Below, in pieces: positions 1-61,385 of a DNA stretch of 61,385 bases. Each line of letters starts with the position of its first letter. Position 1 is the first letter of the stretch. The translations under genes and the position numbers were made by a program. This DNA is from a virus: the IMG/VR virus record IMGVR_UViG_3300040802_000030, positions 1 through 61,385 of that record, one strand, 5' to 3'. The notes under the pieces are model-generated. The model saw only the letters and a program-made list of their open reading frames with translations, did not search any database and was not told the DNA's origin.

Positions 1-78
1 AGGACATGTACAGTCCATAGCTTCATAAGAACCCTGTTCATAAAAACAAGTTAAACATGATATCAATAACTCACTCAT
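1..78 (-). CDS. Small Cys-rich protein, fifth tandem paralog (partial)
   Basis: The gene is cut by the left window edge. It starts at base 78 with ATG overlapping the TGA stop of the upstream minus-strand gene (ATGA), and 26 codons are visible. They begin MSELL and contain four Cys (CxxC, then CxC near the edge), like the N-termini of the four genes upstream. The shared start, the 4-base overlap and the Cys spacing make it a further member of the same tandem family. Function is unknown; paired cysteines suggest metal binding, which is inference. Confidence 0.7.
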   Translation of the reverse strand, partial: MSELLISCLTCFYEQGSYEAMDCTCP

Positions 79-302
79 ATCTGAAAGTCCTTATCTGTTA
101 ATAGTATATTGTTCATTATAATTAAATTTTCTTTTGGTTTCCAATAAACATGTGTATACCAATTCCATTTTCTTTTATATTGTGGATATTTAGGATGAAC
201 ATAGTTGCCACCTGCAATACATAAACAAGTTGTTAAATGTGGACAACAATATCTCAATTCACCGTTAACACAGGTATCACACTCTATAATCAATTCACTC
301 AT
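75..302 (-). CDS. Small Cys-rich protein, tandem family member 4
   Basis: 75 residues, function not recognised. An N-terminal Cys cluster (CDTC, then CC and C.C) is followed by the family core HPKYPQYKRKWN, an aromatic YW.PKENL segment, and the C-terminal signature LLTDKDFQI. It is one of five tandem, 4-base-overlapping paralogs on the minus strand, so they are translationally coupled and share the promoter at 1036-1064. Four or more Cys in a protein this small suggests a zinc-binding fold (inference). An early, host-directed role would fit the host-type promoter but is not shown. Confidence 0.75.
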   Translation of the reverse strand: MSELIIECDTCVNGELRYCCPHLTTCLCIAGGNYVHPKYPQYKRKWNWYTHVYWKPKENLIIMNNILLTDKDFQI

Positions 303-514
303 AATTCAAAATCCTCATCAGTTAATAACATTGTTGGTCTACATAAATTTTCTTTAGGTTCCCAATACTTGTATGCATAAATATTATATCTTCTTTCATA
401 AAACGGATATTTTGGGTGTATAAAATATTCACTTACACCATCTAAACATTTATATCCAATATTTAAATCACACTCATTTATTTTTATACAAGTATCACAC
501 TCTATTATTATCAT
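299..514 (-). CDS. Small Cys-rich protein, tandem family member 3
   Basis: 71 residues, with the family features: CDTC at the N-terminus, two more Cys, then HPKYPFYERRYN, YWEPKENL and the terminal LLTDEDFEL. It overlaps both neighbours by 4 bases. It is closest to the adjacent 75-302 gene in the N-terminal IIECDTC stretch, which points to a local duplication. Function unknown. Confidence 0.75.
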   Translation of the reverse strand: MIIIECDTCIKINECDLNIGYKCLDGVSEYFIHPKYPFYERRYNIYAYKYWEPKENLCRPTMLLTDEDFEL

Positions 515-750
515 AATTCAAAGTCCTCATCAGACAATAACATATCTATTGGTTTTATTTCTTCTTTTGGTTCCCAATTCTCATATGTATAATAAGGTAT
601 CTTCTTTGTTAAAAGAGAATATTTCCAATGTTGTCTTGTAGAAGTATGTCTTAAACAAATGGATTGTATTTCACAGATACCTCTATATCTACAAGTTGAA
701 CATGATATCAATCCTATTTTACTTTTATAAACTGCATGAAAATTCATCAT
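511..750 (-). CDS. Small Cys-rich protein, tandem family member 2
   Basis: 79 residues. It has CSTC, C and C in the first half, a diverged middle (KKIPYYTYENWEPKEE) and the conserved terminal LLSDEDFEL. The HPKYP element is degraded here, so this copy has diverged most in the core. It overlaps its neighbours by 4 bases. Function unknown. Confidence 0.75.
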   Translation of the reverse strand: MMNFHAVYKSKIGLISCSTCRYRGICEIQSICLRHTSTRQHWKYSLLTKKIPYYTYENWEPKEEIKPIDMLLSDEDFEL

Positions 751-1007
751 AACTCAAAATCCTCATCTGTTAAAAGAAGACTACTGGCATTTTTTAATAG
801 TTCATTTGGTATCCAGTGTAAATAAGAAAAACTGTTAAATTTCCTTTTAATATATGGATATTTTGGATGAGTAAACATATCGCCCAAGTCTGGTTTGGTC
901 AAACAATGTGGTTGAGTACGACATCCTCCATAATGTTTGCAAGTTTTACAAGTAATTAACAGTTCAATTTTTATTTTCTTTTCCTCTACTTTACTTACTC
1001 TTATCAT
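747..1007 (-). CDS. Small Cys-rich protein, tandem family member 1 (promoter-proximal)
   Basis: 86 residues and first in the minus-strand operon. It carries CKTC and two further Cys, then FTHPKYPYIKRKFN, an HWIPNELL segment and LLLTDEDFEL at the end. An AAGGAT ribosome site lies 7 bases before the ATG. The strong conservation of the C-terminal nonapeptide across paralogs suggests it is a binding determinant or structural core. Function unknown. Confidence 0.75.
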   Translation of the reverse strand: MIRVSKVEEKKIKIELLITCKTCKHYGGCRTQPHCLTKPDLGDMFTHPKYPYIKRKFNSFSYLHWIPNELLKNASSLLLTDEDFEL

Positions 1008-1035
1008 AGAAAATCCTTATTTTTTTATTTTTCTC

Positions 1036-1064
1036 ATTATAACATTTTATTTTATGATTGTAAA
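1036..1064 (-). promoter_or_regulatory. Sigma70-like phage promoter (minus)
   Basis: Read on the minus strand: TTTACA (1064-1059), a 17-base spacer, TATAAT (1041-1036). Transcription would start near 1029 and read the Cys-rich operon that begins at 1007. It is one of eight sites of the same form in the window. Confidence 0.75.
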
Positions 1065-1067
1065 TAA

Positions 1068-1075
1068 TATAAATA
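1068..1075 (+). promoter_or_regulatory. T4-type late promoter
   Basis: An exact TATAAATA lies 36 bases before the gp53-like start. This is the -10 element recognised by the T4 gp55 late sigma factor, and a gp55 gene is present at 25727. It stands back to back with the minus-strand promoter at 1036-1064. Confidence 0.7.
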
Positions 1076-1110
1076 TACTTGAGATAACTATCTAAGGAGT
1101 GGGACAATAT

Positions 1111-1500
1111 ATGGCAGAATATACAAGTAAAGTAGATGAAAATTTTTACGAAGCAACCAATACAATATTAGCTGATACATCATATTTAAGATTGTTTAAT
1201 ATACTACTTGATATTGATAGAGAAACTAAATTTATGAATATCTTCAAATCAGTAACAGTAAATGAAGAAGCTCAAACAGATATTTTAGCGTTTGATACAT
1301 ATGAGGTCCCTGAAAGTTATTTTTGGGATAACATTTCATATGAAATGTATGGTACACCAAAATTATGGTGGGTTGTATCTTTATTTAATAACATAATAAA
1401 TCCATTTGAGGAATTAGAAGAAGGTTCTAACATAAAAGTATTAAAATCCGAACATATTAAAACTGTATTTGCTGATATGGAAAGGATATCTGAGTTATAA
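1111..1500 (+). CDS. 53: Baseplate wedge protein, gp53-like
   Basis: About 129 residues. The stretch from YEVPESYFWDNIS through YGTPKLWWVV to NPFEELEEG and IKVLK is typical of T4 gp53-type wedge proteins, with a LysM-like C-terminal part. In T4, gp53 joins the wedges into the baseplate. I place the start at ATG 1111 because AAGGAG (1094-1099) lies 11 bases upstream. An in-frame GTG at 1099 overlaps that site and is unlikely. It is the first gene of the structural block and sits behind a late promoter. Confidence 0.8.
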   Translation: MAEYTSKVDENFYEATNTILADTSYLRLFNILLDIDRETKFMNIFKSVTVNEEAQTDILAFDTYEVPESYFWDNISYEMYGTPKLWWVVSLFNNIINPFEELEEGSNIKVLKSEHIKTVFADMERISEL

Positions 1501-1501
1501 A

Positions 1502-2800
1502 ATGACTACAAATACTAATGATACAGAAAGAAGTAATATAGCTACTAATGTTTTTACTGTTAAAATATTAGTAAATGGTAAGGTTATTAATTTTAATGCC
1601 GGTGACATCAAAGAGTGTTTTTTCATAGAAGATATTTTCACTCAATGTATTGTTGGTAAATTAACATTTATTGATAACTATGGTTTTCTTGAATATGGAC
1701 CATTTACAGGAAATGAATTACTATCAATAAAATATGGTAGATATAATACAAAAGAGTTAAACTTTCACATATGGAGGGTAGAAAAGGTTTTTCCTACCTT
1801 TAATGCCGAGAATACAATTACTACTGGTGTTACTATTGAGTTAATAGATACATCATATGATGCTATGAGTACTTATTATTATAGTAAATCATATGATAGT
1901 AAAATGAAACATACAGAAGTAGTTAAATCTATATTAAAAAATATGGTAGGATGGAGTGATGGTAGAATTGATATACTTGAATCATCTTCTGAACTTACTG
2001 AACCCTTTGTTATTCCCTACTGGACACCATCGGTTACTATAAGACATTTATTAAATAGAGCAAAGTATAATACTAATACTTATGGATATTTATGTTATAA
2101 TAACACAAAGAGTGGATTTTCTGTAAGTGTAAAACCATTATCATATCTTTTAAGCAATAGTAACATAATGGATAGTTTATCATATAAAATGTCAGATACA
2201 AAGGAACCAATAAAAAATAAGGTTTTGGATTGGTGGTTAGAGGGTATCAATCATAACTTAACAAAACCTCTTAGAAGGTCATTGGCATATAATAATGATA
2301 TATCAACAAAAACTACAACAAAAACAGTAATGAGATATGATGATTATATAAAATTTGAATCTATATTGGGTAATTATACATTATTTGATAAAACATATGG
2401 ATTATCAGATGAATTGGTATCAAATATTACTATGTATAGTGGAAGTGAAAAAGATGTGAAAAATAAACTACATAGTAATTTTTCAAAAATATATAATTTA
2501 TCTAACCTTTTAAATATAATAGTATATGGAAATGAAAGAAGATATGCTGGTCATCAAATTAATATTGAATGGCCTAGTACTAATAGAGAAACAGAACTTT
2601 TAAGTAGAATGTTTCAAGGTGTTTACTTAGTTAAATCAATAACACATAATTTTGTTCAACAACAAGATGCTATAGGATATACACAAAGAATGGTATTAAT
2701 AAGAAATGGTTATTTTAACCCATCTACAGATATATTATTAAAATCAATAATAAAAAATACTTCTGGTGGTAAGAAAACAACGGAGTTTAAGAATGAGTAA
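1502..2800 (+). CDS. Baseplate hub protein, gp27-like
   Basis: 432 residues starting at ATG 1502, one base after the gp53 stop. The N-terminal part (FTVKILVNGKVINF, then a beta-rich region with FIDNYGFLEYGPF) and the C-terminal part (GVYLVKSITHNF, then YTQRMVLIRNGY) match the pattern of T4 gp27/gpD-type hub proteins. These form the trimeric ring that carries the spike and joins it to the tube. Position fits: the spike gene follows at 4117. The 8-base overlap with the next gene suggests translational coupling. The hub assignment rests on pattern and context. Confidence 0.65.
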   Translation: MTTNTNDTERSNIATNVFTVKILVNGKVINFNAGDIKECFFIEDIFTQCIVGKLTFIDNYGFLEYGPFTGNELLSIKYGRYNTKELNFHIWRVEKVFPTFNAENTITTGVTIELIDTSYDAMSTYYYSKSYDSKMKHTEVVKSILKNMVGWSDGRIDILESSSELTEPFVIPYWTPSVTIRHLLNRAKYNTNTYGYLCYNNTKSGFSVSVKPLSYLLSNSNIMDSLSYKMSDTKEPIKNKVLDWWLEGINHNLTKPLRRSLAYNNDISTKTTTKTVMRYDDYIKFESILGNYTLFDKTYGLSDELVSNITMYSGSEKDVKNKLHSNFSKIYNLSNLLNIIVYGNERRYAGHQINIEWPSTNRETELLSRMFQGVYLVKSITHNFVQQQDAIGYTQRMVLIRNGYFNPSTDILLKSIIKNTSGGKKTTEFKNE

Positions 2801-3470
2801 TTTAGAAAATTATTTGAATGAAACAACTGCTGGTGTACCTGATTTATCTAAGCAAATACTGAATAGTTTATTAAAAAAGTTATGGGATTATTTAATTAAG
2901 AAAAATTTTGTTTTGAAATCTGATGATGAGTTAATATCAGTATTAAATAATTCTAATATTCATAGTAATTTGTTTGAATTTATAAAATCTAAGAAAAAAA
3001 CAAAATATAATCTTTCACGATTTGTTTATATGGGTATTTTTGATATGGTTGATGCTGAAAAAATTCAACTCTCTATACGAACAAATACTTATGATTTTTT
3101 TCGTAGATTTGCAAAACCAAATTCAGAAAAAGTATTTTTTAGTCTAAAAAATAATCAATTTGCTAGAGATGTTATGGCGGCTTTATCTCATGAAATAGTT
3201 CATTATCTTCAATTTATAAAATCTCGTGGTGAAATAGGATTTCCAGAAGAAGGTGACACTTATTCAAAATATATTTCTAATAAAGCAGAACTTGAAGCAT
3301 TTGCCTTACAAATATCGTTAGAACAAATTACTGGTAAAAAATCAAGTATGTATGAGGTTTATCTAGGACATAAAAATAAAAAAACAATTACTGATAAAAC
3401 TTGGAATAATTTATTGAAAAAAATAGAATATTTCAAAAAAGAAATAAAAAATTCAGATATTTTTGTTTAA
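2793..3470 (+). CDS. Putative zinc metallopeptidase with capsid-targeting-like N-terminus
   Basis: 225 residues from ATG 2793 (GGAG 7 bases upstream). Around residue 130 it has ALSHEIVHYLQF, a classic HExxH zinc-protease motif, followed about 30 residues later by KAELEAFALQ, a plausible third ligand Glu. No signal peptide is visible. The N-terminus, MSNLENYLNE, resembles the T4 capsid-targeting peptide and is shared in outline by six other proteins here. It sits between the hub and spike genes, so it may be a virion-associated protease, for example a cell-wall or prohead enzyme. Substrate unknown. Confidence 0.6.
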   Translation: MSNLENYLNETTAGVPDLSKQILNSLLKKLWDYLIKKNFVLKSDDELISVLNNSNIHSNLFEFIKSKKKTKYNLSRFVYMGIFDMVDAEKIQLSIRTNTYDFFRRFAKPNSEKVFFSLKNNQFARDVMAALSHEIVHYLQFIKSRGEIGFPEEGDTYSKYISNKAELEAFALQISLEQITGKKSSMYEVYLGHKNKKTITDKTWNNLLKKIEYFKKEIKNSDIFV

Positions 3471-3484
3471 TTAAGGAATTAAAG

Positions 3485-4120
3485 ATGAAATTAGAAAAAT
3501 ATTTAATAAATGAATTGAATGCTAAAGAAATTGAGTATGAAATTCATGAAGATGCTATGTTAAAAATTAAAAAAGACTGTAAGAAATATATAAGTCTTTT
3601 AGGAAATAAACATCCATTTTATAGAGGTGTTAGTTATTCTTTATATTCAAGTAATGCTTATTTAAGAGTAAAAACAAGAAAAGATAGACAATCTTTTATA
3701 GACTCAAGAAGGGTATTTGGACCTGTTATTGATAAATTATTTAAAGACAATAAAGTACCATTAAGAAGTGAATCTGTAAATGCAACATCTGATTTAAAAC
3801 ACGCAACATTTTTTTCTCAAAATGTTTATTATGTATTTCCAATTGGTAATTTTAGTTATGCTTACTGTACATCTAAAGATTTTAATCAATCATCTGGTAA
3901 TTTTAAAATATTAAATTTTATTAAATATGTGAATAATTTGGTTGATTGGATTGATTATGATGAGGCTTGGGGTTATTTTAAAGATGGTATTGTGACAAAT
4001 AAAAATATGAATATGGCACATGATAAAGGATATGAAATTTGGTTTGATTGTAAAGAATATTATTTAGTTTCAATTAAATCCAAGTTAGCCGGTTTTTGGA
4101 ATAAGGAAATGATTAAATGA
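3485..4120 (+). CDS. Unknown protein, possible ADP-ribosyltransferase-like fold
   Basis: 211 residues; an AAGGAA ribosome site precedes the ATG. The N-terminus MKLEKYLINE is capsid-targeting-like, with an I-N-E site of the T4 gp21 protease type. The middle contains HPFYRGV, then RSESVNATSD and YYVFPIGNFSY. An Arg in a YRGV strand, a Ser/Thr stretch and a later Glu (GYEIWF) recall the R-S-E layout of ADP-ribosyltransferases. T4 packages such enzymes (Alt) in the head. This assignment is tentative. The gene overlaps the spike gene by 4 bases. Confidence 0.4.
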   Translation: MKLEKYLINELNAKEIEYEIHEDAMLKIKKDCKKYISLLGNKHPFYRGVSYSLYSSNAYLRVKTRKDRQSFIDSRRVFGPVIDKLFKDNKVPLRSESVNATSDLKHATFFSQNVYYVFPIGNFSYAYCTSKDFNQSSGNFKILNFIKYVNNLVDWIDYDEAWGYFKDGIVTNKNMNMAHDKGYEIWFDCKEYYLVSIKSKLAGFWNKEMIK

Positions 4121-5013
4121 ATAAAATTAATGATAAATTATTTGGATTTTATAGAGGTGTAGTAGAAGATAATGATGATCCTCTAAAAGTAGGTAGAGTA
4201 AGGGCAAGAATATGGGGATTACATACTGAAAAAATATTAGAAGGTGCAAAAGAAGGAATACCAACAGAACATTTGCCTTGGGTTGAACCATGTTTATCAA
4301 TAGTAGAAGGTTCTATTTCTGGTTTTGGTTTTTTTGGTGTACCATTAAAGGGTTCACATATCATGATTTTCTTTGAAAATGGTAATTATCAAAAACCTAT
4401 GTATTTTGCTTCCATTCCTGGTATACCAGCAAATAGACCTAATGTAAAAGAGGGTTTCAATGACCCTGATGGTGTATATCCAACACAAACAGGTGTAAGT
4501 GATTATCATTCAAGAGCACAAGCACACTATCCGAATAATACGATATTATCAGTACATGGTGGACATTATATTGAATTGGATTCAACTAATGGTGATAAGA
4601 AAATTAGAATACATCATAATAGTGGAACATCAATTGAAATGCAAAATGATGGTAGCGTTGATATAAATACAGAGAATAATCATGTTGAGAATGTTGAAAG
4701 TAATTATACTCAAGATGTTGGTGGTAACAAAACAGTTAATATTTCAGGAAATTGTAATATAACAGTTGGTGGTAATTGTAATTTAACTGTAACCGGTAAT
4801 ATTGTGGCTAGTTCTCCATCAACAACAATACAAGATGGAACAGTTGATTTAGCAAAGAATAAAGGAACCTTGTTATTGTTATGTGATGAGAGATTTATAA
4901 CTCGTTATAATCAACATACACATGATCACGGTGATCCTGCTGGAACAACAACAGTACCAAATCACCTGGCAAGTAATAACACTCATACCACAACATACAC
5001 TAAGGCATCTTAG
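4117..5013 (+). CDS. Baseplate central spike, gp5/gpV-like
   Basis: 298 residues. The N-terminal OB-fold region (GFYRGVVEDNDDPLKVGR, then LPWVEP and GFFGVPLKGSHIMIFFENG) matches gp5/VgrG-type spike proteins. Next come short beta-helix repeats from about residue 165 (for example VGGNKTVNISGN and VGGNCNLTVTGN) that would form the needle. Near the end is YNQHTHDHG, an H-x-H motif like the iron-binding tips of gpV-type spikes. The lysozyme domain of T4 gp5 is absent. A strong terminator follows the stop codon. Confidence 0.8.
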   Translation: MNKINDKLFGFYRGVVEDNDDPLKVGRVRARIWGLHTEKILEGAKEGIPTEHLPWVEPCLSIVEGSISGFGFFGVPLKGSHIMIFFENGNYQKPMYFASIPGIPANRPNVKEGFNDPDGVYPTQTGVSDYHSRAQAHYPNNTILSVHGGHYIELDSTNGDKKIRIHHNSGTSIEMQNDGSVDINTENNHVENVESNYTQDVGGNKTVNISGNCNITVGGNCNLTVTGNIVASSPSTTIQDGTVDLAKNKGTLLLLCDERFITRYNQHTHDHGDPAGTTTVPNHLASNNTHTTTYTKAS

Positions 5014-5033
5014 GGTATGTGTATGTGCGGGGC

Positions 5034-5057
5034 AAAAACCCCTTTTTTGGGGTTTTT
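5034..5057 (+). terminator. Rho-independent terminator after the spike gene
   Basis: A perfect 9-bp stem AAAAACCCC / GGGGTTTTT (5034-5042, 5049-5057) closes a 6-base T loop. The right arm ends in a T run, so it could terminate in both directions. It lies 21 bases after the spike stop. Confidence 0.8.
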
Positions 5058-5089
5058 GGGAGTATCGAAAAAATTACGATAATTTAATT

Positions 5090-5155
5090 AATTATCTAAA
5101 ATTAAAAATTAATTATTCATAATTATCTAAAATTAAAAATTAATTATGAATAATT
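5090..5155. repeat. 27-bp direct repeat with overlapping inverted repeat
   Basis: The same 27 bases occur at 5090-5116 and 5121-5147. A 10-bp inverted repeat (AATTATTCAT at 5111-5120, ATGAATAATT at 5146-5155) encloses the second copy. The tract is almost pure A/T. It fills the 158-base gap between the spike terminator and the gp25 gene and could affect mRNA structure ahead of the gp25 ribosome site. No promoter match was found in it. Confidence 0.7.
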
Positions 5156-5171
5156 TCGGAGAAAATATTAA

Positions 5172-5564
5172 ATGGCTACAGTAATTAGAACTGCTATATA
5201 TTCAGACTTAGATATGGAATTAACTAAACAAACAGATGGTGATGTTAAAAGAGATACAGAAATAGAAGCAGTTATTCACTCTCTTGAAAATATTATATCA
5301 ACAACTCAAGGTTCCCGTAGAATGTTACCTGAGTTTGCTATTGATATTCATAATCTATTATTTGAACCACTTGATAAAAGAACCGCCGAAATGATAGGTA
5401 ATAGAATAGTATTGGCAATAGAAACATGGGAAACAAGAGTAGAAATAATAAAATTAAATATTGATGTTAATTATGACCAAAATTTATACAACATGACTTT
5501 GGAATTTATGTTGAAACCCTACGATGAAATAATATCAATAGACTTTGTTTTATTAGCACAATAA
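5172..5564 (+). CDS. 25: Baseplate wedge protein, gp25-like
   Basis: 130 residues, the usual size for gp25. The hallmark segment TTQGSRRMLPEFAIDIHNLL, followed by FEPLDKRTAEMIG and a terminal beta-rich region, identifies the gp25/lysozyme-like wedge family. In T4 this protein initiates sheath assembly at the baseplate. A CGGAGAA ribosome site lies just before the ATG. The gp6-like gene follows, as in other contractile-tail phages. Confidence 0.9.
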   Translation: MATVIRTAIYSDLDMELTKQTDGDVKRDTEIEAVIHSLENIISTTQGSRRMLPEFAIDIHNLLFEPLDKRTAEMIGNRIVLAIETWETRVEIIKLNIDVNYDQNLYNMTLEFMLKPYDEIISIDFVLLAQ

Positions 5565-5565
5565 A

Positions 5566-5573
5566 TATAAATA
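5566..5573 (+). promoter_or_regulatory. T4-type late promoter
   Basis: Exact TATAAATA in the short gap after gp25, 39 bases before the gp6-like start. It is consistent with recognition by the gp55 encoded at 25727. Confidence 0.6.
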
Positions 5574-5611
5574 TAAAAGAAATATAAAATATTACGGGGA
5601 GAAAAATAGTA

Positions 5612-7309
5612 ATGAGTACCCTTACACCTGATTATCTTTCAATAGACTATTCTAGTCTTATAACAAGATTAAAACAACAATTAAGAAATTCAGATACATT
5701 TGCAGATTATAACTTTGAAGGTGCTAATATCACAATTCTTTTAGAATTGTTGGCATATGTTACTGAATTAAATACTTATTTTACAAATAAAGTAGCAAAA
5801 AATGTTCATATAGAAACGGCAGATGTTTATGAAGCCGTAAATAGAGCCGCAAGACAAATGGGATATGAACCAAAAGGTGCTATTTCATCAACCACAACAC
5901 TTACTATAACTCTTACAGGTGCAATTCCTGGTAACACATATAGATTATATCCATTTTCACAATTTGAATGTCCAGACGAACAAGATGAAAATGGTGATAC
6001 AATAAAATTTTCAAATACAACTCTCTATACAGAGGTTGCATCTTCATCCACTGTTATATTTGAAGATGTAATGGTTAGACAAGGTATAGTAAAAGAATTA
6101 ACTGGATATACTGGTGATGATTTAATTGATAATGAATTATTTTTACCTTCTAATTACGCATATGATAATAATCTTACTGACGATTATCCATCATTAGAGG
6201 TTAGAATAAATGATGTGGCATGGACGAGAGTACCAGATTTTTGGGATGAACTATCTGCTTATTATACAAATGATGATGTTTATATGTTTGTATATGATAG
6301 ATATGGAAGAAGCAAAGTAGTATTTTCAACTTCAAGAAATGTACCAACAGATGATGATACAATAGATATAACTGTTTTAGAATCTTTAGGTGCCAATAGT
6401 AATGTTGGTGCTAACTCAATTACAGCATTTCAAACAAATCTTATTTATGATGAGGATGAAGGTGAATATATTGATTCAGAACAAATAATAGAAGTGGTAA
6501 ATGACACGGCATCATCTGGTGGTCAAGACGCAGAAGATATTGGAACAATAAAAGAAAATGCTAAAGCTTCATTACATACACAATATCGAAATGTTACTGC
6601 TGTTGATTATAAAGCCCACTTACAAGAAAGGTCGGATGTTGCAGTTGCAAAAGCGTGGGGAGAACAAGATGTAACACCGGCAGGTGATATTACTAATTAT
6701 AATTTAGTCTATATATGTTTATATCCTTCTTTATGGAGTACAGACAATATTAATTGGACATCAACAACATTTTCAACTACTTGGGGTTTGACTCAAGCAA
6801 TTGTTGTACCAACAACATATAATAGTGATTGGACAACGGAATTATCTCTTTATTTAGAACCAAGAAAAATGATTTCAGCATATGAAACATACACAGTACT
6901 TGACCTTGTTTATTTTTCATTTGATATTAGCGTAAGAGTAAAAAGAGGTTATGATTTTACTTTAGTACAAACTGATATAATAAATAAACTTCAAAGATAT
7001 TTTAGAGCAACAAATCAAGAGTTTTATACTATTATAAATTTTAATGATATTGTTGAATATTTATTAGATATATCTGAAGTTGGAACATCAGATAATTATG
7101 ATAATATAAAAGGTATTAGAAATTTAAATATTAGAGATATAGAAGTTAGTCATACGATGTATGAAAATAATGAAGTAGGTAATTATCCATATTATATAGA
7201 AGATTCAAGTACATATGATGGTGATAACCAGTTAAGAAGGATACAACTCGGTTTAAATCAATTTCCAGTATTAGCAGTTGATACTGTAAGAGTAACACAG
7301 GAAGATTAA
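5612..7309 (+). CDS. 6: Baseplate wedge protein, gp6/baseplate J-like
   Basis: 565 residues with a GGGGAG ribosome site. The N-terminal region (YSSLITRLKQQLRNSDTF, then FEGANITILLELLAYVTELN) and the AARQMGYEPKG segment are typical of gp6/gpJ wedge proteins, as is the central TAVDYKAHLQ element. In T4, gp6 dimers form the inner ring of the baseplate and govern its conformational change. Its position directly after gp25 is the canonical order. Confidence 0.85.
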   Translation: MSTLTPDYLSIDYSSLITRLKQQLRNSDTFADYNFEGANITILLELLAYVTELNTYFTNKVAKNVHIETADVYEAVNRAARQMGYEPKGAISSTTTLTITLTGAIPGNTYRLYPFSQFECPDEQDENGDTIKFSNTTLYTEVASSSTVIFEDVMVRQGIVKELTGYTGDDLIDNELFLPSNYAYDNNLTDDYPSLEVRINDVAWTRVPDFWDELSAYYTNDDVYMFVYDRYGRSKVVFSTSRNVPTDDDTIDITVLESLGANSNVGANSITAFQTNLIYDEDEGEYIDSEQIIEVVNDTASSGGQDAEDIGTIKENAKASLHTQYRNVTAVDYKAHLQERSDVAVAKAWGEQDVTPAGDITNYNLVYICLYPSLWSTDNINWTSTTFSTTWGLTQAIVVPTTYNSDWTTELSLYLEPRKMISAYETYTVLDLVYFSFDISVRVKRGYDFTLVQTDIINKLQRYFRATNQEFYTIINFNDIVEYLLDISEVGTSDNYDNIKGIRNLNIRDIEVSHTMYENNEVGNYPYYIEDSSTYDGDNQLRRIQLGLNQFPVLAVDTVRVTQED

Positions 7310-7310
7310 T

Positions 7311-10300
7311 ATGAAATTTACTGATCCAAATTATAACACTTTAAAAACATATTTTGATATTTTAAAGAACCCAAGAAGTAGTGATGCAAATTCTTATCTT
7401 ATGACTTGGCGAACACCTATTGTTGTTCGTGGTGGTGTTTATACACCATTATATCAATTGAAAGATAATGGAGATTTTGTTGGTTATAAGTTTATTATCG
7501 AAGAAGTTGATGGTGATAATTTTGTTTTTTCATATGGTGGAATGTTATCAACTCATTCAGAAGCAACGGAATTAGAAGTTGGTAAAGAAATGTATTTTAG
7601 AAAGGACGCATTCTTTAGAGATTGGTTAAATGTTAATTCAGATACATATGCCAATTTTGTAAATGCAAATAAAACATTCATATATTTTGGTAAAATATAT
7701 GAATTATCTAACAGTGCTAGTAGATATTTTATTAAATTCGAAGGTTTAAAGAATTGGATTATGGAGTGTTTACCACAACATAATCGAACAGAAAAACTAA
7801 CAGAACTTTTAAATGTTTCATTTGACCAAGTATATCACGAACCATACAATATGTTAAAGAATGTGTTTTCATTTTTTGATCCAAAAGAAGTTCAATTAAA
7901 ACATTTATATTATCTTGCAGATAAATTTGGTGTATCAATAGATGTTGATTTATTATCTGAAATAGTTCTAAGAGAGTGGGTTGATTCTTTAATTAATCTT
8001 TTAAAGAGAAAAGGTACTTATACATCTTATTACATTATTTTTAAATTATTATTCTCAAATACAAGAAATAAACTTAATATTTATGAGAGATGGTTGGAAT
8101 TATGTCATCAAGATATTTTTGGTGACACAACTTCTGAAGGTTATTTTGAAGACCATCATATATTAGAACACTATGGTATTCATCCTTCTGGTGGTTCTGG
8201 TGATTTATGGTATGCATCATATGACCCAGATAATTATCCTGCACCCACAATAATACCACCTTGGCAAAATTCTACATATACTTGTGGTAGTGATTATCTT
8301 AGTCTTGGATCAGGTTCCTTTACCGTTTTTGATGATAGTGGTAGATTGGCTTCACAAGATGATAATAGTATTATAGTTCATGGACTTGTACCAGATGAGG
8401 ACACATTTTATGCCTCAAGATCATGGTTTTCTCGTTCAGTTGCACATGGTGGATTTAGATATTGTTTTAGATTTTATGTATCATCAACAACAACTCTTGG
8501 TGGTTCGGTTTTTATTTGGACCATAGCAAATACTGGTAGTAATATGTGGCAAAATCTTGATGATCCAGTAGGTCTTTATTTAAATGTATCTTTAGCAAAT
8601 AATTTGAGAGTTGGATTAAGAGTTGGTGAAACAACACAATATCTTGTTGATGGACAAACAGGAGAAGCAGATAAAGTTATTGAATTTGATACTTGGTATT
8701 ATGTGACAGTAAATTCATATTCAAATCTTGATTTTGGTGTAGATGAAGAAACCTATGTAAAAGCAGAAGTTTTTACAAGTAATAATAGATTACCAAGTGA
8801 GAAAGTGGCAACTGGTACACTTGATTATGATGGTTTAAGTAGAGATTATTTACTTATGGTTACTCATACTAGAGATGCTGCTTTTATATCCTGGTATTTT
8901 CATGTTGCATATTTACAATATCTAAATGAAAGTAATGTTTGTTCAAAGAAAGAATTGACTTGTTCAACTCCATTGGATTTATCGGAATTTATAGGAGTTG
9001 ATACTGGTAATAACATTATAAGTCAATCATCTGATATGATTGAGGTAGAAGATTTTGATCCAGATACAGATACCATGTATCTATACAAATCTCTCACCAC
9101 TCTTGGTAGAATTTATGGTGGATTTAAACATTGTTTCACATTTTTTATTCCATCATCGAATACAGGTAGTGGTAAAATTTATATTTGGTTACAATCAAAT
9201 GAGACAGAAGAAGTATTTGATACTATGACTACTGGATATGGATTTTATATTGATAATTTTCTTTCATTAAGATGTGGTTTAAGTAGTCCATCAATATCAA
9301 AAAGTATTGGTACTATAAAAGAAAATGTATATTATTATGTCTCAATATATACAGAGGATATGGATGAAAATTATATAGCTGTTGATATATATGATTCACC
9401 TGAAAGAAAATCTGAAAATTTAATTCTTAGTGGAAACATAGCACATGATGGTGCAACCAGAAATTATTTATATGTATTGAATCAAGGTCCATTATTTAGT
9501 GGTAGTCATGATATAATAATTTCTGACTATTATACTAATTTCACTGCAACAGAATCAGTAGCGGCTAGTGGTAATTTATTTTTATCGCCACATTATAAAG
9601 TTGAAATTGATTTATCAACTGAACCAATGGAAGAAGGTTCTATCATAAGTGAGAATTATTCAAAAGAATTAATTAGATATTGGGAATATATGAAACCGGT
9701 ATCTAAGTTCGTTGATTATCATTATGTTTTGGCACCACTTGCTATAATTGATGATTTTAATGAATATAGAGAATTGTATGAAAATTCAATTGTTGGATAT
9801 TGTGATACAAAATTTACAGGGTCATTCTTTGTTTCTGGTGGAACAGCTCCACCGTCTATTGATTATGGTGAATCAACATATGTATATAGACAAGGAACAA
9901 GTAAATCAGAATGGAAAATAGTACATAATTTAGGAACTTCAGACGTATTAATACAAGTATATAATGAATTTAATGAAATTATATATATGGATACTGTTCA
10001 AGTTTTAAATACAAATACAGTTATATTGACATTTGATACAGCAGTTAGAGGTTCTGCATTTGTAGCTGGATTAAAAAGTTGGAATGTTCTTCATAATCAA
10101 ACATCTGAGACTGATCCGTGGACGATAAATCATAATATGGGAACAGATGAAGGCGCCTTAAATTATGTATTTGATATATATAATTTATCGAGAACTGAAT
10201 ATTTGGTACCAGATAGTATTGAGAGAACCAGCACTGACCAAATAGTTGTAACTTGGTCAACAACTGGTAAATCAATAGTAAAATCAGGTAGAATGCCTAT

Positions 10301-10844
10301 TAGAGATGAAGATTATATACATACACAAGCGGTTGCATCAACTACATGGACAATAAATCATAATCTAAATGCTGCTGGTTTTATTGTAGAGGTTTGGGAT
10401 AGTGATGATAAATACATATTTCCTAAAACAATAAAACATACAAATTCAAATACAACAACTATATACTTTTCTGAAGCAGTTGCCGGTACAGCAGTTCTTG
10501 TATATTTCCAAAGAGAATTTGAGAATGAAGAAATTGTTAATACAATTTTAGGTTCGGGTGCTTACTGGATGATTGGTGATGAGGATAGTGATACATTTAG
10601 ACCTGAAGTATCAAATTATTTAAATTCACCAACAACAAGTGGTGCTATTTTAGATGAAAATGTTATAGAGTATAGTGATAAATATATAATAAACTTTACT
10701 ATTCCAACAGGAGAGGAATATTCAATAAAAGAAATTGGTATATTTAATGGTGAGGGTAATATTATGTTCTATACAAGATGTTCCGAAGTATTTAAACCAG
10801 AAAATGTACAATTAGATTTACATTATAGAATAGATAAACAATAA
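7311..10844 (+). CDS. Large baseplate wedge/fiber-connecting protein (tail protein I-like, gp7 position)
   Basis: 1177 residues, starting one base after the gp6 stop. Residues about 180-270 (EPYNMLKNVFSFFDPKEVQ, then LADKFGV and LINLLKRKGT) resemble the tail protein I domain that occurs in gp7-type wedge proteins. Residues about 380-520 and 600-720 are two related beta-rich repeats (GGFRYCFRFYV and GGFKHCFTFFI) that look LamG/concanavalin-like. Residues about 860-1070 hold three repeats built around a W.I.HN(L/M) element. The C-terminus resembles fiber/collar domains. The baseplate role follows from position and the gpI-like domain; the lectin-like modules may bind glycans (inference). Confidence 0.65.
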   Translation: MKFTDPNYNTLKTYFDILKNPRSSDANSYLMTWRTPIVVRGGVYTPLYQLKDNGDFVGYKFIIEEVDGDNFVFSYGGMLSTHSEATELEVGKEMYFRKDAFFRDWLNVNSDTYANFVNANKTFIYFGKIYELSNSASRYFIKFEGLKNWIMECLPQHNRTEKLTELLNVSFDQVYHEPYNMLKNVFSFFDPKEVQLKHLYYLADKFGVSIDVDLLSEIVLREWVDSLINLLKRKGTYTSYYIIFKLLFSNTRNKLNIYERWLELCHQDIFGDTTSEGYFEDHHILEHYGIHPSGGSGDLWYASYDPDNYPAPTIIPPWQNSTYTCGSDYLSLGSGSFTVFDDSGRLASQDDNSIIVHGLVPDEDTFYASRSWFSRSVAHGGFRYCFRFYVSSTTTLGGSVFIWTIANTGSNMWQNLDDPVGLYLNVSLANNLRVGLRVGETTQYLVDGQTGEADKVIEFDTWYYVTVNSYSNLDFGVDEETYVKAEVFTSNNRLPSEKVATGTLDYDGLSRDYLLMVTHTRDAAFISWYFHVAYLQYLNESNVCSKKELTCSTPLDLSEFIGVDTGNNIISQSSDMIEVEDFDPDTDTMYLYKSLTTLGRIYGGFKHCFTFFIPSSNTGSGKIYIWLQSNETEEVFDTMTTGYGFYIDNFLSLRCGLSSPSISKSIGTIKENVYYYVSIYTEDMDENYIAVDIYDSPERKSENLILSGNIAHDGATRNYLYVLNQGPLFSGSHDIIISDYYTNFTATESVAASGNLFLSPHYKVEIDLSTEPMEEGSIISENYSKELIRYWEYMKPVSKFVDYHYVLAPLAIIDDFNEYRELYENSIVGYCDTKFTGSFFVSGGTAPPSIDYGESTYVYRQGTSKSEWKIVHNLGTSDVLIQVYNEFNEIIYMDTVQVLNTNTVILTFDTAVRGSAFVAGLKSWNVLHNQTSETDPWTINHNMGTDEGALNYVFDIYNLSRTEYLVPDSIERTSTDQIVVTWSTTGKSIVKSGRMPIRDEDYIHTQAVASTTWTINHNLNAAGFIVEVWDSDDKYIFPKTIKHTNSNTTTIYFSEAVAGTAVLVYFQREFENEEIVNTILGSGAYWMIGDEDSDTFRPEVSNYLNSPTTSGAILDENVIEYSDKYIINFTIPTGEEYSIKEIGIFNGEGNIMFYTRCSEVFKPENVQLDLHYRIDKQ

Positions 10845-10855
10845 AGGAAAAATAA

Positions 10856-11641
10856 ATGAGTAGATATCAATACTGGCAATATATTGTTGACGAAGAAGGA
10901 AGACCACTTGAAGGTGTTAATATAAGATTTTATCTAAGTGATAGTCCAAATACCGAAGCAGATATATTTCTTAGTCCTACATTAGGATCACCAACAAAAA
11001 GTTCAATAGCAGACATTGAATCAAATGCAGATGGTTATTTTGAGTTTTGGGTTGGTGATGAATATGAAACAGTTGGTGGTTATGTTTCAACACAAAGGTT
11101 TAGAATAACCTGGGAGAGAGCTGGTATTTTAATGGGTTATATTGATAATATTGATATATTTCCACCAGTATTTCAAGTAGATGAAACAGATGAAGAATCG
11201 CTAACATCAGACCAAAGAAATAAACTTATAAGTAACGCATTGGCATTTAAATGGGATCACCATGTAAATTCAACTTATGAGGAACAACCACATAACCTAC
11301 TACCAGTTGACTGGACAGATGATGACCCAACATTCAATAAACTTGTAAATAACACAATGTTGAATTACTTATTCTCCGTTCTTTCTTCAGCCGGTACAAC
11401 CTCTATTGGTGTATCGGGTGCTGCCGCTCGTTATTTTACAGTAACATCATGGACGGCATATGGTGGTTATTATTATGTTGATTTACTACACGCTCTTGGT
11501 AATCAATATCCAATAGTTCAGATTATGACTCAATCAACTGGTGACAAGATGTTACCACAAAGAGTTGTTGCGTTAAATAAAGATACAACAAGAATATGGG
11601 TGACTACACCTTTTAATGCTGAAATAACAATAATAGGATAA
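10856..11641 (+). CDS. Tail fiber/baseplate protein sharing its N-terminus with the kelch protein
   Basis: 261 residues. The first 90 residues (WQYIVDEEGRPLEGVNIRFY, then NADGYFEFWVGDEYE) form a beta-sandwich, transthyretin-like module that recurs at the start of the next gene. A second shared block contains FKWDHHV and TFNKLVNN. It appears to be the short paralog of the 1492-residue neighbour, without the kelch array. It may act as an adaptor between baseplate and fiber. An AAAGGA ribosome site precedes the ATG. Confidence 0.6.
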   Translation: MSRYQYWQYIVDEEGRPLEGVNIRFYLSDSPNTEADIFLSPTLGSPTKSSIADIESNADGYFEFWVGDEYETVGGYVSTQRFRITWERAGILMGYIDNIDIFPPVFQVDETDEESLTSDQRNKLISNALAFKWDHHVNSTYEEQPHNLLPVDWTDDDPTFNKLVNNTMLNYLFSVLSSAGTTSIGVSGAAARYFTVTSWTAYGGYYYVDLLHALGNQYPIVQIMTQSTGDKMLPQRVVALNKDTTRIWVTTPFNAEITIIG

Positions 11642-11649
11642 CAATAATT

Positions 11650-14600
11650 ATGTCAAGAAAAAAGTTTTGGGGTTATGTAAAAAATGAATTAGGTAGAGTA
11701 ATACCGGATGCCAATATAAGATTGTATCTCAACGGTACAGATAATTATGCAACTATATACTCAACACCTGTTTCTGCAAGTAGTGATGAGATTGACCAAG
11801 ATACATTTTCAGCAAATTCATCTGGTTATTTTGAATTTTATGTTGGTGATATGTATGAATTTGGTGATAAAATAGGTTATCAACCCGACCAACTTTTTGA
11901 TTTAAGATGGGAATCACCTGATGGTGAAAAATACGGTAATATTGATAATTTACAGATATTTTATCAATTATTTTTATGCGACCCAACAGACGAATTTGAT
12001 ACAGTAAAAAATAAACTTGTAAGTAATGAAGATGCTTATAAATGGTCAACTCATGTTGAGGAAACTTGGTTTCATAGAGTTCATCAACTTGATTCTCTTG
12101 ATATCAATGATTATTCAAGTGCTACATTTAACAAACTTGTAAGTAATAAATTAATGAAAGATTTATATGATTATATACCAACATTTCTAATTAGTGGTGG
12201 TGGTGTAAACTACATTGAAACTATTGGTTCTGGTGGTATGACATTTTTGGTAGATGCTGGATCATGGTCTTCTGAAAGTGGTTATTATGTTTATACAGTT
12301 AATCATAATTATGGTATTCCTAATTTATATCCTCAAATAGAAATATGGAATATTGTTGGAACTGGATATGCATGGGGAAAACCAGAAATTATTTATCCGG
12401 TAAGAATAGACTATGTTGATGATAATAACTTAAAAGTATATGTAACTACTCCACTTGATAGAGCTATTTTTATCGCAGGTGAGAGAATAACAAATGATGA
12501 TTTTGAGGTTGAAGCACCTGAAGTAATGGTATTTAGTCTTCAAACTGTTACACCTAGTGGTGTTGATGGTATTGTACTTGAACTTTGGGAGAGATTATTT
12601 CCTTTAAGTGATAGCGTTGATCAAGTCACAAAAGATTTGAATCCAATGGATTGTAAATCGTTTGCTTATAATAATGAGATATATGTTAAATCTAATAATA
12701 CAAAAGTAAACTTTGATACCTTAGCCGATGCTGGTAAATATATTCATAAGTATAATCCTTCAACATATACTTGGTCAACAGTAACAACTGCTGGACCTGA
12801 AAGATATTTAAGTTCTTTTGAACAAATTAATGGTAAAATATATATTCATGGTGGTTATGAAAGTGGGTTTGTTCCAGAAAATGAAACGTGGTCTTATAAT
12901 ATTTCTGCTGATACATGGACACTTTTGTCAACTGCAGGACCGGCTTATCTATTTTCTTCATATACAAATAATGGTAGTGATAAATTATATATGTACTCTG
13001 GTATAGATAATACTTATACTACTAATGAAGATTTATGGGAATACAATGTCAATACAAATACTTGGACTTTATTGGCATCAACATCACCTTTGACATATAA
13101 TGATACTCTAAGGTCATTATATTATAGTGATACAGATAAAATTTATTATATAAGTTCAAATGAAATGTATACTTTTAATTTATCTGGTAATAATTGGTCA
13201 GCTTCATTACCATTTCCTTTTACCTCCAGTGTTTATTATCATGAAATAACTTCAATAGAGGGTGCAATTTATGTAAATGGTGGTTACAACACAAATACTT
13301 TATGGAATTTTGAAACATATTCTTATGATATTGACTTAAATGTGTGGACACAACTTACAGATTTACCATATGGTTTACAAGGTCATTTTGTAGAAAATGT
13401 TGGTGGTATTATATATTCTGGTGGAGCATCATCACTAAAAAATTATGTATTAGAATATGACCCAGAAGGTGATACATTTGAGATTTCAAATGTAGAAATA
13501 GGTGATAATTATATACCACAAAGAATTTCGTATATTAATTTTGAATATAATGATTTATTATATTTATTAAGTGGTTTACAAACAAGAGACTTGGATGATC
13601 AATGGATTTATAACCCATATACAAATACATCAACTATGTTGGCATCAAGTAGTGATATAAAAAGATTATGGAATCCTTCTATTTCTGTTTTAAATAATAA
13701 AGCTTATGTTTTTGGTGGATATAATACAGATACTTCTTCATATTCATATAAATTATTTTCTTATGATGTATTAACAGAAACTTGGGACGAACTTGCTAAT
13801 TTACCAACATCTGCAGGTAGACGAGCACCAACCTCTGTAATATATAATAACAAATTATATGTACATGGTGGTAGTACAGGATCATCAACATATACAAACG
13901 AAACTTGGTCATATGATATTTCAGGTAATACTTGGACTCTTGTATCAACCGCAGGACCAACTGCTAATTATATGTGTTCTGTATTATATGATGGTAAAAT
14001 GTATGCACATGGTGGTAGAACAACAGGAGGTGGTTATTTAAATAATCTATGGTCATATGATGTTTCGGGTAGTACTTGGACTCTTGTATCAAGCGCAGGA
14101 CCAACCAATGCGGTGTCAAGAATGATATTGAATGGTGATGATATCTTTATTGTTGGTGGTCTTCAAAATAATAGTTTTTGGCAATATGATATATCAGGTG
14201 ATTCATGGATACAATTAAATTCAGTTTTTGATGAAGACCTTGAAGATTTGTCTTATTGGAATATTTCTTCAATATTAAGTAATGGTTCTATATATCTTTA
14301 TGGTGGTCAACTCAATAGTGTATATCTTGATAATATTATTAAAAATAAAATAGAAGAACCTGCAACAATAACAGAAGTTCCTTCGGTTTTTGTAAAAGAT
14401 GATGAGGCATATCCTGTATCACACTTTTTCTCTTTTAATCATGATAATGAAATGTATATCTATGGTGGTAAAGCAGAAGAATATGTAGGAGGTATTGCTT
14501 ATTCATTACGAGATACTGGATATGTTTCAAAATATGATTATATCAATAAAACTTGGTCTATTATATCAACTGATGGACCATCTCGTTTTGATTTTGTTGC

Positions 14601-16128
14601 AGGTTATTATAATGGTAAACTTTATGTTCACGGTGGTAGAGACACAAGCAATAATTATTACTCAGATACTTGGTCATATAATATATCTGCCGATACTTGG
14701 ACACAAGTTGTAACGGGTGGTTTATCAATTAATAGATCGGTATATGCTTCTAATGATGAAAAACTTTATTCATATGGTGGTTTTTTAACAACGACAAGTA
14801 CGCATGCTTTGTATGAATTTGATATGAGTTCAAATACTTGGTCAACAATATTAACCGCTGGAGATGTTACATTTCCTGATTGGATGGTATATCATGATGA
14901 TAATCTTTATGTACATAGTAATTCTTCATCATCTTTCCAATTATATGACATTTCAGGTGATAGTTGGTCAGGAGAATTAACTTATCATAGTGATACAATT
15001 TATTATTCAAAAGCTGTTGTTTATGATGATAAAATTTATATGACAGGTGGTGCCATACTAACAACTACATTGTTTTCTAATTTAATTCTTTCAATATATG
15101 ATATTACAGGTGATAGTTGGAGTTACAGTAGTGAATATTTATTAACAGAATCGGTTAATTCTAATTTAATAGAATATAATGATAAACTTTATACTTATAG
15201 TGGTGGTGATGGTAATTATTTAAGCCCAACATATATGCAGGTTTATGATGTTGCTGGTGATAGTTGGTCATTTGATAATGTTGAAAAAACAAAAGCATTT
15301 TTAAAATTTTCGGGTACCGGAAATATTTGTGAATTAATTAATAATGAGGCCTTTGTTTTTTATAACGATTCATATAATAACATATGGGAAGAAGCTAAAT
15401 TTAATATTGATACAAATACATCAACATTAATAACATCTGCATCAAGTATACCTAGAGGTTTATATAAAGCAACAACAGTGGTGGGTGATAAAATTTATAT
15501 GTTTGGTGGTTCAGATTCATCATATGATGATATATTATATGAATATGATACAACAACATATTCATTGTCGGTGGTAAGTACATATACTGGTCACGGTAAA
15601 TATAGTTCTATAATGGAAACATATGATAATAAATTATATATTCACGGTGGTTTTGATGTTGCAAAATCTCAATATACTTATGATACCATAGAATATGATA
15701 TTACAGGTGATACTTGGACAGTTGTATCGTCAGCCAATGGTGGTAGCACAGGTGCCTTCATGTCATCTACTGTAAGTGGAAGTAATATATATACATATGG
15801 TGGACAAACAAATACTACTGAATTATGGAAATTTGATATAAATACAAGTACTTGGTCATTATTATCATCAACTGGTGGACCTGCTGCATTTTTTGGTCAT
15901 TCAATATACATATATAACAACATATTATATGTATTTGGTGGTGTATCAACAAATAAAAATATTTGGACATACAATTTATCAACAGATACTTGGGCAATGC
16001 TAGATGATGTTTTTGATAAAACATTATTAGTATCTGGTTCTGTTATAAGAAATAATATAGTATTTTTCTTTAATGGTAGATATGGTGTTGTTAATAATGA
16101 TAAAGTATTGAGATATAAAATAACATGA
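11650..16128 (+). CDS. Giant kelch-repeat tail fiber/adhesin-like protein
   Basis: 1492 residues. Residues 1-280 are paralogous to the upstream gene (KFWGYVKNELGRVIPDANIR, SGYFEFYVGDMYE, TFNKLVSNK). From about residue 355 to the end there are roughly 22 kelch-like repeats of 45-55 residues. Each has a YxHGG/YxxGG strand, then a NETWSYDISGNTW-type strand. That is enough for three or four beta-propellers. Repeats near 13905-13960 and 14050-14104 are almost identical in DNA, suggesting recent duplication. Kelch propellers bind proteins or glycans, so a receptor-binding role is inferred. The last codons overlap the next gene by 4 bases. Confidence 0.75.
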   Translation: MSRKKFWGYVKNELGRVIPDANIRLYLNGTDNYATIYSTPVSASSDEIDQDTFSANSSGYFEFYVGDMYEFGDKIGYQPDQLFDLRWESPDGEKYGNIDNLQIFYQLFLCDPTDEFDTVKNKLVSNEDAYKWSTHVEETWFHRVHQLDSLDINDYSSATFNKLVSNKLMKDLYDYIPTFLISGGGVNYIETIGSGGMTFLVDAGSWSSESGYYVYTVNHNYGIPNLYPQIEIWNIVGTGYAWGKPEIIYPVRIDYVDDNNLKVYVTTPLDRAIFIAGERITNDDFEVEAPEVMVFSLQTVTPSGVDGIVLELWERLFPLSDSVDQVTKDLNPMDCKSFAYNNEIYVKSNNTKVNFDTLADAGKYIHKYNPSTYTWSTVTTAGPERYLSSFEQINGKIYIHGGYESGFVPENETWSYNISADTWTLLSTAGPAYLFSSYTNNGSDKLYMYSGIDNTYTTNEDLWEYNVNTNTWTLLASTSPLTYNDTLRSLYYSDTDKIYYISSNEMYTFNLSGNNWSASLPFPFTSSVYYHEITSIEGAIYVNGGYNTNTLWNFETYSYDIDLNVWTQLTDLPYGLQGHFVENVGGIIYSGGASSLKNYVLEYDPEGDTFEISNVEIGDNYIPQRISYINFEYNDLLYLLSGLQTRDLDDQWIYNPYTNTSTMLASSSDIKRLWNPSISVLNNKAYVFGGYNTDTSSYSYKLFSYDVLTETWDELANLPTSAGRRAPTSVIYNNKLYVHGGSTGSSTYTNETWSYDISGNTWTLVSTAGPTANYMCSVLYDGKMYAHGGRTTGGGYLNNLWSYDVSGSTWTLVSSAGPTNAVSRMILNGDDIFIVGGLQNNSFWQYDISGDSWIQLNSVFDEDLEDLSYWNISSILSNGSIYLYGGQLNSVYLDNIIKNKIEEPATITEVPSVFVKDDEAYPVSHFFSFNHDNEMYIYGGKAEEYVGGIAYSLRDTGYVSKYDYINKTWSIISTDGPSRFDFVAGYYNGKLYVHGGRDTSNNYYSDTWSYNISADTWTQVVTGGLSINRSVYASNDEKLYSYGGFLTTTSTHALYEFDMSSNTWSTILTAGDVTFPDWMVYHDDNLYVHSNSSSSFQLYDISGDSWSGELTYHSDTIYYSKAVVYDDKIYMTGGAILTTTLFSNLILSIYDITGDSWSYSSEYLLTESVNSNLIEYNDKLYTYSGGDGNYLSPTYMQVYDVAGDSWSFDNVEKTKAFLKFSGTGNICELINNEAFVFYNDSYNNIWEEAKFNIDTNTSTLITSASSIPRGLYKATTVVGDKIYMFGGSDSSYDDILYEYDTTTYSLSVVSTYTGHGKYSSIMETYDNKLYIHGGFDVAKSQYTYDTIEYDITGDTWTVVSSANGGSTGAFMSSTVSGSNIYTYGGQTNTTELWKFDINTSTWSLLSSTGGPAAFFGHSIYIYNNILYVFGGVSTNKNIWTYNLSTDTWAMLDDVFDKTLLVSGSVIRNNIVFFFNGRYGVVNNDKVLRYKIT

Positions 16129-16466
16129 GATTAAAAGAATATTTAAACGATATTGATAAAGTAAGAAACATAAAAATCGGCCTTGTGAAAAACGAGGCCG
16201 AATACCATTCTTTTATTCAAAGTTTGAAAAAAAAATATGATTTAAAACGAGATATTATAAAGGAAATTGATGAATTTAATCAAGAGTTCAAAAAAATTTA
16301 TAAAGGTAAATTTAAATTTGATTTTTGTATTCAAGAAGATATAAATATTGATAGTCTTAAAATAAAAAATTTAAGAATAAAAGAGAAATTAAAGTTAAAG
16401 TGGTTTCAATTAAATCACGATTTAAGTAAAATAAAAACCGAGTTAGAAGATAAACTTAGTGTCTGA
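16125..16466 (+). CDS. Unknown charged alpha-helical protein with capsid-targeting-like N-terminus
   Basis: 113 residues, rich in Lys/Glu and predicted largely helical or coiled-coil. The N-terminus MRLKEYLNDIDK fits the recurrent motif M(K/R)xxx(Y/F)L found in six other proteins here, but it lacks an (L/I)xE processing site close by. The start codon overlaps the kelch gene stop (ATGA), so it is translationally coupled to it. It may be a chaperone for the large fiber protein or a small virion component. Function unknown. Confidence 0.5.
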   Translation: MRLKEYLNDIDKVRNIKIGLVKNEAEYHSFIQSLKKKYDLKRDIIKEIDEFNQEFKKIYKGKFKFDFCIQEDINIDSLKIKNLRIKEKLKLKWFQLNHDLSKIKTELEDKLSV

Positions 16467-16519
16467 CAAGCGTTCCTCACGGATTGGTGATTTTATCTAA
16501 AAATCATACAGGCTAAGTT
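16453..16519 (+). other. Nested hairpin in the 78-base gap before the fiber-tip genes
   Basis: A 7-bp outer pairing AACTTAG/CTAAGTT (16453-16459, 16513-16519) encloses a 7-bp inner hairpin TGATTTT/AAAATCA (16488-16494, 16500-16506). The 66-base span suggests a tRNA acceptor stem, but no T-arm or anticodon arm can be drawn. It may be a leader structure. It may also be chance in AT-rich DNA. Confidence 0.3.
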
Positions 16520-16544
16520 CTTATTTAAAAATCAAGGTGAATTA

Positions 16545-17093
16545 ATGAAAATTTATGGTAAAACAGAAATGCGTGGTCCTTTTTGGACTCAAAGAGTAAA
16601 TACATCAGCAGATGTCTCATGGTCAAGTTCACGATTAGGTAGATTAGTATATGCTAAAGCAACGGATACATTATGGTTCTGTGGCTTGACTGCTTGGATT
16701 GAGGTTGCCGGTTCAACTAGTTTAATAAATACCAATCAAACAATGGTTTTTTTTAATTACCCATTACCTACAAACTGGACTTTAAAAACGGATATTATAA
16801 ATGATAGAATGATAATACTTGAACCCACTACTCCGGGAGCAGCTGGAACTTATGGTGGTACATGGATTATATCAGGTATGAATAATACAACATCAACACA
16901 TAATCACTATGCTCCTGGTGGTGTTAGTCAATCATCATCATCAACAAGAATTGGTAAATCAGATAGAAATGATTATCAATCACAACCTGACCATAGACAT
17001 TATCTTTCATATGATGGTACGCATACACACACATTTGACGGTGGTTGGAGAACACCGTTAGTTTTCGGTATCGTTGGTGTTTATAGTGGATAA
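16545..17093 (+). CDS. Small fiber-tip protein, paralog 1 (His-rich C-terminus)
   Basis: 182 residues. The N-terminal 60 residues (GKTEMRGPFWTQRV, then SRLGRLVYAKATDTLWF) form a module repeated in three other genes here. The middle is beta-rich. The C-terminal part is His-rich (THNHY, then GTHTHTFDGGWRTPLV), matching the metal-binding, collar-like ends of phage fibers. An AAGGTGA ribosome site precedes the ATG. It probably sits on the tail fiber or baseplate as a receptor-binding tip (inference). Confidence 0.6.
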   Translation: MKIYGKTEMRGPFWTQRVNTSADVSWSSSRLGRLVYAKATDTLWFCGLTAWIEVAGSTSLINTNQTMVFFNYPLPTNWTLKTDIINDRMIILEPTTPGAAGTYGGTWIISGMNNTTSTHNHYAPGGVSQSSSSTRIGKSDRNDYQSQPDHRHYLSYDGTHTHTFDGGWRTPLVFGIVGVYSG

Positions 17094-17104
17094 TAGGAGA
17101 AGTT

Positions 17105-17629
17105 ATGAAATTTCATGAAATTGATATAAAAGGTTATTTTAAATTACCTATAGAGGCTAATATTAGTTCAGTAACACATTTAGGATCAGCAGATGAGGGA
17201 AGAATATTTTATTCATCGGGTCAAGATACAATATATTATGGTACAAATACGACTTTTGTAAGAATACCAGGAAAATATGATATTTATGAAAACGGTGATG
17301 TTGTTTTAATGGGTACATATCCATTTCCAAATTATTGGACTTTAATAAATTATGGGTCAAGAGGTATTAGAATAGTAAGTACTGGTTCATCTGCCGGTGC
17401 AGTTGGTGGTACATGGACAATAACAGGATGTGATACACAAGGTGCACATACACACACAACAGGTACGGCTACTCAATTAGATTCAATTGGTAAAGATGAT
17501 AGTTATGCAGATACGTCACCAAGTACTCATACACATACAATGGAATATGACGGTTTACATACACATGCATTTGATGGAAATTGGAGACCAGCTTGGGTTA
17601 AATTCGTTGCTGCGAGGTATGATAGGTAA
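17105..17629 (+). CDS. Small fiber-tip protein, paralog 2
   Basis: 174 residues with the same layout as its upstream neighbour: MKFHEIDIKGYF and LGSADEGRIFYSSGQDTIYY at the N-terminus, then HTHTTG, HTHTMEYDGLHTHAFDG and NWRPAWVKF at the C-terminus. The paired His elements likely bind metal ions along a trimer axis, as in other phage fiber tips (family knowledge). An AGGAGAAG ribosome site is present. The TAATG overlap links it to the next paralog. Confidence 0.6.
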   Translation: MKFHEIDIKGYFKLPIEANISSVTHLGSADEGRIFYSSGQDTIYYGTNTTFVRIPGKYDIYENGDVVLMGTYPFPNYWTLINYGSRGIRIVSTGSSAGAVGGTWTITGCDTQGAHTHTTGTATQLDSIGKDDSYADTSPSTHTHTMEYDGLHTHAFDGNWRPAWVKFVAARYDR

Positions 17630-18165
17630 TGAAATTTTATGGAATAGATATTCAAAATAAATTTTTTGTTCAAATTGTTTCAACAGTTGTTGGTTTAGCA
17701 CATGCTGGTGCAACAGATGAAGGTAGAATAGTATATAATTTAACAGATGATCACTTATACACCGCATCACAGAGTACTTGGAATAAAATTGTAATTTCCA
17801 CTGATATATATTCAAATGGAACAAAACAGTTATTTTTAAATTACCCATTACCAGCCAATTGGACAATTGATGCCGCTCATAATGATAGAATGTTGGTATT
17901 ATCACAAAATGGTTCATTTGCAAATGGTATATATGGTTCATGGACAATTACTGGTATAAGTACTACTGGTAATCATAATCATGGTGGTTATACTGGTTTA
18001 CCATATGGTAGAACAATTTACGCTGGTAAATCTGATAGAGAGGGTTATGGTGGTGAAGACAATCACCTACATAGCATGTCAACAGCTGGAAATCACCAAC
18101 ATACGTTTGATGGTGCCTGGAGACCAGCATATGTAAATGGAATAAAAGCAACATATAGTGCTTAA
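17629..18165 (+). CDS. Small fiber-tip protein, paralog 3
   Basis: 178 residues. MKFYGIDIQNKFFVQIV and GATDEGRIVYNLTDDHLY match the N-terminal module of the two genes before it, and HNHGG, HLHSM and HQHTFDGAWRPAYV match their C-termini. Divergence is concentrated in the central region, as expected for receptor-binding tips under selection. The start overlaps the previous stop (TAATG). Confidence 0.6.
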   Translation: MKFYGIDIQNKFFVQIVSTVVGLAHAGATDEGRIVYNLTDDHLYTASQSTWNKIVISTDIYSNGTKQLFLNYPLPANWTIDAAHNDRMLVLSQNGSFANGIYGSWTITGISTTGNHNHGGYTGLPYGRTIYAGKSDREGYGGEDNHLHSMSTAGNHQHTFDGAWRPAYVNGIKATYSA

Positions 18166-18176
18166 AAGGAGAAATT

Positions 18177-18620
18177 ATGGCTGAATTAGATGAAAAATTA
18201 ATGCATTATAGAAATATAAGAAATATAATGCAAAAATATAAAAGAATTGCTATATATGCTTTACCCGGAGAAGGTAAATCTCATATAATGGCAGAATTAA
18301 AAAAGAAATTTGAACCAGAGTGGAATTTTTATCATTTTGGTCGTGGTATTACAAAAGAACCATACATTATTGAATTACCAGATACTTTTCTCCCAGAGAA
18401 TGTTTTAAATGATTTACCAGTTATTGATATTATTTATTGTCTTCAATATTCAAGAGAATATAAAGAAAGAATAACTGGTATAAGTTTTGGAGATGTTTAT
18501 AGACCTTTTATGGACTATATAAGAGAAATGAAATATGCAAGAGCCGGTAGTCTTAATCTATCGGGTAGAAGATTTAAAAGTATAACAGAATTAGAAAATG
18601 TGATAAGGAGTGTTATGTAA
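18177..18620 (+). CDS. Unknown protein with a degenerate P-loop-like motif
   Basis: 147 residues, preceded by a good AAAAGGAGA ribosome site. Residues around 24-35 read IAIYALPGEGKSHIM. This resembles a Walker A loop after a beta strand, but has Ala where the first Gly is expected. No convincing Walker B is seen. It may be a small nucleotide-binding protein or only a look-alike. It lies between fiber-tip paralogs, so a morphogenesis role is possible. Function unknown. Confidence 0.4.
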   Translation: MAELDEKLMHYRNIRNIMQKYKRIAIYALPGEGKSHIMAELKKKFEPEWNFYHFGRGITKEPYIIELPDTFLPENVLNDLPVIDIIYCLQYSREYKERITGISFGDVYRPFMDYIREMKYARAGSLNLSGRRFKSITELENVIRSVM

Positions 18621-18970
18621 TGAGATTTAAGAAAGCTTTCAAATGTTCAAGATGTCCAGAAAATAATGGTGAAAATGGATGTCCAATGTGGTGGGAAATG
18701 ATTTTAAAAAATAGTGACACAGATGAAACAAAAATTACTAAAGCTTGTGGATTTACACAACTTCCACAAATGCTCGCTTTAATATCAACGGATACAATGC
18801 ACTCAGTTGCAGCATCTTATGATATGAGAAACAAAGTTATAAAAAATGTTGGTAAAGTAATTTTTGCAATTAATGAAAAAATGAATTTGGAATTTAAAGA
18901 AGAAGAAATTGAAGAAATGTCGTCAATCGAAGATAATGATAAAAAAATGATTGAAGATAGGGGAGAGTAA
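18620..18970 (+). CDS. Small Cys-containing protein of unknown function
   Basis: 116 residues. Four Cys near the N-terminus (CSRC, GCPMWWEM, then ACGF) could hold a zinc or Fe-S site. The C-terminal third is acidic and helical. Many phage proteins with CSRCPEN-type starts are short and uncharacterised. The start overlaps the previous stop (TAATG), so it is coupled to the P-loop-like gene. Confidence 0.45.
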   Translation: MRFKKAFKCSRCPENNGENGCPMWWEMILKNSDTDETKITKACGFTQLPQMLALISTDTMHSVAASYDMRNKVIKNVGKVIFAINEKMNLEFKEEEIEEMSSIEDNDKKMIEDRGE

Positions 18971-18974
18971 CTAA

Positions 18975-19658
18975 ATGGAATTTCAAGAAATTGATACAAC
19001 TGGAAAAATATGGGTTCAAAGATTAGCTTCTATACCTACATGGACAACTGCTGATAAAGGTAGAATTATATATAATACAGCAAACGGTTATTACTATTTT
19101 GGTGGTGCTAGTTCGTGGGTTATAATGACAACCGGTGTAAATACAACATATTTAAGTAGAACAACTACAGATTCACACGCCGGAACAATTTATCCAACGG
19201 TAGACGCCGCGGTTAATTTAGGTGGTGGTGTAAACAGATACGCCAATATTTATGCGGTAAATTTTCATGGTATTGCAACATCAGCAAAATACGCTGACGT
19301 TGCTGAAAAATATATTTTAAAGACTGATTATCCAATAGGAACCGTTTTAAAAATCAATAATAATGAAAATTTTGAAATGAGACAGGTTAGTAATATAGAT
19401 GATTTGGTAAGTGGTGTTGTTTCTAAAAATCCTGGTTTTATTCTAAACTCTGAATTAGAAGGTGGTACATCGGTTGCATTAGTTGGTAAAACGCCTGTAA
19501 GAGTTATTGGACCTGTTACAAAGGGTGATATGATCGGACCTTATGATGATGGTTGTGGAATAAAGACAGAAGACAGAACCAATATGTTTGCTATTGCATT
19601 AGAATCATTCTTTGGAGAAGGTGTTGAAGAATTAGTAATGTGTTTGTTAAAATTATAA
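18975..19658 (+). CDS. Fiber-like virion protein: fiber-tip N-module fused to a different C-terminal domain
   Basis: 227 residues. The N-terminal 50 residues (MEFQEIDTTGKIWVQRL, then KGRIIYNTANGYYYF) are paralogous to the three small fiber-tip proteins. The C-terminal 130 residues are different (TSAKYADVAEKYILKTDYP, then GTVLKINN). They match a domain common at the ends of T4-like virion fiber and head-fiber proteins. The shared N-module probably attaches these proteins to the same site with alternative tips (inference). It is the last gene before the radical SAM operon. Confidence 0.6.
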   Translation: MEFQEIDTTGKIWVQRLASIPTWTTADKGRIIYNTANGYYYFGGASSWVIMTTGVNTTYLSRTTTDSHAGTIYPTVDAAVNLGGGVNRYANIYAVNFHGIATSAKYADVAEKYILKTDYPIGTVLKINNNENFEMRQVSNIDDLVSGVVSKNPGFILNSELEGGTSVALVGKTPVRVIGPVTKGDMIGPYDDGCGIKTEDRTNMFAIALESFFGEGVEELVMCLLKL

Positions 19659-19659
19659 G

Positions 19660-19688
19660 TTTACATTATTGACTATTTAACTTATAAT
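19660..19688 (+). promoter_or_regulatory. Sigma70-like phage promoter
   Basis: TTTACA (19660-19665), 17-base spacer, TATAAT (19683-19688). It lies directly after the fiber genes and 24 bases before the first radical SAM gene, so it separates the structural block from the modification operon. Confidence 0.75.
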
Positions 19689-19711
19689 ATAAAATATGTG
19701 AGGTGATAAAA

Positions 19712-20824
19712 ATGTCTTTTCAGTTTCAATTAGTTGTAACAGAGAAATGTAATCTAAATTGCTCATATTGTTATATGAAAAAAAATTCAATCAATATGAG
19801 TAATGAAACATTTGATAAACATTATAAAGCATTGCCAATATTAATGAGTAAATATAATCAATCTGATTATGTAACATCATTTTTTGGTGGTGAACCATTA
19901 TTAAATTTTGAATTAATAAAATACGCAGTTAATATATTAAAAAATGACCCAAAATGTAAGGGAATGACAGTTGTTACAAATGGTCTTCCTCTTGGTCCTG
20001 ATAAGAAGAACTTTTTAAATGAAAATGGTGTTAATATATCAATATCATTTGATGGGTTATGGAATGATGTAAATCGTAAACTTATAAATGGTGGAGATTC
20101 TGTAAAATATTACATAAACAATAAAAACTTTTTAAGATTAAAAAGTTGTAAGGTAATGGTAGGTCCGAAAAGAGGAACTGTATCTATGGTTGATAACTAT
20201 AGATGGTTCATGAATGAGTTTGATATATTAAGTCCTGATTATACTTTAGTAAGGGACGATATATGGTCTGATGAAGATGTTGAGTTGTTTTCTAAAGAAT
20301 TAACTGAATTAACTGATGAAAATATTAAAGTTCTATTATCCGGTAAAGAATCTATAATCGGATGGTATGAACTTTATTTTTTGGATACATACATATATAA
20401 AAAGTATGGAAAGAGAAAATTTGGTTGTTTTGCTGGAAATCACGGTTTATCATTTATGCCAGATGGTTTTGTATATCCTTGTGCGAGATTTGGTAGTAAA
20501 AAGGAATATTTAGTATATGACTCAATTTTAAATCATTTTTATGAACCAGATAGATTGGAAATTATAAGTGATAAGATATCCAATCCTCAAGAATATAAAG
20601 AGTGCAAAGAGTGTTCATTATATAACATTTGTAATGCTGGTTGTTTATATTCCCAATTGGATTATAGTAAAAAAGTTGATGGTGAAATAAGATGTAGACC
20701 AATACCAAATGTATGTAAATTATTGAAATTATTATATTCAGAAACATTAAGATTGGTCAATACTGTTGGTGAAACAAAAGCATTTAAAAAAGTTGTTGAA
20801 AAATCTATAAAAAGGATAGGATAA
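19712..20824 (+). CDS. Radical SAM/SPASM enzyme
   Basis: 370 residues from ATG 19712, with GAGGTGAT just upstream; an in-frame GTG at 19703 overlaps that site. CNLNCSYCY (residues 13-21) is the CxxxCxxC motif that binds the catalytic 4Fe-4S cluster. FFGGEPLL is the SAM-binding GGE motif. The C-terminal region (CFAGNHGL, YPCARFG, CKECSLYNICNAGC) is a SPASM domain for auxiliary clusters. SPASM enzymes mostly modify peptides, for example in RiPP maturation or as sulfatase-activating enzymes. It opens the operon leading to the Cys-rich protein at 22357, a candidate substrate. Confidence 0.85.
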   Translation: MSFQFQLVVTEKCNLNCSYCYMKKNSINMSNETFDKHYKALPILMSKYNQSDYVTSFFGGEPLLNFELIKYAVNILKNDPKCKGMTVVTNGLPLGPDKKNFLNENGVNISISFDGLWNDVNRKLINGGDSVKYYINNKNFLRLKSCKVMVGPKRGTVSMVDNYRWFMNEFDILSPDYTLVRDDIWSDEDVELFSKELTELTDENIKVLLSGKESIIGWYELYFLDTYIYKKYGKRKFGCFAGNHGLSFMPDGFVYPCARFGSKKEYLVYDSILNHFYEPDRLEIISDKISNPQEYKECKECSLYNICNAGCLYSQLDYSKKVDGEIRCRPIPNVCKLLKLLYSETLRLVNTVGETKAFKKVVEKSIKRIG

Positions 20825-20826
20825 AA

Positions 20827-21207
20827 ATGGATAGAGAAACAAAAGTGTTCTTATGTGTGAAAAGTTTATTTAATATATCAAATGACTTAAAAGATGATTT
20901 TGAGGATTATTCAAATATATTATTATTTATTGCAGATAATATAGCAAGAAAAATGGAAAAAGAAATGGAAAATACAAAACCATCAATTCATAAAGATGGT
21001 AATATACATAATTTAGGTGAGGGTGTGAAATCTCTTAATGAATATATGGATAACACACCAAAAATGGAAAAAGAAAAAAGTTTAGATTTTCCAATTCAAA
21101 CACCAGAAGAAAGAATGATTGAAGAACAAGTTGATAATACTATAAAAGAAGTAAGAAAAGAATTAAGTAATTCAATAAAAGAAGAAACGAGTAATGTCGG
21201 ATGCTGA
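20827..21207 (+). CDS. Unknown charged helical protein between two radical SAM genes
   Basis: 126 residues, rich in Lys/Glu/Asp/Asn, with no recognised domain. The N-terminal half looks helical, the middle (HKDGNIHNLGEGVKSLN) is probably disordered, and the protein ends in Cys. It begins 2 bases after the first radical SAM gene and overlaps the next by 7 bases. Its place suggests an accessory factor, such as a peptide-recognition partner, but no RRE fold can be read by eye. Confidence 0.45.
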   Translation: MDRETKVFLCVKSLFNISNDLKDDFEDYSNILLFIADNIARKMEKEMENTKPSIHKDGNIHNLGEGVKSLNEYMDNTPKMEKEKSLDFPIQTPEERMIEEQVDNTIKEVRKELSNSIKEETSNVGC

Positions 21208-22379
21208 AAAGAAAAGTAAGATATTTTCATATTGATTTGAATACAACAAGATCATGTAATATGGCTTGTAAATATTGTTTCGAACCAAAAGAATTAATAC
21301 CTATAGGTAATAAACTTGACTTTGATTTTACTAAATCTTTTGTATATTGGGTAATGGATTTTGTTAAATCATCATTTTTTATTGATAATTATGATATTTT
21401 AAGTATTGATTTTTGGGGTGGTGAACCAACATTATGTTCATATGAAATTAAATCAATTATTGATTACTTCGAGAATTATGAGAATATAAAATTTTATATT
21501 TACAGCAATGGATATGATATATCAGATATTAAAGAGACTTTAATAAAATATAGAAATAAAGTGGTATTAGATAACTCACCTAAATTATTATTACAAGTTT
21601 CATATGATGGTGAAAAATTACAAGATAAGTATAGAGTCAATAAAAAAGGTGAGGGTACAAGCAAAAGAGTAAAATCAAATATAGAGTGGTTAAATGATAA
21701 AGAAATACCATTTGTAATAAAATCGGTTATTTCACCAGTTGATTTTGACTTAATGATTGATTCGTATGATGAAATAAAAGAGTTAATTTATAACAATAAT
21801 GTAAATACTGGTTATTTTCCTACAATTGAATATTATAATTCTGAAAGATTTACGGAAGAAGAAATACAGGACCATTTGAGTAAATTAAGATATTCAATGA
21901 CTATAATAACAGCAAAAGAAATAATAAGTATTTTGGATAAAAATGAGAGATTATTTTTTACTTGGTTAAAGGGTAATATAGCATTATGTAATGCCGGTCA
22001 AAACTATATATCAATTGATTATGATGGAAATATATATTCCTGTCATGGTTGTTTTTATTCAAATAAAAAAGATCATTATTTTACTAATATGTTAAGTAAT
22101 AGTAATTCAATAGATTGGATTAAAATAATTTGTAATAAAAATAAACTAAATAATAACTATATACCTCCTAAATGTGAAGAATGTGACACATTAATTTGTC
22201 TAAGATGTAATGTTGTAAAATATGAAAACAGTAAAAAAGAAAATTATTTTGATAAATGGAGAGACTATTCAAATCAACCAACATTATGTAGATATTATAG
22301 AGAGGCAAGCAAATTTATAAAAATTTTTAGAAATAAATTGGGGAGAGATAAATTAAATGGCGTGTACAGGTCATGTTAA
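21201..22379 (+). CDS. Radical SAM/SPASM enzyme next to the Cys-rich protein
   Basis: 392 residues. CNMACKYCF has cluster ligands at Cys19, Cys23 and Cys26. DFWGGEPTL is the SAM-binding motif. The C-terminal CNAGQNY, YSCHGCFY, CEECDTLICLRC and a late Cys make a SPASM-like domain. The last 23 bases overlap the start of the Cys-rich gene at 22357, a very tight coupling between a peptide-modifying enzyme family and a candidate target. The gene is full length for the family. Confidence 0.85.
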   Translation: MLKRKVRYFHIDLNTTRSCNMACKYCFEPKELIPIGNKLDFDFTKSFVYWVMDFVKSSFFIDNYDILSIDFWGGEPTLCSYEIKSIIDYFENYENIKFYIYSNGYDISDIKETLIKYRNKVVLDNSPKLLLQVSYDGEKLQDKYRVNKKGEGTSKRVKSNIEWLNDKEIPFVIKSVISPVDFDLMIDSYDEIKELIYNNNVNTGYFPTIEYYNSERFTEEEIQDHLSKLRYSMTIITAKEIISILDKNERLFFTWLKGNIALCNAGQNYISIDYDGNIYSCHGCFYSNKKDHYFTNMLSNSNSIDWIKIICNKNKLNNNYIPPKCEECDTLICLRCNVVKYENSKKENYFDKWRDYSNQPTLCRYYREASKFIKIFRNKLGRDKLNGVYRSC

Positions 22380-22848
22380 TAGTTGTTTAACACATCCGGG
22401 ATATATAGGACCACGAACAGCAACAGTTTGGACTGATCCAACATTAAATACTAGTATAACAATAAAAGCAACTCATTTTAATCAATTAAGAACAGCAATC
22501 ATAAATGAATTAGCAGTTAGAGGTTTGGGAACTAGTGGTATGTATGGTGCGCAAAGTTCTGGTACTATTATATATTCAGTTTTATATAAAGGTTTAAGAA
22601 GTAATATGGAAAGAATTGATGCGGCTCAATGGGCCGCCTATAGTGCTGTAGAAAAAGCAAAAATGAATGATACAGCTCTAGCAATTGGTTCATTAATAGA
22701 AGATACAACAACTGCTGCATTTAGAACATACACAAACTATATGGAAAGTTTATGTGTGTGTAATTGTAATTACGCCTGTACTTGTGATTGTAATTATTGT
22801 ACTTGTAATTGTGCAAATGAATGTAGTTGTCAAACATATTATTATTAA
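22357..22848 (+). CDS. Protein with Cys-rich tail; candidate radical SAM substrate or virion protein
   Basis: 163 residues; a GGGGAGAG ribosome site precedes the ATG. The N-terminus has a CxxHxxxCxxH pattern (CTGHVNSCLTH). The middle is a soluble helical domain (IKATHFNQLRTAIINELAVR) of a type seen in phage structural proteins. Residues 133-163 hold 11 Cys, mostly as CxC (CVCNCNYACTCDC, then NYCTCNC), ending in QTYYY. A Cys-rich C-terminal tail directly after two SPASM enzymes is the layout of sactipeptide/ranthipeptide precursors. The long folded N-domain is unlike a normal leader, so a modified virion protein is equally possible. A plain metal-binding tail is the simplest alternative. Confidence 0.6.
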   Translation: MACTGHVNSCLTHPGYIGPRTATVWTDPTLNTSITIKATHFNQLRTAIINELAVRGLGTSGMYGAQSSGTIIYSVLYKGLRSNMERIDAAQWAAYSAVEKAKMNDTALAIGSLIEDTTTAAFRTYTNYMESLCVCNCNYACTCDCNYCTCNCANECSCQTYYY

Positions 22849-22860
22849 AAGGAGAAAGAT

Positions 22861-23466
22861 GTGGGTAAATTAGCAAAAAGTTACTTTATCATTTTCGATA
22901 AAGGTGATATGTGGCAAGTAACAGGAACAGTAAATATTCCAGAAGGTTATGAAGTATCGGAAAACCATGATGGTGTTCTTGATATGTCTGATTTTAATGT
23001 TAGAGAGGTTTTTCTTTACGCTAAGGAAAAAATAGAAAATAATAATGTTTATATTCCAAAAAACTATCAAGGTAGATTAGTAAAAGATGATCTTATTATA
23101 GTGCCTCATGATAAATTGGAAGTAAAAAGAGCTAGAACTATAAGTAAAGGTAAAGAAATTTTGATGCAAAAGGTTTCTTTATTTGAGATATTTGCTTCAG
23201 TTGAATTTATTATACTAAATAATTATTTATTAGAAAAGGGTTATGTTATTACTGATAGTAATAGACAAGATAAATACCTTGAAATAATAGAAACAGGTGA
23301 TATAGAGTTAATAGAAAAATTAGAAAGATTTCTAAAATGTCGTGATGATATAATGATAAATTATACATTTCATTCAATATTTCGTGAATTTAGATTAAAT
23401 CTTGAAAAAGCAGAGAGTGAAGAAGAAATAGATAAAATTTGGAAAGAATTTGTTATAATATTTTAA
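22861..23466 (+). CDS. Unknown protein, possible fiber-assembly type
   Basis: 201 residues. The start must be GTG 22861, because the ATG two bases earlier runs into a stop; AAAGGAGAAA lies just upstream. The N-terminal 100 residues are beta-rich (YFIIFDKGDMWQVTG). The C-terminal half is helical with KYLEIIETGD and EEIDKIWKEF elements, a pattern common in small proteins near phage tail genes. It lies between the Cys-rich protein and a GT-like protein. Function unknown. Confidence 0.45.
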   Translation: MGKLAKSYFIIFDKGDMWQVTGTVNIPEGYEVSENHDGVLDMSDFNVREVFLYAKEKIENNNVYIPKNYQGRLVKDDLIIVPHDKLEVKRARTISKGKEILMQKVSLFEIFASVEFIILNNYLLEKGYVITDSNRQDKYLEIIETGDIELIEKLERFLKCRDDIMINYTFHSIFREFRLNLEKAESEEEIDKIWKEFVIIF

Positions 23467-23467
23467 T

Positions 23468-24310
23468 ATGTTAAGAAAAAAATACTTGTTTATACCAAAA
23501 AAATTTGGTAAATTGAAAAGGGGTGCTTGGATGGCCTCTTTAGATTTGAAGGAAACTTTTGATGAGTTTATCGACATAAGAGAAAGTAGAAGTATAAGAA
23601 GAATTTCAGATGTAGTTAATGATTATGAAAAATTAATATTCATTACACAAGTACCTCATTTATATCACTTAAATATAAGTTTTATTGCGTTAAGAAATAT
23701 CAATCATTTGATTTATCTAAGGGGGGAGTATGTATCTCCCCTTTATAATTCTTGTAATAATGGATTTCATTATTACAGAGAACATAATCAAATAAAACAT
23801 TATATTCCATTCATACCTAACCTACCAAAATATGAAAATAAGAATTATAGAGTTGGTTTCTATTATAGACCCTGGCTAAATCCAGATTCTTGTAAATGGT
23901 TTATAGATAATTATGTAGATAATGACATACCTATAATGACTATGGGTAGTGTACCCATAAGATTACTTCAAAGAAAGAATTGGAAACATACATTCGATAG
24001 AAATGAATTTTTTAGTAACATAACAGATTATATTTACGTCAAATCAAAAAAATTTAATGACCCATTTCCTACTTCTTTATGTGAAGCTGTTCAAACGGGT
24101 AAGAATATTAAAATAATTGATATAGGATATAGACCTTTTAAAGATGGTATTAATGATATTGAAGATTGTATTAATTATGATGATAGTTTATTAAACTTTT
24201 CTAATTGGATAAAGTGGTATGGGAATATTTTGAATAATGGATTCAATAATGTAATGGATAGGAATAAATATAATAATTTTTCTAATTGGATATTAAATGA
24301 AGTAATTTAA
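23468..24310 (+). CDS. GT-B-like glycosyltransferase-fold protein, paralog A
   Basis: 280 residues. The C-terminal region DPFPTSLCEAVQTGKNIKI resembles the nucleotide-sugar-binding end of GT4-type glycosyltransferases, where a Pro-rich turn and a Glu precede a strand. A similar segment occurs in the proteins at 24389, 27976 and 32029. The N-terminal Rossmann-like half is weakly defined. It starts one base after the previous stop. Donor and acceptor are unknown. A minus-strand promoter lies just downstream and would read antisense to this gene. Confidence 0.5.
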   Translation: MLRKKYLFIPKKFGKLKRGAWMASLDLKETFDEFIDIRESRSIRRISDVVNDYEKLIFITQVPHLYHLNISFIALRNINHLIYLRGEYVSPLYNSCNNGFHYYREHNQIKHYIPFIPNLPKYENKNYRVGFYYRPWLNPDSCKWFIDNYVDNDIPIMTMGSVPIRLLQRKNWKHTFDRNEFFSNITDYIYVKSKKFNDPFPTSLCEAVQTGKNIKIIDIGYRPFKDGINDIEDCINYDDSLLNFSNWIKWYGNILNNGFNNVMDRNKYNNFSNWILNEVI

Positions 24311-24352
24311 TATCTCTCCCCTATATCTCTCTTTCTCCCCAACAACTAGTTT

Positions 24353-24380
24353 ATTATAACACATTTTGGGAGAATGTAAA
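24353..24380 (-). promoter_or_regulatory. Sigma70-like promoter pointing against its neighbours
   Basis: On the minus strand: TTTACA (24380-24375), a 16-base spacer, TATAAT (24358-24353). All genes nearby are on the plus strand, so its transcript would be antisense to the GT-like gene ending at 24310. A pyrimidine-rich tract at 24311-24340 would become a purine-rich RNA 5' region. No minus-strand gene with a plausible start was found. Confidence 0.55.
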
Positions 24381-24388
24381 CATAAAAA

Positions 24389-25273
24389 ATGAAAAAAATT
24401 TTTATTTTATCAGACCATAGATATTTGAGTGGGTCACTAATAAATCTACTGGATTTTCAACAATATTTAAAAGATATTGAAAAATACAACGTAACATTTA
24501 TATGTGAAGATAAGCTCATAAATCATAATCTAATTAAACTAACTAATAGAAAATACACATTCGATAGACTTGATAAAATAAAAGATGTGATTATAATAAA
24601 AGGTTGTTTGATAACAGATTTTAAATCCCTATGTTCAACTTACCTTAATAATAAAAGAATATTAGCAGATAAATGTATTGTGGTTGATAACATTGAATTA
24701 ACATTTTATTTGAATAAAAGAAGTGACACACATTTATATTATGATATTGACCTATATAATTGTTTAAATTATCATAAAGTGAAAAATTTCATATTTTTAA
24801 TGCCAAAATTTAATAAAGATATTTGGGATAATATATATAGTGATGTAAAATCAGAAGTCTTTTATAAGAAGATAAATTTAAATTTATTGAATCATATGAA
24901 TATTAGTAATAACGGTAAACTATTTTTCAGGTCACATAATTTTTATCTTGATGATGATATGGTAAATTTTACTAACATATCAACAATAATAAAGAATAAA
25001 TATTCCAATTCAGTTGAGTTGAATCTGTTAAATTATAAAGATATATTCAATTATAAAGGTTATATTTACTGTAAAAAACCAGAGACATATTATTTTGAAC
25101 AATTTGGTAGACTGATATTTGAGTATATATTGTTAGGAAAAGAGATACATTGGTTTGATAATCCTTATGAATATGATGATGGTTTAAAAGAATATTTAAA
25201 TTACTATAGTGAGGATAAAAATCAAATTGAATATCTTATGAATAAAAAATATGAAGAAAAGCCATGGGAGTAA
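24389..25273 (+). CDS. GT-B-like protein, paralog B
   Basis: 294 residues. No motif is diagnostic, but the C-terminal segment YIYCKKPETYYFEQFGRLIF, with the following EYILLGKEIHWFDN, aligns by eye with the same region of the proteins at 23468, 27976 and 32029. The N-terminus (IFILSDHRYLSGSLINLLD) looks like the first strand-loop-helix of a GT-B Rossmann domain. No clear ribosome site precedes the ATG; the upstream gap holds a reverse promoter. Acceptor unknown. Confidence 0.45.
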   Translation: MKKIFILSDHRYLSGSLINLLDFQQYLKDIEKYNVTFICEDKLINHNLIKLTNRKYTFDRLDKIKDVIIIKGCLITDFKSLCSTYLNNKRILADKCIVVDNIELTFYLNKRSDTHLYYDIDLYNCLNYHKVKNFIFLMPKFNKDIWDNIYSDVKSEVFYKKINLNLLNHMNISNNGKLFFRSHNFYLDDDMVNFTNISTIIKNKYSNSVELNLLNYKDIFNYKGYIYCKKPETYYFEQFGRLIFEYILLGKEIHWFDNPYEYDDGLKEYLNYYSEDKNQIEYLMNKKYEEKPWE

Positions 25274-25276
25274 AAT

Positions 25277-25669
25277 ATGATATTAGAAACTGTAATTATT
25301 GAACCATTTGTTTATTATGATACAAAAGAACAAATGAAAAATGCATATTTTTCTCTTATTGGAAAAGAGAGATTAGAAGATTGGAAAAGAATTGAAAAAG
25401 AACAAATGAAAAATGATGAGTTATTAAAAAGAGTTCATCATTTCTCATTAAATGAGTTTGAAAAATATGTTGTTATATATTATTCAATGTGGAAAAATGA
25501 GAGAAGTAGAGTAAAAAATTTACAATATTTAGATCGCATTAATCAAATTATTGAAAGAGATTCATGGTATATTAATGAATATAAAGTTAAACTCATAACA
25601 AATTATAAAATGTGGATGAAAAAATACTACATAGAACATGTTATGGAAAACAATAAAAAGATAATATAA
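25277..25669 (+). CDS. Unknown helical protein
   Basis: 130 residues, with many aromatic and charged residues and almost entirely helical in appearance. No family was recognised. It starts 3 bases after the upstream GT-like gene and ends just before the promoter at 25672, so it closes the operon that begins at 19712. Confidence 0.4.
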   Translation: MILETVIIEPFVYYDTKEQMKNAYFSLIGKERLEDWKRIEKEQMKNDELLKRVHHFSLNEFEKYVVIYYSMWKNERSRVKNLQYLDRINQIIERDSWYINEYKVKLITNYKMWMKKYYIEHVMENNKKII

Positions 25670-25671
25670 TG

Positions 25672-25700
25672 TTTACAATATTGTAATAATTTGGTATAAT
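25672..25700 (+). promoter_or_regulatory. Sigma70-like phage promoter before gp55
   Basis: TTTACA (25672-25677), 17-base spacer, TATAAT (25695-25700). It lies 27 bases before the gp55-like gene. It would drive both the late sigma factor and the radical SAM cluster that overlaps its end. Confidence 0.8.
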
Positions 25701-25726
25701 AACATAAAAATTTCAAAGGAGTAATA

Positions 25727-26155
25727 ATGGCAAAACCTTATTATGTAAAAAATTCAGAACTCTTACCTCATATTCATGTATATAGAGAGACAGGAGTTGT
25801 ATCAGAAGAACTTGGTGGATTTATCTATAAGATAGCATACAATTATGCAAATAAAGGAAGTTTTTACGGTTATACTTGGAAAGAAGATATGGTATCAGAA
25901 GCAGTATTGACTTGTATTAAGTATATGCATAATTTTGACCCAATGGCCCAGAAAAGACCAAATCCATTCGCATATTTCACAACAGTTATTCATAATGCCT
26001 TTTTGAACTATATAAGAAAGCAGAAAAAACATAGTAAAATTAAAGACATATGTTGGAAAAATTGTTATCTACTAGATAAAGAAGAAATATATCATACAAA
26101 AGCTATTGACTATAGAGTAATGAAAAGGACAGATGATGCGGACGAGTCGTGTTAA
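25727..26155 (+). CDS. 55: Late-transcription sigma factor, gp55-like
   Basis: 142 residues; AAAGGAG precedes the ATG. The region WKEDMVSEAVLTCIKYMHNF, followed by NPFAYFTTVIHNAFLNYIRK and KKHSKIKDICW, is typical of T4 gp55, the small sigma70-class factor that reads TATAAATA late promoters. It is shorter than T4 gp55 (about 185 residues), so the clamp-contacting C-terminal part may be reduced. Its last 23 bases overlap a radical SAM gene. Two matching late promoters occur in this window. Confidence 0.85.
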   Translation: MAKPYYVKNSELLPHIHVYRETGVVSEELGGFIYKIAYNYANKGSFYGYTWKEDMVSEAVLTCIKYMHNFDPMAQKRPNPFAYFTTVIHNAFLNYIRKQKKHSKIKDICWKNCYLLDKEEIYHTKAIDYRVMKRTDDADESC

Positions 26156-26942
26156 TGTTTTATATTTAACTACCAAATGTAATATGTCATGTGACTATTG
26201 TTATGAAAAAGCGAGTAGAGACAATCTACCAGAACAAATTGATGTATCAAAAGAAGATATTAATAAATTTTTAAAAGAAATATCAGAAAGAGAGAAAAAT
26301 CAAATATCCACCATCGTCTTAATGGGAGGTGAGGTATTTCTCAAACCTAATTTATTAAAATATGTATTTGATAAAATGAGTAATATGAATCATAAGTGGG
26401 GATCATCAATTACTACAAATGCAACATTATTTAATAATGGTGAGTTAATAAACGACTTATATTTTAATAAGAGTAAAAATGTAAGTTTAACTATTGAAAT
26501 AAGTTATGATTGTAGCGGTCATGATAGAAGAACATTTAGAAATGGTCGTTTCACAAAAAAAGTAGTTGAAAATTCACTTGATTTACTTGTAAAAAGTAAC
26601 ATACCCTTTAAAATTAGTTATACACTACATAAAGATAACTATAATAATTTTGTACATGATATGATTTACATATGTGAACGATGGGGTAGTCATCTTTTAA
26701 ATATAAAAGTATCACCATTTTTTAGTGAATTAAATGAATATTTTGGTGAAAATTCATTGGAGAAAATTGGTATTCTGGCCAATGCTATAGGAAAAAGATA
26801 TAAGATATATATTTGTGATTTCAATTGTAGTGTGTGTAAAAAATGTGATAGGTCAAATTTTATTGGTAATTCTTATTTATCACCTAATAAGAGTATAATA
26901 TATGAAGAAAGTGAAACACAAAAATTATTTGATAAGTGGTAA
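26133..26942 (+). CDS. Radical SAM protein
   Basis: 269 residues. CNMSCDYCY (Cys16, Cys20, Cys23) is the catalytic cluster motif, and LMGGEVFL is a variant GGE motif with Val for Pro. A Cys pair near residue 230 (CDFNCSVCKKC) suggests an auxiliary cluster. The start lies inside the gp55 gene, so translation is coupled to the late sigma factor. The substrate is unknown; the neighbouring genes are more radical SAM and GT-like proteins. Confidence 0.75.
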   Translation: MMRTSRVNVLYLTTKCNMSCDYCYEKASRDNLPEQIDVSKEDINKFLKEISEREKNQISTIVLMGGEVFLKPNLLKYVFDKMSNMNHKWGSSITTNATLFNNGELINDLYFNKSKNVSLTIEISYDCSGHDRRTFRNGRFTKKVVENSLDLLVKSNIPFKISYTLHKDNYNNFVHDMIYICERWGSHLLNIKVSPFFSELNEYFGENSLEKIGILANAIGKRYKIYICDFNCSVCKKCDRSNFIGNSYLSPNKSIIYEESETQKLFDKW

Positions 26943-26944
26943 AA

Positions 26945-28015
26945 ATGATAAAAGTAGAAACAAAATCAAAGGTTATTGGACGTCCACAATATTCTAAAAA
27001 CATAGTAAAATCAAAACCACAATTAGTTGCTTTTGGTGATATTGATATGTTTAATAGTGGTAATGTGAAATTATTATGGACACCCACAGAGGTTTGTAAT
27101 TTTAATTGTTCTTATTGTGGTTATAAAAGAATAAAAAATCCACACCATTCAACAAATGGTGATATAAAAAGATCAATTAAATTTATGGAAAGAATACAAG
27201 ATGTAAAAATCATAAAGAAATTATTTATCATTGCTGCTGAACCAACATTGGTAAAAAATTTAGACTTGATAATAGGTACTATAAAACCTTTATTGATAAA
27301 TTGTGATATTATAACATTATATTCTAATATGAGCGCAAGTATAGACTTGTATAGAAAAATAATGGATTTGTTTATTGATGGTAGTATGATGTTTTCATTG
27401 TTTCCATCATTTCATAAAAAAGACATAGATGTAGATGTTTTTATGGGTAAATTATGGACTCTCAAAGAAGAATATAGTAATTACAGTAACATATCTCTTG
27501 ACAGTATTAGTTTTATGGTTGAAGATGAAACTTATCATGAAAGAGCAAAAGAGGTTTATGAGAAATATCCCGGTCTTAGATTTCACCTATTTCCTATAAG
27601 AGAAAAGGGTGATATAATTAAGATAGAACAACAATTTTATCAAGAACCATATAAAACAAAGAATAATATAGTAAAAATTTATAAAGATGGTAGTGAATAT
27701 TTCTATACTAAATTTTTGAATAATGAATTACCATTAGTACCTGAATTTAAAAATTTTATATGTCAATCATGGGATAATTTGTTATATCTTGATGCAAAAG
27801 GATATTTAAGATATTGTACTTTAACAAATCCTCAATGGGATATGAATATAAAAGACTTAGAAGAAACTATTCAAAAATTGAGAAATAAAAAAAGACAAGT
27901 TTGTAATGTATCTCAATGTTTTTGTGATTGGGATGTTCCAAAATATAAGATATCTGAATACAATAAGATAAAGTCATGGACAAAAAAAGACATATTACAA
28001 CTGAAAATGTTGTAA
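26945..28015 (+). CDS. Radical SAM protein with altered GGE motif
   Basis: 356 residues from ATG 26945, 2 bases after the previous stop. CNFNCSYCGY (Cys51, Cys55, Cys58) is intact. The expected GGEP is replaced by IIAAEPTLV, losing both glycines. C-terminal Cys (FICQSW, RYCTL, VCNVSQCFC) may bind an auxiliary cluster. An N-terminal 45-residue extension precedes the barrel. The altered SAM-binding loop may mean a specialised or weakened enzyme. The last 40 bases overlap the next gene. Confidence 0.75.
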   Translation: MIKVETKSKVIGRPQYSKNIVKSKPQLVAFGDIDMFNSGNVKLLWTPTEVCNFNCSYCGYKRIKNPHHSTNGDIKRSIKFMERIQDVKIIKKLFIIAAEPTLVKNLDLIIGTIKPLLINCDIITLYSNMSASIDLYRKIMDLFIDGSMMFSLFPSFHKKDIDVDVFMGKLWTLKEEYSNYSNISLDSISFMVEDETYHERAKEVYEKYPGLRFHLFPIREKGDIIKIEQQFYQEPYKTKNNIVKIYKDGSEYFYTKFLNNELPLVPEFKNFICQSWDNLLYLDAKGYLRYCTLTNPQWDMNIKDLEETIQKLRNKKRQVCNVSQCFCDWDVPKYKISEYNKIKSWTKKDILQLKML

Positions 28016-28800
28016 TATTTTACAATTGGTTTAATGGTATAAATGGTGCGTTGATAGATGCTTTTGAATATTATATATCAATATTAGAAAAAGTACCTGT
28101 TAAATTTCTATTGATAAATCGTATAGATAGAAAACTTGATAATATATTACACATGTTTGAAAATAGATATGATTTAGATGATCTGAAATGGAAAGAAAAT
28201 ATAATAACAACAACACTTCCTAAACTCATTCATCTTAATTTTAAGAACTCTTTAGTTGTTGACTACTCAACCATCAACAAGACAAAGGGTCTTTTAAGGT
28301 CAGAAAAGATAATTGTAATATCTGACTTTCATACAGATAAAAAAGAGTTTATGTATGATAAAGAAAAACAGAATGTTATATACTATGGTGAAATGCCATT
28401 TGTTTATAATGATGTTCCATATAGAATGAAATTTTTATTTGATAGATTCAAAGAGTTGAGATATGTGAAAGATAGAATATATATCAATAGTCCATTCAAT
28501 AAAGATATTAGTTTTGTAAATAAATTGAATCTGGATAAAGAAGTTATATTTAAGTCAACATCACATTTAGATAATTTATTTGAACAGTTTAATACCTATA
28601 TATACTATCACGCAAATAAATGGTTTGACCCACATCCAAGACTGTTTCACGAATGTTATTTTTATGGTAAGAACATTCAATATATCAATGATTACGGTGT
28701 GTTAGATGGTGGTTATTATAGATATGTTGATTTGAAAAAAACGGGTTTAAATAATAGATATTTGAATGAAAATGATGAAATAGTGAAAGAGTTTCTATGA
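27976..28800 (+). CDS. GT-B-like protein, paralog C
   Basis: 274 residues. It shares with the protein at 32029 the elements ENRYDLDDLKW/EDRYNLDNIDY, LFEQFNTYIYYHANKWFDPHP, HECYFYGKNIQYIND and a terminal acidic NDEIVKEFL. This pattern fits the C-terminal lobe of a GT-B glycosyltransferase. No other in-frame start was found, so the 40-base overlap with the radical SAM gene appears real. Likely a cytoplasmic sugar transferase (inference). Confidence 0.5.
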   Translation: MDKKRHITTENVVIFYNWFNGINGALIDAFEYYISILEKVPVKFLLINRIDRKLDNILHMFENRYDLDDLKWKENIITTTLPKLIHLNFKNSLVVDYSTINKTKGLLRSEKIIVISDFHTDKKEFMYDKEKQNVIYYGEMPFVYNDVPYRMKFLFDRFKELRYVKDRIYINSPFNKDISFVNKLNLDKEVIFKSTSHLDNLFEQFNTYIYYHANKWFDPHPRLFHECYFYGKNIQYINDYGVLDGGYYRYVDLKKTGLNNRYLNENDEIVKEFL

Positions 28801-29357
28801 AAAAAATATTAATGATACATGATGTTAATGAAGATATACTAAAACTACCGCTGGACCAATACATCTTAACTTTTGATGATGGTTTATATAGTCAATTTTA
28901 TTATTGGCCTCTTATAAGGGAGATTAATACAGAGAAAATCTTTTTTATAACTTGTTCATATGTATCTGATTATAGTATGGAAAGACCTGTTTTTAATGGT
29001 AAATATTATAGATTTATGGATTGTATCAATGCTAGACAAGATTTTGAAAAGTCTGGTGATAGGTCACAATATATGTCTTTATGTGAGATATATAAGATAT
29101 ACTCAGAGGGTGGAATCATAGGTGGTCATAGTTATTTTCATAAGAAATATGAAAAGGGTATCATATTGGATTTATTAGAATTTAAGTATGATACCGAAAG
29201 AATGATAAAATGGTTTGATGAGTTATTAAAGATAAAACCCACTCATTATTGCTTCCCATTTAATAAAGAGAAATTATTAATGAGAGAAATATTAAGAAGA
29301 TATGGTTTCACCAATTTCTATGGCAATGAAAGAGTACCAGTGGAGGCTCTATTATGA
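28797..29357 (+). CDS. Polysaccharide deacetylase-like protein (NodB/CE4 type)
   Basis: 186 residues. The three NodB motifs appear in order: TFDDG (metal and catalytic Asp), GGHSYFH (HxxxH metal site) and a C-terminal CFPFN in place of RxP-type motif 3. It is short for the family and has no signal peptide, so it probably acts in the cytoplasm on a sugar-linked substrate, not on peptidoglycan. It is flanked by a GT-like and a radical SAM gene with 4-base overlaps on both sides, which supports a glycan step in the pathway. Confidence 0.7.
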   Translation: MKKILMIHDVNEDILKLPLDQYILTFDDGLYSQFYYWPLIREINTEKIFFITCSYVSDYSMERPVFNGKYYRFMDCINARQDFEKSGDRSQYMSLCEIYKIYSEGGIIGGHSYFHKKYEKGIILDLLEFKYDTERMIKWFDELLKIKPTHYCFPFNKEKLLMREILRRYGFTNFYGNERVPVEALL

Positions 29358-30172
29358 ATTATCTAACATTATTTTTAACTGAACAATGCAATAGAAAATG
29401 TGAATATTGTGACATAAGTAAAATTGAAAACAAGAAAAAACCTAATAAACCTACCGTCAGAAAATTCATACCACTAATAAAAAAATCTTCTTGGTCAAAT
29501 ATAGTATTAACGGGTGGGGAGGTTTCTTTAATTGACCCATTACTATTAGATTTCATAATGACTGAGTTAAAAGATAAGATACTCAAAATCAACACAAATG
29601 GTTTGTGGTTTAAATTTGGTCATTTCAAAAAATATTATGAAATAACCGACTACATTCAATATCATCCCATATCTGAAATAAATGAACATTTTGAACCTAT
29701 AATTGATAAAAAAATAACTTATTACTTTCCAATACACAAGAAGAATATTGATTATCTTGATGATTTTTTGAATAGAAATAGAAATTTAGTAATAAGATTA
29801 GCACCTTATGATATGAAATATTTGAATAATAAGTATTTGTTAAGTGTTGGTGATTTTACTGAAATAAGTAGAATCATAGGAAAATATGGTAACATAACAA
29901 CCGATACAAAGAAAATGTTTGATTTTCTTTCAAGAAATAATGATTTAACTTTGTTAAAGAAAATGTGTTTCTATCCATCAATAGATTTTGTTAATTGTAG
30001 GATTAACAAATGTATAAAAAGTCATTCACTATCTACTTGGATACCACTAACTGAAGAAAATTTTAACAATATGGAACAGTTAAAATATATTAAAGATAGT
30101 ATGTGTGATTATTGTCATATGTTTGTAAGAGATTTTGAAACAATAATAAGGAAATTAGTATGTTCGGATTAG
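29354..30172 (+). CDS. Radical SAM protein
   Basis: 272 residues. CNRKCEYCD (Cys12, Cys16, Cys19) lies almost at the N-terminus, and VLTGGEVSL follows. The C-terminal part has paired Cys (KMCFYP, NCRINKC, MCDYC) that could bind an auxiliary Fe-S cluster. It resembles the next gene in size and order and is probably a tandem duplicate. It overlaps both neighbours. Confidence 0.75.
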   Translation: MNYLTLFLTEQCNRKCEYCDISKIENKKKPNKPTVRKFIPLIKKSSWSNIVLTGGEVSLIDPLLLDFIMTELKDKILKINTNGLWFKFGHFKKYYEITDYIQYHPISEINEHFEPIIDKKITYYFPIHKKNIDYLDDFLNRNRNLVIRLAPYDMKYLNNKYLLSVGDFTEISRIIGKYGNITTDTKKMFDFLSRNNDLTLLKKMCFYPSIDFVNCRINKCIKSHSLSTWIPLTEENFNNMEQLKYIKDSMCDYCHMFVRDFETIIRKLVCSD

Positions 30173-31053
30173 AGAATAAGTTATCTGCTGTTAGATTTTC
30201 ATTGTTTATAACCGAGTTGTGTAATTTAAAATGTGAGTATTGTGATATACCACTACAAAAAGAACATTTTGATTGTAATGCAAAACTATTATTAAAATAT
30301 CTACCAATTATTGATACATATGATTTTGATTGTTATACTCTTACTGGTGGTGAACCAGGACTTTCATCCTGTATTCCAGAAGTATTTGACATTGTAACAA
30401 AACCTGTAAAAGTCAATACTAACGGAGTGTTCTTTGAAAGAGGATTTTTCGAAAAATATTATGATAAAATTCAAGAGGTTGGATACCATCTTTTGAAGCA
30501 TCCTGGCGAAGTCGTTCCAGATTCGTCGTTATTGAGAGATAAAAAAATAGTGTTATACATACCCTTCGATAATTATAATTGGTTTTTGATACCTAAAATG
30601 GTTGAAGATAATCCTGATATAATGTTCAATTTTATACCTTATATTAGAAAGATAGAAGGTGATAGTCACGATAAAACAGTATCACTTGACAATATGAGAA
30701 AGTTATACAAATCAATATATCACTTCAAAAATACTCAATCAAAAAGTTTATCAATATTAATGAATAAATTAAATCAATCCAATTTAGAATCCCATAGAAA
30801 ATTTTGTATGAACTCAAATACTCGTTATTTGTTTGACTTCACAAGAGGAAAAATATATAGGTGTGCTAAAAGCCGTATACATAATAAAAGTGTAGAAATG
30901 AATGATGAGAATATTGATAAAATTAAGACATTTACATTATTCGAGAATGATGATATTATGGACGAGGCTTGTAAAGATTGTTACTATTTTACATTCTTTT
31001 TAAGATATGCAATGAGAAATAGTATATTAAAGAATAAGAGGAATTATAGTTGA
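30160..31053 (+). CDS. Radical SAM protein
   Basis: 297 residues. CNLKCEYCD (Cys21, Cys25, Cys28), LTGGEPGL and the following VNTNGVFF are well preserved. C-terminal Cys (KFCMNS, YRCAKS, ACKDCYY) suggest a SPASM-like extension. The CEYCDI-type motif and the KVNTNG strand match the upstream paralog. Start codon ATG lies inside the previous gene. Substrate unknown. Confidence 0.75.
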   Translation: MFGLENKLSAVRFSLFITELCNLKCEYCDIPLQKEHFDCNAKLLLKYLPIIDTYDFDCYTLTGGEPGLSSCIPEVFDIVTKPVKVNTNGVFFERGFFEKYYDKIQEVGYHLLKHPGEVVPDSSLLRDKKIVLYIPFDNYNWFLIPKMVEDNPDIMFNFIPYIRKIEGDSHDKTVSLDNMRKLYKSIYHFKNTQSKSLSILMNKLNQSNLESHRKFCMNSNTRYLFDFTRGKIYRCAKSRIHNKSVEMNDENIDKIKTFTLFENDDIMDEACKDCYYFTFFLRYAMRNSILKNKRNYS

Positions 31054-32039
31054 ATATAATTTTCAGTGGTTCATTTCATAATTATGTTTATGATGATACT
31101 CTATTTGTATCATGGAACTTGATAGAAGATTGTAATTTTAACTGTTACTATTGTGGAACCAAACAAGGTAGAAGTTATGGTAAGGATAACTATAAGAAAT
31201 TATTGAATGAAGAATTGATATCAAATGTAATAGATTTAATATCTTCAAAAATAAATTATGAAAAAATTGATTTTACTATATCAGGTGGTGAACCAAGTAT
31301 AATAGAAGAACATCTTTTTGAATTTTTACTAAATGAGATAAAAGATAAATTAAGTTCTTTCAAAACAACCATTAGATATATGACTAATTTATCTAATGAA
31401 ATTTCATATTATAAAAAGTTATGGAATATACTTGATAACTCAAGAATATTATTTTCACCAACAATACATTATCAAAGTAATATTGATAAATTTGAAAGTA
31501 AAATAAAGAAATTGTCATATGAACCAATTATAATTGATATAAGAGTTCCTATTATAGCAAAAAGTATTAGAATGTCTATACATAGATATGAGAAATTAAA
31601 GAAAATGATAAGTGAAAATATTTTTGTTATTCCAAAGTATATTATGGAATTTGAAAATAAGATAAACAAAAATACTTATGATTGGATAGTTAGAGAGAAT
31701 GAAGATATAGTTTATAAACAACCACTTGATTTATCTTTTGATACATTAATACTTGATGATAATGATAATGTTATTTGGAAAAAACAAAATAGAGATATAT
31801 TCAGTAATTATTATAAAAAAGGAATAAAATGGATATGTTATTTAAAATCTAATATCTTTATTGATTATAAAGGTTTATCTTGGAAGTGTATAAATGACTC
31901 AAATGCTGGTAATATAATAGATAATGATATAGTAGTTTGTGAGTATCCAGTATGTTCTTGTGGTCATCAAATACCAAAGATAAATTTGAAGTATAAGAAA
32001 AGAGTTGAAAAGATAAAGGAAAGTTTTAATGAAAGTTGA
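31050..32039 (+). CDS. Radical SAM protein (TTG start)
   Basis: 329 residues. The start is TTG 31050 overlapping the previous stop (TTGA), with AGAGGA 8 bases upstream; no better ATG lies before the cluster motif. CNFNCYYCG (Cys28, Cys32, Cys35) and ISGGEPSI are intact. C-terminal Cys (WICYL, KCIND, CEYPVCSCG) indicate an auxiliary cluster. It overlaps the next gene by 11 bases. Confidence 0.75.
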   Translation: MNIIFSGSFHNYVYDDTLFVSWNLIEDCNFNCYYCGTKQGRSYGKDNYKKLLNEELISNVIDLISSKINYEKIDFTISGGEPSIIEEHLFEFLLNEIKDKLSSFKTTIRYMTNLSNEISYYKKLWNILDNSRILFSPTIHYQSNIDKFESKIKKLSYEPIIIDIRVPIIAKSIRMSIHRYEKLKKMISENIFVIPKYIMEFENKINKNTYDWIVRENEDIVYKQPLDLSFDTLILDDNDNVIWKKQNRDIFSNYYKKGIKWICYLKSNIFIDYKGLSWKCINDSNAGNIIDNDIVVCEYPVCSCGHQIPKINLKYKKRVEKIKESFNES

Positions 32040-32889
32040 TATACTACATCATGTAAGTAAATTTCATCCGTTAAATGGTAATATATTTTATCATTTTGAA
32101 AATTTTATCTTTCTTCTTCAAAGAGGTATTGATGTTAGATTGGTATTCACACCTGATTATGATATTAGTGAAATTTTACCAGTAATGGAAGATAGATACA
32201 ATTTAGATAACATTGATTATAAAAGTAGAATATATACAGATGGTATAGTAAAAGCACCTAATCTAATAACAAATACAAAAGTACTATTAGATTTATGTGG
32301 TAATATAAGGTCAGAGAATATACATTTGGTAAATACCTGGGCATCTATCTTTTATAAAGATGAAATAAAGTTATATAAGAAAAGAAACATAAGAAACATT
32401 ATTGAATATAATGAATGTCCTGAGATTGGTAGAGTAAATTACATAAGACCAATATATTTTGACTTGTTAAGAAAACCTAAACAAGTAGAAAAAGCAACAT
32501 TTTTACATTTATCAGGTGTGAGACATATTGATACCAGAGAGTATATAAAATATGTATTTCCCATAGTAGGAAAAGAAAAGGTTATAATATCATATCCCAA
32601 GTCTCAAGAAGAAGAATTTTATTTCTTAGGTTTATCTAACATTGAATCTTATGTGGGACATGTGCCAAATTTATTTGAGAAATTTGATGCTTATTTTTAT
32701 ATACTACTGAGAGGTAGAGATTATAGTCCAAGAATGTTAGTTGAATCTGCTTATATGGGTAAGAAGATAATTTACATTAACAAAATGGATAATGAGTCAA
32801 GTAAAAGTAGATATAAAGATTGTTTAGAGGGTAATTTTAAAAAGTATGAAATGAATGAAAATGATATATTGTTAAGGAATTTTCTATGA
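32029..32889 (+). CDS. GT-B-like protein, paralog D
   Basis: 286 residues. DILHHVSKFHPLNGNIFYHF looks like the N-terminal Rossmann strand and loop of a GT-B enzyme. LFEKFDAYFYILLRG, YSPRMLVESAYMGKKIIYIN and the acidic end NENDILLRNFL match paralog C at 27976. The Glu in LVESAYMG is where GT4 enzymes have their conserved E. Likely a glycosyltransferase; donor unknown. Confidence 0.5.
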   Translation: MKVDILHHVSKFHPLNGNIFYHFENFIFLLQRGIDVRLVFTPDYDISEILPVMEDRYNLDNIDYKSRIYTDGIVKAPNLITNTKVLLDLCGNIRSENIHLVNTWASIFYKDEIKLYKKRNIRNIIEYNECPEIGRVNYIRPIYFDLLRKPKQVEKATFLHLSGVRHIDTREYIKYVFPIVGKEKVIISYPKSQEEEFYFLGLSNIESYVGHVPNLFEKFDAYFYILLRGRDYSPRMLVESAYMGKKIIYINKMDNESSKSRYKDCLEGNFKKYEMNENDILLRNFL

Positions 32890-33803
32890 TTAAAAATGTA
32901 ATAGGAGAAGATGTAAATCCCTATATAATATGGGAAATAATAACAAAATGTAATTTTAGATGTGGATATTGTTCATTTGAACAAAAAGATGGGTATAGTT
33001 ATTTAGATAGTATAAAGAGAGGTATTAATACAATAACATCATCGGTTGAATCACCAATAATTGATTTTACTGGTGGTGAACCATCATTACACCCAAGTTT
33101 TTGTAATATTTTAAAATACGCGACAGAAAAGAGTAATTCAGATGTTTATGTAACTACAAATGCAACACTAGATTTAAAAGTTCTAAGTGATATATTAAAA
33201 TCAATACCATATATCAATAGACAAAAATTAGGTTTCTATCTAACATATCATCATAAACAAACAAAATTGTATCAATATACAAAATATGCTGAAATATTAA
33301 ATGATTATGGTGTTAGAGTTTTTGTAAAATTTCTTTGTGATCCAAATGATTTTGATGGTATAAAAGATGTTTATGAAAAATACATATCAGACATAAAATA
33401 TGATAAATTCTTTATGAAATATAGATGGGATCACCATAAAGAAAAAGTTTATAGTGATGAGTATTATAAGTGGATACTTGATAATTCAAAGTCAAATGAT
33501 ATATATTTTAATGTTGAATTTGAGGATGGAACACATAAGAAATATTACTATGATACGTTAGTATATGATGATTTAAATAACTTCAAGGGAATGTATTGTA
33601 ATTGTATTAAATTACTATATATTGATGTAATAGGTAGAATTTATCCAAGTTGTTTAAAACATTCATTAAAATCACCTATTGGTAATCTTTACTCTTTGAA
33701 AAATTTGAATAAGATTTATGAAAATAAAGATAAGAAAATCAAATGTATAAAAGAGGAATGTACTGAAATTATTAATAATCCAAATAAGTGGAGTGTTAAA
33801 TGA
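32886..33803 (+). CDS. Radical SAM protein
   Basis: 305 residues. CNFRCGYCS (Cys22, Cys26, Cys29), DFTGGEPSLHP and VTTNATL are canonical. Late Cys (MYCNCIKL, YPSCLKH, KCIKEEC) suggest a SPASM-type domain; YIDVIGRIYPSC is the strand usually preceding the auxiliary cluster Cys. It overlaps each neighbour by 4 bases. Confidence 0.8.
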   Translation: MIKNVIGEDVNPYIIWEIITKCNFRCGYCSFEQKDGYSYLDSIKRGINTITSSVESPIIDFTGGEPSLHPSFCNILKYATEKSNSDVYVTTNATLDLKVLSDILKSIPYINRQKLGFYLTYHHKQTKLYQYTKYAEILNDYGVRVFVKFLCDPNDFDGIKDVYEKYISDIKYDKFFMKYRWDHHKEKVYSDEYYKWILDNSKSNDIYFNVEFEDGTHKKYYYDTLVYDDLNNFKGMYCNCIKLLYIDVIGRIYPSCLKHSLKSPIGNLYSLKNLNKIYENKDKKIKCIKEECTEIINNPNKWSVK

Positions 33804-35101
33804 AATCAATATTTGTGGTAATGAGGTCAGAAGGTGATCCAGAAAATCCTTTAACGGCATTTTCTATAGCAAAAGCTATAATGAGAGATATTGACTTGGC
33901 AATGTTAAACTTTCCACGAGTTGAAGTAAAAGATGATTTTTTTATGAATAGGACTACATATACGGTGCCTTATGTATATGGTAAAACTATTGATGATGTT
34001 GTGGATATACAAGCAATTCAGCAATTATTTACTAATTTTGATAATATGGAAAAACTTACATATAAGTTAAACATACCAAAATTCAGAGATAATTTCATAA
34101 ATCGTCTTTATAAAGAAGCAGAAAGAATATCTCAATACGATATAGCATTTTTTTCTGTTTTCAGATTTCATTTACTATATCATTTACTATTAGCTGCAAT
34201 GATAAAAGATATTAATAAAAACATCAAAATTGTATTTGGTGGACCTCAAATAATACTATCAAAATTAACAAGAAATTTGTTACAAAAATGTACTTTTGTT
34301 GATACCACATTGATTGGTAATGTTGAGGATTGTTTACCGAGTTATTTAAAATTTTACCCAAATTTACCTAAAGTGATGATGGTAAAAAATAGTAATAATA
34401 TCAACAATATAATACCAGTTTACTATCCATTTACTAAGATTTTTGATAATACGGTCAATTTGTTTTCTAGTAGAAATTGTTCTATGTTATGTTCTTATTG
34501 TCCAAATGGGTCAAATATATTAAAATATCAAAAAGTGAAATTAGATATATTTAGTAGGTGGTTAGATATATATTCATCAAATAAGATATATCTAACTGAC
34601 CCTTTTATTAATTTAATAAGTAAGAGATTTCTTAAAATATTAGATATATTAAAAGAAACAAATTTTAAGGGTAAATATATTATGTGGACTGACCCTAAGA
34701 AATTAACATTTGAACAGGTTGATAAAATATGTGATTTAAAACCAAGAAAAATATGGTTAGCATATGATATAGTTGATGAAAAATTTTCAATAAAACATAA
34801 TAGGTTTGTTAATAAAATTACAGATGAAAAAATAAAAACTTTGACTGATAGTGGTATTAATACACTTGTTCCTTTTATTATTGGATTACCGGGTGAAACT
34901 AAGGATATTTTTAATAAAACATTGAAAAAAATTGAAATGTTAAAATTAACTTGTAATGGAAATTTATCAATTATTCTATGTTCTTATTTACATAATGTTG
35001 GTTCACCATTATTTCATAGTGACCCAAATTATTTAAATGGTGTACCGGAAGATGAAATGAAAAAAAGATTATCAATGGCATACAATATTATTGATAATTG
35101 A
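33800..35101 (+). CDS. B12-binding-type radical SAM protein
   Basis: 433 residues. The first 190 residues look like a cobalamin-binding Rossmann domain (IKIVFGGPQIIL, then LIGNVEDCLPSYL), as in class B radical SAM methyltransferases. The DxHxxG cobalamin loop is not seen. NCSMLCSYCPNG (Cys227, Cys231, Cys234) is the cluster motif. FIIGLPGETKDIF is typical of this class. Such enzymes often methylate unactivated carbons in peptides, lipids or sugars. It ends the long overlapping cluster, and a new promoter follows. Confidence 0.75.
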   Translation: MKSIFVVMRSEGDPENPLTAFSIAKAIMRDIDLAMLNFPRVEVKDDFFMNRTTYTVPYVYGKTIDDVVDIQAIQQLFTNFDNMEKLTYKLNIPKFRDNFINRLYKEAERISQYDIAFFSVFRFHLLYHLLLAAMIKDINKNIKIVFGGPQIILSKLTRNLLQKCTFVDTTLIGNVEDCLPSYLKFYPNLPKVMMVKNSNNINNIIPVYYPFTKIFDNTVNLFSSRNCSMLCSYCPNGSNILKYQKVKLDIFSRWLDIYSSNKIYLTDPFINLISKRFLKILDILKETNFKGKYIMWTDPKKLTFEQVDKICDLKPRKIWLAYDIVDEKFSIKHNRFVNKITDEKIKTLTDSGINTLVPFIIGLPGETKDIFNKTLKKIEMLKLTCNGNLSIILCSYLHNVGSPLFHSDPNYLNGVPEDEMKKRLSMAYNIIDN

Positions 35102-35103
35102 TG

Positions 35104-35132
35104 TTTACAAGTGTAGTTTTTTAGTGTATAAT
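35104..35132 (+). promoter_or_regulatory. Sigma70-like phage promoter before gp47
   Basis: TTTACA (35104-35109), 17-base spacer, TATAAT (35127-35132), 42 bases before the gp47-like gene. It separates the radical SAM cluster from recombination genes. Confidence 0.8.
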
Positions 35133-35173
35133 AAGTTATTGTTTAGTGAAATATTTAAAGGTAATTTGTTGAA

Positions 35174-36148
35174 ATGACTAAAAAATTATTTGTTACAGAT
35201 ACACATCTTGGTTTGTCTAAGTCTTCAGATTTATGGCACAACATTACATTAAACTTATTTAATGATATTAGAGACTATTGTATTAGAAATGATATTAATA
35301 CTATAATTCATCTTGGTGATTTTTTTCACGATAGGAAGTCGTTGAATACAAAAACACAAGAAATAGCCCACCTGATTGCTAAAATGTTCGAAGGTAGAAA
35401 ATTATATATCATAATTGGAAATCACGATACATTTTACAAAAATCAACTATATCCCACAACTTTAGAGTTTCTTAAAAGCTATTCTTGGATTACTATTGTT
35501 GATGAAGTAATTCATGTAGATGAACTAACTTTATGTCCGTGGGGAAAAATACCACAATATCAAGGTTCATATTGTTGTGGTCATTTTGAGTTATCTGGAT
35601 TTCATATGAATAATTCATATGTATGTGAACATGGTACTGATCCAAACACTCTAAAAGAGTTTGAGCATGTTTATTCAGGACATTTTCATACACCCTCAAC
35701 AAAAGGAAATATAACTTATTTAGGTTCAGCATTTCCACAATCATTTCACGATGTTGGTTCACCAAGGGGTTACTATGAATTTGAAGATGGTAATTTAAAA
35801 TTTATTGAATTTACTGGTTCTCCAAAGTTTATTAAATGTAATACAATAAACTATAAGGATTTTGATTTAAAAAACAATATTGTAAAAGTAACATTCATAG
35901 AAGATTATGGTAATGTTGAGAATCAAAGAATAATAGATGAGATAAACTCTATGGAACCATTAAAACTTGATGTTAATTTTGAAAAAATAGTATCTGAAGA
36001 CAATACAAAGTTAGAATTGGAAGTATCTGATTTACCAAATCATAGAGATTTGATATCAAAATTTATTGATGATGTTAGTAAGTTACCTAAGAATATTGAT
36101 AAAAAGTTATTAAAATCATTTGTTTACAAATTAATGGAGGATTTATAA
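35174..36148 (+). CDS. 47: Recombination endonuclease subunit, gp47/SbcD/Mre11-like
   Basis: 324 residues. Metallophosphoesterase motifs run in order: FVTDTHLG, HLGDFFHDR, IIGNHDTFY, then GHFEL and YSGHFHTPS. These are the metal ligands of the Mre11/SbcD/gp47 family. With gp46 (37459) it forms the complex that resects DNA ends for recombination and replication. The order gp47 then gp46 follows T4, here separated by five small genes. Confidence 0.9.
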   Translation: MTKKLFVTDTHLGLSKSSDLWHNITLNLFNDIRDYCIRNDINTIIHLGDFFHDRKSLNTKTQEIAHLIAKMFEGRKLYIIIGNHDTFYKNQLYPTTLEFLKSYSWITIVDEVIHVDELTLCPWGKIPQYQGSYCCGHFELSGFHMNNSYVCEHGTDPNTLKEFEHVYSGHFHTPSTKGNITYLGSAFPQSFHDVGSPRGYYEFEDGNLKFIEFTGSPKFIKCNTINYKDFDLKNNIVKVTFIEDYGNVENQRIIDEINSMEPLKLDVNFEKIVSEDNTKLELEVSDLPNHRDLISKFIDDVSKLPKNIDKKLLKSFVYKLMEDL

Positions 36149-36152
36149 AATA

Positions 36153-36446
36153 ATGAGTGGTTTACCGGAAATGACAGGTGGTGTAGATTTAGAAGAATTA
36201 AAAGAAGGTTATGTTGATATATGGATAAAAAGGGATGATTTTTGTTCATATAGGGGTGAATGTAAAATTGATATGGTATCATCAAACGGACAATGTTTGT
36301 ATTGTATTTATAGAATAGGTCTAAGAATACCACAAATGATTGATGCGGCAATAGAACAAAAGAGAAAAAAGAAAGAAGAAGAAGAAAGAAAAATAAAAGA
36401 AGAAATAGAAAAATGGATTAAAAAGAAAGAGGAAATAAATGAGTAA
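36153..36446 (+). CDS. Small Cys-containing protein with a charged helical tail
   Basis: 97 residues. Four Cys (FCSYRGEC, then QCLYC) could bind zinc. The last 40 residues are a highly charged Lys/Glu helix, likely a coiled coil. No family recognised. It follows gp47 by 4 bases and overlaps the next gene by 8. Confidence 0.5.
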   Translation: MSGLPEMTGGVDLEELKEGYVDIWIKRDDFCSYRGECKIDMVSSNGQCLYCIYRIGLRIPQMIDAAIEQKRKKKEEEERKIKEEIEKWIKKKEEINE

Positions 36447-36822
36447 TTTTGATGGTCCTTCTGCAAGAAAAGTAGTTTTTCTCAAAAGTTTTTTTGAAGA
36501 TGATTTCCCAGAAAGAGGAATGATAGCTTGGTTCATTAGATATGAGTGGCAAGAGAAAGAAGGTTGTTATAAACTATTTTTCAATTTTAAAGATTTTGAA
36601 AAAGAAAATGAAAAGTATTTTACTGAGTCGTATTTTCCAAATACTTACACTAAAAAATTGATAGATTATGAGGGTCATGAGGATAAACCATACTGGACGG
36701 CAATAGAAGCGGGTTATTATAATCCAAGATATAGTGTTTATTTTTCATTACCAAGTGACAAAAGGGATGATGAAGAATTAAATAAGGAATTATTGAATTA
36801 TCTAAAAATAATAATGTTTTAA
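36439..36822 (+). CDS. Unknown protein
   Basis: 127 residues, rich in aromatic residues (YEWQEKEGCYKLFFNF, then PYWTAIEAGYYNPRYSVYF), which suggests a compact alpha/beta fold. No motif recognised. It lies between gp47 and gp46 genes. Start overlaps the previous gene by 8 bases. Confidence 0.4.
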   Translation: MSNFDGPSARKVVFLKSFFEDDFPERGMIAWFIRYEWQEKEGCYKLFFNFKDFEKENEKYFTESYFPNTYTKKLIDYEGHEDKPYWTAIEAGYYNPRYSVYFSLPSDKRDDEELNKELLNYLKIIMF

Positions 36823-36840
36823 AACAGAAAGGAATTAAAA

Positions 36841-37314
36841 ATGGGTAGATTTGTTGATGCTGATGAAGATGTAATTGATGTTGTGAGTTCTGTAAAAGAA
36901 GAAACTTTTCCTGAATTAGCACAAGCTAATATAAAAATCATCATGGATCAAAAGAAAAGAACATCAGGCGGTAAATATGTTCTTGGTCGTATGAAAAAAA
37001 CAAATGAACTTGAGAGACATTTAAGTGTTAATGAGGCAGGAACACAAGATGGTTTTGATTATATTATGTATCTTGATGAAATGGCGTGGAATATCGCGAC
37101 ACCAGAGGAAAGAAAAAAGTTGGTTAGACATGAGTTGAGACATTGTGAACTTGATAATGACTCAAATACTAATCCATATAAAGTAAAGGGACATGATATT
37201 GAGGATTTTGAAGCGGAAATTCGATTAAATGCCGATGATCCAGGTTGGGCGAATAGATTGGGAGAAAGAGTTCAACTTGAATATGAAGCAGAGGCAGAAA
37301 GGCGGAGAAGATGA
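36841..37314 (+). CDS. Putative phage metallopeptidase
   Basis: 157 residues; an AAAGGA ribosome site is present. The strand YIMYLDEMAWN, then KKLVRHELRHCELDND (an HExxH zinc motif) and GHDIEDFEAEI (third ligand region) match a small phage metallopeptidase family often annotated near replication and recombination genes. The ATG of a 44-residue membrane protein overlaps its stop codon. The substrate is unknown. It has no signal peptide, so it acts in the cytoplasm or virion. Confidence 0.65.
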   Translation: MGRFVDADEDVIDVVSSVKEETFPELAQANIKIIMDQKKRTSGGKYVLGRMKKTNELERHLSVNEAGTQDGFDYIMYLDEMAWNIATPEERKKLVRHELRHCELDNDSNTNPYKVKGHDIEDFEAEIRLNADDPGWANRLGERVQLEYEAEAERRRR

Positions 37315-37445
37315 TGGAATTTTTATTGGGATGTGTTTTTACATTTTTAAAATGTTCGTTGGGTGGTGTTTTATTACTAATTGCGTGGGGTATTTTTGTA
37401 ATAATAATGAGTATGTGCTTTTCTCTTATTCAAAAAATCTTTTAA
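37311..37445 (+). CDS. Tiny membrane protein (44 residues)
   Basis: The ATG overlaps the TGA of the metallopeptidase gene (ATGA), and a GGAG site lies just upstream. The product starts MMEFLLGCVFTFLKC. It is a continuous hydrophobic segment (GGVLLLIAWGIFVIIMSM) followed by a short Lys-containing tail, so it is a likely single- or double-pass inner-membrane protein. Length, coupling and composition support a real gene. Function unknown; small phage membrane proteins are often lysis or exclusion factors. Confidence 0.55.
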   Translation: MMEFLLGCVFTFLKCSLGGVLLLIAWGIFVIIMSMCFSLIQKIF

Positions 37446-37458
37446 GGAATTTTAAAAT

Positions 37459-39669
37459 ATGTTGAGTTTAGAATATGTTAAGTTCAAAAATTTTTTATCA
37501 TTTGGTAGTAAAATGCAAGAAGTACCATTTAATGATGGTATTAATATTGTATTGGGATATGATAAAGATAATGATAAATCAAATGGTGCGGGAAAAAGTT
37601 CTTTTCTTGAAACAATTCCATTTGCTCTTTATGGTCAAATACATAAAGATGTAAAACAAGAAGACATAATAAATTGGAAAAATAGAAAATCCTGTCTTGT
37701 TGAATTATCCTTTTCTAAAGGTGAAAAAAGATATATCGTAAAAAGAGGAATAAAACCCAAAATATTTGATATTTATGAAGATGGTATTTTAATTGATAAA
37801 CCAGCACATTCTCGTGATTATCAAGCAATATTGGAAAATATTGTGGGTCTTAATTTTCAAACTTTTATGTCACTTGTTCACACAAATATTAACTCATCAA
37901 CACCTGTATTAGCGATGAGTAAACCGGATAAAAGAAAATTCATAGAAAAGATATTTGGACTTGAATTGTATAGTTTATTAAATGACTTAGCAAATTCTAA
38001 ACTTAAAACAATAAACGATACTGTAAGAGAAAGTGAAATAAAAATAGAGTCAAATAATTCTCGTATTAATGATATAACATCAACTATTTCAACATTAAAA
38101 CTTAAAATAAATCAAGAAAGTAATACAGATAAATTACTAAAAGAGAAAAGAGTAATACTAAATGAACTACTTGAAAAGACAAAGGGTAGTAAAGAAGAAT
38201 TACTTGACTTAAAAGATGATATTTTAAATTTAGAAACAAAATCAGCAAGATTGAATTTAATAATTGAAAGAATTAGTAATAAAAATATCAATAATGTAAA
38301 GTATAAATTACTAAACCCAATATCTACAAAATTATCTGAATTACTAACTCTAAAAAAGAAGTATGATGACTCTATATTTCTTATTAAAGAATTGGATAAA
38401 TTAAGAAAAGAACATACTTCATTAAAAGTTTTGGAAGGTATAATGGATGAAAAAAATGAGTCAATTTCATCTTATGATGAAAAGAGGTTTAAGATAAAAA
38501 ATGAAAAAATACAAATTGATAGTGAAATTCAATCTCTTAGTAAGGAAATAAAAAGTATTGAATCTCAAGTAAATTCTTTACAAAAAGATTCTATTTGTCC
38601 TACATGTGGTCAAAAGATAAAAGATATACCAGTAGAACAAGTAGAACTGTTAAAGTACTCAATAGAAGAAAAAAGAAATGAGTTAATTAATAAAGAAAAA
38701 CCTAGTAAAGAATTAGAGATTGAATTGGTGGAAATTGAAAAAATCCTTGAAAAACTTAAAAAAGAAAGGTCAGATACAAAAAAGATATATGATAAAATGG
38801 CCTCAATAGAAAGAGAAGTTTCAAGTATTATTGAAGTTAAAAAAGAAGAATTGGATGATTTGATTAAAAAATCAGATAAATACAAATCAGTAATTGAGAG
38901 TCTTTTAAAAGAGAAGGAAAGACTATTAAAAGAGAAATCTCATACTGATAATGGTATATCTTTTTCTTTAGAGAGACAAAGAGATATTGAATATCAATTT
39001 AGAAAAATAGAAGAAGTTAATAATGAGATAGGTTTACTTAAAGAAAGAGAAAAGTTAGAAGAAAAGAATAGAAAAGAAATACAAGAACTTCTTGATAATC
39101 AAAAAAAGACGTTAGATATAGTAAATTATGAAACAAGGAGTTTAAAAAATAACATTCAAAGTAAACAAAAAATGGTTGACTATCTTGACACAATAAAGTG
39201 GATGTGTAAGGATGAAAATATTAAAAAGTTTGCTATATCATATAAAATGCCATATCTTAATAGTAGAGTAAATCATTACTTATCAGAGGTTGGTTATGGT
39301 TTTTATGCTGTTATTGATAAATGGTTAGATACTATAATAAAAGCTCCTGGTATTCCAAATGGCAGTTATGGTTCACTATCAGGTGGTGAGGCGAGAGGAA
39401 TTGATCTGGCATTACAATTTGCAATTCATGATATCGCACGTTTACAATCGGGTGTATGGCCTGATACAATAGTTATGGATGAAGTGTTAGATAGTAGTAT
39501 TGATAGTAAAGGTATTGAAAAAATAATGGGTATAATAAAAGCAAAACAAATAGAACAAAACAACAAAATTTTTATCATATCACATAGAGAAGAAATGGAT
39601 CAATTTGAACCCGATAATATATATTTTGTTGAAAAATCAGATGGTTATTCAAAGGTGACTATAAAATGA
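37459..39669 (+). CDS. 46: Recombination endonuclease subunit, gp46/SbcC/Rad50-like
   Basis: 736 residues. The N-terminal NGAGKSSFLE (about residues 42-51) is the Walker A loop. Long Lys/Glu coiled coils flank CPTCGQ (about residue 380), the zinc hook. C-terminal LSGGEARG is the ABC signature and VMDEVLDS the Walker B/D-loop region. Its length suits gp46/Rad50. It is the ATPase partner of gp47. Its stop overlaps the next gene (ATGA). Confidence 0.92.
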   Translation: MLSLEYVKFKNFLSFGSKMQEVPFNDGINIVLGYDKDNDKSNGAGKSSFLETIPFALYGQIHKDVKQEDIINWKNRKSCLVELSFSKGEKRYIVKRGIKPKIFDIYEDGILIDKPAHSRDYQAILENIVGLNFQTFMSLVHTNINSSTPVLAMSKPDKRKFIEKIFGLELYSLLNDLANSKLKTINDTVRESEIKIESNNSRINDITSTISTLKLKINQESNTDKLLKEKRVILNELLEKTKGSKEELLDLKDDILNLETKSARLNLIIERISNKNINNVKYKLLNPISTKLSELLTLKKKYDDSIFLIKELDKLRKEHTSLKVLEGIMDEKNESISSYDEKRFKIKNEKIQIDSEIQSLSKEIKSIESQVNSLQKDSICPTCGQKIKDIPVEQVELLKYSIEEKRNELINKEKPSKELEIELVEIEKILEKLKKERSDTKKIYDKMASIEREVSSIIEVKKEELDDLIKKSDKYKSVIESLLKEKERLLKEKSHTDNGISFSLERQRDIEYQFRKIEEVNNEIGLLKEREKLEEKNRKEIQELLDNQKKTLDIVNYETRSLKNNIQSKQKMVDYLDTIKWMCKDENIKKFAISYKMPYLNSRVNHYLSEVGYGFYAVIDKWLDTIIKAPGIPNGSYGSLSGGEARGIDLALQFAIHDIARLQSGVWPDTIVMDEVLDSSIDSKGIEKIMGIIKAKQIEQNNKIFIISHREEMDQFEPDNIYFVEKSDGYSKVTIK

Positions 39670-40157
39670 AACATATACCAGCAATATTTGTAATGATGTT
39701 ATTAATAGCATCATTTGTATATTTCAATGTAAGAGAAGAAAGAAGAATAATAAAAGAAAGAGCAAGAATTGAACAAATACAAAAGAAAGAATCTAATTTA
39801 GAAAAAGTAAATCGAATTGAAGAAGAACAAAGTAAAATACCAGAGGTATTTGAAACGGCCAGTAATGAGGAGATTGTGTTATTTGAGGAAAATTGTAGTC
39901 CAGTAATAGAAGTAAAAAATGAATACAGATTTAAATCTGCTATTGGTTTTACTATGTCAATAACAAATGATTGTAACTATGTCTTGCCAGGTGGTTATTT
40001 AACAGTAAAGTTAATGGATAAAAATAATTTTATTGTTGCGGAAAAAATGGTAAAACATAATGATATAAATCCATTTACTTCACAAATATTTGAAGTAGTA
40101 TTTAAAAATATAGGTGAATTAGGTGCAATTTCTTATGGGTTAAGATATGATAGGTAA
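39666..40157 (+). CDS. Membrane-anchored protein with a beta-sandwich domain
   Basis: 163 residues. An N-terminal hydrophobic segment (IPAIFVMMLLIASFVYF) is followed by a charged helix (about residues 24-60) and then a beta-rich domain (SAIGFTMSITNDCNYVLPGG, then TSQIFEVVF) that looks like an Ig-type or FxLyD-type fold with two Cys. It is probably anchored to the inner membrane with the C-terminal domain outside. Function unknown. Confidence 0.5.
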   Translation: MKHIPAIFVMMLLIASFVYFNVREERRIIKERARIEQIQKKESNLEKVNRIEEEQSKIPEVFETASNEEIVLFEENCSPVIEVKNEYRFKSAIGFTMSITNDCNYVLPGGYLTVKLMDKNNFIVAEKMVKHNDINPFTSQIFEVVFKNIGELGAISYGLRYDR

Positions 40158-40557
40158 AATACTGTGTAAATTAAATTTTCATGATTGGAAAGAAGACCGT
40201 TATTTTGATGATGATTGGGGTGGAGTAACACGGTCTTTTTATTGTACTAGATGTTCTCTAATAAGACAGGATACATATAGTAATACCTATTATATGAATC
40301 GTTATTATAGAGAGTGGTTTAGTTATAAATATCCAACTCTTGACATTCAATATGATTCTGTATTATCTGTATCAAAAGAACTTATTAGAATGGATAAACC
40401 AAAAAATGCATTATTGAAATGGTTTATGGCTGATGATAATGAATTGGGATATTATAATTCTATAGTAAAAATAACAAATCCAAAACATTTAAAATTGAGT
40501 AGTAAAGAGTTAAAAGAAATTTATGGTGGTGGGAATTGGTTAAATGAGAATAAGTGA
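40147..40557 (+). CDS. DUF1660-like small zinc protein
   Basis: 136 residues. An early CKLNFHDW followed by YCTRC gives a Cys-His-CxxC zinc pattern typical of short phage proteins of the DUF1660 type. The C-terminal two thirds are unrecognised. Overlaps both neighbours by 11-14 bases. Function unknown. Confidence 0.5.
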   Translation: MIGKILCKLNFHDWKEDRYFDDDWGGVTRSFYCTRCSLIRQDTYSNTYYMNRYYREWFSYKYPTLDIQYDSVLSVSKELIRMDKPKNALLKWFMADDNELGYYNSIVKITNPKHLKLSSKELKEIYGGGNWLNENK

Positions 40558-40906
40558 TTGGGCAATAGACCATCCTAATAAACAAATAGCAGTAATTATA
40601 AAAGATGGTAGAATAATTAATAATTATTTTATTGAATTTAATAGAGCTTTTCTTGAAAAACATATAACTATAAAATCGGAATGTCTTTGGAGTAAATTTA
40701 CTATAAGATTACCAAATAATACATATATTCGTGCTATAAAAGAAAAAGCGGCAGATACCTTCTTTAGAGGGAGAAGGTTTTCTGCCATTTTTTATGAAAG
40801 AGATGTTGATAATGACGTTTTGGCTCTTGCTATATGTTCGTTAGATACAAATTCAACTGTTGATTATAATGAAGTTCTATTTAAAGAATTTATCCCATAT
40901 GCTTGA
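40544..40906 (+). CDS. Unknown protein
   Basis: 120 residues, alpha/beta in appearance (MRISDWAIDHPNKQIAVII). No motif recognised. It contains a strong terminator-like hairpin in its coding sequence (40750-40793). It is the last gene before the promoter at 40909. Confidence 0.4.
   Translation: MRISDWAIDHPNKQIAVIIKDGRIINNYFIEFNRAFLEKHITIKSECLWSKFTIRLPNNTYIRAIKEKAADTFFRGRRFSAIFYERDVDNDVLALAICSLDTNSTVDYNEVLFKEFIPYA
40750..40793 (+). terminator. Terminator-like hairpin inside a coding sequence
   Basis: GGCAGA (40750-40755) and CCTTCT (40758-40763) pair with AGAAGG (40772-40777) and TCTGCC (40781-40786), with a small internal bulge and an 8-base loop. The stem is followed by ATTTTTT (40787-40793). 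It lies about 120 bases before a promoter, so it could attenuate read-through from the gp46 operon. Confidence 0.5.
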
Positions 40907-40908
40907 TG

Positions 40909-40936
40909 TTTACATTTTTATTTTTTATGATATAAT
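40909..40936 (+). promoter_or_regulatory. Sigma70-like phage promoter before uvsX
   Basis: TTTACA (40909-40914), 16-base spacer, TATAAT (40931-40936). Expected start near 40943, only a few bases before the ATG of the small gene at 40948, so that gene would be nearly leaderless. UvsX follows at 41128. Confidence 0.7.
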
Positions 40937-40947
40937 TGGGTATAATT

Positions 40948-41118
40948 ATGTTTGAAGATATTTTAAAAGAGAAAAAAGAAGGTAGTGAAAAATTTATTAT
41001 TTGTACCGTAACCAATAAAATAAGATATATAGAAAAAGGTGAAAGATGTTCACATTGGTCAAAAGAAGGTTGTGGTAAATATTATGTACAAGGTAATTTT
41101 AATTGTAAGAATGATTAA
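40948..41118 (+). CDS. Small Cys-containing protein, possibly leaderless
   Basis: 56 residues from ATG 40948; an in-frame TTG at 40936 lies in the promoter and is unlikely. Four Cys (IICTVTN, RCSHWSKEGC, NC at the end) could bind zinc. There is no ribosome site, and the promoter would place the mRNA start about 5 bases ahead of the ATG. It may be expressed weakly or mainly serve as a leader for UvsX. Confidence 0.5.
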   Translation: MFEDILKEKKEGSEKFIICTVTNKIRYIEKGERCSHWSKEGCGKYYVQGNFNCKND

Positions 41119-41127
41119 GGAGATTAT

Positions 41128-42231
41128 ATGAATTTTGATGAATTAAAAAAGAGTATTGAAAAAAATGTGAAAGGAGTTCATTGTTCTGTATTATCAGAAT
41201 CAGATATAGCAACAAATAGATTTTGGGTAAAAACTCCTGCGTTAGACCTAAATAGAATATTATCGGGTAGTTTATTTAAAGGAATACAAAGTAGAAACTT
41301 AGTTGGAATTGTTGGACCTGAACACACTATGAAATCATCATTTATGATTTTATGTATGGCGGAAGCACAAAAGCAAAACAAAAAACCAATCATTATAGAT
41401 ACAGAGGGTGGTATAAATAGCGATTTTTGTACAAGATGGGGATTAAATTCCGATAACATTTTCTATATCTACACGCCTTGGATTCATGAAGTAAAATCAA
41501 TAATAGCACAAATCAAAGATACTGGTGATACTGATATGATAATTGGTTTAGATTCTGTTGGTGGTTTAGATAGATATAAATCATTTGAGGATGCACAAAA
41601 AGGTGATCCAAAAGCAGATCAAGGATTATTACAAAAAGAAATTAGAGGAATGTTGAAACTTTTACTTAATGTATGTGTAGGTCAAAATAGTATTGGAATC
41701 TGTACTGGACATGTGTATGGTATGCCAAGTTCAGTTCCTATGCCAGATCAGATTGGTGGTGGTAAAGCAATGAAATTATTTCCTTCTGTATTAATCGCAT
41801 TGAAAAAGAAACAATTAGAAGAAGGTGGTAAAATTATTGGTAATGAAATTATAGCAACAACAATAAAAAATAGAATGTATCCACCATTTCAAACAGCAAC
41901 AGTTCATTTAAATTATACTGATGGTGTAAAACCATATGCAGGACTTCTTGAATTGGCTGAAAAAATTGACCTTGTAGAAAAGGCCGGTTCATGGTATAAA
42001 ATAAAAGAAACTGGTGAAAGTCTTGGTCAAGGTGCAATTAAGGCAATGGATGCATTTATTGAACATCCTGAATTTTTAGAAAAAATTGATCTTTTTCTAA
42101 AAGATACGGGATATTCAACTGTATCAGAAGAAGTAAAACAAGCAGAGGAATTACTTCAAAAGGAAATATCAGGTGATGTAGTTGAAGACAATGAAGGAAG
42201 AATAACTATAAAAAAGACAAAAAAGAAATAA
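41128..42231 (+). CDS. uvsX: Recombinase UvsX (RecA-like)
   Basis: 367 residues; AAGGAG before the ATG. GPEHTMKSS (residues 63-71) is a Walker A loop of the UvsX type, lacking the Gly of RecA just as T4 UvsX does. MIIGLDSVGGLDRYKS holds the Walker B Asp, and GGGKAMKLFPSV is the RecA core strand. It catalyses strand exchange and recombination-dependent replication, working with gp46/gp47. The C-terminal 30 residues are charged and extended. Confidence 0.92.
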   Translation: MNFDELKKSIEKNVKGVHCSVLSESDIATNRFWVKTPALDLNRILSGSLFKGIQSRNLVGIVGPEHTMKSSFMILCMAEAQKQNKKPIIIDTEGGINSDFCTRWGLNSDNIFYIYTPWIHEVKSIIAQIKDTGDTDMIIGLDSVGGLDRYKSFEDAQKGDPKADQGLLQKEIRGMLKLLLNVCVGQNSIGICTGHVYGMPSSVPMPDQIGGGKAMKLFPSVLIALKKKQLEEGGKIIGNEIIATTIKNRMYPPFQTATVHLNYTDGVKPYAGLLELAEKIDLVEKAGSWYKIKETGESLGQGAIKAMDAFIEHPEFLEKIDLFLKDTGYSTVSEEVKQAEELLQKEISGDVVEDNEGRITIKKTKKK

Positions 42232-42250
42232 TAGGAGAGTAGTAAAAGTA

Positions 42251-43246
42251 ATGACAAAAAAGATTATTATAACAGGTGGTTGTGGTTTTATAGGGCATCA
42301 TGTAGTAGAACATTTTTTAAAAAATACAGATTGGAATATTGATATATTAGATAGAATGACTTATGCTTCAAGTGGTTTGGATAGAATAAGAGATATTGAT
42401 ATTTTTGATGCTGATTCTAAAAGAACAAAATTTTATGCAGTTGATTTAACAAGAGAATTATCAGAAGGTATATTAAAAGAATGTGGTGATGTTGAATATA
42501 TTCTTCATATGGCGGCAGAAACACATGTTGATAATTCTATTACCGATCCAATGAGTTTTGTATATGCAAATGTTGTTGGTACTGGTAATATTTTGGAATT
42601 TGCTAGAAAGTGTAAAAATTTGAAATCATTTATATATTTTTCAACTGATGAAGTTTTTGGTCCAGCACCAGAGGGTATTTTATATAGAGAATGGGATAGG
42701 TATAATTGTACCAATCCATATTCCGCAACAAAAGCTGGCGCTGAACAATTAACACTATCATATATGAATACATTCAATCTACCAGGATTTATTATAAGAT
42801 GTATGAATGTATTTGGTGAAAGACAACATCCAGAAAAATTTATTCCAATGATTATAAGAAAAGTAAGAGATAATAAAGTTGTTACAATTCATTCAAATTC
42901 TGAAAAAACGAAATCAGGTTCAAGATTTTATATTCATGCAAGAAATGTAGCATCCGCTGTTCATTTTTTAATGGGTAAGTATGAGCAAAGACAGTTTTAC
43001 AATATTGTAGGTGAAAGAGAATTATCAAATTTAGAATTGGCTCAAAAAATAGCAAGTTTAATGGGTAAAGCATTGAAATATGAAATGGTTGATTTTCATA
43101 GTTCAAGACCGGGACACGACCTAAGATATTCATTGGATGGTACAAAAATGGAAATGATGGGTTGGAAAGTCCCTGTTACTATTGACCAATCATTGCAAAA
43201 AGTAGTAGAATGGACGTTAAAAAATGAGAAGTGGTTGTATATTTAG
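42251..43246 (+). CDS. NAD-dependent sugar-nucleotide dehydratase, RmlB-like
   Basis: 331 residues. IIITGGCGFIGHHVV is the NAD-binding GxxGxxG loop. HMAAETHVDNSITDP, YFSTDEVFG and NPYSATKAGAEQL (YxxxK catalytic pair) match dTDP-glucose 4,6-dehydratases. The GERQHPEKFIP element supports that subgroup. The product would be a 4-keto-6-deoxy sugar nucleotide, a possible donor for the glycosyltransferases in the window. An AGGAGAG ribosome site is present. Confidence 0.8.
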   Translation: MTKKIIITGGCGFIGHHVVEHFLKNTDWNIDILDRMTYASSGLDRIRDIDIFDADSKRTKFYAVDLTRELSEGILKECGDVEYILHMAAETHVDNSITDPMSFVYANVVGTGNILEFARKCKNLKSFIYFSTDEVFGPAPEGILYREWDRYNCTNPYSATKAGAEQLTLSYMNTFNLPGFIIRCMNVFGERQHPEKFIPMIIRKVRDNKVVTIHSNSEKTKSGSRFYIHARNVASAVHFLMGKYEQRQFYNIVGERELSNLELAQKIASLMGKALKYEMVDFHSSRPGHDLRYSLDGTKMEMMGWKVPVTIDQSLQKVVEWTLKNEKWLYI

Positions 43247-43260
43247 GAGGGGTATGTTTA

Positions 43261-43608
43261 ATGGAAAATAATTGTGTTAGTAGGTGTGAATTTCAAGAAT
43301 TTAATGGATCAAAATTTTATTGTAATTTATATGAAATTTTGTTAAATTCTAACATAAATAGTGATAATGATTGTATAAATGTTTTTAAGTGTGAAAAATG
43401 TGTAAATGAGGGTATTATAGGTTCATCATCTAAAGAAGAATTTATCAGAAAAATGAAACAACATCTTGGCTGGTTGATGGATTCATTTTATTCACTAAAA
43501 GATGATATGGAAGAAGAAGTAACTCATTTATATAGAATATTAAAGGAGTTAGAAGAAGATGAAGATGTCATTTTTTCAGAAACTTCCAGTGATAGAAAAC
43601 GAAAGTGA
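43261..43608 (+). CDS. Cys-rich protein of unknown function
   Basis: 115 residues from ATG 43261, with AGGAGG 11 bases upstream. Seven Cys (CVSRCEF, YCNLY, DC, FKCEKC) fill the first half and suggest one or two zinc sites. The second half is helical and ends in an acidic stretch. Unrecognised. It overlaps the next gene by 50 bases in another frame. Confidence 0.5.
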   Translation: MENNCVSRCEFQEFNGSKFYCNLYEILLNSNINSDNDCINVFKCEKCVNEGIIGSSSKEEFIRKMKQHLGWLMDSFYSLKDDMEEEVTHLYRILKELEEDEDVIFSETSSDRKRK

Positions 43609-43774
43609 TGTTTTTAAATTGAAAAAATATGACCGTTTTTTATTTGGAAATACAATGATAGAACAGTTACAATCAAAAGAAGTAGGACAACAAATAACAT
43701 TTTATGAAGTTATTTCAGTTGAAGGAAAGAAAATAGAGTATAAACCAATATATGATATAATTGATAGTGAATAA
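43559..43774 (+). CDS. Small unknown protein
   Basis: 71 residues. AAGGAG lies about 10 bases before ATG 43559, inside the end of the upstream gene, which supports the long overlap. Content is mixed alpha/beta (MSFFQKLPVIENESDVFKL). Function unknown. Confidence 0.45.
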   Translation: MKMSFFQKLPVIENESDVFKLKKYDRFLFGNTMIEQLQSKEVGQQITFYEVISVEGKKIEYKPIYDIIDSE

Positions 43775-43786
43775 GGAGAGGATTTA

Positions 43787-44056
43787 ATGGCAATGGTAGA
43801 TAAAGCAATTTTTATTTGGAGATTTGATTATGAGTTGGCTGATGATAGAAATACATCATGGTCTGCTCATATAGCAGGTTATAATGAAGAACAATGTAGA
43901 GATTATTTACATAAAATAGTTGGTGCTGGGGCTAGGATAATTACTATTAGTCAAGTATGTAGATTAGATGCAATAACTGATGAATTTAGAAAACTTATTG
44001 TAAGTGCCGCATCACCAATTAAGAAAGGACCCGGTAGACCACCAAAAAGAAAATGA
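43787..44056 (+). CDS. Small protein with AT-hook-like C-terminus
   Basis: 89 residues; GGAGAGG precedes the ATG. The first 70 residues form a compact domain (FIWRFDYELADDRN, GYNEEQCRDYLHKIVG). The last 11 residues, KKGPGRPPKRK, contain the GRPPK core of an AT-hook that binds the minor groove of A/T DNA. In a genome this AT-rich, the protein may coat or organise phage DNA (inference). Confidence 0.55.
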   Translation: MAMVDKAIFIWRFDYELADDRNTSWSAHIAGYNEEQCRDYLHKIVGAGARIITISQVCRLDAITDEFRKLIVSAASPIKKGPGRPPKRK

Positions 44057-44907
44057 TAGGAATACATAATATAGATATATATTTAGAAAGAAAATTATTA
44101 AAAGAATTTTCTATATTAAAGTATGATGATCAGACTATTGATTTTTCTGATGTTGATGGTCTGATCATTGATTGGGTTGATAAAAATAATAAACTATTCA
44201 TTAAACAAGCGGCAATAATAGAACATTATGTAAGAAAAAACATACCAATAGTAATCTTTGATAGATATATGTCAATAACAGGAAAAGAGTTTTCTTGGTT
44301 GAAAAAATTTAATGTTCACTTTTTTGAACCAGCAATAAAAAATAGATGTGAATTTGAATATTTACCTCAGTGGATGCCTATTGGTGATAATGAAAAAATT
44401 CCAACAAATAAAAATTTTCATGAGTATGATTTAGGTTATGTTGGTATATTTTCAGATATAGTATTATATTTTGAAAAATATTACAGAAAGTATGCAAATA
44501 ATTATGTAGACCGAAAAGTAATTTTTCATACAAATGATTCTAATATTGAAATTAAAAATACAGACTCAATAAAGTTAGAAAGAAGTAAAATAGAGTATAA
44601 TTTCAATAATATAATTTTAATAGATAACCTTGAGAATATAAGAATTGGGTACATGAGAGAGGATTTATATTATTTAATGAACGATAATATACTACCCCTA
44701 CTACCAAGAGAAAATAAATATTTTCATGGATTATTTAAGGATTTGAGTGTTTCTTTTTTGAGAGATATTGAATATTTTATTAGAGCATTTAAAGAACCTG
44801 GAATAAGAAGGGCAACTATTGATGGTATTTTTGAAGATATTATAAAATATTATCCTGAGTTTACAATAGACTATGCTTATGATAAAATGATTAGTAAGTT
44901 AAAATAA
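44053..44907 (+). CDS. Unknown protein, possibly glycosyltransferase-related
   Basis: 284 residues. The N-terminal half has strand-helix alternation (VDGLIIDWVDKNN, NIPIVIFDRYMSI) like a Rossmann fold. FEYLPQWMPIGDNEK and DLGYVGIFSDIV resemble the inter-domain region of CgeB-type GT-B proteins. No catalytic motif is certain. It overlaps the AT-hook gene by 4 bases. Confidence 0.4.
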   Translation: MIGIHNIDIYLERKLLKEFSILKYDDQTIDFSDVDGLIIDWVDKNNKLFIKQAAIIEHYVRKNIPIVIFDRYMSITGKEFSWLKKFNVHFFEPAIKNRCEFEYLPQWMPIGDNEKIPTNKNFHEYDLGYVGIFSDIVLYFEKYYRKYANNYVDRKVIFHTNDSNIEIKNTDSIKLERSKIEYNFNNIILIDNLENIRIGYMREDLYYLMNDNILPLLPRENKYFHGLFKDLSVSFLRDIEYFIRAFKEPGIRRATIDGIFEDIIKYYPEFTIDYAYDKMISKLK

Positions 44908-44928
44908 AATGTGAAAGGAATTTGTAAA

Positions 44929-45216
44929 ATGAAAATGGATATAACTGTTTCTAAAAAAATGACTATAAATACTGGTAATTATTCAAGTATTCAACCAAGT
45001 GTTTCTATTACTCTTAAAGATGTTGATGCTAAAGATTATAATGAAAAATTATACAATTTAACTGTTTTAGTGGATTCTGCTTTTACTAATAATTTAATAG
45101 AACATTCTGAATATATGCAAATGATAAAGGATTATGGTTTAAATAAGACATTAGATTCTATAAATAAAGAAGAAATGTTACAAGAAGTGGAAAATGCTAT
45201 AGAAAATTTAATGTAG
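44929..45216 (+). CDS. Small phage protein of unknown function
   Basis: 95 residues from ATG 44929, with AAAGGAA about 9 bases upstream; an in-frame GTG at 44911 overlaps that site. The N-terminal MDITVSKKMTINTGNYSSIQ and PSVSITLKDVDA are beta-rich. This type of short protein recurs in phage genomes without known function. The C-terminal half is helical. Confidence 0.5.
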   Translation: MKMDITVSKKMTINTGNYSSIQPSVSITLKDVDAKDYNEKLYNLTVLVDSAFTNNLIEHSEYMQMIKDYGLNKTLDSINKEEMLQEVENAIENLM

Positions 45217-45225
45217 GAGATATGA

Positions 45226-45489
45226 ATGGGAGTTTTTGATGATATCTTAGGAAGTGATAAACCAGAAGAAGAAGTTGAATTAGAGTTGGAACTAGAGTTG
45301 GAACTAGAGTTGGAAGATGGTACTGGTGATTTTGATTATGACCTAAAAAAATTATTAGATAAGGTTTTCGATGATATAATAGAAGAAAATAAAACATCAA
45401 AACCAAAAAATAAGTGGTATCCCAAGAAAGTTATGAAAGAATATTATGAAAACAGAACTAAGAATTATAAAAAAGGTAAAAGAACCTAA
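45226..45489 (+). CDS. Acidic low-complexity protein with MG(V/I)FDDILG start
   Basis: 87 residues; AGGAGAT precedes the ATG. It starts MGVFDDILG, shared with the acidic minus-strand protein at 46127-46480. A run of six Leu-Glu pairs (residues 19-30) is encoded by a 12-base tandem repeat. The C-terminus is basic (YYENRTKNYKKGKRT). An acidic helix plus basic tail is typical of scaffolding or DNA-mimic proteins, but nothing specific is recognised. Confidence 0.5.
   Translation: MGVFDDILGSDKPEEEVELELELELELELEDGTGDFDYDLKKLLDKVFDDIIEENKTSKPKNKWYPKKVMKEYYENRTKNYKKGKRT
45280..45315 (+). repeat. 12-base tandem repeat encoding Leu-Glu pairs
   Basis: Three units of (T/C)TAGAGTTGGAA, differing by one base in the first unit. 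It encodes LELE per unit, so copy-number slippage would change the acidic helix in steps of four residues without a frameshift. Confidence 0.75.
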
Positions 45490-46126
45490 ATTGTTGGTAG
45501 TAACACCGTTACTACCAACACATAATATATCAAAAGATACAAAAAATTCGATAAAGAGAAATGATATTGAATTTGATTGGATAGCCGGTATTGGTGAAAA
45601 TAACATACCAACAAATTTGGAAAATGTGTTAAAACAATACAAATATGATAATGGAAAAAAGACACCTAAGTATTATATTATGATTGATAATGATATAGTA
45701 TTAGGTAGATATATGCTGGACAGAATGTTCAAAAAAATAGAAAAATCTGAATCAAATGAAGCATATGTATATGCGAGTTTTAAATTTAAAGGTCATATTA
45801 ATGCTGAATTTCCAGCAGTACCTTTTAATATAAAGAAACTATTATATGCTAACTATATTTCATCAAATTCAATGTTTAAATTAGATATAACAGAAAATGT
45901 TGGATTGGTTACAGATGATCAATATAAAAGATTATTAGACTGGGCTTTTCTATTAAAATTATTAGGGAATGGATATATAGGTCTTAATTGTCCGGAGGCA
46001 TCATTTGTTGCAATGTCATCGGAGAAAGATATTTCTGCTGGTAGTAGAGAAGATTATTCAATAAAAAGCAAAAGGGTGTATAATGATTTTATACACCCTT
46101 TTGTTGAAGGTTATAAGAGTAGATGA
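45446..46126 (+). CDS. GT2-like glycosyltransferase
   Basis: 226 residues. The N-terminal strand LLVVTPLLPTHN and the metal-binding YYIMIDNDIVLG (a DxD-like DNDI after a strand) fit a GT-A/GT2 fold. YISSNSMFKLDITENVG and DWAFLLKLLGNGYIGLN resemble the acceptor-side region. Short for GT2 and without membrane segments. Its last codons form the arm of a bidirectional terminator. It overlaps the acidic gene by 44 bases. Confidence 0.55.
   Translation: MKTELRIIKKVKEPKLLVVTPLLPTHNISKDTKNSIKRNDIEFDWIAGIGENNIPTNLENVLKQYKYDNGKKTPKYYIMIDNDIVLGRYMLDRMFKKIEKSESNEAYVYASFKFKGHINAEFPAVPFNIKKLLYANYISSNSMFKLDITENVGLVTDDQYKRLLDWAFLLKLLGNGYIGLNCPEASFVAMSSEKDISAGSREDYSIKSKRVYNDFIHPFVEGYKSR
46070..46102. terminator. 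Bidirectional terminator at the convergence point
   Basis: A perfect 14-bp stem AAAAGGGTGTATAA / TTATACACCCTTTT (46070-46083, 46089-46102) with a 5-base loop. T runs occur on both strands. It lies inside the coding end of the plus-strand GT2-like gene and 25 bases beyond the stop of the minus-strand acidic gene. Confidence 0.85.
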
Positions 46127-46480
46127 TTAAAAGTTGAATACAGAATGATGGAGAACTACGGTTTCTTCATCATCATCATCAAAATCTTCTTCTTCATCAC
46201 CGTCGTAACCATCGTCGTCGTCATCAAAATCCTCAAAATCATCATCATCTTCTTCGTCACGGCCGGGATCAGGAGTACTATCCCATGCTTGTGTTGGATT
46301 AGAATCTTTCAATTTCCATGCTTTTCCATTATCCTTAGCATTCCAAATATTAGTAGCCTTCTCAACTTCTGAAATACCACCATTTTTTGGCGCATCAACC
46401 AATTCAAATTCTTCAATTTCAGAGATAGGTTCATCAAAAACACTATCAACTTCACCCAAAATATCATCAAAAATTCCCAT
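46127..46480 (-). CDS. Highly acidic protein with MGIFDDILG start
   Basis: 117 residues. After MGIFDDILG and a hydrophilic middle, residues 75-105 are almost all Asp/Glu (EEDDDDFEDFDDDDDG), and the protein ends VVLHHSVFNF. The aromatic tip after an acidic tail recalls single-strand-binding proteins and DNA mimics, but no OB domain is present. It shares its N-terminus with the plus-strand gene at 45226. It has its own promoter inside the upstream gene. Function unknown. Confidence 0.55.
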   Translation of the reverse strand: MGIFDDILGEVDSVFDEPISEIEEFELVDAPKNGGISEVEKATNIWNAKDNGKAWKLKDSNPTQAWDSTPDPGRDEEDDDDFEDFDDDDDGYDGDEEEDFDDDDEETVVLHHSVFNF

Positions 46481-47280
46481 TATAAGTATTCCTTTCTTAT
46501 TTGTTCTTCGAGTTTTAGTTTAGATGAAAACGCTATAAATTTTTTAGCATTTTCTGTGTCTGCCACATTCCTTGATGTACCTATTATACTACTTCTCGGA
46601 TGAAATGTAAACTTATGGTCAAATATTTTTGCGAGTTGAAGGACTGACGTTGCAACACCAGTACCAATATCTATAGGTTCATATAGATTTCCCCATAACA
46701 TAGAATGATATATAGCTTTACAAATATCATTTACATGAATAAAATCTCTTTCTTGAGTACCATCACCATTTACCACCATTTCTTTATTTTCTTTCTTAGC
46801 TTTCACAAAACGAGAAATAACAGTATTTTTGGTTTCTAAATAATCAATACCACCATAAATATTAGTAAACCTCAAAACCCTTATATTTGTTTGATTTCTT
46901 TTGTTTATTTCTTCTGCCTCACACTCCGCCATATACTTTGTCAAAGCATAATAATTGGCTTTTGGTGTTTTTGCTGCTTGTGAGGATGCAAATATTACAG
47001 GAATATTTTCCCCTTCGGCTGCTCTAAAAATATTTATTGTTGTTGATACATTGTCCAAATACGCTTGTTTTAAATCATCAGAGCATGCACTTATACCAGA
47101 TAATGCTGCTAAGTGAATAATGTATTCAATTTTATTATATTTCAAAAACTTATGATGTATACTTGATGCTTCAAATCCATTTTTTCTATCAATACCCATA
47201 ACATTAAAATCACATCTTTTTAATATAGGTATTAGATTCTTACCAATATATCCCTCGCTACCTGTTACTATTATATTCAT
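46480..47280 (-). CDS. NAD-dependent epimerase/dehydratase (extended SDR)
   Basis: 266 residues. IIVTGSEGYIGKNLI is the NAD loop. HLAALSGISAC, FASSQAAKTPK and YYALTKYMAEC (YxxxK) are the SDR catalytic elements. FTNIYGG and RDFIHVNDICKAI fit UDP-glucose 4-epimerase-like enzymes. Slightly short for the class. Likely supplies a nucleotide sugar to the adjacent glycosyltransferases. A promoter for the downstream acidic gene lies within it. Confidence 0.75.
   Translation of the reverse strand: MNIIVTGSEGYIGKNLIPILKRCDFNVMGIDRKNGFEASSIHHKFLKYNKIEYIIHLAALSGISACSDDLKQAYLDNVSTTINIFRAAEGENIPVIFASSQAAKTPKANYYALTKYMAECEAEEINKRNQTNIRVLRFTNIYGGIDYLETKNTVISRFVKAKKENKEMVVNGDGTQERDFIHVNDICKAIYHSMLWGNLYEPIDIGTGVATSVLQLAKIFDHKFTFHPRSSIIGTSRNVADTENAKKFIAFSSKLKLEEQIRKEYL
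46583..46611 (-). promoter_or_regulatory. Sigma70-like promoter inside the epimerase gene
   Basis: On the minus strand: TTTACA (46611-46606), 17-base spacer, TATAAT (46588-46583). It lies about 100 bases before the acidic protein gene and would drive it separately from the glycan operon. Confidence 0.7.
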
Positions 47281-47290
47281 ATAATTTCCT

Positions 47291-47896
47291 TCATTTAGTT
47301 AAAATATACATATTTAAATATTCATCATCCTCATCTGGAGTTATATTAATCAACTCACAATACATAATATCTCTTAATTTATTTTCAAAAGAATTTATTG
47401 ATAACATTTTATCACGATGTTTGGGTGATCTACCACATTCAAGAATTATCTTATCACTTGTTAATTTTAAAGTTTTAACTACTCCCAAAAGATATTCAGA
47501 GAATTGAAAAGGATATGGTAACTGCATCAATATTGTAACATCGCTTTTTGGTTTGTTTTTTGTAAAATTTTCAACTTTATCAACATAAAAATCTATATTT
47601 TTCAAACCATTATGTTTTACTAAAAAACGAGATAAAATTATAGCTTTTTTATCATCATCAATTCCAATGTATTTCTTATCATTTTGAAATTTTTTTCTAA
47701 ATTTTATTAAATAATAACCAACATTACAACCCAAATCAATAATGGTATCATCCTTTTCTACATATCTCTCCATTTTTGAAAATTTTTTTTCTACTTTCTC
47801 AAGCATATTTCTGTGGTCGATAATACATTTATCATCTATAATCACTGGTTCATATAGATTGGTCATATGAGATAAAGTTTTAATAATATTTTTCAT
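47291..47896 (-). CDS. Class I SAM-dependent methyltransferase
   Basis: 201 residues. TIIDLGCNVGYYLIKF is motif I, KYIGIDDDKKAI the acidic end of strand 2, and VTILMQLPYPFQF occupies the motif IV region. The substrate is unknown; the nearest partners are sugar-nucleotide enzymes and glycosyltransferases, so a sugar O-methylation is plausible. Confidence 0.65.
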   Translation of the reverse strand: MKNIIKTLSHMTNLYEPVIIDDKCIIDHRNMLEKVEKKFSKMERYVEKDDTIIDLGCNVGYYLIKFRKKFQNDKKYIGIDDDKKAIILSRFLVKHNGLKNIDFYVDKVENFTKNKPKSDVTILMQLPYPFQFSEYLLGVVKTLKLTSDKIILECGRSPKHRDKMLSINSFENKLRDIMYCELINITPDEDDEYLNMYILTK

Positions 47897-48174
47897 TAAT
47901 AATTTTGCACTTTATATCCATTTTTTCTACAACCATTCTTAAAACCCTCATCATAACCATTTTTATAAGCGTCTTCTATCATTTCCTCTACTCTATTTTC
48001 ATTTATAGTTTCTTTTGTTCCTTCTCTAAATCCCTTTACGTTACCCTGATCATAACCCAAATCAAAACAATATTCTATAATATCTAATAAGACATTTTTT
48101 GAAAGAGAATACCTATCTTTTTTCTCAAAAAGTTTTTTTAGTTCATCAATATTTTTACCATCTAGAAGAAACAT
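47896..48174 (-). CDS. Unknown small helical protein
   Basis: 92 residues. The C-terminal half has repeated glycine turns (DLGYDQGNVKGFREGTKE, NGYDEGFKNGCRKNGY) reminiscent of YxxGxxxG proteins. First gene behind the promoter at 48204-48232. Function unknown. Confidence 0.45.
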   Translation of the reverse strand: MFLLDGKNIDELKKLFEKKDRYSLSKNVLLDIIEYCFDLGYDQGNVKGFREGTKETINENRVEEMIEDAYKNGYDEGFKNGCRKNGYKVQNY

Positions 48175-48203
48175 TTTAATACCTCTTTACTTATTCATAA
48201 CAT

Positions 48204-48232
48204 ATTATACTATATTTTTAGAAGAATGTAAA
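48204..48232 (-). promoter_or_regulatory. Sigma70-like phage promoter (minus)
   Basis: On the minus strand: TTTACA (48232-48227), 17-base spacer, TATAAT (48209-48204). It lies 30 bases before the gene ending at 47896 and heads the small operon 48174 to 46480. Confidence 0.8.
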
Positions 48233-48242
48233 TGGTGTATTT

Positions 48243-48776
48243 TTATTTCTCTAAAATAGTAAGTCCGTTATTATTTTCATAATGTTCTTTTATTTTCCAT
48301 TCTGTTGATGATACAAATTCATTTACAGCTTGTAATAAACCCGGTTTATTACCGTCTTCTCCCTTTTCACCAAATGTTACAGTATCATGTAATATAATAT
48401 ATTTTCTAACTTTATTTGAATGGAGTTTTAATTCTCTTTTTAATTGACTATATGAATGATATGTATCAATAAACAACAAATCTGTTAATTGTATATTTGT
48501 TTGTAATACATTACAAACAATAAAATTAAAATTCACACCGGCTTCTTTAGCAAATTTTTTATATTCTTCTAATGGAAAATTTTTATGTTTTTTTAAATCA
48601 TATGAAATAAGAGAATGGGGTCTACCAGCTATAAAACCTGTGGTTGACCTTGCAGTTCTAACACCCATTTCTGTAACAAAATCCACTTCACTAGCATATT
48701 TTTTTAATGTTTTTAAATGTTCATTTATATCTGATTTCTTGTTACAAAATTCCTCATATAATATATCAATATTCAT
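48243..48776 (-). CDS. SAM-dependent methyltransferase-fold protein (Methyltransf_24/CmcI-like)
   Basis: 177 residues. FVTEMGVRTARSTTGFI is the motif I region, SLISYDLKK the second strand, and LLFIDTYHSYSQLKREL with IILHDTVTFGE the later signature of this methyltransferase group, which acts on sugars and small molecules. It overlaps the next methyltransferase by 11 bases. Confidence 0.6.
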   Translation of the reverse strand: MNIDILYEEFCNKKSDINEHLKTLKKYASEVDFVTEMGVRTARSTTGFIAGRPHSLISYDLKKHKNFPLEEYKKFAKEAGVNFNFIVCNVLQTNIQLTDLLFIDTYHSYSQLKRELKLHSNKVRKYIILHDTVTFGEKGEDGNKPGLLQAVNEFVSSTEWKIKEHYENNNGLTILEK

Positions 48777-49299
48777 TTTTTATTCCCCAAAATTGTAAAT
48801 CTTTATTTTCAATTTTTATGCTATACTCTTTCCAACTCATTTGTTCAATAATGGGAGTTACATCTTTTATTTCTAAATTTTTATAATAATTTGACCATGA
48901 TTCATTCATTTTAGATGTTGCTGATTGACTTGGACTTGTTTTTAATGTACCATGTTCTTTCCATCCATTTGCTACTGAAAAAAACATCAAACCATTTGGT
49001 TTCAATAAATTATACATTGATTTTATTGTCAATTCATAATACATATCGTGTTCTAAGGCGTTAGTAGATATTATTGTATCATATTCAAAATCTGGTTTAT
49101 ATTCATGTGCTATAGAAACTATATCAACATTTTTTCCTTCTATTAAATCCAATCCATGATAAATACAATCTTCAAAAAGATATCTATTATTACCATTAAT
49201 ATCAAGTGACCCTATATCAAGAACTTTCTTGTTCTTAAAATATTCGGGAAATTTTCTTTTCATATCATTACACCATTTTTGTTGTACTGGATGGGCCAT
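48766..49299 (-). CDS. SAM-dependent methyltransferase (type 11-like)
   Basis: 177 residues. KVLDIGSLDINGNNRYLF is motif I, YHGLDLIEGKNVDIV strand 2, YDTIISTNALEHD motif IV, and LLKPNGLMFFSVAN the motif V region. Commonly found in glycan loci. It begins inside the upstream acetyltransferase gene end, with 1 base of overlap. Confidence 0.65.
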   Translation of the reverse strand: MAHPVQQKWCNDMKRKFPEYFKNKKVLDIGSLDINGNNRYLFEDCIYHGLDLIEGKNVDIVSIAHEYKPDFEYDTIISTNALEHDMYYELTIKSMYNLLKPNGLMFFSVANGWKEHGTLKTSPSQSATSKMNESWSNYYKNLEIKDVTPIIEQMSWKEYSIKIENKDLQFWGIKNEY

Positions 49300-49826
49300 T
49301 AACTATTCTCCAAAAATTTATTTATATCCTTACCATATTTTTTTATATATTGTTTTATTTTTTCATCAGACCAATTCCACCATTTTATTTCTAAAAGCTT
49401 TTCTATAATCTTATCATCAAATCTTTTTTTAATTTCTCTTATTGGATTTCCTATTGCAATTGAATAAGGTGAAATTGATTTACTAACAACAGCATTTGTT
49501 CCTATTACTGCTCCATCACCTATTGTAACACCTGATAATATTGTTACTCCTCTCCCTATCCACACATCATTTCCTATTATAACATCACCTTTTGTTAATG
49601 CCACATTATCAACATCCATATTCCATGCTTGTTTAAATGGATATGTACTTACAATTTTATAATTATGTTCTCCACCTAAAAAAATATTTACATCACCAGA
49701 AATAGAGCAAAATTTACCTATTTCTAGTTTACCAAATACACTCCATTCGATGATACATGGCTGACCGTATGTCCAATTACCTATTTTATATTTTTTGTAT
49801 TGTTCAGATTTATTAGTGAATTTCAT
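49299..49826 (-). CDS. Left-handed beta-helix acetyltransferase (CatB/XAT-like)
   Basis: 175 residues. Hexapeptide repeats build the left-handed helix (LEIGKFCSISGDVNIFLGG, then VIIGNDVWIGRGVTILSGV and IGDGAVIGTNAVVSKSI). The sequence GGEHNYKIVSTYPF holds the catalytic His region of the xenobiotic/CatB acetyltransferases, and AIGNPIREIKKRF closes the fold. It likely O-acetylates a sugar made by the neighbouring cluster. Confidence 0.85.
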   Translation of the reverse strand: MKFTNKSEQYKKYKIGNWTYGQPCIIEWSVFGKLEIGKFCSISGDVNIFLGGEHNYKIVSTYPFKQAWNMDVDNVALTKGDVIIGNDVWIGRGVTILSGVTIGDGAVIGTNAVVSKSISPYSIAIGNPIREIKKRFDDKIIEKLLEIKWWNWSDEKIKQYIKKYGKDINKFLENS

Positions 49827-50619
49827 TCAAAGCTCTTTCAAGATAAATAGTAAAATTGTGATTTTTCTTTATATCTTCATATACTGAAATTTCAAACTCT
49901 TTTCTTGCCTTGTCATTATTTAACCAATATTCACAATCTTGTGGAAATTTATCAAATAAGATAAAATGTTTTCCAGGTTCATAAGGATAATAATCAATAT
50001 GATTATCCATCATAAGAAATTTTTTCTTAGATATTATCAATAACATATGTAATGGAGGAAGTACCCATTTATTATAACCTTTTATCATAAGATTAATTTT
50101 TGAATCAATAATATATTTATCTCTTTTTATACCAAAACAACCCTCTCTAAAATAGGTAATAAGATGTTTATTTTGATTTATCCATTTATTTCTATATGTA
50201 GGATTTCCTGAACCAAAAAGAAAAAAATTATTTTGGTTATGAGAAATAGATAAATCAGTCTCAAATGACTTAGACCAACCAAGGGGGCATAATATTGATT
50301 TTTTTGGATAATTTCTATGAACATGATTAAATATATCAAAAATATGGTCAAATTGTGACCTTATTTTTATAGCTTTTTCTTCATTTCTCCATTGCTCCAT
50401 ACAGAAAAATATATTTAATGAACTTTTAGATAGAGGTAAAATTTCAGCTTTACCCATTATAATTATTGTTATTTCATTAGGTATATATGGTGAGGGTTTT
50501 TTTCCAAAAACTATATGATCTACTTGATGTCCTAATTCTTCTAATGAATGTTTTAATGCGTTAGTAGTTTCTATAAAGGTACCTTTCATACCACTTACAC
50601 AAATATTAAATTTTGACAT
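49813..50619 (-). CDS. GT-B-like glycosyltransferase
   Basis: 268 residues. FNICVSGMKGTFIETTNALK is a GT-B N-terminal Rossmann start. FFCMEQWRNEEKA and ILCPLGWSKSF lie in the domain linker, and FFLFGSGNPTYRNKWI is the start of the second domain. Catalytic residues cannot be assigned. Overlaps both neighbours by 14 bases. Confidence 0.5.
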   Translation of the reverse strand: MSKFNICVSGMKGTFIETTNALKHSLEELGHQVDHIVFGKKPSPYIPNEITIIIMGKAEILPLSKSSLNIFFCMEQWRNEEKAIKIRSQFDHIFDIFNHVHRNYPKKSILCPLGWSKSFETDLSISHNQNNFFLFGSGNPTYRNKWINQNKHLITYFREGCFGIKRDKYIIDSKINLMIKGYNKWVLPPLHMLLIISKKKFLMMDNHIDYYPYEPGKHFILFDKFPQDCEYWLNNDKARKEFEISVYEDIKKNHNFTIYLERALNEIH

Positions 50620-51322
50620 TTTTTTTCACATATCCATATTTTTCTAATGCCCAATCAGCGATTCTTTTTAATAATGAATTTTCATACTCTTTTACTATTG
50701 TATCTTCTGTTACATTTTTCTCACCAAAAGAATTAAAAAAGGCATGATATGAATAAGCATTTGGTATTGGACTATCTCTAAGAATATAAGGTATCTTTTC
50801 TCTTTTGTGTGGACTAACAGGATAAAATTCCTTCGGATTATATGTACTTTTTAATCCACGTTTTTTACAGCAGTCTGAAAAAACTCTAACATTTCCCCAT
50901 GTTTTTTTGGCTCTAGTTATAGCACAATCTAATACTGGATGATTAGGTGGTACTCTTAAAACACCAACTGATGATATTAATTGTTCTGATTCAGATACTA
51001 AACACCACTTTTCATCTGGCCAGTGTTTTAAAGCTATTGCATCACAATCAGCAGTATATTCTCCAGTTTTTTTCATAAATTCATATTGAAAAATAGTAGA
51101 AATGGTTCTAAAATTCCAACCTGTTGCCAATTTTTCAGCTACATTAAGATATTTATTAGAATCTTCAAATACTACTGGCATATCATCAACCCAAAACTTA
51201 TTTTTAGGTTTTTTGTCATGTGTCCACATAATTACATTATGACCAACTTTTAAGTGTGATGCTATTGTTACCCTATTTATAAACTGCCAACTCGGGCCAC
51301 TCCAAAAAAAATTTACATTCAT
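50606..51322 (-). CDS. GT32-like glycosyltransferase (DxD type)
   Basis: 238 residues. The opening NVNFFWSGPSWQFINRVTIA and TADCDAIALKHWP (DxD after a strand) match small GT32/capsular polysaccharide glycosyltransferases. NAYSYHAFFNSFGEK is the later HxxxxSW-like region. Donor unknown. Confidence 0.6.
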   Translation of the reverse strand: MNVNFFWSGPSWQFINRVTIASHLKVGHNVIMWTHDKKPKNKFWVDDMPVVFEDSNKYLNVAEKLATGWNFRTISTIFQYEFMKKTGEYTADCDAIALKHWPDEKWCLVSESEQLISSVGVLRVPPNHPVLDCAITRAKKTWGNVRVFSDCCKKRGLKSTYNPKEFYPVSPHKREKIPYILRDSPIPNAYSYHAFFNSFGEKNVTEDTIVKEYENSLLKRIADWALEKYGYVKKNVKI

Positions 51323-52260
51323 TTTATATACTCTAAAAACTCCTTTGCTCTTATTTTTGCCGTATGTTTACTATGAATTAAATCGTAACCATTTCTTGAT
51401 ATTTCATCTACTCCATTTTTTAAATAATATTCAACCTTTTCTATTACATCTTTTTCATTTTTTATTTGCACCATATTTGTATCAGGAATGAATCCCAAAT
51501 TTTTAAGTTCATTATTGTAATCAGAAAAAAGACAAGAATTTGACCCTGGTATTTCAAAAAATTTCAATACCGGATATTGTAAGGAACTTAAACATGAAAA
51601 GGTGATTTTTGCAGAATTAATTAATTTTGCATAATCAATACCTACAGGCCATTTTTCAGATTTTTTATCAAATGTTTCTCCAGGTCTACCAATTTTTTTA
51701 AAATATTCTTTATCTTTGAGAGTTTGTGTGATCATCCATCTTACAGGATATATTTTTTCATGAACTCTACCTATCATTAGAGTCTCAATTTCTTTTTTCA
51801 ATTTATAATCATAAAATACATTATCATCTATACTATGAGGCAACCATAAAATTTTAGACCTACCTAAATGGGAATGTCTTTTTAAAAATCCATTTCTATA
51901 TCTACAAAAAAATATAGAAAAACCACATTCTTGTAACTTTCTTGAATATATTGGATTTGGTCCGTGTTGATCTTCAAATAATGCCATTTTTATAGGACCT
52001 TTTACTTTTTCCCATTCCTCGTTCATAAAAGCAAATGGTGCATCAACCATTATATGACTATAATTTTTAAGTTTTTTAGGGTCAATAAGCTTTTCATCTT
52101 GAAATCCACCTAAACATAGATTTTGATATGTACCAGCAACAACATGAAGTTTTCTCATTATAACATCAACATCTGCTATTTTTGAAACCTCAACTCTTAA
52201 TGGATCGAAAATAGAAGCAATTCTATTACTTCTATCAATTGTTACCCATAATATTCTCAT
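51319..52260 (-). CDS. GT-B glycosyltransferase, CgeB-like
   Basis: 313 residues. ILWVTIDRSNRIASIFDPLR opens the first Rossmann domain. KILWLPHSIDDNVFYDY is the linker, ETLMIGRVHEKIYPVRW starts domain 2, and YPVLKFFEIPGSNSCLFSDY is the donor-binding element with its conserved Glu, typical of the CgeB group. Overlaps neighbours by 4 bases. Confidence 0.7.
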   Translation of the reverse strand: MRILWVTIDRSNRIASIFDPLRVEVSKIADVDVIMRKLHVVAGTYQNLCLGGFQDEKLIDPKKLKNYSHIMVDAPFAFMNEEWEKVKGPIKMALFEDQHGPNPIYSRKLQECGFSIFFCRYRNGFLKRHSHLGRSKILWLPHSIDDNVFYDYKLKKEIETLMIGRVHEKIYPVRWMITQTLKDKEYFKKIGRPGETFDKKSEKWPVGIDYAKLINSAKITFSCLSSLQYPVLKFFEIPGSNSCLFSDYNNELKNLGFIPDTNMVQIKNEKDVIEKVEYYLKNGVDEISRNGYDLIHSKHTAKIRAKEFLEYIK

Positions 52261-53093
52261 ATCATTCTATTCCATTTTCCATAAAATCTTTTTCTACTTT
52301 CTTCAGCCCATATTTTGTTATATCTATTTTCTCTATATTTTGGAGTATTACCTCTTGAATCATTAAGAGCTTTAAATCCTGGTATACATAACATTCCTAT
52401 TTTCCAACCAGCTTTTCTTATTTGCATACAGAAATCCAAATCACCCCATCCAACAAAATAACCTGGGTCAAGGTCACAAGTATCAAAAATTTCTCTTTTC
52501 ATAACCATCGTACCAGAACCAACTGCATCACCAAAATCAAAAGGAGGTGTTGGTTGTCTTGGAATCATTCTATTACCAATTGCATCCCAAAAATTTAAAT
52601 TAGGGGAGCACCAAAATGTAACAGCACCAATATCTGAATTGTCTTTAAGAATTGATATTTGTGATTCAATAGAACCAGGAGGAAAAAACATATCATCATC
52701 TGTTGTCATTATATAAGGTGTATTATACTCTAATGCTTTATGAACCATTTCATGTCTTGGTTGTCCTGAACCTCTATTTTCTTCGTTATAAAAAATACTT
52801 GTTTCTTGAAAATTTTTCTTTGCAGTCTTTTTGATTAATTTTCTATCACTATTACCTAAAAGTTCTGATCCTTGAACTCTTAATGATAAATTAGACTTAA
52901 TAAATCTGGAATCACCCCAATGATTCATCATTTCTAATAACTTATTTGTTCTATAAAGAGACAACATCGCAACACTTAATATTGTTTCTTTTTCATTCAT
53001 TACCTCTTTTAAAGAATAAAAATTAGGTAATTTTTTATTATCAAATTTATTCCAAACAATATTCAAATTTTCAATAATTTGGTCTTTCAACAC
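52257..53093 (-). CDS. GT2 family glycosyltransferase
   Basis: 278 residues. TILSVAMLSLYRTNKLLEMM is the first strand and helix. YIMTTDDDMFFPPGSI carries the DxD metal motif, FGDAVGSGTMVMKREIF the acceptor loop, and WGDLDFCMQIRKAGWKIGM the catalytic base Asp (ED-like) region. Soluble; no membrane segments. Confidence 0.75.
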   Translation of the reverse strand: MLKDQIIENLNIVWNKFDNKKLPNFYSLKEVMNEKETILSVAMLSLYRTNKLLEMMNHWGDSRFIKSNLSLRVQGSELLGNSDRKLIKKTAKKNFQETSIFYNEENRGSGQPRHEMVHKALEYNTPYIMTTDDDMFFPPGSIESQISILKDNSDIGAVTFWCSPNLNFWDAIGNRMIPRQPTPPFDFGDAVGSGTMVMKREIFDTCDLDPGYFVGWGDLDFCMQIRKAGWKIGMLCIPGFKALNDSRGNTPKYRENRYNKIWAEESRKRFYGKWNRMI

Positions 53094-54348
53094 TTTTTAA
53101 TATTTCCTCTCTTTTATCTAATACTTGTCTTTTTCTACCATATGTCCATTCAGTATTTGTGACATTTTTACTATAAAAATCTGGGTAATAAGCATCTTTT
53201 CTTCCCCAATTATCACCAATTTCATCTAATACAATTTTCCATTTTTTATTATCCCATCCAAAAATATCCCAAATAAATAGTAACTTTTTTTGATTTCTTG
53301 GTGTGCTTTTTGTATGCCAAAGATGAAATATCTTTGATTTTATATTAGAAAATCTATAACCATACATTTCCAATTTTGCCCAAAAAGCATTATCTTCACC
53401 ACCCCAAGTATCTATAAAATCTTCTGGAATACCCTTTAATTCAAAAAATATTTTTCTTGGACATATTGTTATACCACCTGCTGCGGTATTAATAGATGGT
53501 GTTTTAATTGATTCCTGTCTTAAATCACCCATTTTATTTATAAGTATTTTTTGAGTTGATTCTTCATCAAAACAAATAATTTTTTTCCAACCAACTTTCG
53601 GAGTATTAATATATTTAACTTCATTCCACCATTCTTTTGTAACTATTATATCACAATCCATAATTATCAAACTTTTACCAGTTGATAATTTTTTAGCCGC
53701 TCTATTTATAGCCCATCCACGATGAAATGGTTTATTATATTCTTCATATAAGTATTTTATATCATCATCCATATATAAATTTCTTTCAGGACCAATTTCA
53801 AAAATGCATATTTCTATATTAAAATCGGGGTCATTAAATCTTAATGATTCAATACATTTTTCTAATAAAAAATATCTTTCATCTGAATGCATATATGGTA
53901 TAATGATGGAAATTGTTTCTTTTTTTCCTATAATATCTACATTTTCATCATCATTTTCATCATCATTTTCTATAAATTGATAAATTTTATGATTTTCTTT
54001 TTCAATAAATTTTTGATATTCATCATCATTACTACATATAGAATTTGCTTTAATAATTAACTTATTTTTATCCATATTATCAAATTCCTGAAATTCCTCT
54101 ATAACACCATTATTTAATGAATATATATTTGTTTCTTTTTTATATTTTTTTAATAATATATCATATATTTTTTTTACTCTTGATTCTCTCCAACATGACA
54201 TTCCAGGTATAATCATTTCTTCTTCATCTTTTTCTTGTTTTTTTGTTATTATATTAGGACCACCCGTTATAATGGTTAGTCTTTCATTTCTTGGTTTACC
54301 AATTACCTTTGCATTTGATCTTATTCTTGGGTCAATTTGTTTAATCAT
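53071..54348 (-). CDS. Large GT2/galactosyltransferase-like enzyme
   Basis: 425 residues. Residues about 135-370 are a GT-A domain: ISIIIPYMHSDERYFLLEKC, SLIIMDCDIIVTKEWW (DxD), INTAAGGITICPRKIF and WGGEDNAFWAKLEMYGYRF (catalytic GGED). The N-terminal 130 residues are a separate, unrecognised segment. No ribosome site precedes the ATG; the upstream bases are a T run after a terminator hairpin, so translation may be weak or depend on read-through mRNA. Confidence 0.75.
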   Translation of the reverse strand: MIKQIDPRIRSNAKVIGKPRNERLTIITGGPNIITKKQEKDEEEMIIPGMSCWRESRVKKIYDILLKKYKKETNIYSLNNGVIEEFQEFDNMDKNKLIIKANSICSNDDEYQKFIEKENHKIYQFIENDDENDDENVDIIGKKETISIIIPYMHSDERYFLLEKCIESLRFNDPDFNIEICIFEIGPERNLYMDDDIKYLYEEYNKPFHRGWAINRAAKKLSTGKSLIIMDCDIIVTKEWWNEVKYINTPKVGWKKIICFDEESTQKILINKMGDLRQESIKTPSINTAAGGITICPRKIFFELKGIPEDFIDTWGGEDNAFWAKLEMYGYRFSNIKSKIFHLWHTKSTPRNQKKLLFIWDIFGWDNKKWKIVLDEIGDNWGRKDAYYPDFYSKNVTNTEWTYGRKRQVLDKREEILKSVERPNY

Positions 54349-54353
54349 TTTTA

Positions 54354-54401
54354 TAAAAAAATAGTGGATTGATTGAAAATTATACTAATCAATCCACTAT
54401 T
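54354..54401 (-). terminator. Rho-independent terminator (minus strand)
   Basis: A perfect 15-bp stem AATAGTGGATTGATT / AATCAATCCACTATT (54360-54374, 54387-54401) with a 12-base loop, followed on the minus strand by TTTTTT (54359-54354). It ends the sulfoquinovose synthase transcript just before the next GT gene. Confidence 0.85.
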
Positions 54402-54403
54402 AT

Positions 54404-55570
54404 TTATCTCCAAGTTATTTTTGGTATTACTACATTTCTAAGTGGATATAATTCACTATTTGCAATAGGAATTAACTTTGATAAAAGATATCTTATTTCC
54501 TCATCAACTGTTCTTGTTGGTCTAAAACCTAATGATAAAAGTTTATCAACATATGGTGTATACTCAAAACCATGTGTTGCTTCTGCTCTTGGTGTGGGTA
54601 TACTTTCTACTTTTACAGTTAAACCAAATTTCTTACCATTATTAACTACAGCACCAGCCAATGATACAATATTCCAAATATCATCTAATTGATTCCAAGT
54701 TCTATAAACACCCTCTTTTGGTGGATTTTCTATCGCTAACATAAGACATTGAATTGAATCAGTTATTGAAAGATAGCCTCTTGATTGCATACCATCACCA
54801 TATACTGTTAATGGTTCTCCCAATACTGCTTGAACAACAAAACGATTTAATACAGTTCCAAAACATTCATCCGAATCCAATCTTGTATTTGTTTGATACT
54901 TTTCAAGTTCGGGTGTCCAGTTTCCATAAACAACACCTTGCATGATATCAGTTGCCCTTAAACCCCACCATCTACAAGCACAATCCATATAATATGTTGC
55001 GGCTACTTTACTCGCATGATAAAAGCTTCCTGGTCTACGAGGAAATATAACATTTCTCGCAACTCTATTATTTAATTGAAGGTCAAATGTTCCCTCTGGT
55101 ATATCTGTACCCATTGCTGGGTCATACTCACCCATTGAACCAATTTGAATTAAATGAATTTTTGGGTTAAACTCTTTAATAAAATACAGCATATTAAGAG
55201 TTCCAATCAAATTATTAGTGGTTGTTTCTTCAGCATCTTTTCTTGATTTTAGAGAAAATGGTGCGGAGGGTTGTTGTGCCAAATTTACAATAATATCAGG
55301 TACATTATCTGATAATAATTCACATAAAGCATCATAATTTTCATGTAAAGAATGTCTATATGATGTAAAATCACCTATCTTTTTTAATATTTTAACTCTT
55401 TTTTCAGGGTCATCAATCTCTACAGCAGAAAAAGAACCCATTAACTCAACATTTTTTCTTCTTGAGTAATCATCAATACCTATAACTTTATAACCTCTTG
55501 TTAACAATCTCAAAGTTAGGGCGTATCCTAAATAACCGTCCCAACCACAAACTAATACCGTTTTTTTCAT
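54404..55570 (-). CDS. UDP-sulfoquinovose synthase (SQD1/SqdB-like)
   Basis: 388 residues, near the usual 390-400. LVCGWDGYLGYALTLRL is the characteristic GWDGYxG NAD loop of this enzyme. LAQQPSAPFS, GSMGEYDPAMG, FYHASKVAATYYMDCACRWW (YxxxK), TDIMQGVVYGNWT, RLDSDECFGTVLNRFVVQA and YGDGMQSRGYLSI are specific to UDP-sulfoquinovose synthases. The family converts UDP-glucose and sulfite to UDP-sulfoquinovose. In a phage it could supply an unusual acidic sugar to the adjacent glycosyltransferases. Confidence 0.85.
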   Translation of the reverse strand: MKKTVLVCGWDGYLGYALTLRLLTRGYKVIGIDDYSRRKNVELMGSFSAVEIDDPEKRVKILKKIGDFTSYRHSLHENYDALCELLSDNVPDIIVNLAQQPSAPFSLKSRKDAEETTTNNLIGTLNMLYFIKEFNPKIHLIQIGSMGEYDPAMGTDIPEGTFDLQLNNRVARNVIFPRRPGSFYHASKVAATYYMDCACRWWGLRATDIMQGVVYGNWTPELEKYQTNTRLDSDECFGTVLNRFVVQAVLGEPLTVYGDGMQSRGYLSITDSIQCLMLAIENPPKEGVYRTWNQLDDIWNIVSLAGAVVNNGKKFGLTVKVESIPTPRAEATHGFEYTPYVDKLLSLGFRPTRTVDEEIRYLLSKLIPIANSELYPLRNVVIPKITWR

Positions 55571-55594
55571 AATTTATCTTATTTCTCCTACAGT

Positions 55595-56452
55595 TTATTT
55601 AAAAAAACTATTATTCTTCATAATACCTAATTTTGATTCAGCTATTTCTATATAAGATGGATTTATTTCAAATCCTATCCAATTTCTTTTTAATCTCATT
55701 GCAGCTAAACCTGTTGTTCCTGAGCCAAAAAATGGATCAATTACTAAATCACCCTCATCTGTAAGTGCATTTATAAAAAATGCTGGCAATTCAACATGAT
55801 ATGGTGCTGGGTGTTTTTCACCACATGGTTTAGGAAAATTAAAAATATTATTTGGTATTTTACCAATAGGATTTAATTTTCTTGTTACAGTTTTTCTTTT
55901 TGTTATTACACCATCATCATTGACCGTTGTTGCACCTGAATATGTAATTTCACCACCCTTTTTATCAGCTGATTCTAATGTGGAATCAGCATAAGGAATG
56001 CGAACATTATCCATTCTAAATTTTATTTTTGATGGGTCTTTACAGAAATGAAATATATATTCAGTGCTTGAATTAAATCTTTTATCATTACCACTAGGTA
56101 ATGGATTATCCTTTACCCAATAATATCTATCATAAAATGACAATCTTGTTTGTTTAGGTTCAAGTTGTGATTTTGATACCAAATGATAAATATATGGATG
56201 TCTTACCTTATCAATACAAAAATCATTTATATTTAATATGAATGACCCTGATGATTTCAACACTCTATGAATTTCACGAAAATAAGGTAAGAACCATTCT
56301 ACATAATTATCTGGATGATAAATATTTACTTTCTTTCCATAAAATTTTGCTTTTTCATAAGGTGGGGATGTAACTACTAAATCTACATAATTGTTGGGTA
56401 ATTCTTTCATAGATTGAAGCGAATCACCCAACACTATTTTATTAACTTCCAC
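55595..56452 (-). CDS. DNA methyltransferase (N4-cytosine/N6-adenine, beta class)
   Basis: 285 residues. LVVTSPPYEKAKFYG holds the catalytic SPPY, and VIDPFFGSGTTGLAAMRL the SAM-binding FxGxG motif, followed by WIGFEINPSYIEIAESKL. This order (catalytic motif first) is the beta class. TSPPY is common in N4-cytosine enzymes but also occurs in N6-adenine ones. No restriction partner is adjacent, so it may protect phage DNA. Recognition site unknown. Confidence 0.85.
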   Translation of the reverse strand: MEVNKIVLGDSLQSMKELPNNYVDLVVTSPPYEKAKFYGKKVNIYHPDNYVEWFLPYFREIHRVLKSSGSFILNINDFCIDKVRHPYIYHLVSKSQLEPKQTRLSFYDRYYWVKDNPLPSGNDKRFNSSTEYIFHFCKDPSKIKFRMDNVRIPYADSTLESADKKGGEITYSGATTVNDDGVITKRKTVTRKLNPIGKIPNNIFNFPKPCGEKHPAPYHVELPAFFINALTDEGDLVIDPFFGSGTTGLAAMRLKRNWIGFEINPSYIEIAESKLGIMKNNSFFK

Positions 56453-56470
56453 TTATTTTCTCCTTACAGA

Positions 56471-58015
56471 TTATTTTTCACCGGCCAACACTTGTTTTAA
56501 ACCTTTTTCTATTGGATATGGTCCTTTTATACCAGTTCCTTCAAAAATAAAACTTATTCTTGATGAACTATTTGTACCTGTTCTAAGATTATAATACTTT
56601 TTACCATCATTGTAAACACCCTCTAACATCAATATACTGATTGTATAAAAATCTGCTTGAGGTTTTATTTTAACACCAAGAATTTCAACTTTGGGTTTTG
56701 ACTTATTATCTTTTAGAAATGTATCAATAGTTCCCAAATAGGCATAAGAATGTCCACTTCCGTAATTACCATAAACTTTCCATAAAGGCAGTTTAGTACC
56801 ACCAAATAACATTTCAGCAATCAATCTATTTACTGTTTCTGCTACACTTTTTTCATTATTAACCATATCTACTAATGTTCTGACAGTTAAATAATTACTT
56901 ATAAGAGTAAAAACAGCGGTTGATGGTTTACTCTTAAATTTTTTCAATGGTTTTAATGTCTCACTTATTAATGCTATAGTCTCATTTGTACCGACTGAAT
57001 TTTCAAGTTTTTTAACTTGTTTGTTTACAGCAGTTATTGCCATTGATGGATTTTGTGAAATTGTATCAATTACAGCTTGTGTTGGTGCTGTTATTGACCC
57101 CTCATTCAATTCTTTACTCATTCTAATACTTTCAGATTCACTAGCACCAATTTCAACAAAAAAGTCTCTTACATACTCTTGTGGAGGAGTTTTACTTGTA
57201 AATATCTTTAACCATTTACTATTAAAACTTTTCATTGCTGACTTAATAGCTGCTGTTACTTTATTCCAAATATCAATTGCCATATTTTTAATTCTATCCC
57301 AAATACCTTCACTAATAAATCCGGTATCTAATAGTCTTATGGCACATGTATCATTTTCTTCAGTTAATGTCTTTACTGCAACATCTACATCATCACCAAA
57401 TTCAAGATTTCTCTTTAAGAAATTAGTGATTTTTCCAAGTTGAGCACCCTTTTCTGATTTCTTTAAAGATACTTGAATAATTTTAACACCACCAGCTAAA
57501 GTAATGTATTCAAGTTTACTATCTGGTTCAACTTTACCTTTTTTCAATGCTTCTAGAGTCGCATCCGCTGAAACTGTTGATATAATACAATCGGCAGTAT
57601 TTGCCTTTGCACCTGGAATTTCACCTAGAACTTGTTTTTCAATTTTATAATATGTATCTATTTGATTATGAATAAAATTTGGTTTATTACCAACAATTCT
57701 TCTTCCAATTTTTTGCATAAACTCATTCATACCAGATACTAACGCAAAAAGGTCAACAATTTCTTCTACCTGATGTTTCTTTAAACTTTTTATCTGTTCT
57801 TTACCACCTGGATTCCAATCATATGATTTATTAAGATATGATTTTAATAATTCAAGTGCCTTCATGTAATCAATTTCTTTAATATTTTTCGCGTTTGCTA
57901 ATATTTCATTTGCTTTTTTAGCATCTGAATCACTACAAACAATACCTATCATAGAAGCGGTTTCTAAAAAGTCTGTTCTTTTATCTTCATTTAAAATGTG
58001 TTCTTCAAATCTCAT
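56471..58015 (-). CDS. Candidate internal head protein with a nuclease-like region
   Basis: 514 residues. The N-terminus MRFEEHILNEDK resembles the T4 capsid-targeting peptide, with a first LNE site of the gp21 protease type. Further (L/I)xE sites precede Gly (FISEGIW near residue 230, ELNEGSI near 300). ANTADCIISTV and GVKIIQVSLKKSEKG (residues about 140-195) resemble the D...QxSxKK core of PD-(D/E)XK nuclease folds. A phage-packaged enzyme, possibly proteolytically processed, is suggested; this is inference. Confidence 0.5.
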   Translation of the reverse strand: MRFEEHILNEDKRTDFLETASMIGIVCSDSDAKKANEILANAKNIKEIDYMKALELLKSYLNKSYDWNPGGKEQIKSLKKHQVEEIVDLFALVSGMNEFMQKIGRRIVGNKPNFIHNQIDTYYKIEKQVLGEIPGAKANTADCIISTVSADATLEALKKGKVEPDSKLEYITLAGGVKIIQVSLKKSEKGAQLGKITNFLKRNLEFGDDVDVAVKTLTEENDTCAIRLLDTGFISEGIWDRIKNMAIDIWNKVTAAIKSAMKSFNSKWLKIFTSKTPPQEYVRDFFVEIGASESESIRMSKELNEGSITAPTQAVIDTISQNPSMAITAVNKQVKKLENSVGTNETIALISETLKPLKKFKSKPSTAVFTLISNYLTVRTLVDMVNNEKSVAETVNRLIAEMLFGGTKLPLWKVYGNYGSGHSYAYLGTIDTFLKDNKSKPKVEILGVKIKPQADFYTISILMLEGVYNDGKKYYNLRTGTNSSSRISFIFEGTGIKGPYPIEKGLKQVLAGEK

Positions 58016-58027
58016 TTTAGCTCCTAA

Positions 58028-58585
58028 TTACTTTTCTATATTAAATATTCTTTTTAAAGCTTGTACATAATTTTGTATCTTATTACCCACATCAGTAGAT
58101 ATAGTTTTACTTACAACTGATAAATGTCCAATAGCCTTTTTAACTCTTGTTATTACATCTTCTGTATCTTTTTTAATGTTCGCACCGACATGCCAACCAG
58201 TTAAAGCATCTATCATATGAATTGGACCAGTAATAAAATGCATAGTTAAAGTATCTAATTTTAAAAGAAAATCAATAAATTGTTCTTTCGTTATTTCTTT
58301 ATTAGCAATTTCCTTTACTCTCTCTTTTGCTGTTTTATCACCTGTCATAGCTTTCATCGCATACCAAATTAACTGGGCAATATTCTTACCACCTTTTGCC
58401 AATACTTGTATAATACCAGCATCGGACGCATGAGTATGTAAACCCAATTTACCCAATAGACCATTTATCTTACCTATGACATTTCCTTCTGCTTCGTTTA
58501 TGACATTAAAATCTTCATAAAATACAGACATTTCGATTAGTTTAACAATTAAATCTTCATCTTTCAAGTAATTATCAAATCTCAT
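58028..58585 (-). CDS. Candidate internal head protein with capsid-targeting-like N-terminus
   Basis: 185 residues. MRFDNYLKDEDL at the start matches the recurrent motif, and VINEAEGN near residue 30 is a good T4-type cleavage site (I-x-E before A). The rest is mostly helical (KGGKNIAQLIWYAMKAMTG) without a known domain. It lies next to the 514-residue protein of the same kind and is likely co-expressed with it. Confidence 0.45.
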   Translation of the reverse strand: MRFDNYLKDEDLIVKLIEMSVFYEDFNVINEAEGNVIGKINGLLGKLGLHTHASDAGIIQVLAKGGKNIAQLIWYAMKAMTGDKTAKERVKEIANKEITKEQFIDFLLKLDTLTMHFITGPIHMIDALTGWHVGANIKKDTEDVITRVKKAIGHLSVVSKTISTDVGNKIQNYVQALKRIFNIEK

Positions 58586-58824
58586 TTTTCTACTTCCTGT
58601 CGTGTTTTTTTACATTCTTCCAAGAATGTTTTATTCCACAAATCCTCACCATTGGATAAACAAGTTTTACAAATATAGATATCAAGATAGCCGTTATCAA
58701 GTTTCACATAAACTTCTGATGGTTTATTACAAACATCGCATTTATAATCGGTTAGATATAACTCGTTACCTTTATCATCTTTTTCAAAAGTTCTAAAATT
58801 TTTCATTGTACTCATTATATACAT
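58582..58824 (-). CDS. Small zinc-finger protein
   Basis: 80 residues; AAAGGAGAA precedes ATG 58824. Two CxxC pairs (YKCDVCNK and YICKTCLS) flank a beta hairpin, a typical treble-clef or zinc-ribbon layout. Function unknown; such small phage proteins often bind nucleic acid or host RNA polymerase. It overlaps the next gene by 4 bases. Confidence 0.55.
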   Translation of the reverse strand: MYIMSTMKNFRTFEKDDKGNELYLTDYKCDVCNKPSEVYVKLDNGYLDIYICKTCLSNGEDLWNKTFLEECKKTRQEVEK

Positions 58825-58845
58825 AACAAATTCTCCTTTAACATT

Positions 58846-59109
58846 TTATTCACCATCTAATGCTGGTATTCGTGGTTTCTTACCTTCCGATTTCATCTTA
58901 TTGTAATCGTCCCAATACCTTGTTCTATTACCATCCCAATCAACAATATCAGTTTTAGGATTATATTTCAATTTAAAATTTCTTGTGTTTGCACATCGAA
59001 ACATTAATATATTACAATGTGGACAACGAGGATTCTCGTCGTCCACTTTCATATATACATCAATTTCTTCGTGTCCACATTTCTTACAATACACATCATA
59101 TATAGGCAT
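58846..59109 (-). CDS. FmdB-like zinc-ribbon protein
   Basis: 87 residues. MPIYDVYCKKCGHEE followed by PRCPHC is the FmdB-type zinc ribbon also seen at 59957. The C-terminal part (WDGNRTRYWDDYNKM) is extended and charged. Regulatory or nucleic-acid roles are assigned to this family only loosely. Confidence 0.65.
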   Translation of the reverse strand: MPIYDVYCKKCGHEEIDVYMKVDDENPRCPHCNILMFRCANTRNFKLKYNPKTDIVDWDGNRTRYWDDYNKMKSEGKKPRIPALDGE

Positions 59110-59162
59110 CTTATTTCCTCAACAACAATTCATTATTTTTTCCCACCACTTTCTTAACCAGT

Positions 59163-59483
59163 TTAGGAAATTATTAATTCCCCCACCATCTCCGGTGGAA
59201 CGAAATCTAAAGGGACGTTCGATGCAACCCTCATATCAGATTCATTTCCAATGTCATCAATAGCTGCAACACCAACATTAAAAACACCATCAACATTTTG
59301 CATTCCCGCAAGTGCTGCAACATTTACTGTAACATAACCATCCACAATATCATTACCAATATCAAATGATTGTGAATCATATGTTACTTGATTTGGTGCT
59401 TCCTCAATATATAGTTTATTTGTAACTACATCTGGTGAAGGTGAAGGGGTAAATCTAATTGTTTTTTCCATTATTTTAGCCAT
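59163..59483 (-). CDS. Fibronectin type III-like domain protein
   Basis: 106 residues; GGAGAG lies 8 bases before ATG 59483. The stretch GVFNVGVAAIDDIGNESDM is a typical FN3 F/G-strand pattern, after IVDGYVTVNVAALAG. It is a single FN3-like domain. It overlaps the secreted FN3-like protein upstream and may be a second module of the same surface structure. Confidence 0.55.
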   Translation of the reverse strand: MAKIMEKTIRFTPSPSPDVVTNKLYIEEAPNQVTYDSQSFDIGNDIVDGYVTVNVAALAGMQNVDGVFNVGVAAIDDIGNESDMRVASNVPLDFVPPEMVGELIIS

Positions 59484-59982
59484 TTATTGTCTCTCCTATT
59501 ATCTCTATTTTTTTACTAATATCAATTGGACCCGTACCAGCGATCCATGCAAAAACCCACCAACCTCTAGGTACATCATTAACAACACCACTAGTTATAG
59601 ATGTTACCGTTTCACTCACTAATTGAACTGGTTGACCATTTTCATCAACAGTATCTCTTTTCATGTGAGCTTGTATAATCCAATGACCTGTTTTGGGGCA
59701 TCGAAATGGTGTCGTTGTTTCTTGTGTTTCTATTACAAATGTTGCCATTTTTCTTTCATAATTATACAAATTTATTACACAAAAATCCGTTTCTGGATTA
59801 TAATTTTCAGCTGGATTATTCCATCCTAATGTTAATATATCAGCAGTTGTTGTATAATATGTATAATAGTCATATTCATTTGTAGCTGCATTTACCATAT
59901 ATACAAAGAACGGATTAACCATTAAAATTAATGCCATCAAAAACATCACTATACAGTTATTTATCTTTTTTACTATATCCAT
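59476..59982 (-). CDS. Secreted or membrane-anchored FN3-like protein
   Basis: 168 residues. The N-terminal MDIVKKINN has basic residues, followed by a hydrophobic core (VMFLMALILMVNPFFVYM) and VNAA, a good signal-peptidase I site. The mature part is beta-rich (TTADILTLGWNNPAENY, then GHWIIQAHM and RGWWVFAWIAG), FN3-like. A phage early/late cell-surface protein, for example superinfection exclusion, is possible. Confidence 0.55.
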   Translation of the reverse strand: MDIVKKINNCIVMFLMALILMVNPFFVYMVNAATNEYDYYTYYTTTADILTLGWNNPAENYNPETDFCVINLYNYERKMATFVIETQETTTPFRCPKTGHWIIQAHMKRDTVDENGQPVQLVSETVTSITSGVVNDVPRGWWVFAWIAGTGPIDISKKIEIIGETING

Positions 59983-60145
59983 TATTATAATTAAAACCCC
60001 TTATTTCAAAATTTGACACAGATATGATTTTCTTTACATTACCACCACATTGATCACATAATAAATTTGAAGAATCCTCATTTACTGACATCAATTTTGT
60101 TATTATTTTCCCACAACTTTTACATTTAAACTCATACAAAGGCAT
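59957..60145 (-). CDS. FmdB-like zinc-ribbon protein
   Basis: 62 residues. MPLYEFKCKSCGKII and LLCDQCGG give the CxxC...CxxC ribbon of the FmdB family. It shares its start (MP(L/I)Y) with the protein at 58846. The final 26 bases overlap the next gene in another frame. Confidence 0.7.
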   Translation of the reverse strand: MPLYEFKCKSCGKIITKLMSVNEDSSNLLCDQCGGNVKKIISVSNFEIRGFNYNNGYSKKDK

Positions 60146-60164
60146 TTCAACTTTTCTCCATTTC

Positions 60165-60668
60165 TTATAATATAATTTTTTTCAATTCACTTATTGTATT
60201 TTTTGTTGTCTTATGTAAAATACCAATACCACCGACATATTCCCACTCTTTTATACTTTTATCTCTATCATCTATCAATATTTTACCAACACCTGAATAC
60301 TTTTGTTTTTGTGACCTAAAAGTTATTATAGAACTTGAAACATATTCCCATCCAAGATTTTTTGCTATCCACTCTCTTTTACCATCCATTGCTTCATTTT
60401 TTCCTATTTGTGGAATGGCAGATAATATTATAGGATTATATTTCTTTATGTAATTCCATAACTCTTTACCATCACTTTCCCAATCCATTGTTGACCAAAA
60501 CTTATTAGCACCAAATTCAACTAACATCTGCCACGCTAATTGTTTGTTTTTCCTATAAACATCCATCCAATATTTATGAATTTTATTTGCTTGTTTTATA
60601 AAATCACATAAAACACCATCCAAATCACAATATATCTTATGATGAACTAAATATTTCTCAAGTATCAT
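60165..60668 (-). CDS. HAD-superfamily phosphatase (5'-nucleotidase-like)
   Basis: 167 residues. KIYCDLDGVLCDF carries the nucleophile Asp and DxD of HAD motif I. PIILSAIPQIGK is the motif II Ser/Thr region, and KILIDDRDKSIKEW motif IV. It resembles phage-encoded 5'(3')-deoxyribonucleotidases, which recycle nucleotides. Its N-terminus MILEKYLVHH also fits the recurrent M...YL motif. It overlaps the upstream gene by 11 bases. Confidence 0.75.
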   Translation of the reverse strand: MILEKYLVHHKIYCDLDGVLCDFIKQANKIHKYWMDVYRKNKQLAWQMLVEFGANKFWSTMDWESDGKELWNYIKKYNPIILSAIPQIGKNEAMDGKREWIAKNLGWEYVSSSIITFRSQKQKYSGVGKILIDDRDKSIKEWEYVGGIGILHKTTKNTISELKKIIL

Positions 60669-61161
60669 TTCTCAGCTTTCTTTTAATATATTTTATTTTT
60701 TCTTCTGTTATTGTTTCATTTTTTCTTGAAAAATAAACATAAACTTTTCCATCTTGTTCAAATGATTTTCTATTTAAATAGTTTGTAAAAATATCTTCAT
60801 ATTCCAACATTGATAACATTAAAGAATATATTTTACTCAATTTTTTATCAGACGAAAATGTAAAATTAACAGGTTTTTCTAATTTTAAAAATTGATAAAG
60901 TGCGGTAATAACTTTATTAAACAAAGGTATCATTGACTTATTATTTTTTAGTTCTTTTGGTAATTTTATATATTGTTCACCTTTTGAACCTTCTAAATAC
61001 CAATATATATTATAAAGGTCAAACATTTTTACCACTTGAAAAATATATTTTCTTTCTTCATGAAATATATGCCATTCTGTATTTGAAATCTTTTTAACAT
61101 CTTTATCAATCTTATTTAATTTTATACCTTCAACTATTTCTAAAAACTCATTTAATTTCAT
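60658..61161 (-). CDS. Unknown protein with capsid-targeting-like N-terminus
   Basis: 167 residues. The start MKLNEFLEIVEG contains an I-V-E before Gly, a possible gp21-type cleavage site. The rest is alpha/beta (WHIFHEERKYIFQVVKM) and unrecognised. The ATG overlaps the stop of the cREC gene (ATGA). Confidence 0.45.
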   Translation of the reverse strand: MKLNEFLEIVEGIKLNKIDKDVKKISNTEWHIFHEERKYIFQVVKMFDLYNIYWYLEGSKGEQYIKLPKELKNNKSMIPLFNKVITALYQFLKLEKPVNFTFSSDKKLSKIYSLMLSMLEYEDIFTNYLNRKSFEQDGKVYVYFSRKNETITEEKIKYIKRKLRNDT

Positions 61162-61385
61162 TTATTCAGTTTTCTTTTAATAGATTCAATTGCTTGTAAC
61201 ATTCTTTTTTTACCAACTGGATTTGCCGAATGTATACTTATTTTTGGAACAATATCAAATTCACCATAAAATACTTTTTGCTCCAACCATTTAACAAACT
61301 CATATCCTGTATATGTACCTTCACCCAAATCATGGTCAAGACTTAATTCAATAATATCTTTATAGTTCTTTTTATAAAAAGATAT
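61158..61385 (-). CDS. Cyclic-phosphate processing receiver (cREC) domain protein (partial)
   Basis: The 5' part lies beyond the window; 75 codons are visible. ELSLDHDLGEGTYTGYEFVK, KWLEQKV and VPKISIHSANPVGKKRM match the cREC receiver-like domain found in phages and linked to cyclic-phosphate end processing. The DHDLG and HSANP motifs are its signature. The TGA stop at 61158-61160 overlaps the next ATG. Confidence 0.75.
   Translation of the reverse strand: MSFYKKNYKDIIELSLDHDLGEGTYTGYEFVKWLEQKVFYGEFDIVPKISIHSANPVGKKRMLQAIESIKRKLNK

Follow-up and report, generated by a model that had tools for sequence, protein, structure and literature searches.

An SQD1/Agl3-family enzyme with an altered active site, encoded in a glycan-synthesis gene island of an uncultivated T4-like phage

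Two proven UDP-sulfoquinovose synthases are Arabidopsis SQD1, which serves sulfolipid synthesis, and Agl3, which is encoded by a cellular gene of Sulfolobus acidocaldarius and belongs to an N-glycan pathway. A GxxGxxG loop motif has been described for SQD1 (PMC4388408), and [ST]MG-Yx3K has been listed as the fingerprint of the enzyme (PMC8987622). Agl3 loses its activity when the His or Arg of the HFAEQR block (H95A, R101A), or the Met, Tyr or Lys, is replaced by alanine, whereas a mutant at Thr is still active (PMC4388408). That paper numbers the His and Arg with a difference of six, although they lie five residues apart in the motif, and the two were therefore mapped here by the primer sequences. 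Phage-encoded UDP-sulfoquinovose synthases have already been reported, as a putative enzyme in a Mu-like phage of the Cariaco Basin (PMC7785012) and as a viral SQD1 auxiliary metabolic gene (AMG) in estuaries (PMC13288924). These genes resemble the one described below in being virus-borne and in their annotation, which is the level at which they were compared; the accessible parts of the two reports infer roles in host protein stability, osmolytes or membranes, and contain no glycan island or active-site analysis.

The gene considered here is carried by IMG/VR record IMGVR_UViG_3300040802_000030, of which the whole 61,385-nucleotide stretch was analysed and is called the window. This 61 kb record is classed as viral and encodes T4-type baseplate wedge, tail, UvsX-like and SbcCD-like proteins, which bears out the claim of the first-pass annotation that the enzyme is phage-encoded; the source is an uncultivated T4-like phage. 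Neither tRNAs, which might hint at a host, nor end repeats, which might hint at a complete genome, were found in the window. The boundaries that had been assigned to the open reading frame are exact, and the coding strand is the minus strand (Table 1).

Table 1. Positions of the SQD1-like gene, its motifs, neighbouring genes and a radical-SAM gene cluster in the window
Feature	Position	Strand	Basis or remark
SQD1/Agl3-family nucleotide-sugar enzyme, 388 aa, intact frame	54404..55570	minus	sequence, NCBIfam, PDB, model, tree, dN/dS
GxxGxxG NAD loop, GWDGYLG, residues 9-15 (G9-W-D-G12-Y-L-G15)	55526..55546	minus	sequence and alignment
Altered active-site block NLAQQP, residues 96-101	55268..55285	minus	alignments; HFGEQR / HFAEQR in characterised enzymes
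QIGSMGEY, residues 142-149	55124..55147	minus	[ST]MG and E-Y kept; K142 (K/H in characterised enzymes) is Q
YHASK, residues 184-188	55007..55021	minus	SDR-triad catalytic Tyr and Lys retained
Glycosyltransferase (Glyco_transf_7C / GT2-like), next gene downstream	53071..54348	minus	Pfam 4.6e-09; weak PHROG galactosyl transferase
GT2-type glycosyltransferase	52257..53093	minus	Pfam 2.4e-05, above cut-off
GT1-like glycosyltransferase (Glyco_trans_1_2)	51319..52260	minus	Pfam 2.3e-13
ORF in island, possible glycosyltransferase	50606..51322	minus	no Pfam, NCBIfam, PHROGs or PDB match
ORF in island	49813..50619	minus	29% identity to an ORF of the L003 island; no Pfam, NCBIfam or PHROGs match
Hexapeptide-repeat acetyltransferase-fold protein	49299..49826	minus	Pfam Hexapep; NCBIfam xenobiotic/sugar O-acetyltransferase models below cut-off
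Class I methyltransferase	48766..49299	minus	Pfam 2.7e-09
Class I methyltransferase	47291..47896	minus	Pfam 8.4e-12
Second NAD-dependent epimerase/dehydratase (SDR), same gene run	46480..47280	minus	Pfam 8e-33
N6/N4 DNA methylase, directly upstream	55595..56452	minus	Pfam 2.2e-48; absent from this place in L003
Conserved phage protein, no function assigned	56471..58015	minus	75% identity to the counterpart upstream of the enzyme in L003
Radical-SAM ORFs	19703-20824, 21201-22379, 26936-28015, 29354-30172, 31050-32039, 32886-33803, 33800-35101		26936-28015 a weak match

The encoded protein is an extended SDR of the SQD1/Agl3 family, with a family match far beyond chance. It is matched over the whole of NCBIfam model NF041015 (UDP-sulfoquinovose synthase; positions 2-384, 1.9e-125, 418.8 bits), and its top PDB match, at full length, is Arabidopsis SQD1 (1qrr, E 6e-77), the remaining nucleotide-sugar SDRs in the PDB reaching 4e-10 at best. 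An AlphaFold2 model built from 36 homologues (mean pLDDT 92.4) agrees with the three SQD1 entries (1qrr, 1i24, 1i2b; 39% identity) at Z 54.6 and rmsd 1.4 over 378-379 residues, whereas the next fold gives Z 34.7; SQD1 is thus the closest fold among nucleotide-sugar SDRs, by 20 Z units. The GWDGYLG loop singled out in the first-pass annotation has the GxxGxxG form known from SQD1. The equivalog cut-off set by NCBI for NF041015 is 575 bits, and the window protein misses it. This cut-off is not decisive, however, because it is also missed by Arabidopsis SQD1 (473 bits, with a slightly truncated sequence) and by a Sinorhizobium homologue (332 bits), and is passed by archaeal homologues with proline at position 101 (591-619 bits, an annotation rather than an assay). 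The low score was therefore rejected as disproof of a UDP-sulfoquinovose synthase.

Purifying selection acts on the gene, with dN 0.152 and dS 0.795 (dN/dS ~0.19) against L003, the nearest distinct phage, and dN 0.348 and dS 1.9 (near saturation; dN/dS 0.18) against L065. A non-catalytic or decaying copy, which the loss of two residues essential in Agl3 might lead one to suspect, is highly improbable given these ratios, the intact frame, the invariance of the catalytic Tyr/Lys and the NAD loop, and the retention of the gene in one place across divergent phages. An active nucleotide-sugar enzyme is the likely prediction from the sequence.

The active site is where the protein departs from its characterised relatives. 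At positions 96, 99, 101 and 142 (SQD1 numbering), Arabidopsis SQD1 and the Agl3 orthologues carry H, E, R and K, and the Sinorhizobium meliloti SqdB homologue carries H, E, R and H; the window protein and its counterparts in L003, L065, L004 and L145 carry N, Q, P and Q, and that of L160 carries N, H, P and T. Thus, HFGEQRSAP of SQD1 and HFAEQRSAP of the Agl3 orthologues, to which the window protein is ~41% identical, are replaced by NLAQQPSAP, and the His and Arg essential in Agl3 become Asn96 and Pro101. The other residues needed or important in Agl3, namely Met and the Glu-Tyr of MGEY and the Tyr and Lys of YHxxK, are kept, with Ser in place of Thr (T145 of SQD1). Of the family's sequence blocks, GxxGxxG, [ST]MG-EY and YHxSK are kept, but H-E-R-K/H reads N-Q-P-Q. 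The first-pass annotation regarded a lack of sulfite-handling residues as damaging to its reading, and in this respect the protein does differ, the two Agl3-essential residues becoming Asn and Pro, and Glu99 and Lys142 being neutralised as well. To judge from the sequence, these four changes may affect sulfite handling, and since they characterise the phage clade of the window protein, the sulfite-adding step is probably remodelled. Asn-96 need not kill the enzyme, because Asn also occurs at the His position in functional GDP-mannose dehydratases. The R to P change at position 101 is common to a large phage-rich subfamily and to archaeal and bacterial homologues, occurring in 75 of 79 viral and 34 of 84 cellular rows; position 101 alone fully separates the Pro-101 set from the other set, as it must by construction, and positions 6, 17, 207 and 208 also shift. 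No published biochemistry on members with Pro-101 or Asn-96 was found.

Relatives of the enzyme are abundant among uncultivated viruses. An alignment-guided scan found that at least 79 IMG/VR loci encode them, mostly at 39-53% identity, and among 50,697 records of cultured phages there is no close relative, the best matches being ordinary epimerases at 26% identity. In a tree of 116 rows, 76 group on one branch with an SH-aLRT of 99; of these, 61 are viral and 15 cellular, a ratio that is a biased census as the rows were picked by similarity to the window protein. Within this branch, the window protein falls in a six-row, all-phage clade with support of 100, on a long stem (0.6-1.0 changes per column). 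When Agl3 was represented by Sulfolobales sequences with peptides matching the published primers (PMC4388408), Agl3 and the phage proteins came together with archaeal homologues in one 44-row clade (SH-aLRT 100) with SQD1 outside. The Sinorhizobium protein (L221; HFAEQRAAP and TMGVYGYS) is of the same family but belongs to a separate outgroup branch. The window clade is therefore bracketed by two proven UDP-sulfoquinovose synthases, and a comparison with bacterial, archaeal and plant SQD1, which had been proposed as a check, places the protein with SQD1/Agl3 and not with ordinary epimerases; this tree and the 20-unit Z gap rule out an ordinary epimerase or dehydratase. Taken with the two published reports, these counts suggest that uncultivated phages carry SQD1-like enzymes far more often than those reports imply.

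What the enzyme makes is a matter of weighing these observations. The first-pass annotation named it a UDP-sulfoquinovose synthase, an identity that is supported in part: family, fold, kept motifs and tree bracketing speak for it, and the four altered residues against it. An ordinary synthase that tolerates the H/E/R/K changes, and uses UDP-glucose and host sulfite to make UDP-sulfoquinovose for the neighbouring glycosyltransferases, would accord with the bracketing, the structural match, the SMGEY and YHASK of the fingerprint and the archaeal Pro-101 homologues above the NCBI cut-off, yet it has to accommodate neutral residues at all four positions, and its chances are put at somewhat below even. 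A phage PAPS reductase was dropped as the source of sulfite, since no match to PF01507 was found in nine phage records carrying such enzymes, all possibly fragments; the host could supply sulfite. About equally plausible, and likewise short of probable, is a shift to another activity of the superfamily, such as that of a UDP-hexose 4-epimerase, a 4,6- or 5,6-dehydratase that works without sulfite, or an enzyme that adds another nucleophile. That ionisable side chains were lost in concert along the long stem to the six-phage clade agrees with such a shift, as does the finding that Agl3 without sulfite forms UDP-glucose-5,6-ene (PMC4388408), but the SQD1-specific architecture is otherwise kept, at ~40% identity. 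Two phages outside the window clade (L148, L208) also have Asn-96 and Gln-99 with Pro-101, possibly by parallel change, which lends the shift some further weight; that the Asn/Gln pair of all eight phages arose once is only marginally rejected (AU p 0.049, for a group named after the tree was seen).

The explanation we favour, with somewhat better than even confidence, is that the protein is an active UDP-hexose enzyme of the SQD1 family, provides a sugar donor for the neighbouring glycosyltransferases and probably has a remodelled sulfite step, although its position between Agl3 and SQD1 in the tree speaks for plain UDP-sulfoquinovose synthesis and the archaeal Pro-101 members, by annotation, pass the equivalog cut-off. 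On this explanation, the enzyme would bind NAD+ and a UDP-hexose, most likely UDP-glucose, and would oxidise C4 and eliminate the C6 hydroxyl as SQD1 and Agl3 do. The UDP-sugar so formed would then go to the phage glycosyltransferases encoded next to the enzyme, for assembly of a glycan on structures of the phage or the host. The product could be UDP-sulfoquinovose formed through the changed site, which is possible but not the better bet, or another sugar, either modified at C6 or unsaturated between C5 and C6. More tentatively still, the enzyme of the window clade may be a neofunctionalised SQD1 whose neutralised H-E-R-K site yields a nucleotide sugar that is not UDP-sulfoquinovose but is unsaturated or bears another C6 group; this sugar, new to phage glycans, would be installed by swappable phage glycosyltransferases.

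The gene heads a minus-strand run of glycan-synthesis genes. The first-pass annotation counted five neighbouring glycosyltransferases, of which three are confirmed by Pfam glycosyltransferase families and two are only possible ones, as neither 50606-51322 nor 49813-50619 has a match in Pfam, NCBIfam or PHROGs. An unusual sugar is probably made for a phage-encoded glycan, and the gene neighbourhood points to a possible use in decoration of the virion or host surface. The hexapeptide-repeat protein of the island scores best in NCBIfam against acetyltransferases for streptogramin (Vat) and chloramphenicol (CatB), in every case far short of the cut-off; given the island setting, a sugar O-acetyltransferase is more likely.

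In four related phages (L003, L065, L145 and L004), the SQD1-like gene occupies the same kind of place as in the window. A conserved small protein (58846-59109 in the window) is encoded shortly before the enzyme in L003, L065 and L145, and was not seen in the short L004 stretch. A GT1-type glycosyltransferase, homologous among the four, follows the enzyme, directly in L003, L065 and L145 and after a few small ORFs in L004, and is replaced in the window; genes farther downstream differ. Because its place is kept while the downstream genes differ, the enzyme is the constant member beside a variable, swappable set of glycosyltransferases. L065 (JAEHCK010000100.1; 61% identity) comes from a Thermoplasmata metagenome-assembled genome, and it looks like a phage contig misbinned there, as its primase-like gene and neighbours are common to L003 and L160; recent capture from a Thermoplasmata host was rejected on account of this shared run of phage genes.

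With phage-borne synthases already on record, what is new is the count of at least 79 IMG/VR loci, the phage-dominated subfamily, the fixed position beside swappable glycosyltransferases and the charge-neutralised site; the open literature, to which the search was confined, gave no earlier description of the glycan-island setting or of the altered site. If the enzyme works, the phage provides both an unusual sugar donor of its own and the transferases that use it, a point of interest for the ways in which virions, DNA or host surfaces are decorated by phages and for escape from or exclusion of others. Moreover, the label 'UDP-sulfoquinovose synthase' in AMG surveys may misstate the chemistry of SQD1-like phage enzymes.

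A different setting is seen in another phage lineage (L005, L150, L166, L168, L187, L191, L195, L200 and relatives), in which the SQD1-like gene lies in a replication module and not beside glycosyltransferases. There, a dCMP deaminase adjoins it in ~12 loci, followed by a ParB-methylase fusion and a family A DNA polymerase, and four of these contigs carry one GT2 elsewhere; from this gene order, a link of the SQD1-like gene to DNA modification is conceivable. The window itself has two further features. One stretch, between 19703 and 35101, contains no fewer than six radical-SAM ORFs, perhaps seven, interspersed with two members of phrog_14526, a family without known function, a cluster that is unusual in a T4-like phage. 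At 11650-16128, adjoining the baseplate genes, a 1492-residue protein with many Kelch repeats is encoded, which is possibly a tail fibre or adhesin.
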